A DNA stretch of 32,056 nt from NCBI GenBank assembly GCA_011389745.1, contig JAABTQ010000037.1, forward strand, positions 1-32,056, written 5' to 3'. The notes below the pieces were generated by a model, which saw nothing but the letters and a program-made list of their open reading frames with translations, made no database searches and was not told the DNA's origin. This document shows positions 1-32,056 of this stretch, piece by piece. Position 1 is the stretch's first letter. Every line of letters starts with the position of its first letter. The stretch is from Desulfobacteraceae bacterium (lineage in GTDB: Bacteria > Desulfobacterota > Desulfobacteria > Desulfobacterales > SKZT01). Position numbers and translations under genes: made by a program.

Positions 1-2130
1 AAAAGAGGATTTGAGACTCATAATTCCACCACTGATCCGGTCAAAACGTTCCCAGTCCATGTGCAGCAAACCCTTTGACCATGTGATATCCTCGTCGGTC
101 AGTCCGGCCCAGACAGCCTTCATGGGCGTACTTTGAAAATGCTCCGGAGTCACAGCTTTTAATTTGCGGGCATGTCCTGCCAATCCGTCACCCAGATCCA
201 GCACGTGCATAACGATAGGAATTTCCGTTTCCATGGGTTTTGCTCTTCGCATTCCAGGTCCATCAGTATCCACAAGGGAAAACATTTCTTGAGTTCCTTT
301 CTCATGAACAAAACGGACAAGGTCGTGAAAACTGCGGCAACCGTCCGGGGAAAACTCCGGCGAGGAAGGGTCCGTCAAACTCAACGAACTGACCAGTGAT
401 AAAAGCGGAGCCAACTTTTTCTGAAACGGAGCATGCGATTTTATTTTTTGCCGGTCATGCCAGGAAACCAGTTGTTCCACAATCCCGTCATAAACAGCAC
501 CCTGATAAGCGTCAACAGTAACAATTTGTCCCTGCTCCAGGATTCCGTCCATATCACCAAGTCCCACAACAACCGGAAGACTGAATTCCCTGGCCACGGA
601 GGCAAAATGGCTGGCTTTGCTCCCTTTTTCGGCAATGACGGCAGAGACCTTATTTAAAAGACCTACGAGATAAGGAGGAATTCCGCGAGTCAGCAAAACC
701 GCATTCTGAGGCACTTGTTCCATATCTTTTTCATCAAATATCCGATAAACCTTTCCTGCCGCAATACCTGAGCTGGCCGGTGTACCTTTTTTCAACGGGG
801 ATGAACCATGGTTTTCAGGAAATATCGCAGGAGTTTTTAAGCCAATATTGTCCGATTTTTCCACAGATTTAGGAACAGGTCGTGATTGCAGAACAAAAAG
901 ATTGCCGGCCTGATCCTGAGCCCACTCAATATCCTGAGGCACTTTAGCCAGGGTTTCCAGTTCTATTCCCCATTTTGCAAGGGTAACTGCGGATTGGTCA
1001 TCCAGACACATACTTTGCCCCTCTTTTTGAGGGCTCTTTTGTGCAACCGGTTTGTTTTTTCCGGCAGCCGGCTGTTTGTCAAGGAATCGAGGCGGATCTT
1101 GCCGGGAAATAAGAAAAATATCCGGAATGGTGCTGCCGTCAACAAGACTGCTGCCGGGACCAGGCACGGTACAAAGAACAAGGCACTCCCCCCCGCACTT
1201 GTCCAGCGGATCCAGGGTATAGATAATCCCGCTGGTGCGGGCATCGATCATGGGAAGAAAAAGCACCGCCATGGGAGTTTCTGCATCGCTAATGCCGTTG
1301 TGCAGCCTGTAGGTCAAAGCTCTGACTGAATATTTGCCGGCTAGTACGGTTTTGTAAGCTGTGAAAAGATCCTCTCTGGAAACATTCATGATTGTATCAT
1401 ACTGGCCGGCAAATGAAACCTCGCCATCCTCACCTACGGCACTGCTGCGCACAGCCCAGGAAGGACAATCGGGATCCACATTAATTTTTTCTAGCATGGA
1501 GACTATGCTTTTTTCCAACCCGGTCGGAAGTCTTCCCTCAAGGATTGCACTTCTAATATTGGATGCTGCCTTTTGAAGGCGTTCCGGCCGTTGAAGGTTG
1601 AGTAGCCTGAGGTGTTTGTCTATGAACTCTTCAAGATTGTTTTCTTCCAGATAAATGTGAAAAGCATTAATGGTCATGACGAACCCGGACGGCACCGGGA
1701 TTTTGGTTTGTTTGATGATACGCGCCAGGCTGCGGGCTTTGAATCCGACCAGATCAGGATATTGCCCGGCTTGTTCCAGGGAGAGTGAATAAGGAGGGGT
1801 TGCTTTTCCGGTAGAAACAGGAAGCAAATCCAGCAATTGCCGATGGATACGATCATACGTCGGAATCAGATCCGGGTAGGCATCGGGCCGCATCTGTTCC
1901 AGGCAATTGACCAGACGCCTGGCTGAACCGGATAAGCTTTCTGCAAGAAGGACAATCCGGGACCAATCCACAATAATCGGACCATGAACGATTTCCTCCA
2001 GACGGGTGATCAGCCTGAGGCATTTCCTGTCTTCACGAAGCAATTCCTGAAACAAATTGAACTGCCTGCGTGCAAGCTCATCCGGGATAAAAAACCGCTC
2101 AGCCCACTTTTTGATTTTTTTGAGGGGCAT
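1..2130 (-). CDS. PEP synthase/PPDK-like phosphotransferase, partial (3' end outside window)
   Basis: The frame is open from an ATG at 2130 to the left edge, giving 710 codons without a stop, so the C-terminus is missing. Residues about 1-125 are unassigned. Residues about 126-430 look like the ATP-grasp nucleotide-binding domain of pyruvate phosphate dikinases (a 'GFKARSLARI' segment near 128, then 'VRSSAVGEDGEVSFAGQ' with Arg228). Residues about 475-545 are a phosphohistidine swivelling domain ('KGSKASHFASVARE', candidate catalytic His508). What follows does not look like the PEP/pyruvate TIM barrel of PpsA or PpdK; it holds a Cys/His segment near 598-610 ('CRSFHDLVRFVHE'). The family moves phosphate from ATP through His to pyruvate or another acceptor; the acceptor here is not known. 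The start lies 9 bases after the receiver gene stop, so it is the last visible gene of the sensor operon. Confidence 0.82.
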   Translation of the reverse strand, partial: MPLKKIKKWAERFFIPDELARRQFNLFQELLREDRKCLRLITRLEEIVHGPIIVDWSRIVLLAESLSGSARRLVNCLEQMRPDAYPDLIPTYDRIHRQLLDLLPVSTGKATPPYSLSLEQAGQYPDLVGFKARSLARIIKQTKIPVPSGFVMTINAFHIYLEENNLEEFIDKHLRLLNLQRPERLQKAASNIRSAILEGRLPTGLEKSIVSMLEKINVDPDCPSWAVRSSAVGEDGEVSFAGQYDTIMNVSREDLFTAYKTVLAGKYSVRALTYRLHNGISDAETPMAVLFLPMIDARTSGIIYTLDPLDKCGGECLVLCTVPGPGSSLVDGSTIPDIFLISRQDPPRFLDKQPAAGKNKPVAQKSPQKEGQSMCLDDQSAVTLAKWGIELETLAKVPQDIEWAQDQAGNLFVLQSRPVPKSVEKSDNIGLKTPAIFPENHGSSPLKKGTPASSGIAAGKVYRIFDEKDMEQVPQNAVLLTRGIPPYLVGLLNKVSAVIAEKGSKASHFASVAREFSLPVVVGLGDMDGILEQGQIVTVDAYQGAVYDGIVEQLVSWHDRQKIKSHAPFQKKLAPLLSLVSSLSLTDPSSPEFSPDGCRSFHDLVRFVHEKGTQEMFSLVDTDGPGMRRAKPMETEIPIVMHVLDLGDGLAGHARKLKAVTPEHFQSTPMKAVWAGLTDEDITWSKGLLHMDWERFDRISGGIMSLKSSF

Positions 2131-2139
2131 AAGTTCTTC

Positions 2140-2499
2140 CTATTTGGCAAGAATTTGCGTGGTTTTTTCCTCCAGCTCATCGATGTCCAGGGGTTTGACA
2201 CAATATTCATCCGCTCCGAGCACCAAAGATTCCCTGGCCGTTTCCAGGGTCGGATAACCGGTAAGCATCATCACCCGGATGTTCGGATTGATTTTTTTCA
2301 GTTCTTCAAGCACTTCCACCCCGCTCATTTTTTTCAGCTTGATATCCAGGATAGCCATCTGAACCGGTTCTTTACGGACATGCTCCAATGCCGGCTCCTC
2401 ATCGCAGAAAACATGGACCCTGTGCCCCTTACGTGTCAGAATTCGCTTGATCATTATCCCAACATCCGCAACATCGTCTAAAACCAGTATGTCAGCCAT
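2140..2499 (-). CDS. Stand-alone response regulator receiver (REC) protein
   Basis: This 119-residue protein is a single CheY-like receiver domain with no output domain. The conserved residues are visible: acidic pair Asp8/Asp9, phospho-acceptor Asp52 in 'AILDIKL', Thr80 in 'MLTGYPT' and Lys102 in 'VKPLD'. It sits 33 bases downstream of the histidine kinase and 9 bases upstream of the PEP-synthase-like gene, so it is very probably the partner of that kinase. Lacking a DNA-binding domain, it must act by protein contact or as a phosphorelay intermediate; the adjacent phosphotransferase is a candidate target, which is inference from position only. Confidence 0.93.
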   Translation of the reverse strand: MADILVLDDVADVGIMIKRILTRKGHRVHVFCDEEPALEHVRKEPVQMAILDIKLKKMSGVEVLEELKKINPNIRVMMLTGYPTLETARESLVLGADEYCVKPLDIDELEEKTTQILAK

Positions 2500-2532
2500 A
2501 GTCTCCTCCTTTGCACGCTTACAATTGATCGA

Positions 2533-4623
2533 TCACCTGTTTTTTCCAAATTCAATACATTCATCCGGCGGCAAAGTGTCTCCTTCAAGGGGCAATTCCA
2601 CAAAAAAAATAGCCCCGGGGCCCGTCTCACCCTCGCACAAAGGGAATATATCCCTGTATTCCACCGGTACAGGGCTCAATGCACTGATACGACCACCATG
2701 GTCCTTGATGATTCCGAAGATGACCGAAAGGCCTAGTCCAGTGCCTTTATCCACGGGTTTTGTAGTGAAAAAGGGTTCAAAAATTCTTCCGAGATTTTCT
2801 TCCTCGATACCGCTTCCCGTGTCCGCTACAAATACCACCAGTCGCCTTCGGTGTGCACAAAGTTTTGATCTGATAAAGATACATCCATCCTTGCCGATAG
2901 CGTCTGCGGCATTGTTGAAAAGATTCATCCAGACCTGTTTTAATCGTTCCTTGTCTCCGGAAACCGGTGGAATCTGATCGTCCAGCTTTCGAAGAAGGGT
3001 AATCCGGTTCTGGCGGAATATAGGCTCCACCAAATCGATCACTTCCTGAATAGAACCATTGATGTCCATCCGGATCTTTTGTTTATCCGAACTTCTGGAA
3101 AAACTCAGCAGATCGGACACTATTTTGCGGCAGACCTGGGCCTGTTTTTCAATAATAGCGACATCCTGTTTTAAAGGATCTTCAGCTGGAACTTCTTTGA
3201 CCAGAAGCTGAGCATATCCCAGAATAATGCTCAAGGGGGTGTTGATTTCATGAGCCACTCCACCTGCCAGCCTTCCCAAATCCTCCATTTTCTGGGAATG
3301 AATCATCTTTTCCTGGTATTGTTTCACCACAGTAATATCCCTGGCAGTAGACAACAGCCCGATGACATTGTTGTGTTCGACAACCGGAAGTTTAACCACA
3401 TGGTACCATTTTTTTCCTTTGCTGCCTTTGGTCATGATCTCCTTGGAAAAAGACTCACCGGTCAGCAGAATCTGTTTATCTTCATGAAAATTCAAATCGG
3501 CCTGCTCTTCATCAAATAATTCGCTGTCCGTGCATCCGATGATTTCTTCCTCTTCCCGACCTGAATATCTGCAAAAAGCTCGGTTGACTGCCAGATAGAC
3601 CAGGTTTTTGTCCTGCAGAGTGACCAGATCCGGCGTAGCATCCAGAATTGTTTTCAGCAGTTGCTTCTGCCTTGCCAGGTTTTGTTCGGAAAGACGGAGT
3701 TCTTCGATATGATTTTTAAGGGTCAAGGCCATAAACTCGAAGGATTCGGCCAGGCTTTGGATCTCATCGCCGGCATTGTGCCGGTATACCGGGCAGAAAC
3801 GGCAGTTTTTCACTTTTTCAGGAAACCCTTCCTTGCCGCATTCCGGACAGAAAGTTCCGGCAATATACCAACACCTGCGTATCCGATTTTCATAAGCCGG
3901 GCAACGTGGTTCCTGACAGTTCATGATTTCCCAGCAATTCCTGTCCAAGGGAGGACTGACTTGAATATCCAGCTTGCCCCTGACAACTTCTTCGGCCGAA
4001 TGGCGCAGTGCATTAATCCGCCTGGTTACCGTTCGGGCAAAAAAAGTGCTCCCGATAAGGGCCAAAAACGTAGCTCCCGCGGTCATGACCATGTTGACCC
4101 ACATCAACCGGTTAATGGAAGTTTTGATAGCGGTGTGTGATAATGCGACACGAACTGTTCCCAAGCGCGTGCTTCCCACCATAACCGGTGAGGCAAAATC
4201 GTAGATCCGCTCCGTACCTGTATCCAGAAGCTGAACGGAAATCACCTGGTCATAATTTACCTGATTTGCCATACGAAGGGCAACAGGAAATCCGTTCCTG
4301 AAGGTATGTGCCAAGACCTGGCCATGAGTATCCATAATAAACGCATAAACGATGTTTTCTTCATCATCACTTTGCGACATATCCGTCACAAGATTGGTCA
4401 AACGCAGAAAATTCATGGACAAAATCGATTCCACAGATCGGGCCGAAAGATTCACGGCCAGTGCCTGACCTCGTTTGAGAGTTTCCTGTAAAACCGCCCG
4501 GGAGCTGACCTGATGATTCATAACACCAATAACCAGACCAAAGCAGACAATTATGAACGCAAGCCCCATATTAATCTTGCTTTGGAAACTGCGCCGGGTG
4601 ATGAATCGCATGAAAAAATGCAT
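2533..4623 (-). CDS. Membrane PAS sensor histidine kinase with Cys-rich insert
   Basis: This is a 696-residue hybrid-free kinase. Two membrane segments (about 17-35 and 174-196) flank a roughly 135-residue extracytoplasmic sensor region. A HAMP-like segment follows, interrupted or followed by a cysteine-rich stretch with eight Cys (230, 236, 241, 251, 259, 262, 274, 277), including two 'CW' pairs, resembling the 'two-CW' modules seen in Desulfobacterota sensors. A PAS domain covers about 318-435. The dimerisation/phosphoacceptor motif 'GGVAHEINTPL' carries His458. ATP-binding N, G1, F and G2 boxes follow ('NNAADAI', 'DTGSGI', 'FEPFFTT', 'GTGLGLS'). It lies 27 bases after the PhnD-like lipoprotein gene and before a receiver gene, which suggests the lipoprotein hands its ligand signal to this kinase. 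The cysteines may bind metal or sense redox state; that is inferred. Confidence 0.93.
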   Translation of the reverse strand: MHFFMRFITRRSFQSKINMGLAFIIVCFGLVIGVMNHQVSSRAVLQETLKRGQALAVNLSARSVESILSMNFLRLTNLVTDMSQSDDEENIVYAFIMDTHGQVLAHTFRNGFPVALRMANQVNYDQVISVQLLDTGTERIYDFASPVMVGSTRLGTVRVALSHTAIKTSINRLMWVNMVMTAGATFLALIGSTFFARTVTRRINALRHSAEEVVRGKLDIQVSPPLDRNCWEIMNCQEPRCPAYENRIRRCWYIAGTFCPECGKEGFPEKVKNCRFCPVYRHNAGDEIQSLAESFEFMALTLKNHIEELRLSEQNLARQKQLLKTILDATPDLVTLQDKNLVYLAVNRAFCRYSGREEEEIIGCTDSELFDEEQADLNFHEDKQILLTGESFSKEIMTKGSKGKKWYHVVKLPVVEHNNVIGLLSTARDITVVKQYQEKMIHSQKMEDLGRLAGGVAHEINTPLSIILGYAQLLVKEVPAEDPLKQDVAIIEKQAQVCRKIVSDLLSFSRSSDKQKIRMDINGSIQEVIDLVEPIFRQNRITLLRKLDDQIPPVSGDKERLKQVWMNLFNNAADAIGKDGCIFIRSKLCAHRRRLVVFVADTGSGIEEENLGRIFEPFFTTKPVDKGTGLGLSVIFGIIKDHGGRISALSPVPVEYRDIFPLCEGETGPGAIFFVELPLEGDTLPPDECIEFGKNR

Positions 4624-4650
4624 TGTTATGTCACCATGTAGAGTTATTCC

Positions 4651-5574
4651 CTATTTTAACCCGGCTCTTACCATCAGATCCCGCACTGGGTCGAAATCGT
4701 CAGGGCTTGCGGGAATGATCCCTTTCATCGCCGCTTTCTCCAGAATTAAACGATGATCCGGATTGTTATAGTCAAGGTTTAACATGGCCCGCCTGATGTC
4801 TTCCACTACTTCTTTTGCCAGACCGGCTCTGGCAGCATAGCCCCAGCCCGGATAACGCGGGGTCCGGGCCAGTATCCTTATTTGGGCCAGGTCAATTTTA
4901 TCCTTTAGCAATTCAAGAGCACCTTCCCGCACTGTTCCCACATCGTAACGACCCGCATAAACACCGAGTATAACACTTTCCTGTTTGCCCCCCGGACCGG
5001 GAGCAAAAACAATTTCCGCAAAATCTCCGGGAAAAATGCCGTGTTCTATAAAAGTCCCCAGACCGAACAAATACCCTCCGGCCGAAAACTGGTCAACGGC
5101 TATCCATCGCTTTCCACGGCAGTCTTCCAGCTTCTGAATGTTCGGATTATCGCTTCGGGTGATAATCAACCCGCCAAAAGCCGCTTCACCCGTCAACTCG
5201 ATGATCTTGGCGAAAACCCGGGCACCATAACGCTCCGCCGTCAAAGCATAAACAAAAGGATTGGCATAGGAGATATCAATTTTGCCCTGGGACAACATCA
5301 GCATGTGCTCATGAAAGGTTTCAGGAAAAATCTGTTGGATATTCAATCCCGTGGCATCTGAAAGATATTGCACCATGCGGTGATGACGTTCAAAGGAAAC
5401 CGTATGGGAAAACTGTGGCAAATAAGCGTAGGTAATCACCGGCTGGCGTATCCCCGGTGAAATTTCCTCCCGCTGGGTCATATCGACTTTCTGCGGAGAA
5501 AGGTCATTGTCGCATCCGGCTGTTAAAATCAGTACCATCGAAAAAAATAAAAATAACAACTGCCGAACCCACAT
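4651..5574 (-). CDS. PhnD-family periplasmic-binding lipoprotein
   Basis: This 307-residue protein begins with a hydrophobic signal peptide ending in a lipobox ('LTAGC', Cys21), so it should be a membrane-anchored lipoprotein. The body matches the phosphate/phosphite/phosphonate-binding (PhnD, type 2 periplasmic binding) fold: 'YLPQFSHTVSFERHHRMVQYL' style start, 'DISYANPFVYAL', and 'YDVGTVREGALELL'. A strong Shine-Dalgarno (AGGAGG) lies 6 bases before the ATG. No ABC permease or ATPase gene is adjacent; instead a histidine kinase follows by 27 bases. This favours a role as an accessory sensor for the kinase rather than as a transporter component. The ligand cannot be deduced from the sequence. 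Confidence 0.88.
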   Translation of the reverse strand: MWVRQLLFLFFSMVLILTAGCDNDLSPQKVDMTQREEISPGIRQPVITYAYLPQFSHTVSFERHHRMVQYLSDATGLNIQQIFPETFHEHMLMLSQGKIDISYANPFVYALTAERYGARVFAKIIELTGEAAFGGLIITRSDNPNIQKLEDCRGKRWIAVDQFSAGGYLFGLGTFIEHGIFPGDFAEIVFAPGPGGKQESVILGVYAGRYDVGTVREGALELLKDKIDLAQIRILARTPRYPGWGYAARAGLAKEVVEDIRRAMLNLDYNNPDHRLILEKAAMKGIIPASPDDFDPVRDLMVRAGLK

Positions 5575-5923
5575 TTTAGCCTCCTGATTGATTGTTTGTC
5601 ATCCTAAGTATCATTAACCAAAAGAAATGATAAACCTTTTGCTCTGATCAGAAAACCTTTTTCTCACATGAACACGGAATTACCTGCTCAATAAAGATTA
5701 AAATGATTGACATAAACGCCCTTAACTTTTAAACCTTCACAGTAGTTTGGTTCAGAGCAAATCCCCCCCGGCCCCCCTTTTTCAAAGAAGGGAGCAGTTA
5801 CTTATCGGTTTGGGCTCGGCACAGCCGAGTGGGAGGCTTAAAACTTAAAACTGCGTTCCTTAAATATTTGAGGCATTTTGCAGGCACCTTCAGAAGTTTA
5901 AGATCAGGAGTATAATATCCACA
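5575..5923. other. Intergenic region between divergent genes
   Basis: This roughly 350-base gap separates the divergent sensor operon (minus) and the CBS membrane protein gene (plus), so it should hold promoters for both. A TTGACA at 5707-5712 is a possible plus-strand -35 box, but the matching -10 is poor. A C-rich stretch at about 5761-5780 followed by a G-rich one resembles dispersed C/G-tract repeats of this group. No gene was found in it. Confidence 0.5.
5815..5829. repeat. Perfect hairpin CTCGGC-ACA-GCCGAG
   Basis: A 6-bp perfect inverted repeat with a 3-base loop lies about 95 bases before the downstream start codon, directly after a C-tract/G-tract sequence (5761-5793). There is no T-run, so it is not a typical terminator. 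It is more likely part of a dispersed intergenic repeat. Confidence 0.45.
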
Positions 5924-7246
5924 ATGAACAACTCCGCTTTTTTCATAGAAATTTTTGTCATTTTCATGCTGGTGGTTCTCAACGGGCTATTTGCCATGTC
6001 GGAAATCGCCCTGTTGTCATCCCGGAAATTTCGTCTTCGGCAGATGGCCGACAAAGGAAAACGAGGCGCTCAATATGCTCTGCAGCTTTGCAAGAATCCA
6101 ACCCGGTTTTTATCCACGATTCAAATCGGAATCTCGCTTATGGGAATCCTGAGTGGTGTTTACGGAGGCGCGATTGTTGCCTCATATCTGGAAAATATAT
6201 TGGAAAAAAGCCATTACCTGGCACCCTATGCCAGGACTCTGAGCCTTTCAACGGTTGTTCTGATGATCACATTTCTTTTTCTGGTGATAGGAGAAATCAT
6301 TCCAAAGCGTTTGGCCATGCTGCACCCGGAACGTATTGCTGCCATTTTCTCAGTTCCCATGTATTATTTATCACGTATAGCTGCTCCGGCAGTATATATC
6401 ATCAGCCTGTCATCCAACGGAATCCTTAAACTTTTCGGCATCGGACAGCATCATGAAGAGCGGCCATTATCCGAGGATGAAATCAAGCAACTTTTTCGGC
6501 AGGGCGCCCGGACCGGTGTGTTTCACCCATCCGAGATCAAGCTGGTGGAACGGGTCCTCAAACTCGATGACCATACCTTGGATAATTTGATGACCCCGCT
6601 TAAAGATGTCGTCTGGTTTGAGGAAAATGAACCTTTCCGGCACTGCATGGAAAAGGTCAGAGATTCGGGGCACAGTTGTTTTCCCGTGGCCCGGTCAAAT
6701 CTTGATCAGATTCTGGGAGTGGTGTGGGTAAAGGATCTTCTGGCAGCAAGTTGTGAGACTCAACCCACTTTGGAGCAAATTATCAAACCCGCGGTATATG
6801 CCCCAAAGCATTTGAACGCCCTGCAAATTCTGGATCGTTTTCAAAGTACCCGTTCCCACATGATTCTGATTGTCGACAGCGCCGAGATTGTTCAGGGCCT
6901 GGTAACCATCAACGATATTCTCCAGGCCATAATCGGCGAATTGCCTTATCCTTCATGGTTTGAAGAGCCGGGAATTATCTACAGAAATGACGGTTCCCTG
7001 CTACTGGATGGTCATTTATCGATTCGTAAATTGAAAAAGGCTCTTAAAATTTCAAGACTTCCCGGAGAAAAAAAAGTGGCTTTCAAAAACGTGGCCGAAT
7101 TTATCATGCGCCATCTGGACCATATTCCCATCAGCGGAGAAAGCTTTACCTGGGAGGGCTGCCGCTTTGAAGTGGTTGACATGGACGGGCCTTATGTCGA
7201 CAAGGTCCTGGTCCAGGCCCTGGCGGATAAAAAAAATAGCGGGTAA
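5924..7246 (+). CDS. HlyC/CorC-family membrane protein (DUF21, CBS pair, CorC_HlyC)
   Basis: The protein has 440 residues. Residues about 1-185 form the DUF21 (CNNM) membrane domain with several hydrophobic segments and the typical 'NGLFAMSEIALLSSRKFRLRQM' start and 'GEIIPKRLAM' motif. Two CBS repeats follow (about 215-335; 'DNLMTPLKDVVWF' and 'HMILIVDSAEIVQGLVTINDILQAIIG'). The last 80 residues match the CorC_HlyC transporter-associated domain. The family is implicated in divalent cation (Mg, Co) export or resistance; members are often misnamed hemolysins. It stands alone, with no operon partner on its strand. An AGGAG is present upstream, but its spacing to the ATG (about 14 bases) is long. 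Confidence 0.9.
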   Translation: MNNSAFFIEIFVIFMLVVLNGLFAMSEIALLSSRKFRLRQMADKGKRGAQYALQLCKNPTRFLSTIQIGISLMGILSGVYGGAIVASYLENILEKSHYLAPYARTLSLSTVVLMITFLFLVIGEIIPKRLAMLHPERIAAIFSVPMYYLSRIAAPAVYIISLSSNGILKLFGIGQHHEERPLSEDEIKQLFRQGARTGVFHPSEIKLVERVLKLDDHTLDNLMTPLKDVVWFEENEPFRHCMEKVRDSGHSCFPVARSNLDQILGVVWVKDLLAASCETQPTLEQIIKPAVYAPKHLNALQILDRFQSTRSHMILIVDSAEIVQGLVTINDILQAIIGELPYPSWFEEPGIIYRNDGSLLLDGHLSIRKLKKALKISRLPGEKKVAFKNVAEFIMRHLDHIPISGESFTWEGCRFEVVDMDGPYVDKVLVQALADKKNSG

Positions 7247-7291
7247 TAAATAATTTGGCAGTTATACCCGATCGTTTGGTGAAAATAATAA

Positions 7292-7310
7292 GTGATGTCA
7301 TTCCGGCGAA
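7292..7310. repeat. Truncated copy of a dispersed 'GTCATTCCGGCGAAGGCC' repeat half
   Basis: The motif resembles one arm of the palindromic intergenic repeat common in many proteobacteria, in which this half is normally followed by a complementary GGCCTTCGCCGG-type half. The second half is missing here, so it looks like a degraded copy. Confidence 0.35.
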
Positions 7311-7348
7311 GGCCATTAGCGTCAAGTTAAGCAATCGCATTTAAAAAT

Positions 7349-7451
7349 TGTAGGTGCGAATTCATTCGCACATCAAAAGCACGTCATCTATTTTTACCGA
7401 CATGTTTGCGGACAATCCCCCGGGTTTTGTGCGGATAAATCCGCACCTACA
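7349..7451. repeat. 103-bp element with terminal inverted repeats, each forming a hairpin
   Basis: The ends TGTAGGTGCG (7349-7358) and CGCACCTACA (7442-7451) are perfect 10-bp inverted repeats. Next to each end is a nearly perfect hairpin: GTGCGAAT-TC-ATTCGCAC at 7354-7371 and GTGCGGAT-AA-ATCCGCAC at 7429-7446. The arrangement fits a REP/BIME-like pair or a small non-autonomous element. It lies between the CBS protein gene and the convergent hicB. Confidence 0.65.
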
Positions 7452-7582
7452 GATCCACAGTTTTTTAAGACTTGTAACTTTATTACAATGGCATGCTGGG
7501 TACCGACATGACCTGGCAGGAGATATCACCGCAAAAAGGAACTCACCGAACTTATTCAGGCCTATTAAGAAAAGAGGGATGG

Positions 7583-7999
7583 TCATCTTCCTGGAGTGCG
7601 CAAATCGGAATTGATAACACTTTGTGCTGCTCGGATCAGAAATGAAGATCGGGACATACCTCGTTTTTTGGCGAAAGCATCGATTCGATGAAGCGTATTT
7701 TCAGGAACGGTAATATTAACCCTGACGGTTTTTGGATTGGCATCTTGAACCGTGATAACCAGAAATGCAACGCCATCAGCATAATCGGGATCAGCCATGA
7801 TTTTTTCAAGGCTGGAAGGTTCAGGTATTCTCTCACCGTCTTCAATCATACCTTCAATATGAAACTGAAGTGCCTCATGAGCCATATCCTTAGCTTCGTC
7901 AATTGTGTCACCGGCAGTGATGCACCCGGGAAAATCAGGAAAAGAAACACTGTAATCACTATTCGGATCTTTATGGGCTGCACCGATATAATTAGCCAT
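7583..7999 (-). CDS. hicB: HicB-family antitoxin
   Basis: This 138-residue protein has an N-terminal HicB-like domain (about 1-72; 'DYSVSFPDFPGCITAGDTIDEAKDMA') and a C-terminal ribbon-helix-helix segment (about 92-130; 'VRVNITVPENTLHRIDAFAKKRGMSRSSFLIRAA') expected to bind DNA and autoregulate the locus. The start is supported by an AGGAG 8 bases upstream, which overlaps the end of the toxin frame. The reading frame is intact although the adjacent toxin is not. Confidence 0.92.
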   Translation of the reverse strand: MANYIGAAHKDPNSDYSVSFPDFPGCITAGDTIDEAKDMAHEALQFHIEGMIEDGERIPEPSSLEKIMADPDYADGVAFLVITVQDANPKTVRVNITVPENTLHRIDAFAKKRGMSRSSFLIRAAQSVINSDLRTPGR

Positions 8000-8011
8000 A
8001 GTTTACATCTC

Positions 8012-8199
8012 CTATCTGAGTTTAATGCCGGATTGCCGTTCAATACTTTTCAAAGTCTTAATCGAAATATCTTTTTTGGGATGTGGAACAGTAACCCTGC
8101 CTTTCTTTTCGGGGTGGCAAATTGAACATGCGACCCCTTGGAGCCAACCTTGTACCATCCATCATCTTCAAGCTTTTTGATTATCGTCCGGCTATCCAT
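8012..8199 (-). pseudogene. hicA: hicA mRNA interferase toxin gene with a one-base frameshift
   Basis: From an ATG at 8199 the frame reads a good HicA N-terminus ('MDSRTIIKKLEDDGWYKVGS', then a 'KGSHVQF' segment with the family His). At about 8100-8107, in the run GAAAAGAAAGG, the frame leaves the family: it continues into an unrelated tail and stops at TGA 8050. Reading on one base out restores 'GRVTVPHPKKDISIKTLKSI' and ends at TAG 8012-8014, giving a normal HicA length of about 62 residues. The span of 188 bases is one base short of 63 codons. A single missing A or G in the purine run explains this. It could be a true inactivating mutation or a sequencing error. Confidence 0.85.
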
Positions 8200-8200
8200 A

Positions 8201-8216
8201 TGTGTATTTATACGCA
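8201..8216. promoter_or_regulatory. Candidate HicB operator upstream of hicA
   Basis: TGTGTATTTATACGCA is a near-perfect 16-bp palindrome (core GTATTTATAC) lying immediately upstream of the hicA start codon. HicB antitoxins with ribbon-helix-helix domains usually repress their own promoter at such palindromes. The assignment rests on position and symmetry only. Confidence 0.45.
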
Positions 8217-8262
8217 TTGTTTTCAAAAGGTCAATACAAACGTGTCGACATCCCCTTGCCAT

Positions 8263-8901
8263 TACACCAGGCAGCCTATTTGGCGTATGTTGGATTTACA
8301 TGAGATCGCCGGATAAAATCGTTCAGAAAGAAGTCGAAGATTACCTGTTTTATCTCTAAACCAAACATCCGCAACGCTCCGTATCCGAAAGATTTCTGCC
8401 CTATTTCTATTGAATCGGTTTTTTCATATGCTGTCTTCCAAATCAACTTTGAATATCTGTGCAGAGTTATTCCGGAGATTCTTCGGTCGCCGAGGTTTAC
8501 CCTGATGTTGCATTGGAATTCACTTAGCCCAATTGGATATGCTGTTATAAAAGAGCCAAACTCGCTTTCTGCAACTTTCAAAGGACTTCACCGATCGTGA
8601 ATTCCTCAATGGGCGGTCATTCAGCTACTCGACCTTTTAAAAAAGTACCGGATTGAAGCAAACATGCTTATTGTTTTGCACCATCGGGGTTTACATTAAC
8701 ACACAGGAGCTATGAAAAACCACATCAACCAATAACCCCTCAATTTTTTATTGTTCTTTAAACGCATATCTGGTATTTAATTATTCTTTTTTCTAAAATT
8801 GCGGTTAAATCTTAGGCTATAGCAATTAGCTTAAAATGTTTAACAGGTTATACTTTAGCCAAGATAACCTGTTTAAAAAAGCCTATAGGATATTCTGAAA
8901 A
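8263..8901. other. Gene-poor region between hicA and the menaquinone operon
   Basis: No convincing gene is visible. A 101-codon minus-strand frame (8276-8581) has no recognisable motif and no good Shine-Dalgarno, so I do not annotate it. A short plus-strand stretch (about 8600-8700) encodes a protein-like segment ('WAVIQLLDLLKKYRIEANML') without a start, possibly a gene scrap. The last 250 bases are AT-rich and probably contain the promoter of the downstream operon. Confidence 0.5.
8842..8873. promoter_or_regulatory. 10-bp inverted repeat upstream of the menaquinone operon
   Basis: AACAGGTTAT and ATAACCTGTT form a perfect 10-bp dyad with a 12-base spacer, ending 28 bases before the UbiD-type start codon. 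It could be an operator for the operon or a hairpin in its leader. There is no T-run on the plus strand, so termination is unlikely. Confidence 0.4.
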
Positions 8902-10344
8902 ATGGTTTTTGCAAATCTCAGATCGTTTATCCATGAACTTGAAAAAATGGGAGAGCTGAAAAGAATCTCCGTAGAGGTTGATCCTTTTCTGGAAATTGCG
9001 GAAATTGCCGATCGCATGAGTAAAACCCATGGGCCGGCGTTGCTTTTCGAGAATGTGAAAGGCGCATCCTTTCCCGTTCTGATCAATGCTTTCGGCAGCT
9101 ATAAAAGGATGCAAAAGGCCCTGGGTTACAGCAGCTTTGATGATATTGCACTTCGGCTGGAATCCTTTTTAAAAATACAGCCCCCCAAAACTTTCATGGA
9201 CAAGCTCAGGATGCTGGGAACCTTGAAGACCATGTCGGATTTTATTCCCAGGAAGGTTAAACGTGCGCCATGCCAGGAGCAGGTTTTTGAATCCGGCCGG
9301 ATGCTGGACATGCTTCCGATTCTGACTACGTGGCCCAAGGATGGCGGTCCTTTTATCACCCTTCCCATTGTCATCACAAAAGATCCGGATACCGCAGTCC
9401 AGAATGTGGGAATGTACCGGATGCAAAAATATGATCCTACGTCAACGGGAATGCACTGGCAGTACAATAAGGACGGTGCCCGGCATTTTGACAGATATAA
9501 AAACCGGAATCAAAGAATGGAAGTGGCGGTAGCCCTGGGCGGGGCGCCGGTTGCAACCTATGCGGCAACAGCCCCTCTTCCGCCGGAGGTGGATGAGTTC
9601 ATTTTCGCAGGGTTTATCAATTCCGGACCCATCGAAATCGTCAGGGCAAAAACTGTAGATCTGATGGTTCCGGCAGAATCGGATTTCGTTCTTGAGGGAT
9701 ATGTAGACCCGGATGAGCTTCGAACAGAGGGGCCCTTTGGGGATCATACGGGATTTTATTCGGCAGCAGACACCTACCCGGTATTTCACATTACCTGCAT
9801 CACGTGCAGAAACGATGCAATCTATCCGGCAACCATCGTTGGAAAGCCGCCCATGGAAGACTGCTACATGGCCAAGGCAACCGAACGAATATTTTTACCC
9901 ATGATCAAAATGATCATCCCGGAGGTTGTCGATATGGAACTTCCCCTGGAAGGGGTCTTTCATAACTGTGCACTGATTACCATCAAAAAGCAATTCCCCG
10001 GCCAGGCCAAAAAGGTAATCCATGCACTCTGGGGACTTGGTCAGATGTCCTCGACAAAATATATTGCCGTGTTTGATGACGACCTTGATCTTCGTGATTC
10101 CAGCACCGTGGTATGGAAAATGCTCAATAATGTGGATCCCAGGCGGGATTTGATCTTTTCGGAAGGCCCCCTTGACGCGCTGGATCACTCGGCCCCCTAC
10201 CCTAATTTCGGCGGCAAGATGGGAATCGACGCCACGCGAAAAACCCGGGAGGAAGGAATGGGCCGCGAGTGGCCCGAAGAAATCGAGATGAGTCCTGACA
10301 TAAAAGCGCTGGTAGACAGTCGGTGGAGAACTTATGGATTTTAA
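8902..10344 (+). CDS. mqnL: Menaquinone biosynthesis decarboxylase, UbiD family (MqnL type)
   Basis: This 480-residue protein has the length and motifs of UbiD decarboxylases, which use prenylated FMN: 'EIADRMSKTHGPALLFENVKG' near the start, and 'TEGPFGDHTGFY' at about 274-285 containing the conserved acidic residue region. In the futalosine route the UbiD member decarboxylates prenylated 1,4-dihydroxy-6-naphthoate. It is the first gene of the cluster and overlaps the prenyltransferase gene by 11 bases. The UbiX-type gene two positions downstream would supply its cofactor. Clustering with mqnE, mqnA, mqnC and mqnD argues for the menaquinone rather than ubiquinone role. Confidence 0.93.
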   Translation: MVFANLRSFIHELEKMGELKRISVEVDPFLEIAEIADRMSKTHGPALLFENVKGASFPVLINAFGSYKRMQKALGYSSFDDIALRLESFLKIQPPKTFMDKLRMLGTLKTMSDFIPRKVKRAPCQEQVFESGRMLDMLPILTTWPKDGGPFITLPIVITKDPDTAVQNVGMYRMQKYDPTSTGMHWQYNKDGARHFDRYKNRNQRMEVAVALGGAPVATYAATAPLPPEVDEFIFAGFINSGPIEIVRAKTVDLMVPAESDFVLEGYVDPDELRTEGPFGDHTGFYSAADTYPVFHITCITCRNDAIYPATIVGKPPMEDCYMAKATERIFLPMIKMIIPEVVDMELPLEGVFHNCALITIKKQFPGQAKKVIHALWGLGQMSSTKYIAVFDDDLDLRDSSTVVWKMLNNVDPRRDLIFSEGPLDALDHSAPYPNFGGKMGIDATRKTREEGMGREWPEEIEMSPDIKALVDSRWRTYGF

Positions 10345-11176
10345 AAAGTTTTCCGAACTCATTATGATTGAACAAACCCTGTTTGCCCTTCCTTTTGCAT
10401 TCATCGGTGTCTTGTTTGCCGGCGGCAATACATTAAGCACATGGTTTTGGGTAGCTATCGCTCTTATTGCGGCCCGCACGGCAGGTATGTCCTTTAACCG
10501 GGTAATCGACGCATCAATCGATGCTAAAAATCCCCGCACAAAAAACCGGTTGGTTCCCAGGGGAGAAGTGGATGCCGCCATGGTTTGGCTCATCGCCATT
10601 ATATCCTCTCTGGTGCTTATTTTTTCGGCACTGATGTTAAACCAGCTTTGCTTTTATCTGTCTTTTGCCGCGGTTGCCCTTCTCTTTACCTATTCCTATT
10701 TTAAAAGGTTTTCCGCATCCTCCCATTTCTATCTGGGTGCTGTGGAAGCTGCCGCCCCTATTGGCGGTTACCTTGCAGTAACAGGTGAATTTACCATTGT
10801 TCCCTTTATCCTGGGAATGGTAATACTCTTGTGGATCGCCGGGCTCGACATCATATATGCCATACAGGACAGGGAATTCGACATCAGGGAAAAACTGCAC
10901 TCCATTCCGGCCGGAATGGGTGAAAAAAAAGCTATTACCATATCGCTGCTATGTTATATTCTGGCCTTGATCGCCCTGACCACAGCAGGTATCCTTACCC
11001 ACAAAACCTTGCCATATTGGCTTGCCGTGATCTGTATCGGAGGCATTTTTACCTATCAGCAAAAGATTGTCCGGCAAGGAATCGTCTCCGGTTCGATCAA
11101 AAAATTCTTTCAGGTCAATCTTTATGTCTCTCCCATCCTGTTTATCGGAACTTTCATGGATCTTCTTTTAAAGTAA
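10334..11176 (+). CDS. mqnP: UbiA-family polyprenyltransferase for menaquinone (MqnP type)
   Basis: This 280-residue integral membrane protein has about eight hydrophobic segments. The two Asp-rich motifs of UbiA enzymes are present: 'NRVIDASIDAKNPRTKNR' (about 55-72) and 'IYAIQDREFDIREKLHSIP' (about 175-193). These bind the prenyl diphosphate through Mg. In this context it should attach the polyprenyl chain to 1,4-dihydroxy-6-naphthoate. Its ATG overlaps the end of the UbiD gene (ATGGATTTTAA), indicating translational coupling. Confidence 0.94.
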   Translation: MDFKKFSELIMIEQTLFALPFAFIGVLFAGGNTLSTWFWVAIALIAARTAGMSFNRVIDASIDAKNPRTKNRLVPRGEVDAAMVWLIAIISSLVLIFSALMLNQLCFYLSFAAVALLFTYSYFKRFSASSHFYLGAVEAAAPIGGYLAVTGEFTIVPFILGMVILLWIAGLDIIYAIQDREFDIREKLHSIPAGMGEKKAITISLLCYILALIALTTAGILTHKTLPYWLAVICIGGIFTYQQKIVRQGIVSGSIKKFFQVNLYVSPILFIGTFMDLLLK

Positions 11177-11209
11177 CAACAGTGCTATGAGATACTGCAT
11201 AGGATAAAA

Positions 11210-11812
11210 ATGATCATAACGGCAATATCAGGGGCAAGCGGGTCAATTTTAGGAATAAGGCTGATCGAGGAACTTCTTCTTTCCGGTGAAAAGATAACGG
11301 GTATCGTTTCAGACTCTTCATGGCAAATCATCGGGCATGAGCTTTCATGGAAAAAAGAGGGGCCGGAACCTTTGAAAACATTTTTGAAAAAACGGGGAAT
11401 GGTTTCTTCCCTGGAAAATTTTCAAGAGTATGCCAACAATGATTTTTTTTCGCCGGCAGCAAGCGGCTCATCCAGTTTTGATGCAGTGGTGGTGATTCCA
11501 TGCTCCATGAAGACCCTTTCCGCCATATCCCATGGATATGCCGACAACCTGATCACCCGGACCTGTGATGTGGCACTGAAAGAAGGACGGAGATGTATCG
11601 TGGTACCCAGGGAGACCCCTCTCAGTGTGATTCACCTGGAAAACATGCTCAAAGCGGCAAAATCAGGGGTTCAGATTGTGCCGCCTTCCCCCGGATTCTA
11701 CACCCTGCCGGAATCAGTGGAAGATATCGTGAACTTTATCGTCGGAAAAGTGCTTCACTTGTTAGGCAAAAAACATCATCTTTTTAAGGCATGGGGAGAG
11801 ATAAAAGTATAA
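11210..11812 (+). CDS. ubiX: UbiX-family flavin prenyltransferase
   Basis: This 200-residue flavoprotein starts with the FMN-binding 'ISGASGSILGIRLIEEL' motif and carries the family signatures 'VVIPCSMKTLSAISHGYADNL' (about 95-115) and 'VPRETPLSVIHLENM' (about 131-145). UbiX prenylates FMN with dimethylallyl phosphate to make the cofactor needed by UbiD decarboxylases. It follows the prenyltransferase gene by 33 bases and precedes mqnE by 3 bases. It may also be called mqnM in this pathway. Confidence 0.95.
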   Translation: MIITAISGASGSILGIRLIEELLLSGEKITGIVSDSSWQIIGHELSWKKEGPEPLKTFLKKRGMVSSLENFQEYANNDFFSPAASGSSSFDAVVVIPCSMKTLSAISHGYADNLITRTCDVALKEGRRCIVVPRETPLSVIHLENMLKAAKSGVQIVPPSPGFYTLPESVEDIVNFIVGKVLHLLGKKHHLFKAWGEIKV

Positions 11813-11815
11813 GCA

Positions 11816-12943
11816 ATGCAATTGCCTGATGAAATAAAGAACAAGACGCTGAAAAATATCGCCCGAAAAGTGATGGAAAACATTCCTGTTAACCGGGACG
11901 ATGCTTTCGCAATGCTCACCACAAACGATATCATGGAACTGGGAGCTATTGCCGACCACATCCGGACCCAATTCCACGGCAACACTACCTATTACAGCAT
12001 CAACATGAACTTAAACTACACCAACATCTGCACCCTTCGCTGCCCGCTATGCGCTTTTTCATGTGATATAGACGATGAGCGGGCCTTTGTGCTCTCTATG
12101 GACGACATTGAAAAACGGGTTTTACAAGCAGTGGACGATGGCATTGACGAAGTGCATATCGTAGGCGGACTTCACCCGGATCTTACCCTGGTTTACTTTG
12201 AAAAAATGCTCCGGAAAATAAAAAAAATAAAGCCGGAACTGCTGATTGTGGGATTCACGGCTGTCGAATACGACCATTTTGCTAAAATCAACCGGCTCAG
12301 CATCGAGGAAGTATTCAGGAGATTGATAGATGCAGGCGTGGGTGCTCTTCCGGGCGGAGGTGCGGAAATTTTTTCTCCCCGGGTACGGAATGTGATAGCA
12401 CCCGACAAAATCACCGGGAAAAGATGGCTCGGTATCATGGGAACTGCCCACAGGATGAACCTCAAAACCAATGCCACCCTTTTGTATAACCACATTGAAA
12501 ACACAGAGGATGTTGTTGACCATCTTTTTCAAATCCGGGAGCTTCAGGATGAAACCGGTGGTTTTAAAACCTTTGTTCCATTGCAGTTTCACGGTGAAAA
12601 TACCCGTATTCGCAGCAAAAGAAGGTTTTCAACCGGGTATGACGATATGCGGATCTATGCCGCCGGCCGCATTGTGCTGAGAAATATTCCCCACCTGAAA
12701 GCTCTCTGGATGTATCTTGGAGAAAAGATGGCCCAGATACTCCAGCGGTTTGGGGTGGACGATATCGGAGGAACCTATACAAATGAAAAGGTGGTGCATG
12801 CGGCAGGTGCAAAAACTTCCGACTATGGTACAGAACCCTTTTTAAGACGGATGATTGAAGAATCCGGGATGGTGCCCATGCGGACCACGGCGAATTATCA
12901 AAACGGTGACTGCCTGGCCATGGGTGTATCAGAGGGGCAATGA
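11816..12943 (+). CDS. mqnE: Aminofutalosine synthase (radical SAM)
   Basis: This 375-residue protein has the radical SAM CxxxCxxC motif at Cys72, Cys76 and Cys79 ('CTLRCPLC'). The 'FTAVEYDHFAKINRLSIEEV' and 'GALPGGGAEIFSPRVR' segments, followed by 'TNATLLYNHIE', distinguish MqnE from its paralogue MqnC. MqnE joins 3-[(1-carboxyvinyl)oxy]benzoate with S-adenosylmethionine to give 6-amino-6-deoxyfutalosine. The gene overlaps mqnA by four bases (ATGA). The protein continues about 20 residues past the 'TANYQ' region with no added domain. Confidence 0.95.
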   Translation: MQLPDEIKNKTLKNIARKVMENIPVNRDDAFAMLTTNDIMELGAIADHIRTQFHGNTTYYSINMNLNYTNICTLRCPLCAFSCDIDDERAFVLSMDDIEKRVLQAVDDGIDEVHIVGGLHPDLTLVYFEKMLRKIKKIKPELLIVGFTAVEYDHFAKINRLSIEEVFRRLIDAGVGALPGGGAEIFSPRVRNVIAPDKITGKRWLGIMGTAHRMNLKTNATLLYNHIENTEDVVDHLFQIRELQDETGGFKTFVPLQFHGENTRIRSKRRFSTGYDDMRIYAAGRIVLRNIPHLKALWMYLGEKMAQILQRFGVDDIGGTYTNEKVVHAAGAKTSDYGTEPFLRRMIEESGMVPMRTTANYQNGDCLAMGVSEGQ

Positions 12944-13767
12944 GACTGGGATATATCGACTACCTTAACTGTTACCCGTTTTATCATCTCCTGTTTGAAA
13001 ACAACCACCTGCAAGGGATACAGATAATATCAGGATATCCCAGCGCACTAAACAAAATGCTGGATGAAGCATCCCTTGACCTGAGCCCTATATCTGCGGC
13101 CACATACCCGGGCATTGCAGATCGGATTTTACTGCTTCCACAATTTTGCCTGAGTTCCGTCGGATATGTGGGGTCGGTAATTCTTGTCAGCCGCTGTCCC
13201 ATTGAAGCACTTCATGAGCGGACTGTCGGTCTGACCCGCGCATCATACACATCGGTGATACTGGTAAAAATCCTGCTTGAAAAATACTACGGTGTTCAAC
13301 CTGCGTACAGCTCAACAGCACCTTTTGCCACACCGGATCAAACCGATGCCGTGCTTTTGATCGGAAATGAAGCCATGATTTTTCGATCCTCACCGAACAT
13401 GTATGTTTATGATCTCGGAGAAATCTGGCTGCAAAAAACAGGATTTCCCGTCGTGTTTGCAGTTTTTGGGGTCAGAAAAGCAATCCTGAAAGAATTTGCC
13501 CCAAAAATCCGAAACGTAATCCAATGTTATCATGACTCGATCGAGTGTCTGAAGCAGGAAAAAGAGAAGGTAATATCCTGCGCTGCTGCCAAATACCCGG
13601 ATATTGACTACGACATCAACCGGTATTTCAGTCTGCTGAGATTTGAATTTACCGATGACCTGAAAAGCGCCCTGATGTTCTATTTGTCCGTGGCAGGAGA
13701 ATTGGGCTTTTTAAAACCTGTCTCAGAACTTAATTTTTTAACCATGGACAATCTGCATAACCTATGA
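12940..13767 (+). CDS. mqnA: Chorismate dehydratase
   Basis: This 275-residue protein begins with 'MRLGYIDYLNCYPFYHLLF', the typical MqnA start, and has a periplasmic-binding-like fold without a signal peptide. 'LDLSPISAATYPG' and 'DAVLLIGNEAMIF' are also characteristic. It converts chorismate to 3-[(1-carboxyvinyl)oxy]benzoate, the first committed step of the futalosine route. ATGA overlaps link it to mqnE upstream and mqnC downstream, so the three are translationally coupled. Confidence 0.94.
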   Translation: MRLGYIDYLNCYPFYHLLFENNHLQGIQIISGYPSALNKMLDEASLDLSPISAATYPGIADRILLLPQFCLSSVGYVGSVILVSRCPIEALHERTVGLTRASYTSVILVKILLEKYYGVQPAYSSTAPFATPDQTDAVLLIGNEAMIFRSSPNMYVYDLGEIWLQKTGFPVVFAVFGVRKAILKEFAPKIRNVIQCYHDSIECLKQEKEKVISCAAAKYPDIDYDINRYFSLLRFEFTDDLKSALMFYLSVAGELGFLKPVSELNFLTMDNLHNL

Positions 13768-14843
13768 AAGTAAACTTTACGGATAACCGCCTGAAAGAAA
13801 AAATATATCAGGGACAGCGAATCTCCTCTGAGGAAGCATCGGCTCTTTATGCCTGGGACCTCCACGATCTTGCTCTGGCAGCGGATATGAGAAGAAAGGT
13901 TGTTTTTCCCAAGGAAGAAGTAGGTTTTATTCTTGACCGGATTATCAATTTCACTAATGTATGCGAAGCCGGGTGTGCCTTTTGTGCCTTTCATGCAAAA
14001 GCCGACCGTGTTGAACCCTTTGAGCTGGGTCTGGATGAAATTTTCGACCGGATTGAATCGCTGATCAAAGCTGGAGGAACCCAGGTGATGCTTCAGGGTG
14101 GGTTGCATCCGCACTATACCCTGGATACTTATGTTGAGCTCGTCTGTAATGTAAAAAAACGATTTCCGGAAATTTATCTGCACTCCTTTTCCCCTGCGGA
14201 GCTGATTCATGCATCCCGAAAAAGCTCGGTGACCCTTGACGAAGTTGTATCCTGCCTTAAAAACGCGGGCCTCGATTCAGTTCCGGGGGCATCCGATCTT
14301 CTGGTGGATAGAATTCGCAAAATAGCTAGTCCAAATAAACTCACAGTCAATGAATGGGTATGTGCAATGGAAGCCCTTCACCGGGGGGGCTTAAATTCTT
14401 CGGCTACCATGACTTACGGTATGGGGGAAACCGACCGTGAGGAAATTGAACATTTGGCCGTGATTCGCGATCTTCAGGATCGAACCGGTATGATTCGGGC
14501 GTTTATTCCCTGGTCCTTTTCCCCTTCCCGGACCCGGATGAGCCATATTCCGCCCGCTACGGGAATCCGTTACCTTAAGATCGTGGCTATCGCAAGAATC
14601 TTTCTTGATAACATCGTTCATATCCAGGCCGGATGGCTGACCGAAGGATTGAAGCCGGCTCAAATCGCTCTTTCCATGGGAGCAACGGATATGGGAGGAG
14701 TGCTGACTGAAGAACTCGTGGTCAAAGCCACAGGAATTGAAACCCACACCACCAGGGATGAACTGATCGATATTATTAAAAATGCAGGAAAAATCCCAGT
14801 ACAAAGGGATTCAGAATACCAGGTGATTCAAAGGTTTCAGTGA
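13764..14843 (+). CDS. mqnC: Cyclic dehypoxanthinyl futalosine synthase (radical SAM)
   Basis: This 359-residue radical SAM protein has CxxxCxxC at Cys67, Cys71 and Cys74 ('CEAGCAFC'). 'VMLQGGLHPHYTLDTYVELV', 'IYLHSFSPAEL', 'SSATMTYGMGET' and 'MIRAFIPWSFSPSRT' place it in the MqnC subfamily rather than MqnE. It cyclises dehypoxanthine futalosine, the substrate of MqnD's predecessor step. The start codon overlaps the mqnA stop (ATGA), and mqnD follows after 57 bases. Confidence 0.95.
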   Translation: MKVNFTDNRLKEKIYQGQRISSEEASALYAWDLHDLALAADMRRKVVFPKEEVGFILDRIINFTNVCEAGCAFCAFHAKADRVEPFELGLDEIFDRIESLIKAGGTQVMLQGGLHPHYTLDTYVELVCNVKKRFPEIYLHSFSPAELIHASRKSSVTLDEVVSCLKNAGLDSVPGASDLLVDRIRKIASPNKLTVNEWVCAMEALHRGGLNSSATMTYGMGETDREEIEHLAVIRDLQDRTGMIRAFIPWSFSPSRTRMSHIPPATGIRYLKIVAIARIFLDNIVHIQAGWLTEGLKPAQIALSMGATDMGGVLTEELVVKATGIETHTTRDELIDIIKNAGKIPVQRDSEYQVIQRFQ

Positions 14844-14900
14844 AAATTTTTGACATTCGTAAAATAGACGACTTCCAATAAGATACATAAGAGATCCTCA

Positions 14901-15707
14901 ATGAAAATGATTCCACTCGATATTGCTTTTTCCCCATGTCCTAACGATACATTCATTTTTCACGCCATGGTGGTTGGTTGCGTTGACAGCGGAAGGTTTC
15001 GGTTTATTCCGCATCTGGATGATGTTGAAGCACTCAACAGTAAAGCGTTTGGCAAAACCTTTCCGGTGTCAAAGGTTTCATTTTATGCATATCTAAAACT
15101 GAAAAACCACTATGAAATTCTGGATTCGGGGGCAGCCCTCGGTTATGGATGCGGGCCGCTTCTGGTGGGAAAAATCGACTGCCTACCCGATCCTGCAGCA
15201 AAAATCGCTATACCCGGTGAATTCACCACCGCTCACCTTCTATTAAAGCTGTGGCATCCCGAATTGACGAATGTTGAAATTACCCGCTTTGACAATATTC
15301 TGGAGGGAGTTCGGGCAGGAAAATACGATGCGGGCCTGATCATTCATGAAGGAAGATTTGTCTACCCACGTTACGGGTTAAAAAAAATTGTCGACCTGGG
15401 TGAATGGTGGGAAGAAAAAACGGGGCTTCCTATCCCATTGGGTTGTATCGCCATTCGAAAAGACCACCCATTTACCTTTTATAAGCAGGAAATAGAATCC
15501 ATTTTGAAAAGGTCGGTGACTTATGCCCTTAACAACCAAGACGCTTCAAGAAAATTTATTAAAGCCCATGCCCAGGAACTCGAAGATAGTGTAATTGACG
15601 GGCATATCGATTTATATGTGAATTCCTTTACGTTTTCTTTGGGCGAAACCGGAAACAGGGCCGTTCGAAAACTCGAGAAAATGGCGCTGGCAAAGGGACT
15701 TCTTTGA
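14901..15707 (+). CDS. mqnD: 1,4-dihydroxy-6-naphthoate synthase
   Basis: This 268-residue protein has the MqnD hallmarks 'IAFSPCPNDTFIFHAMV' (residues about 8-24) and 'GAALGYGCGPLLVG' (about 78-91). It splits cyclic dehypoxanthine futalosine into 1,4-dihydroxy-6-naphthoate. It is the last gene of the cluster; no mqnB (futalosine hydrolase) or MTAN-type nucleosidase is present, so that activity must be encoded elsewhere. The 57-base gap to mqnC and weak ribosome binding site suggest lower coupling than in the rest of the operon. Confidence 0.94.
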   Translation: MKMIPLDIAFSPCPNDTFIFHAMVVGCVDSGRFRFIPHLDDVEALNSKAFGKTFPVSKVSFYAYLKLKNHYEILDSGAALGYGCGPLLVGKIDCLPDPAAKIAIPGEFTTAHLLLKLWHPELTNVEITRFDNILEGVRAGKYDAGLIIHEGRFVYPRYGLKKIVDLGEWWEEKTGLPIPLGCIAIRKDHPFTFYKQEIESILKRSVTYALNNQDASRKFIKAHAQELEDSVIDGHIDLYVNSFTFSLGETGNRAVRKLEKMALAKGLL

Positions 15708-15732
15708 AATTAACAATCATGGCAACCTTTAT

Positions 15733-15846
15733 TGAGGCTTCATCAATGGAAAGATTCGGTACTCCGGCAGGTATTTTCCAGATATTGCACATCACGCAAC
15801 GGGCAATGCAGTCGTGGGTGATTTCTATACTGGCGGCCTGCGGCAT
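15733..15846 (-). pseudogene. N-terminal remnant of a radical SAM protein gene
   Basis: Minus-strand residues starting at 15846 read 'MPQAASIEITHDCIARCVMC' and continue 'NIWKIPAGVPNLSIDEAS', a convincing radical SAM start with CxxxCxxC. The frame also stays open and protein-like for about 15 codons upstream. After 'SIDEAS' the similarity ends and the frame runs into the 3' end of mqnD on the other strand. The rest of the gene is missing, so this is a truncated relic at the edge of the menaquinone operon. Confidence 0.55.
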
Positions 15847-15994
15847 GGCCGGCCACTGAGCCGAAGGTACCGGAAACGCATGCCATTTTGCAACAAACGA
15901 GTGATTACTTTGAAGGTTTCAACAAAGCCGCTCGTCTTGAGAAACTTTTCAATTGTACTGTAATTGATTTCATGGAATGAAATCATTTTAATCT

Positions 15995-16306
15995 CTATCC
16001 GGCTTTTGTACTGATCATCTGCCAAATAGTTATTTGAAGGGGCTCCGCCAGTATCTCATCGGCAATGGATTTGAAATGGTTCAGGTACGGCATTTCCAGA
16101 TGAGCATCAAGATCTTTCATGGAGACCCAGTTTTCGTAAAGCATGAATTTGGTTTTGTCATCCGAGTACTGGTGCAGATCGTAGTTGATACATCCAGATT
16201 CTGCCCGCGTCGCGGCAACCAGTTTTAAGAGCTCTTCCCTGACTCTTTCCTCCAAACCCGGCTTGGCCTTGAACATTGCCAATACGGTCACCTCTGAACC
16301 TGCCAT
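15995..16306 (-). CDS. Antibiotic biosynthesis monooxygenase (ABM/YgiN-like) protein
   Basis: The protein has about 103 residues and is a single ABM-type ferredoxin-like barrel: 'VTVLAMFKAKPGLEERVREEL', 'SGCINYDLHQYSDD' and 'FMLYENWVSMKDLDAHLE'. I chose the ATG at 16306 because AGGAG lies 7 bases upstream; the ATG two codons earlier would overlap the ribosome binding site. Family members include YgiN-type quinol monooxygenases and heme or polyketide-modifying enzymes. The closeness to the menaquinone operon invites a quinol role, but the sequence alone does not prove it. Confidence 0.88.
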   Translation of the reverse strand: MAGSEVTVLAMFKAKPGLEERVREELLKLVAATRAESGCINYDLHQYSDDKTKFMLYENWVSMKDLDAHLEMPYLNHFKSIADEILAEPLQITIWQMISTKAG

Positions 16307-16396
16307 GAGCATTCTCCTTTGGTAAACCGATAAATGAAGATGTTACATTTTGCCTATATTTTTTTTACAATTATAAGGACTTAAACTCAAAATGGG

Positions 16397-16415
16397 ATGT
16401 CAAAACCTATGACAT
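16397..16415. promoter_or_regulatory. Candidate operator dyad ATGTCA-N7-TGACAT
   Basis: A 6-bp perfect inverted repeat with a 7-base spacer lies about 90 bases upstream of the ABM gene start. A third TGTCA copy follows at 16429-16433. The symmetry and position fit a dimeric regulator site, but no regulator gene is adjacent. Confidence 0.35.
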
Positions 16416-16467
16416 GAATCCATATGGGTGTCAAGGTGAAAAAGCGGCTGCGATTGTCAAAATATGC

Positions 16468-16603
16468 TTAATGCCTTAACGAAAACTCCTCTCTCAGTGG
16501 GAGCTGCGGGGGATGGAAAGATAAGTTGTTCATATTATTCCTCATAAATGGCATAGCTTTGCCTGATTCGCGGTGAACTGTATATTCCAAGAATCCGTAT
16601 CAT
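16468..16603 (-). pseudogene. Two mini-frames after the SPASM gene; first resembles a flavodoxin-fold N-terminus
   Basis: The radical SAM/SPASM stop codon overlaps an ATG (ATGA at 16603-16600) that opens a 22-codon frame, 'MIRILGIYSSPRIRQSYAIY' plus two Glu, ending at 16535. Its start resembles the 'KILGIxGSPR' FMN-binding loop of NADPH-dependent FMN reductases, so it may be the relic of a deleted flavoprotein gene. A second 21-codon frame (16533-16468) starts just after it with GAGG upstream and encodes no recognisable motif. The alternative that either is a genuine small peptide, for instance a substrate of the SPASM enzyme, cannot be excluded. Confidence 0.3.
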
Positions 16604-17724
16604 GGATAATCATCCTTTCGTAAATTTGAAAGCCGGCGATAAACCGCTTTTCGAAGGCCACAGCGGTCCTCGACAGTGAAGAAATCACCATAAGCTGAAT
16701 AGGATCGGCCCATGCATCCGGCACCACAGCTTCCATAATACGGGCAGTCCTGACAAGTATCCAGTTGGGAGAGTCGAGAACGGTTGATTCGCTGCAATTT
16801 TGACCAGGAATCAATTTTTTCGGCAATGGCGCTTGCAAACGGACGATCAAATAAATTTTTAGCTGCGAAATTATCCGCGTGCAGCATGACACACGGATAC
16901 AGATATCCTTGTGTGGTGACATAAGGTGTTTCGATGAAGGTACAGCATGTACCGGCAGGATGGTCATTCACCAGGTCCCATTCCAGCGCTGCGATATTGC
17001 CGATGCGTTGATACCGATCCCTGAAGACTTTATCGTTTTGATAGTGATTGAGAAGCTTTTCATATTGTGCAGGTGTAGGAGGTAAAAGATCAGACGATTT
17101 TGCAGCCCTTCCTCCACACACCAGAGTGCCTGTGACAAATTGGCCGACACCCATATTATCGGCTATCCTTAAAAGATCGGGAATATCCTCAAAGTTATGT
17201 TTCATTTCCGTTAAGGTGATACAAACCCGAGCAGCCATCCCGCTTTTTTCCAATAGCCTCAACCCCTGCATGGTCATGTTGAAGCTTCCCGATCCTCTGA
17301 CCCGGTCGTGAACCGGCGCAGTTGCACCCTCCAGGCTTGTTTGGATGATTAGCCCCCGATTTTTCAAAGATAAAATAGTATCCAAGTTCAACGATGTAAT
17401 CAGGGTGGCATTGGTTTGAAGGCGGACTTCTCTGACGCCTGGCTGTAAGCAGACGCAACTAACCAGTTCGGCCCAGTCTGGATGGGTCAGAGGTTCGCCG
17501 CCGGTGATGGTAAATTTTTCAGCACCAAGGATCGAAAACTCATGTATCAACTGCGACATTTGATTTTTGAGGATCATCTGCGCTTTTTGGTCCGGACCGC
17601 TGCTTAGCAAACAATGACGGCATTGCAGGTTACATTGATTGGTAATGGCTATGGTCACGGCCTTGGGAGGCTTTAGGCCAGCCTCATCCAATCGTCGGAT
17701 AATATCCGTTTTTGCCGGATTCAT
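16600..17724 (-). CDS. Radical SAM/SPASM domain protein
   Basis: This 374-residue protein has the radical SAM cluster motif at Cys31, Cys35 and Cys38 ('CNLQCRHC'), the 'TGGEPLTHPDW' segment that contacts SAM, and a C-terminal SPASM-type Cys-rich region ('CVMLHADNF', then 'CQDCPYYGSCGAGCMGRSYS' and a later Cys) likely to bind auxiliary Fe-S clusters. SPASM enzymes mature peptides or proteins, or act in heme modification (the 'YGxCGxGC' style tail is common to both groups). No intact target gene is adjacent. There is no strong ribosome binding site at the only available ATG. It lies 146 bases downstream of the DUF4242 gene on the same strand. Confidence 0.88.
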   Translation of the reverse strand: MNPAKTDIIRRLDEAGLKPPKAVTIAITNQCNLQCRHCLLSSGPDQKAQMILKNQMSQLIHEFSILGAEKFTITGGEPLTHPDWAELVSCVCLQPGVREVRLQTNATLITSLNLDTILSLKNRGLIIQTSLEGATAPVHDRVRGSGSFNMTMQGLRLLEKSGMAARVCITLTEMKHNFEDIPDLLRIADNMGVGQFVTGTLVCGGRAAKSSDLLPPTPAQYEKLLNHYQNDKVFRDRYQRIGNIAALEWDLVNDHPAGTCCTFIETPYVTTQGYLYPCVMLHADNFAAKNLFDRPFASAIAEKIDSWSKLQRINRSRLSQLDTCQDCPYYGSCGAGCMGRSYSAYGDFFTVEDRCGLRKAVYRRLSNLRKDDYP

Positions 17725-17870
17725 ATCATCAATTTTTGCTGTAACAATAGTTCTCAGTAAATGCGAACCAATCCCTCATTGTCCTTTCCATACCGGCTTT
17801 TGCCTTAAACGCGGCAATCTCAATTGCTTTTCTTTCAATCAGAATGTTTTGCCTGGTTTATGGTAGGTTA

Positions 17871-18143
17871 TCACTCTGCGCTGGTGGGATCGATCATGCG
17901 CCTGATCTTCGAGATTTTATCAGCAGGAAAGCCGCCCTCCTTTGCGTGCTTTTCAATCAATTCCTCGCTGGGGGCGATATAGACACAATAGATTTTATCG
18001 TCGGTGACAAAGCTTTCCACCCACTGAATCTGGGGCCCTAAGGCACCAAGTACCTGGCAGGATTTTTGAGAAATTTCCTTAATCTGATCGTCTCCCAGAT
18101 TGCCTGCACCCGGCAATTTGCGTTCAATGATAAACTTCGGCAT
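17871..18143 (-). CDS. DUF4242 (SCO4226-like) small protein
   Basis: This 90-residue protein begins 'MPKFIIERKLPGAGNLGDDQ' and contains 'VESFVTDDKIYCVYIAPSEELI', typical of DUF4242, whose SCO4226 member is described as a nickel-binding ferredoxin-like-fold protein. A good Shine-Dalgarno (AAAGGAG) lies 7 bases before the ATG. It is the first gene of a minus-strand group that also includes the radical SAM/SPASM and ABM genes. The function is not established. Confidence 0.85.
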   Translation of the reverse strand: MPKFIIERKLPGAGNLGDDQIKEISQKSCQVLGALGPQIQWVESFVTDDKIYCVYIAPSEELIEKHAKEGGFPADKISKIRRMIDPTSAE

Positions 18144-18290
18144 GTGGTGACTCCTTTTAATAAAGGTTCGGCTCGACGTGCTTCATTTTTCCCAAGTTGG
18201 GGTATTCGTTAAAAATGCGGTCAGGAAGAGTATTTGTTAAAGCCCATTTGGTAGTGCATTTGTAGAAAAGGCTTATTTTCATATTTATAA

Positions 18291-18320
18291 CTAATAAATT
18301 AGGAACTTGTTTTTTGTCAA
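18291..18320 (-). promoter_or_regulatory. Candidate sigma-70 promoter for the DUF4242 gene
   Basis: On the minus strand a perfect TTGACA (18320-18315) is followed after 18 bases by TATTAG (18296-18291), four of six matches to the -10 consensus. It lies about 150 bases upstream of the DUF4242 start. Confidence 0.4.
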
Positions 18321-18356
18321 CGAAAATATAAAAAAATCACTAATCTTCATGGTATT

Positions 18357-18480
18357 CATCGACTCAAGGACCGGGTTCGTGCTCACATCTTCTTGTGTAT
18401 GCCGCCATATTATGTCAGTGGCACATGAGCAAGCCTGGCGGCCACTGATTTTTGCCGACTAAGAACAGGAGGCAAAAGCC
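18357..18480 (+). mobile_element. Fragment of an IS1634-type transposase gene
   Basis: About 125 bases are close to 30413-30538, roughly 90% identical by eye, which lie inside the larger transposase fragment at the right of the window. The piece corresponds to the 'RLEDRVRAHIFLCMLAYYVQ' region, but small deletions and a stop codon break the frame. Both flanks differ from the other copy. It is a decayed scrap with no coding capacity. Confidence 0.8.
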
Positions 18481-18587
18481 TTTACACAATCCAAAGGAAT
18501 GGGTGTTATTATAATTTTCTTTTTGCAAGAAAAAAATATTTGGGCTAATAATAATAAAATTGGAAATCAGGACTTCACCAAAACTAC

Positions 18588-18711
18588 GTAGTACCTGAAC
18601 GAAAAGTCAATTATTCCCTCCCCCGGCGGGGAAGGATCAGGGTGGGGGTAATAATATCAGCGGGTTATCCTTTCCATCCCACTGGGAGTGGCGTTTTTGT
18701 TCAGGCACTAC
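18588..18711. mobile_element. 124-bp MITE-like element with 18-bp imperfect terminal inverted repeats
   Basis: GTAGTACCTGAACGAAAA at 18588-18605 and the reverse complement of GTAGTGCCTGAACAAAAA at the right end (18694-18711) match at 16 of 18 positions. The interior is rich in C- and G-tracts able to fold on themselves and has no coding capacity. Its right end lies 14 bases before the SemiSWEET start codon, so it forms the immediate leader of that gene. No transposase with matching ends is in the window. Confidence 0.6.
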
Positions 18712-18725
18712 CTAAAGGAATTTGA

Positions 18726-19004
18726 ATGGCACATTTGGAAATTCTTGGCTATCTGGCAGGAATACTGACAACATTCAGCGCATCACCACAACTATATTAT
18801 TCTTACACAACAAAAGATGTAAAAAGCTTAAATCTGGCCTTTATGAGCATGCTCATCGCAGGCCTTTCTTTATGGGCCATATACGGTACGGTTATCAACT
18901 CTTTGCCGATTATTATTTTTAACGCTATCGGTGTTATGTTGTGGATTCCCCTTTTTTGGATGAAAATCATGTCCGGAAAAAAAGACAGGAATGATGCGAA
19001 ATAA
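18726..19004 (+). CDS. SemiSWEET (MtN3/PQ-loop) sugar transporter
   Basis: This 92-residue protein has three hydrophobic segments and the PQ-loop signature 'GILTTFSASPQLYYSYTTKDVKSLNL', matching bacterial SemiSWEETs, which work as dimers to move sugars across the inner membrane by facilitated diffusion. AAGGA lies about 7 bases upstream of the ATG, only a few bases past the right end of the MITE-like element, so its promoter may sit in or before that element. The short charged C-terminal tail is normal for the family. Confidence 0.9.
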   Translation: MAHLEILGYLAGILTTFSASPQLYYSYTTKDVKSLNLAFMSMLIAGLSLWAIYGTVINSLPIIIFNAIGVMLWIPLFWMKIMSGKKDRNDAK

Positions 19005-19031
19005 TTACAGCATGGTATATTTTTTTTATCC

Positions 19032-19060
19032 TTGACCTTAGGTACACATTAAAATATTCT
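19032..19060 (+). promoter_or_regulatory. Sigma-70-like promoter for the dynamin-like gene
   Basis: TTGACC (19032-19037), a 17-base spacer and TATTCT (19055-19060) give a reasonable sigma-70 promoter. A start about 7 bases downstream would leave a leader of roughly 110 bases before the GTPase start codon. That leader contains a small foldable segment (GGCCACC-TAAT-GGGT-AA-GGCC at 19115-19135) that I could not match to a known riboswitch. Confidence 0.5.
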
Positions 19061-19176
19061 GTTATGGTTTTATACTCGATGGGATTGCCGACCCAAATCG
19101 AGCAGGGATGTTGAGGCCACCTAATGGGTAAGGCCCTTAAAAGAGCAAAACAGTTAAAATTTCAGAGAGAAACAAA

Positions 19177-21798
19177 ATGAAAAACAATGAGAATGACTAC
19201 AAATACTTTCACAACAGACTGATCGGATTTTTCAAAAACCTCTATTCAAGCCTTCAGTATCTGGTTGAAGGTGATGTCCCCGCTTCTGAAGCAAAAGACC
19301 TTTACATTGAAACAAAACGGGAGCTTCAGACCAAAATAATCGACCTGGAGAAAAAAGAATACCGGATCGCCTTTGTAGGCGGTTTCAATTCAGGCAAAAG
19401 CACGCTGATCAATGCAATCCTGGGAGATTATATTCTTCCTGAGGCCGGAAAAGCACTGACGGCGGTTCCCACATTCATCAAGCGAAGTTCATCACAAGAG
19501 GATGAATTCATTGTCCATTATCTCAGCAAAGATGATGTTTTCAAGGTTAAAAGACTTTATCGCCGGGCCCTTGCCGAGGATCTGGGAGATCTTTCCGCGG
19601 TTAATCTTGGTGATGACGGCATTATTGATGTTTTTGATAAAAAAATCAAAACATCCAAAGATGAAGGGCTAACCAGCCATTTGGATGTCAAGCTGTTAGA
19701 ACATTTTAAAAGGGTTCTTATACATGAAAAAAATATGAAGGACAGAATCCGTGAAACACCCCACACGGTGGAATGTTCCCGGGAAAAAGCCTTTTCATTG
19801 ATAAAGGATGAACTCGAAGCAGCTTTCATTGAAAAAATCGAAGTCCGGCTAAAAAACATGGATATTCCCCATGATGTCGTTATTGTCGATTTGCCTGGAG
19901 TCTCGGTTCACAATCCACGCCACAGAGATGTGACGTTGGATTTTATCAAATACAGTGCCCATGCCATTGTACTTGTCCTGAGTGCCAAAAGGATTCTCGA
20001 CAAAGATGAAAACCTTATTCTTAAGGGTTTTATGGGTGCGAATGTCAATATTCAGAACAAGTTTTTCTGGGTCATCAATCAGTGGGACCTTGTGACCGAT
20101 CTTGACAAAAAAGACATTGAAGCGGATTTTGAAGATATGTGCAGCGATCTTAACATCAATTACATGCGCTCTTATCGCACTTCGGCCCGTGACGGTCTTC
20201 TTGCCTGGCTTTGCCTTCACAAAAAAAATTGCATTCAGTCCAGCGAGCGCCTTCAGGAACATATGCGCACCTATGAAGAAAACCTGACCCATAAATACAA
20301 TAATGATCATGAACTTGCATACAAATTGTCCCAGGTCGGCAAAATCCGTAAGGATGTTTTTGGTTACCTCAATTCTGAAATCAAAAAAACAACACTCAAA
20401 GAAATGTCGGAAAGCATTCTTGTCAAATGCAAACGTATCTGCACCATTCTTAGAAAAGAACAAGAAGATCACCGCCACTATCTGTCCGAGATGATGGAGA
20501 GTGAAAAAAAGCTCAGGGAAGAAGAATACATTGAGGAAAAGCGAAAACGTTTGACACTGGAAGCAAAAGAGACACTTCGGAAAATGCTTGACAAAGTCGT
20601 CGATGAACAAGATGAGATCGAGGCCACCAGAAATGCGGTGCTCTGGGAGCATATCGAAAGCACATACAGCAACAACATCAATTTGCAGGGAGAGTTCCGC
20701 AAGGTAATGAAAATTCTCGGAAGAAAAGCACCACTTTACTTCGAGATTGAAACCAACGTGTTAACCAGTATCAACGAACTGGTGAAAGACAAATTTGTCA
20801 AAGTTCTCAAAGAAGGTATCGGCCGCATTTTTGACGAGTACGAAATTTTACTGGAAGGTTTTTCAAGATATATTTCGGAAGAGTTGAGAGGCGAATATGT
20901 CAGCGCCATTGACCGGGATTTTAAGGATAAAATTATCCGTGAGAATAAGAGAAAAGTCCGCGACGGTTTTGAAATGTATGCCAGTGCACTGATATCGCGC
21001 CTTGATAGCCTTTTGGTATGGTCGGATATTTCCGAAGATGAACTATTTAAAAACCTGGAAATTGAATCCGCACAAGAAATTATGACAGCCAACAAGGCTC
21101 ATCTGGAAAAACTGAAAAACGGCCTCAATGAAATACGAAGTTATGTCAATGAGTTAACAGAACTTTCAACCCAAAAACGTTTTATCGGTCTCACCCATAA
21201 GAAAAAACTTCAGGATAAAAAAAGCCACGCCGAGAGTATGGTGGCCAATATAAAAAGAGAAGTGGCCGATTTCCAAAATTCCTACGGCAAAATCGAAAAA
21301 CTGCTCAATTACTCATACTCCGTCAACCCCCACCCTGCTCAGCAACTGACCAAGATTGCCAAATTGGTTCCCAGGGATATCAAAGACAGCGAAGTATGGG
21401 ATCAGAAAGCCCGGCAATTCAATGAATTTTTGAGCAACGTTTATAAAAGCCATATGGAAAATGCGGTCAATGAACTCAACGAGCAATCCTGGCTGTTTGT
21501 AAGGGACAACCTGGCCGAAACAGAAGCACAACTCAATGATATCCTTATAAAATACGTATTCCAGCGTCTCGAAAAAATTGTCCGGGACGGCGTTGATAAA
21601 GAGTTCCAGCTCAAACGGGAAACCAAGGAAAAAATGCAGGATCTTATCGGAGAACATTTAAAACCTTTCAGCGATATGGAAAGGCGTATGCAAAAATTCA
21701 TGGCTGAAATCGAGAGTGCATCATTTGCTTTTGATGATGAACGTTCCGATGATGAAAAAGTTGTTGATATCAAGAAAAGGCAGGCTCAGCAACTATAA
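19177..21798 (+). CDS. Bacterial dynamin-like GTPase
   Basis: This 873-residue protein carries a dynamin-family GTPase domain at the N-terminus: P-loop 'GGFNSGKST' (68-76), switch region 'ALTAVPT' (about 93-99), G3 'DLPG' (238-241) and G4 'NQWD' (301-304) in place of the usual T/NKxD. The long remainder (about 400-860) is helical and highly charged with coiled-coil character, as in dynamin stalks. I see no transmembrane segment or signal peptide, so membrane contact would be peripheral. Bacterial relatives remodel or protect membranes and often occur in pairs; here only one gene is present. It is probably monocistronic, with its own promoter at 19032-19060 and a hairpin after the stop. Confidence 0.9.
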   Translation: MKNNENDYKYFHNRLIGFFKNLYSSLQYLVEGDVPASEAKDLYIETKRELQTKIIDLEKKEYRIAFVGGFNSGKSTLINAILGDYILPEAGKALTAVPTFIKRSSSQEDEFIVHYLSKDDVFKVKRLYRRALAEDLGDLSAVNLGDDGIIDVFDKKIKTSKDEGLTSHLDVKLLEHFKRVLIHEKNMKDRIRETPHTVECSREKAFSLIKDELEAAFIEKIEVRLKNMDIPHDVVIVDLPGVSVHNPRHRDVTLDFIKYSAHAIVLVLSAKRILDKDENLILKGFMGANVNIQNKFFWVINQWDLVTDLDKKDIEADFEDMCSDLNINYMRSYRTSARDGLLAWLCLHKKNCIQSSERLQEHMRTYEENLTHKYNNDHELAYKLSQVGKIRKDVFGYLNSEIKKTTLKEMSESILVKCKRICTILRKEQEDHRHYLSEMMESEKKLREEEYIEEKRKRLTLEAKETLRKMLDKVVDEQDEIEATRNAVLWEHIESTYSNNINLQGEFRKVMKILGRKAPLYFEIETNVLTSINELVKDKFVKVLKEGIGRIFDEYEILLEGFSRYISEELRGEYVSAIDRDFKDKIIRENKRKVRDGFEMYASALISRLDSLLVWSDISEDELFKNLEIESAQEIMTANKAHLEKLKNGLNEIRSYVNELTELSTQKRFIGLTHKKKLQDKKSHAESMVANIKREVADFQNSYGKIEKLLNYSYSVNPHPAQQLTKIAKLVPRDIKDSEVWDQKARQFNEFLSNVYKSHMENAVNELNEQSWLFVRDNLAETEAQLNDILIKYVFQRLEKIVRDGVDKEFQLKRETKEKMQDLIGEHLKPFSDMERRMQKFMAEIESASFAFDDERSDDEKVVDIKKRQAQQL

Positions 21799-21825
21799 AC
21801 GGCCCTGCCTGGCCAAAACCCATCC

Positions 21826-21870
21826 CAGGCATTCATTTTCCGATCAAAACAAGTTTGGAGTGAATGCCTG
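21826..21870. terminator. Hairpin after the dynamin-like gene (possible bidirectional terminator)
   Basis: CAGGCATTCA and TGAATGCCTG form a perfect 10-bp stem with a 25-base loop between two convergent genes. It lacks a clear T-run on either strand, so it may instead act as an mRNA-stabilising hairpin. Confidence 0.4.
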
Positions 21871-21931
21871 TTAAAGCAGTAATTTATTGATGGATTCGTA
21901 AAGATATTATTTTCATCACTCCGGCGTCAAC

Positions 21932-22408
21932 TTAACGTTCAGACTGAATATCACAATCTATCAAAAATTTACCATCTGAAACCCTCAGAAAATATTGACC
22001 TTCCTCACAATCGATATACCGGGATATTTGTGTAAGAGCACGCTCCGAAAACCTAATTCGGTCATCTTCGGCCTGTATATAAAGTTGATCATCTTTTATA
22101 AACAGATTTTGCGGTAGGAGTTTAATTTTTTGACGGGTATTCAGCAAAAGGAAAATATCGGCGTCTTCAGAAATTATGTCAAAAACAAAAAGAGCAGTGT
22201 CTTCATAATTGAAATAGACCTTCTCAGAATGCTCACCATGGGATTGGAAAAGGTGGTATCCGTTTTTGTCCTTGCGAATAGATGCGTGAAAATGATCAAT
22301 AATTTTTTTATGTTTGAATTCACCGGCCTGGTTGTGCCATCGACCGTTTTTATCCAGCCAAAAAACAGCGTCTTTTTTGGAAATGGTGATTTGTTTGGAC
22401 GAATTCAT
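21932..22408 (-). CDS. DUF1285-like protein
   Basis: This 158-residue soluble protein has a pattern reminiscent of DUF1285: 'FWLDKNGRWHNQAGEFKHKKI' followed by 'IRKDKNGYHLFQ' and 'VYFNYEDTALFVFDI'. The function is unknown. Its start codon lies only 15 bases 3' of the encoded CCA of tRNA-Pro on the same strand, and no Shine-Dalgarno fits in that gap, so it may be transcribed with the tRNA. It converges on the dynamin-like gene. Confidence 0.7.
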   Translation of the reverse strand: MNSSKQITISKKDAVFWLDKNGRWHNQAGEFKHKKIIDHFHASIRKDKNGYHLFQSHGEHSEKVYFNYEDTALFVFDIISEDADIFLLLNTRQKIKLLPQNLFIKDDQLYIQAEDDRIRFSERALTQISRYIDCEEGQYFLRVSDGKFLIDCDIQSER

Positions 22409-22423
22409 TTTTTTCGAATCACG

Positions 22424-22500
<77 letters not shown>

Positions 22501-22643
22501 ATAGAGTTATTATCTATCATCTCTCAAAATTCGGTGCAAGCACATTGTTAATTATAAACCGTTTTTATCAACGATTTTTCATTAATGATAGGTGAATACT
22601 GAAACCTTATTTTTTGAAAGCTTTTTACAGAGCCCATTTTTTC

Positions 22644-22672
22644 TTGACACACCTAATCATTGATATTAATTT
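22644..22672 (+). promoter_or_regulatory. Candidate promoter for tRNA-Leu
   Basis: A perfect TTGACA at 22644-22649 is followed by AT-rich sequence; TAATTT at a 17-base spacing or TATTAA at 14 bases are possible -10 boxes. It lies about 80-100 bases upstream of the tRNA. Confidence 0.35.
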
Positions 22673-22751
22673 ATAAAGTTTGTATAATTGTTACTTAAAG
22701 TTGCAGGATTTGTCAAGTTTTCATGGTGCATACAGCAATAAAAAAAATAGG

Positions 22752-22838
<87 letters not shown>

Positions 22839-22920
22839 TTTCCTTTTATAGTATATTTCATTTAATAACAAAGTTTAACAGCTGTTTCATAATAAATTCC
22901 AACGGTCAGAAAGGAATACC

Positions 22921-24261
22921 ATGCAAGTCAGTGTTGAAGATCTGAGCAGTGTCAAAAAAGTGATGCATATTGAAGTCCCGCAGGAAGAGGTAGCCCATCA
23001 ACTGGATGAAGCTTATAAGGAGTTGAAAAAAACTGCGAAATTAAAAGGTTTCCGACAAGGCAAAACCCCCCGGTCCGTTCTGGAAAGCCACTACAAAAAG
23101 TCGGTCAACGCCGATATTACCCAGAAACTGATTCAGGAATCCTTTGCCGAAGCCATTCAGGAAACCGGACTAAAACTGGTAGGAAGCCCTCAAATCGACC
23201 CGCCTGAACTGGATGAAAAGGCACCTTACAAGTATTCCGCCACCGTCGAGATTGCTCCTGAAATAAATGAATTGGATTTTAAGGGTATCGAACTTTCCAA
23301 AACCCTGTACAAATCCACGGACAAAGAAATCGACGCACAGCTGAAAATGATTCAGCAAACCATCAGTGATAAAGAAACCGTAACCGAGGACCGTCCCGTT
23401 AAACACTCTGATTTTGCGGTTATTGACTATAAAGCTTTTAAAGATGACAAGCCTGTGGCACAGATACCGCCCATGGAAAATTATACCCTCAAGGTAGGTG
23501 CCGGTGCAATTCACAAGGATATGGATGATCAGCTTGTGGGCATGAAAGCAGGAGAGTCCAAAAAAATTATGGTCACATTTCCGGAAAACGAAACAGAGGA
23601 ATTCCTTTCAGGTGCCACGATTACTTTTGATGTCACCCTGAAGGAAATTCGTGAAGTAAAATTGCACGAAATCAACGATGCTTTCGCAAAAAAACTCGGC
23701 ACGTTTGAAAACCTGGATGACCTCAAAACAGGTATCAGGCTAAACCTGAAAGAGGGCTATGAAAAGCGGACCGAACAGGAACTTAATGAGCAAATTTTTC
23801 AAGCCCTTTTGGCCAAACAGGATTTTGAAGTCCCGGAATTTTTGCTTAACCTGGAACTCAGCCATATAATTTCCGACATTGAAAAACGATTGGAAGAGCA
23901 TGATAAAAGCATCAAAGATCTGGGACTCAGCCGTGAACAACTCGTGGAAAAACATCGCGAAACGGCTGTAAAGCAGGTAAAACGCCATCTTCTTCTAAAC
24001 AAACTGATTGAACAGGAAAAGCTGGAGCTATCCGATGAAGAAATGGTAACGGCCTATGAAGAAATGGCCAAAGCATTCAGGCAGCCTGCTACTGTTTTAA
24101 AAAAATATTATGAAACCAATCCTGAGCAGTTGAATTTTTTTAAACATGCTCTACTTGAAAAAAAAGCTATCAGGCTTATCATTGATAACAGTACAATTAC
24201 AGAAAAGGAACCCGAATCGGAGACTGGATCTGAAACTGAAACTGAAGATGAGAAACAATAA
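22921..24261 (+). CDS. tig: Trigger factor chaperone
   Basis: This 446-residue protein is ribosome-associated peptidyl-prolyl isomerase and chaperone trigger factor. The N-terminal ribosome-binding region includes 'KGFRQGKTPRSVLESHY' (about residues 42-58, the GFRxGKxP signature). The FKBP-like domain covers about 155-245, and the C-terminal helical arms run from about 250 on. The last 20 residues are an acidic Glu/Thr-rich tail. AAGGAA precedes the ATG. It leads the tig-clpP-clpX-lon block and follows tRNA-Leu by 82 bases. Confidence 0.97.
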   Translation: MQVSVEDLSSVKKVMHIEVPQEEVAHQLDEAYKELKKTAKLKGFRQGKTPRSVLESHYKKSVNADITQKLIQESFAEAIQETGLKLVGSPQIDPPELDEKAPYKYSATVEIAPEINELDFKGIELSKTLYKSTDKEIDAQLKMIQQTISDKETVTEDRPVKHSDFAVIDYKAFKDDKPVAQIPPMENYTLKVGAGAIHKDMDDQLVGMKAGESKKIMVTFPENETEEFLSGATITFDVTLKEIREVKLHEINDAFAKKLGTFENLDDLKTGIRLNLKEGYEKRTEQELNEQIFQALLAKQDFEVPEFLLNLELSHIISDIEKRLEEHDKSIKDLGLSREQLVEKHRETAVKQVKRHLLLNKLIEQEKLELSDEEMVTAYEEMAKAFRQPATVLKKYYETNPEQLNFFKHALLEKKAIRLIIDNSTITEKEPESETGSETETEDEKQ

Positions 24262-24394
24262 TGGCAGCCAACTCGTACCCGTTATTAAATCAATTTCAGA
24301 TTGAATGATTTTATCAGCCCGTTTTCTCCTGGTTTCATTGTAGTAAATCCATCATTAGACATTTTTATTTTTAAGTTATCAAGGAGGTTTTAGA

Positions 24395-25009
24395 GTGGCA
24401 CTAATTCCAATGGTTATCGAACAATCCAGCAGGGGCGAACGGGCCTATGATATATATTCGAGACTTTTAAAAGACAGGATTATATTTTTAGGAACTCCCA
24501 TAAACGATGAGATCGCTAATCTTTTAATCGCCCAGTTTCTTTTCCTGGAATCCGATGACCCTGAAAAAGACATTAACTTTTATATCAACTCACCGGGAGG
24601 GGTTGTAACAGCAGGACTGGCCGTTTACGACACCATGAAATATATCAAGCCGGATGTAACAACGGTATGCATCGGGCAGGCGGCAAGTATGGGAGCCGTA
24701 CTACTGGCTGCAGGGTCTAAGGGTAAACGATACTCACTTCCCCATGCCCGAATCCTGATACATCAGCCAATGGGCGGATTTCAGGGCCAGGCATCGGATA
24801 TTGCCATCCAGGCCAAAGAGATTTTGCGTATGAAAGAAACCCTAAATGAAATTTTAGTTGAACATACAGGCAAAGACATAGAACGAATCCAGTTGGATAC
24901 GGACCGGGATTTTTTCATGTCGGGGGATGAGGCCAAGGAATATGGAATTGTAGACCATGTGATTACCACACGGGACGATCTCGATAACCTGGACAAGACG
25001 GAGGCCTAA
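24395..25009 (+). CDS. clpP: ATP-dependent Clp protease proteolytic subunit
   Basis: This 204-residue serine protease has the catalytic triad Ser98 ('[10 protein letters not shown]'), His123 ('LIHQPMGG') and Asp172 ('DRDFFMS'). The start codon is GTG, supported by AAGGAGG 8 bases upstream. There is no long propeptide. It forms the proteolytic chamber for ClpX, whose gene begins one base after its stop codon. Confidence 0.97.
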
Positions 25010-25010
25010 A

Positions 25011-26258
25011 ATGACAAAAAAAGGTGACGGAAGCGACAACCTTTTCTGTTCTTTTTGTGGAAAGAATCAGACAGAGGTTAAAAAACTCATTGCCGGTCCG
25101 GCTGTCTACATCTGCGATGAATGTATTCAGTTGTGCAGCGAAATTATTGAAGAAGAAGGCGAGAAAACATCCGCAGGAAAGCTTCAGAATGATCTTGTTC
25201 CCCGAAAAATCAAAGAGCTTCTGGATGAATATGTTATTGAACAGGAAAATGCCAAGAAGGTTTTATCCGTTGCGGTTCACAACCATTACAAACGGTTGGA
25301 TTCACTGGTAAATTCCGGAGATGTGGAAATCCAGAAAAGCAACATTTTGCTGATTGGCCCCACCGGATGCGGTAAAACTCTTTTGGCACAGACACTTGCC
25401 AGGTTCCTGAATGTACCGTTTACCATTGCGGATGCAACCAGTTTAACCGAGGCCGGTTATGTGGGAGAAGATGTTGAAAATATTATCCTGTCCCTTCTTC
25501 AGAATGCTGATTACGATGTGGAAAAAGCCAAGCGTGGCATTGTTTACATAGATGAAATAGACAAAATCGCCAGCAAATCCGATAATCCCTCGATCACGCG
25601 TGATGTTTCCGGCGAGGGTGTACAGCAGGCATTGTTGAAAATTATAGAGGGAACCACCGCCAGTGTTCCGCCCAAAGGCGGAAGAAAACACCCGCAACAG
25701 GATTTTGTCAAAGTAGATACAACCAACATATTGTTTATCTGCGGGGGTACTTTCACCGGGCTTCAGCAAATCATCGAGAAACGATTGGGGTCCAAAGTCA
25801 TGGGCTATGGTGCGAAAATTCACAAAAAGGAAGAAAGAAGTGTCGGGGAAATACTCAAGTTTTTCCAGCACGAAGATCTCATCAAATTCGGATTGATCCC
25901 CGAGTTTCTGGGTCGCCTTCCGGTGGTTGCCACTCTTGATGAACTCAATGAAGCATCGCTGATTCGAATTCTCACCGAGCCCAAAAACTCTTTGGTGAAA
26001 CAGTTTTCCAAACTTTTTGAAATTGAAGGTGTCAACCTGAGATTTACCGATACCGCCATGTCCGCAATCGCCAGAGAGGCTATCAAGCGTAAATCCGGGG
26101 CCAGAGGGCTCAGGGCAATACTGGAGTCGTGCATGCTCGATGTCATGTATGAAATCCCTTCTATTGACAACGTGAAAGAATGTGTGATCGGAGAAGAAGT
26201 TGTCCTTAAAGGTGAAAAGCCGATCTTGTTGTATGAACAAACCAAAAAACAAGCGTAA
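25011..26258 (+). CDS. clpX: ClpX ATPase, unfoldase subunit of ClpXP
   Basis: This 415-residue AAA+ protein has the N-terminal C4 zinc-binding domain (Cys13, Cys16, Cys35, Cys38), Walker A 'GPTGCGKT' (116-123), Walker B with Asp181/Glu182 in '[10 protein letters not shown]', and the sensor and 'KSGARGLR' (about 362-369) region. It unfolds tagged substrates and feeds them to ClpP. It is translationally close to clpP (1-base gap, GGAGG before its ATG) and 20 bases upstream of lon. Confidence 0.97.
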
Positions 26259-26278
26259 CCCAATAACGTTAACTAAAT

Positions 26279-28717
26279 ATGATCAAAATAGGTAAAATGT
26301 TTAAACATGATAGTTCCATTTTGAAATTGCAATTGCCGCTGCTTCCTTTGAGAGATATTGTGGTTTATCCTCACATGGTGGCTCCCCTATTTGTGGGCCG
26401 GCCCCGATCGGTCAATGCTCTGACCGAAGCCATGAACAAAGAAAAGCAGATATTTTTAGCCACTCAGAAAAGTGCCGGTGTGGATGATCCCAGTGAAAAA
26501 GATCTCAGCACGATCGGCACCATCGGAAATGTTCTTCAGCTTTTGAGGCTTCCGGACGGAACCGTTAAAGCGCTGGTTGAAGGAAAACAAAGAGCACAGA
26601 TCAAGCGCTTTATTCCCAATGAAAACTCTTTCCAGGTAGAGCTGGAACTTATAACCGAAGAAACCATTTCCCATGCCGAAAGTGTCGCTCTTATCAGGGC
26701 GGTTAATGAGGCTTTTGAAGAATATGCCAAGCTCAATACCAACATTTCCAAAGATCTGATCAGCGGTGTGGCTTCGATAACCAACCCGTCACAACTTGCG
26801 GATACCATCTCGGCACACTTTTCATTCAAGCTCGAAGATAAACAAAAGCTTCTGGAAACCCATTCCATCACAGAACGTTTGTCCCTGCTCATACGGTTAA
26901 TCAAAATGGAAATCGAGATATTCCGTATGGACAAGCGAATAAAAGGCCGGGTCAAGGATCAGATGGAAAAAACCCAGCGCAATTATTATCTCAACGAACA
27001 GATGCGCGCTATTCGCAAGGAGATGGGTACCGAAGATGAAGGTGCGGATGAACTCAATGAGCTGGAAAAACGGATCAGAAAAAAACGAATGTCCAAGGAT
27101 GCCGTGGCCAAAGTCAATCAGGAGTTTAAAAAACTCAAACTCATGACTCCCATGTCTGCTGAAGCCACTGTGGTCAGAAACTATATCGAATGGATGATCA
27201 GTCTTCCGTGGTTTGACCGCTCAAAAGTACGCACAGACCTTGAAGAGGCAGAAAAAATCCTTAACGAAGACCATTTCGGGTTGGAAAAACCCAAAGAGAG
27301 GATTCTTGAATACCTGGCAGTGCAATCCCTGGTTAAAAAAATCAGAGGTCCGATTCTTTGCCTGGTAGGTCCTCCGGGTGTTGGAAAAACCTCACTGGCA
27401 AAATCCGTGGCGCGGGCTACCGGAAGAAAATTCGTTCGGTTGTCACTCGGAGGCGTACGTGATGAAGCTGAAATTCGCGGTCACCGCAGAACCTATATCG
27501 GCGCTATGCCCGGCAAGATCATTCAATCACTGAAAAAAGTCGGAGTCAACAACCCGGTTTTCTGTCTGGACGAAGTGGACAAAATGAGCATGGATTTCAG
27601 GGGAGATCCTTCCGCTGCTCTGCTGGAAGTGCTTGATCCGGAACAAAATTATGCGTTCAATGACCATTTCATGGACATTGATTATGATTTGTCGGACATA
27701 CTGTTTGTAACCACCGCCAATACCTTGCCGGAAATACCGCTTCCGCTGCAGGACCGGATGGAAATCATCAGACTTCCCGGTTACACTGAGTATGAAAAAA
27801 GCAACATAGCACATGACTTTCTGATACCTAAACAAATCAGGTTAAACGGCCTTGCCGATAAAGATATCCAGTTTTCAAAAAATGCCGTGCTGGAAATTAT
27901 TCAAAGATATACGCGTGAGGCCGGCGTGAGAAATCTGGAACGTGAACTCGCATCCGTTTGTCGCAAACTTGCCAAAGAATACATGAAAAACAAAGATGAA
28001 AAAACCTTTCGTGTGACATCCAGCAGCATTGGCAAATATCTGGGACCTCCCCGATTCAGGGTCAGCCAGATCGAGGAAAAAGACCAGGTCGGCACAGTAA
28101 CCGGCTTGGCATGGACCCACGTGGGCGGCGAACTTCTGATGATCGAAACGCTCATCATGCCGGGCAAGGGAGAAGTTTCCGTCACCGGCAAACTGGGTGA
28201 TGTGATGAAAGAATCCGCACAGGCCGCTGTAAGTTATGTCAGGTCCAGGGCGGATCATCTGATGATTGACAATACCTTTCATAAGAATTTTGATATTCAT
28301 ATTCATATTCCGGAAGGTGCAATTCCCAAAGACGGCCCTTCTGCAGGCATTTCCATGTGCACCTCTCTGGTTTCGGCTCTTTCCAAAAGACCGGTCCACA
28401 GAGATGTGGCCATGACCGGTGAAATCACGCTTCGGGGACGTGTTCTTCCTATTGGAGGGTTGAAAGAAAAAATTCTGGCCGCCCACCGGGGTGGGATTAA
28501 AAAAATCATCATTCCCAAAGATAACAAGAAAGATTTACAGGATATTCCTGCCAGTGTATCCAAACAACTGGAAATCATTCCGGTGGAACATATGGATGAA
28601 GTTCTTTCCCATGCGCTTATTGTCGGTGAAGGAGAATACCTTTTCAGAAAAGCCGACCTTCCTTTCGAGGTCATGGCCAAAGATGTTGAAAACCATGATC
28701 ATCGTTCCCTGATGTAG
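26279..28717 (+). CDS. lon: Lon protease (endopeptidase La)
   Basis: This 812-residue protein has the N-terminal substrate-binding LON domain (about 18-212), the AAA+ module with Walker A 'GPPGVGKT' (364-371) and Walker B 'VFCLDEVDK', and the C-terminal protease domain with catalytic Ser688 ('PKDGPSAG') and Lys731 ('GGLKEKIL'). Full length for the family. The start is uncertain: the ATG at 26279 lacks a Shine-Dalgarno, and the next ATG at 26297 is equally plausible; either leaves the LON domain intact. Confidence 0.96.
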
Positions 28718-28755
28718 TTTTGGATTAAAATATATGAACTTTAACCAAATTCATC

Positions 28756-28784
28756 TTGACAAGGCACACGGGTTTTGCTAAATG
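28756..28784 (+). promoter_or_regulatory. Promoter for the tRNA-Val/tRNA-Asp pair
   Basis: TTGACA (28756-28761), 17 bases, then TAAATG (28779-28784) forms a good -35 with a moderate -10, about 47 bases upstream of tRNA-Val. Both tRNAs would be on one transcript ended by the terminator at 29047-29080. Confidence 0.5.
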
Positions 28785-28831
28785 ATCATTTCTTTGAGGG
28801 ATGACGGACCCTTGAGACTTTAATACAGTGT

Positions 28832-28907
28832 GGGCGGGTAGCTCAGCTGGGAGAGCATCGGCCTTACAAGCCGAGGGTCACAGGTTCAAGCCCTGTTCCG
28901 CCTACCA
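28832..28907 (+). tRNA. tRNA-Val(TAC)
   Basis: A full cloverleaf is visible: acceptor GGGCGGG paired (two wobbles) with TCCGCCT, anticodon stem TCGGC/GCCGA with TAC in the loop, T arm ACAGG-TTCAAGC-CCTGT, and an encoded CCA (28905-28907). Confidence 0.97.
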
Positions 28908-28957
28908 TTTTTCTCAGCCGCCGGAAAAGGGTGATTCTCTCAAATAACCATTAGTTC

Positions 28958-29034
<77 letters not shown>

Positions 29035-29046
29035 ATTTTGATAATA

Positions 29047-29080
29047 AAATCAGCAGGTTTCATAGCCTGCTGATTTTTAT
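29047..29080 (+). terminator. Rho-independent terminator after tRNA-Asp
   Basis: AAATCAGCAGG and CCTGCTGATTT form an 11-bp perfect stem with an 8-base loop, followed by TTTTTATTTT. It begins 13 bases after the tRNA CCA. Confidence 0.9.
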
Positions 29081-29137
29081 TTTAACGTTCTCACTTTCTC
29101 GGGTACCCTTTGGGTACTTTTGTTTCAGATAACAAAT

Positions 29138-29470
29138 TCAAATCATCCCGCATATAAGGACTCTTTCCTCGCAATTTGCCGCCATAAGCAAGCGCTGAAT
29201 GTCTTCGGTAGGCGGTGTGTATTGTTGTGCCCGGTCATGGCGGAATTTATCAACCTTAATTACCGGATTGATCGGAAAATCAAAGCGCTTAATTCCCCAA
29301 TTCCAAAGTGCAAGCAAATTTTTCCGGTCTTTGTTTGCTGCGTTTGCTGACCGGGTTTTGGCCCGGGTTTCGAGATAAGTTGCCACCATATCAACGGTTA
29401 TGACCTCGACTGGTGTTTCTTTTCCCCAATGAGAATGGGCCAGGATGCATAAAATGGCGGGATGGTCAAA
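29138..29470 (-). pseudogene. Tyrosine recombinase (integrase) N-terminal remnant
   Basis: The minus strand encodes a core-binding (SAM-like) domain fragment: 'AHSHWGKETPVEVITVDMVA', 'NAANKDRKNLLALWNWGI' and 'QQYTPPTEDIQRLLMAA'. The frame stops at 29138 before the catalytic domain with its Arg/His/Tyr residues, and no credible start is visible at the 5' side, where the frame collides with the 53-residue gene upstream. It lies beside tRNA-Asp, a common integration site, and points toward it. Confidence 0.65.
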
Positions 29471-29477
29471 AAAGGAT

Positions 29478-29639
29478 TTACAATTTGCCGTCCATGATTT
29501 CCTGAACGATCTCCGCCGCCTCCAACAATCTATTTACATTTTGAATGGATAAGGCTTCCTTGGTGTTGGTTTTGCCCAACCGTCCTTTCTCACTGATGAA
29601 CTCGATCTTTGCCTCTTGTTTTTTGTCGATGACTTGCAT
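29478..29639 (-). CDS. Small hypothetical protein, 53 residues
   Basis: An ATG at 29639, preceded by GAGGG about 6 bases upstream, opens a 53-codon frame that begins 'MQVIDKKQEAKIEFISEKGR', continues 'LGKTNTKEALSIQNVNRLLE' and ends 'IVQEIMDGKL'. It is hydrophilic and mostly helical with no recognised domain. The frame lies directly upstream of the integrase remnant on the same strand, so it may be an accessory gene of the same lost element. Confidence 0.5.
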   Translation of the reverse strand: MQVIDKKQEAKIEFISEKGRLGKTNTKEALSIQNVNRLLEAAEIVQEIMDGKL

Positions 29640-29927
29640 AACAATTCCCTCTTAATGGGTTTTGTTTTTCTTTAATTATGAAGGAAAATGGGGAACCGCA
29701 CCCTGAGAAAAAATGAGGTCAAAAAAGTTTTAAAAATTACCGGAAAGTATATGGCGTAACGCTCGGATTAGTAAGTCCGATAATATTATATAAAAATCGT
29801 GGAATTTGTTCCTCTATACTTGGTTGGATCACAGATAAAGTGGTTTGAAGCGGGTATTTTTTCGAAAGTCTTTACATGAGTCTTAGGATAAAAAGACTAA
29901 ATGTCATAAGAAAACTGGAGCAGAACA
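29640..29927. other. AT-rich intergenic stretch with two dyads
   Basis: No gene is visible. TCGGATT-AGTA-AGTCCGA (29763-29780) is an inverted repeat with six of seven arm matches. AGTCTT (29879-29884) and AAGACT (29893-29898) form another, with an extra AGTCTT copy at 29867-29872, about 30-60 bases before the next start codon. These could be operators for the truncated gene that follows. Confidence 0.35.
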
Positions 29928-30167
29928 ATGGGGGAAGACAAAAATAGCATTATGTGTTTAAACGGAAAACTGCCTTCAGTCAAAGGCAACGGAACTATGA
30001 AAGCATATCACGAAACACTTTTAATCATAGCAAAAAATGCATTTGATAGAGAAGAGTATGAATTGTCTGTTATTTTAGCTACTTCTGCCTGTGAAATACT
30101 TACTGAAACAGCCTTTAGGCTATTATTTGGTTATAGGAAAATCGATTATCTCTATTTGGCAAGGTGA
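29928..30167 (+). pseudogene. 5' part of an unknown gene, truncated by a transposase fragment
   Basis: The 79-codon frame has a good Shine-Dalgarno (GGAG) and encodes a helical segment with 'AYHETLLIIAKNAFDREEYE' and 'LSVILATSACEILTETAF', like the helical N-termini of proteins that often read 'ACEILTE'. It ends at a stop in the junction with the transposase fragment starting at about 30165, so the natural C-terminus is lost. The family is not recognised with confidence. Confidence 0.5.
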
Positions 30168-30793
30168 TCAATAAATATAAGGTTGGTAAGCATTTCAAGC
30201 TCGATATCGGTGACAACGACTTCAATTTTGAGACTGATCAGGATAAAGTCAAGGCAGAGGCGGCGTTGGACGGTATTTACATCATCCGCACCAGTCTCGC
30301 TAAAGAGCAGATGGATACTGACGAAACGGTTCGGGGCTACAAGCAGCTCAATCAGGCTGAGCGGGCATTTCGCAGTTTTAAGACCGTGGATCTGATGGTC
30401 CGTCCGATTCGTCATCGACTCGAAGACCGGGTTCGTGCTCACATCTTCTTGTGTATGCTGGCATACTATGTCCAGTGGCACATGATGCAAGCCTGGCGGC
30501 CACTGATTTATGCCGACGAAGAACAGCAGGCAAAAGTCTCCCGCGATCCGGTTGCACCCGCAAAACGATCAGCTTCAGCCATGCAAAAAGTTCATACCAA
30601 AAGTCTTGATGATGGCTCACCGGTTCATTCTTTTCGAAGTCTGCTCGATCATCTTGGAGCAATTGTCCGAGCGACTTGCCCTTGCCTTGGAGAAAAGGAC
30701 GACTCGTCAACTTTCACGATCATCACAAAGGCTAACCCCAAACAACAAAAAGCATTCGACTTGCTTGAATCGATAAACCAGTTGACAGCATAA
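30164..30793 (+). mobile_element. IS1634-type (IS4 superfamily) transposase, C-terminal fragment
   Basis: The 209-codon frame encodes the C-terminal part of a DDE transposase of the IS1634 type: 'ALDGIYIIRTSLAKEQMDTD', 'VRGYKQLNQAERAFRSFKTV' and 'RLEDRVRAHIFLCMLAYYVQ', which contains the conserved Glu region. The N-terminal half with the first Asp residues is absent, and the sequence begins abruptly inside another gene. The start codon is fortuitous. A 125-base stretch is duplicated at 18357-18480. Confidence 0.88.
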
Positions 30794-30845
30794 TCACACC
30801 TGCTTTTATTTTAACTCACTAATTTTAATGGATATTTATGTCATT

Positions 30846-31250
30846 TCAGAAAAGGAACATCAGATTAAGGTTCGGTGCATATGGCGGTAGAAATTCCAAT
30901 TTGAGTTTAGGGTGCTTTTGAAGCCATTCTCTAACAATTTTTGCCTTAAAATATTTGGCATTATCCAAAAAAAGCACGATGCCAGGGGCTCGATTATAGG
31001 CTTTTAGGATTACACTGAAGTATTCAATAACCCGTTGCGCATCGCAATTTTCTTCTCCGGTAAGGTGAACAAATGAAAGTGAATCTGGATTATAAGCGCC
31101 TAATATATTCAGTCGTTGACGGCTTGTATTGGTTTCTATTATTGGCGCTTTCTTGGGATCTCCCCAACAAAGCCCCGGAATATTCTGATGGATCAAATGC
31201 ATACCATCTCCAAACAAAAACACAGTTCCCGGTTCACTGGTAAGTTTCAT
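30846..31250 (-). mobile_element. IS630-type transposase DDE part, C-terminally truncated
   Basis: The 134-codon frame encodes the catalytic half of an IS630-type transposase: first Asp in 'FLFGDGMHLIHQNIPGLCWG', second Asp in 'IVLFLDNAKYFKAKIV'. It stops just after 'PPYAPNLNL', where intact relatives continue with the catalytic Glu ('IERLWK'), so the third catalytic residue is missing. It overlaps the upstream helix-turn-helix frame by four bases (ATGA). The break lies next to the IS1634-type fragment. Confidence 0.85.
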
Positions 31251-31732
31251 TTCAAAATATTTTTTGATGTTTTTTTTTGTTCCTCTTCGCTGGGTGGATT
31301 GCCAGGTACAACCTTGGGACGTAAAACCTTAATTCCCTTTTTTTTAAGCAATTTTCTTACAGCTTCGTTGCTATAATCAACTTCAAAATGATCTTTTATG
31401 TATTTTCTGACTTCTTTAGTTTTTCCCGGGTTAGTCTGTGTTACCCAGTTTACAACCTGATTGATTTGCTCTGAATCCAGGTACGATTGTTTTGGCTTGT
31501 ATTGAAAAGAGTTTAAGCTGTTGATTCCTTTTGTTACGTACTGACAATGCCAGTTTTCAATGGTTTTAATAGATTTTCCGATAATAGATGCAATCGTGTT
31601 AAGCTCTACTTTATTGGCCGACATTAAGAGAGTCATAAATCTTACTTTTAGCCGGACATCGGGTTGATTGTCTCTGTATTTATATAATTTAGCAATTTGT
31701 TCATCGTCAAACTCATATTTTGATACATCCAT
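31247..31732 (-). mobile_element. IS630-type transposase helix-turn-helix part
   Basis: The 161-codon frame (from the ATG at 31732, which has GGAGGT 4 bases upstream) holds the DNA-binding half: 'ANKVELNTIASIIGKSIKTI' helix-turn-helix and a winged-helix segment ending 'LRPKVVPGNPPSEEEQ'. In one-piece relatives the chain continues directly into the DDE domain; here a run of nine A (31278-31270) puts the two halves in different frames. A -1 slip at that run would join them. Confidence 0.85.
31270..31278 (-). other. A9 run, possible -1 frameshift site in the IS630-type transposase
   Basis: On the minus strand CAA AAA AAA ACA is in frame with the helix-turn-helix part. A -1 slip on A AAA AAA continues as 'NIKKYFEMKLT' straight into the DDE part. 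Such runs support programmed or transcriptional slippage in some insertion sequences. It could also be a simple indel. Confidence 0.45.
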
Positions 31733-31894
31733 AAGCACCTCCATCACTTAAGTAGTTGGCTGTACCATATATGTATCAATGATCTTCATTATTGTCTATA
31801 GCAGATTGTTTTATTTAGGATAAGCGCATTAAGCAAATAATATGCCAATAAAACCTAAGTCGGAGTACTATAACAAAAAAGGTTAAACCGGAAA

Positions 31895-32056
31895 TCACTT
31901 TTTGGGTTCCCGAATCTCTATTCTAGGTTCATTTTCAAGTTCATCTTCAGGCACAAACGTAATCCGCATTCCCCAACCCGAGTATGTTGAAAGCAGCTTC
32001 CCAAATTCTTTCAAGGTTAATTCCTTTTCATCGATACAGACGAAGACATCATCATC
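31895..32056 (-). CDS. Hypothetical protein, 3' end only
   Basis: The minus-strand frame is open from the right edge to TGA at 31897-31895, 53 codons. It includes 'DDDVFVCIDEKELTLKEFGK', 'LLSTYSGWGMRITFVPEDEL' and a 'EIREPKK' end. It is acidic, soluble and not assigned to a family with confidence. The start lies outside the window. Confidence 0.6.
   Translation of the reverse strand, partial: DDDVFVCIDEKELTLKEFGKLLSTYSGWGMRITFVPEDELENEPRIEIREPKK

Follow-up and report, generated by a model that had tools for sequence, protein, structure and literature searches.

A PtxB-like lipoprotein, a sensor kinase and a bare receiver encoded with a phosphohistidine enzyme and a phosphatase: a likely counterpart of the Desulfovibrio nitrate cluster in a Desulfobacteraceae bacterium

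The stretch of DNA analyzed here, called the window below, comprises 32,056 nucleotides from a Desulfobacteraceae bacterium and starts at base 1 of contig C31 of that genome. At its beginning lie four genes on the minus strand, which encode, in the direction of reading, a binding lipoprotein of 307 aa (4651..5574), a sensor histidine kinase of 696 aa (2533..4623), a stand-alone receiver of 119 aa (2140..2499) and the 5' part of a PEP-type gene (1..2130; 710 aa without a stop). The frames, and the intergenic gaps of 27, 33 and 9 bases, agree with a preliminary description of this DNA. The set of four given there was nevertheless incomplete, since the gene of a dual-specificity phosphatase (DSP) had been overlooked and the PEP-type gene is truncated: contig C31 begins inside it, so that the window lacks both its C-terminal part of about 150 aa and the fifth gene. 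The tail of the DSP gene forms the start of another contig of the same genome (C76) and is followed by the same genes as at locus L048 of the sister genome G001, where the DSP gene overlaps the PEP gene. The window genome thus has the order lipoprotein–kinase–receiver–PEP–DSP on one strand, with the first four genes contiguous and the DSP tail on C76; the stretch missing between the two contigs is predicted to measure about 1.3 kb. A promoter and terminator scan of positions 2000-6200 gave sites no more numerous than in shuffled sequences, and an Rfam search of the window found four tRNAs and nothing else.

The lipoprotein has the lipobox LTAGC at residues 17-21 and matches the Pfam family Phosphonate-bd at 4.9e-58. 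It is of the PhnD/PtxB type, with ArrX, HtxB, PtxB and AioX as its nearest solved relatives, and shares 84% identity with its orthologue in L048 and 53% with that in Pseudodesulfovibrio (L172). Its assignment as the phosphonate-binding PhnD component of an ABC transporter was rejected (TIGR03431, 83.6 bits against a cut-off of 261.1); as had been observed before, its gene in the window has no gene for an ABC permease or ATPase next to it. In the AioX-AioS and ArrX-ArrS systems, which sense arsenic oxyanions, a stand-alone PtxB-like binding protein serves a kinase and not an ABC importer, and the window lipoprotein matches the structures of both ArrX and AioX by sequence. These systems have a conventional DNA-binding regulator, whereas the receiver in the window is bare, and we know of no phosphohistidine enzyme or DSP in either of them. 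The kinase consists of a transmembrane segment, an sCache_3 periplasmic domain, a second transmembrane segment with HAMP, a Cys-rich insert (residues ~230-285), and PAS, HisKA (His458) and HATPase domains. Pfam recovers sCache_3_2, PAS, HisKA and HATPase, in line with the PAS kinase described earlier, and the HAMP match lies slightly below the Pfam cut-off. Identity of the kinase is 78% to L048 and 47% to L172.

In the receiver, Pfam finds Response_reg alone, which bears out the earlier statement that an output domain is lacking. With D8/D9, D52, T80 and K102 intact, the protein qualifies as a single-domain, CheY-like response regulator. It is 81% identical to its counterpart in L048 and 65% to that in L172, and identities of 51-69% in distant members of the phylum mark it as a distinctive subfamily that is conserved through the phylum. 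Of 297 genomes of the phylum, 33 carry this subfamily, which is conserved together with kinases of differing type; the kinase seen in the window adjoins it at 35 of the 83 receiver loci.

The PEP-type protein, in which Pfam identifies PPDK_N and PEP-utilizers, had been described as PPDK/PpsA-like. This likeness holds for the ATP-grasp and histidine domains and goes no further. Both domains have their catalytic residues intact according to Pfam, alignments and the structure of the L172 orthologue (K131, R228, E402, Q415, R417 and H508 are all present), and the enzyme resembles PpsA and RPH in combining ATP-grasp with a swivelling phosphohistidine domain. It differs from them in lacking the PEP/pyruvate domain, in carrying an extra N-terminal helical domain, and in a C-terminal domain without clear structural match; in addition, the histidine domain directly follows ATP-grasp, while in RPH it is C-terminal. 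Full-length relatives measure about 820-860 aa, and identity is 65% to L048 and 42% to L172. Two named families were rejected, namely PEP synthase (TIGR01418, 272.8 bits against a cut-off of 739.75, the match ending at residue 556 of the truncated window copy) and rifampin phosphotransferase (NF041857, 155 bits against 999). The full-length homologue in L048 has no Pfam domain for a C-terminal PEP/pyruvate TIM-barrel, and the order of elements in the predicted C-terminal domain is not that of an alternating barrel. When this domain alone was compared with the PDB, Foldseek gave no match below 0.001 and the best VIA Z was 7.6 over 85 residues, within the chance range for programs that may miss a fold.

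The nearest folds to the L172 orthologue, rifampin phosphotransferase and PEP synthase (Z 36.0 and 32.8), are both small-molecule enzymes, and the invariant polar residues of the C-terminal domain resemble an active site. Both observations would suit a small-molecule phosphotransferase with the DSP acting on its product, the two-component genes being merely co-regulated. We consider this rather unlikely, since a bare receiver recurs beside the enzyme even in the wider PEP-type family (adjacent in 6/34, within 6 kb in 18/34) and the substrates of DSP domains are usually phosphoproteins or phospholipids. The DSPs themselves have the CX5R motif in 99 cases out of 99. Their gene stands beside the PEP gene at 73 of 80 loci, and in one genome (L185) the two are fused into a protein of 1259 aa.

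Across Desulfobacterota, the order lipoprotein–kinase–receiver–PEP–DSP is maintained. The neighbourhood search recovered the four-gene order in the sister genome (L048) and in several other families, so it is not peculiar to this genome. The PEP family occurs in 32 of the 33 receiver-positive genomes, compared with 73 of the 264 others, and 21 of the 83 receivers have a PEP gene directly downstream, so that the co-occurrence expected from the preliminary description is found well beyond the window. Fisher p values, not corrected for phylogeny, are 2.5e-15 for co-occurrence of the receiver with the PEP family, 2.5e-21 with DSP and 1.1e-15 with a PhsA-like enzyme. Recurrence and co-occurrence together rule out simple chance adjacency. 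The PEP-DSP pair and the receiver-kinase-lipoprotein group are frequently convergent or apart, on different strands or distant in many genomes.

At related loci, the set is accompanied by a TauE/SafE transporter, a membrane protein of 200 aa and a signal-less PhsA-like molybdoenzyme, a part of the neighbourhood that the preliminary description had missed. The complete series TauE-HYP203-lipoprotein-kinase-receiver-PEP-DSP is seen in L172, L186 and L205. In the window genome, TauE and a 201-aa protein are found not beside the core but on contig C4, where the single-copy PhsA-like gene stands in the order TauE-HYP203-Mo-FeS. The enzyme encoded on C4 scores 620.7 bits against PhsA (NF012032), by far its best family, without reaching the cut-off of 694; its nearest structure is 2vpw, named thiosulfate reductase, and it has no N-terminal signal region, the profile match starting at position 41.

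The PhsA-like gene directly follows the receiver at 15 loci, and in genome G115 the two are fused, which suggests that the receiver may have partners besides the PEP enzyme. Along with the separation of PEP-DSP from the receiver in many genomes, this would fit a receiver that acts on the molybdoenzyme or its maturation, with PEP-DSP as a separate branch regulated in parallel. That the receiver lies directly upstream of a PEP gene in 21 cases makes such a division improbable in our view, as do genomes G165, G200, G220 and G267, which have receiver and PEP family without a close relative of the molybdoenzyme (in G200 a more distant one adjoins the receiver), and the finding that loss of the PEP gene and loss of the receiver give the same nitrate phenotype in Desulfovibrio DvH (PMC4001038). 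Another possibility is a transcriptional output. A sigma-54 response regulator encoded nearby would then be tuned by the bare receiver, acting as phosphate sink or adaptor, and the gene of the PEP-type enzyme would be one of the regulon's ordinary structural genes. Regulators of this kind do occur, together with a second kinase, in clusters at Desulfobulbales loci such as L139, and the TauE/Mo block on C4 has a receiver-type regulator and a kinase next to it. However, the operon in the window and the maps of L172, L186 and L205 contain no sigma-54 regulator gene, and the receiver stays conserved while the type of kinase differs; we regard this output as distinctly unlikely.

The window set is best explained as the counterpart of DVU0249-DVU0245 in the Desulfovibrio nitrate cluster, and as the signalling part of a system conserved among Desulfobacterota. 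This cluster (DVU0251-DVU0245 / Dde_0597-0605), poorly annotated and not mentioned in the preliminary description, is already known genetically and governs nitrate tolerance (Korte et al. 2014, PMC4001038). Its annotated families and their order agree with the window genome, namely a PtxB-like binding protein, a PAS kinase, a receiver, a PPDK_N/PEP-utilizers protein and a dual-specificity phosphatase, and its receiver, judged from a length of 360 bp, has 119 aa as in the window. A TauE permease and a ~195-aa protein lie upstream, as in L172, L186 and L205, while the window genome has both on C4. The match to the DVU and Dde proteins is one of gene order and annotation, with Pseudodesulfovibrio L172 as the stand-in for residue-level identity. 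In DvH, insertions in the receiver, PEP, lipoprotein and TauE genes favour growth in nitrate, and loss of DVU0245 (DSP) does not; in G20, the fitness of the DSP mutant in nitrate is positive, at +2.08, which poorly fits the role of a simple brake for the DSP (PMC4001038). Nitrate resistance upon loss of function is published for DvH and G20 alone. The paper offers no signalling mechanism (PMC4001038). The kinase gene DVU0248 is annotated as a pseudogene in DvH, yet the receiver matters there, which suggests that another route may serve to charge it.

As to the ligand, TtrS is a PhnD-like sensor of tetrathionate and ThsS one of thiosulfate, and ThsS is encoded beside phsA (PMC5408782). ThsS/ThsR and TtrS/TtrR likewise couple PhnD-like periplasmic sensing to a kinase and lie next to a sulfur-oxyanion reductase (PMC5408782). 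In them the PhnD-like domain belongs to the kinase itself and the regulator binds DNA, whereas the window has a separate lipoprotein and a receiver without output domain. From this analogy and the neighbouring genes, the lipoprotein is probably specific for a sulfur oxyanion. Phosphite, phosphonate or an arsenic oxyanion would be the choice suggested by the solved relatives ArrX, AioX, HtxB and PtxB, which are arsenic-oxyanion or phosphite binders by name. Such a ligand appears improbable next to a PhsA-like reductase and TauE, and mutants of the cluster in G20 are reported to be slightly sick on thiosulfate (PMC4001038, citing unpublished data).

The preliminary description had proposed a relay by which a ligand outside the cytoplasm controls a phosphohistidine enzyme. 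As a functional association this is well supported by conserved order, co-occurrence and adjacency; that the receiver controls the PEP-type enzyme by direct contact is what we infer. In the model we favour, the lipoprotein would bind an extracellular oxyanion, with thiosulfate or some other sulfur oxyanion as the most likely ligand. It would engage the sCache domain of the kinase, which would phosphorylate D52 of the receiver. The phosphorylated receiver would then bind and activate the PEP-type enzyme, which would charge its swivelling histidine H508 from ATP and pass the phosphoryl group via its C-terminal domain to a target. The phosphorylated target would turn on TauE-type anion import, the cytoplasmic PhsA-like reductase, or both, and the DSP would take the phosphoryl group off. 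The harm done by nitrate would come from its leaking through the transporter, which the pathway holds open. Conserved order, the DSP gene beside the PEP gene and their fusion, co-occurrence, the adjacency and fusion of the PhsA-like enzyme, and the genetics in DvH all support this model of an oxyanion-sensing lipoprotein and kinase with a receiver-switched pair of kinase and phosphatase as the gate for transport and reduction. The frequent separation of PEP-DSP from the receiver group, the separate contig of the transporter and reductase block in the window genome, a PhsA-like enzyme below the PhsA cut-off, the positive fitness of the G20 DSP mutant and the pseudogene annotation of DVU0248 count against it, and we hold the model as a whole to be a little short of an even call.

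We suggest, more tentatively, that the set represents a new class of two-component output. A bare receiver, once phosphorylated, would switch an ATP-grasp/phosphohistidine kinase opposed by a dedicated DSP; in sulfate reducers, an anion transporter and a cytoplasmic molybdoenzyme would thereby be controlled post-translationally, and nitrate resistance would arise from loss of the switch. To our knowledge, such a class has not been described previously. Nitrate is applied against sulfide production in oil fields, and when Desulfovibrio becomes nitrate resistant by mutation, the cluster is among the main sites hit. Comparison across genomes makes of it a circuit that can be tested, in which the sensor, receiver, kinase, phosphatase, transporter and reductase are all named. 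If the proposal is true, two-component signalling would here end in a phosphohistidine enzyme and a phosphatase instead of DNA binding.

The first four genes of the window lie on the minus strand and encode a PhnD/PtxB-type binding lipoprotein (4651-5574), a sensor kinase (2533-4623), a receiver of 119 aa (2140-2499) and a PEP-type enzyme (1-2130), with intergenic gaps of 27, 33 and 9 bases. Reading frames and Pfam uphold the preliminary description as to the genes, their families and their spacing; the one correction is that the PEP-type gene is cut by the contig end, the window starting at base 1 of contig C31, and only the first 710 residues are present, with no stop. Locus L048 of the sister genome G001 repeats these four genes and adds an overlapping fifth downstream, which encodes a dual-specificity phosphatase (DSP; Pfam Tc-R-P, DSPc), the tail of which is Cys-rich, with a CxxCxxCC match just under its cut-off. 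Another contig of the window's genome, C76, starts with the last 64 residues of a DSP 64% identical to that of L048 and continues, as in L048, with an amidohydrolase, a DUF134 protein and a ParA-type NTPase, all assigned by eye through comparison with L048. Given this tail and gene order, the operon therefore runs on across the assembly gap.

Within the kinase, a Cys-rich stretch (CWEIMNC...CPEC...CRFCP; 3769-3936, minus) between HAMP and PAS is possibly a metal or Fe-S site serving as a second, redox input. Elsewhere in the window, inspection by eye points to a HicB-like protein with a ribbon-helix-helix-like tail (7583-7999, minus), UbiD-, UbiA- and UbiX-like genes followed by look-alikes of the futalosine menaquinone pathway (MqnA/C/D/E-like; 8902-15707), and an ordinary series of trigger factor, clpP, clpX and lon, then tRNA-Val and tRNA-Asp (22921-28717).

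The arrangement is real, and it is spread more widely than the preliminary description could reveal: it recurs in L048, L100, L115, L172 and other loci. Scanning named bacterial genomes for relatives of the full-length enzyme yielded 80 loci, almost all in Desulfobacterota. Of these loci, 73 have the DSP beside the enzyme, 47 a receiver of the window's subfamily, 20 its kinase and 18 the lipoprotein, counts to be read knowing that many loci end at contig ends. All five genes, from lipoprotein to DSP, share one strand in L100, L115 and L172. In Desulfobacteraceae loci the two halves often converge, with the DSP facing the receiver, and Desulfobulbales loci pair the same receiver with a kinase of a different type. 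The complete series, which adds a TauE/SafE permease (TauE) and a membrane protein of about 200 aa (HYP203) upstream of the lipoprotein, is found in L172 (Pseudodesulfovibrio pelocollis), L186 and L205.

The expected co-occurrence of receiver and PEP-type genes was borne out in a phylum-wide sample of 297 genomes. Of these, 33 carry the receiver subfamily (E <= 1e-32, 51-69% identity), almost always in single copy. The PEP family is present in 32/33 receiver-positive vs 73/264 receiver-negative genomes, the DSP in 22/33 vs 4/264, and a PhsA-like molybdoenzyme in 29/33 vs 47/264 (Fisher p from 1e-15 to 2e-21, ignoring shared ancestry); the window genome itself was scored DSP-negative because of the assembly gap. 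The sole receiver-positive genome with no PEP-family gene over threshold, G210, has a PhsA-like enzyme elsewhere; its kinase-receiver pair of the window's subfamily lies at 5046-8201 of L174 (G210:C58). In the set of 83 receiver genes, the kinase is upstream in 35, the PEP gene directly downstream in 21, the molybdoenzyme gene directly downstream in 15, and the DSP convergent in 16. In the wider enzyme family (30-35% identical), 6/34 enzyme genes have a bare receiver gene next to them and 18/34 have one no more than 6 kb away.

Gene fusions link parts of the system. The PEP-type enzyme and the DSP form a single frame of 1259 aa in L185 (G327:C14, 7013-10792), and in L173 (G115:C66, 2300-4915, minus) one 871-aa frame joins a receiver of the same subfamily to a PhsA-like molybdopterin oxidoreductase; another receiver gene lies just upstream and an FeS subunit downstream. 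The receiver is strongly conserved near the phospho-Asp position D52 and in its TGYPTLETARE and EYCVKP segments; such conservation is compatible with a fixed protein partner, the identity of which it does not indicate.

In its ATP-grasp and phosphohistidine domains the PEP-type enzyme can be aligned with PEP synthase and rifampin phosphotransferase; all 63 sequences compared have the catalytic Lys, Arg, Glu, Gln, Arg and His. The predicted model of the L172 orthologue (pLDDT 86, pTM 0.81) matches two known enzymes, both within residues 112-524 only: rifampin phosphotransferase (Z 36.0, 395 residues, 3.5 A) and PEP synthase (Z 32.8, 349 residues, 4.5 A). The N-terminal 110 residues are helical. 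The C-terminal 280 residues, which hold invariant D, R, H and E residues, gave no significant match in the PDB when folded alone (pLDDT 80). Membership in either known family was rejected, the score being far under both cut-offs. On these scores and the limited extent of the matches, we therefore treat the protein as an ATP-dependent phosphohistidine enzyme, not a PEP synthase.

A link to sulfur oxyanions comes from contig C4, which carries the one close TauE homologue of the window genome (65% to the L172 TauE) in the order TauE, HYP203, molybdoenzyme, FeS protein, GltD-like oxidoreductase. The molybdoenzyme is single copy at that similarity level; its best family is PhsA (620.7 bits, under the cut-off of 694) and its best structure match is 2vpw, named thiosulfate reductase. 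Its probable location is the cytoplasm, as an N-terminal signal region is missing. The TauE/molybdoenzyme block adjoins the receiver, kinase and lipoprotein genes in L203, and the PEP-type and DSP genes in L120 and L133. There is also a weak match (2e-7) between the window lipoprotein and the tetrathionate sensor TtrS. The known thiosulfate sensor ThsS is itself a PhnD-like kinase, encoded beside phsA (PMC5408782), whereas the window has a separate PhnD-type lipoprotein and kinase. Our best guess for the ligand is thiosulfate or a similar sulfur oxyanion, though it may instead be phosphite or an arsenic oxyanion. Also in the window genome, positions 5043-10579 of L197 (C5:36000-52000) hold the gene of a 1125-aa protein that weakly matches the lipoprotein near the N-terminus, then those of a 354-aa receiver protein and a TauE-like protein; this may be a second oxyanion sensor, of fused type, next to a transporter.

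By sequence, the lipoprotein, kinase, receiver, ATP-grasp/His enzyme and CX5R phosphatase are all intact and travel together. In the scheme we propose, the lipoprotein would bind an oxyanion and contact the kinase, the receiver would contact the PEP-type enzyme, and this enzyme and the DSP would act on a target as a kinase-phosphatase pair gating TauE and the PhsA-like enzyme, with the PEP-type enzyme turning transport on and the DSP turning it off.

The gene cluster itself is already known from genetics. The Desulfovibrio nitrate cluster (DVU0251-0245 in strain DvH, Dde_0597-0605 in G20) agrees in annotated families and in gene order; Korte et al. (2014) termed it poorly annotated and suggested a leaky thiosulfate transporter (PMC4001038), and loss of putative thiosulfate transporters was again given as a route to nitrate resistance in a 2021 paper (PMC9723548). 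DvH insertion fitness in nitrate was +11.44 for 0251 (TauE), +3.86 for 0249 (lipoprotein), +9.14 for 0247 (receiver) and +2.18 for 0246 (PEP-type), and isolated mutants of 0246, 0247, 0250 and 0251 grew equally well in 100 mM nitrate; the value for 0245 (DSP) was -6.04 and its mutant was still sensitive, with which the +2.08 of the G20 DSP mutant conflicts (PMC4001038). In DvH, mutants without the receiver or enzyme resemble those without the transporter, unlike mutants without the phosphatase; this is the sign to expect with the enzyme as the on-switch for transport and the phosphatase as the off-switch. What is new, to our knowledge, is the proposal that these genes form a two-component switch whose output is a kinase-phosphatase pair and which is tied to a transporter and a PhsA-like enzyme; this proposal is testable.
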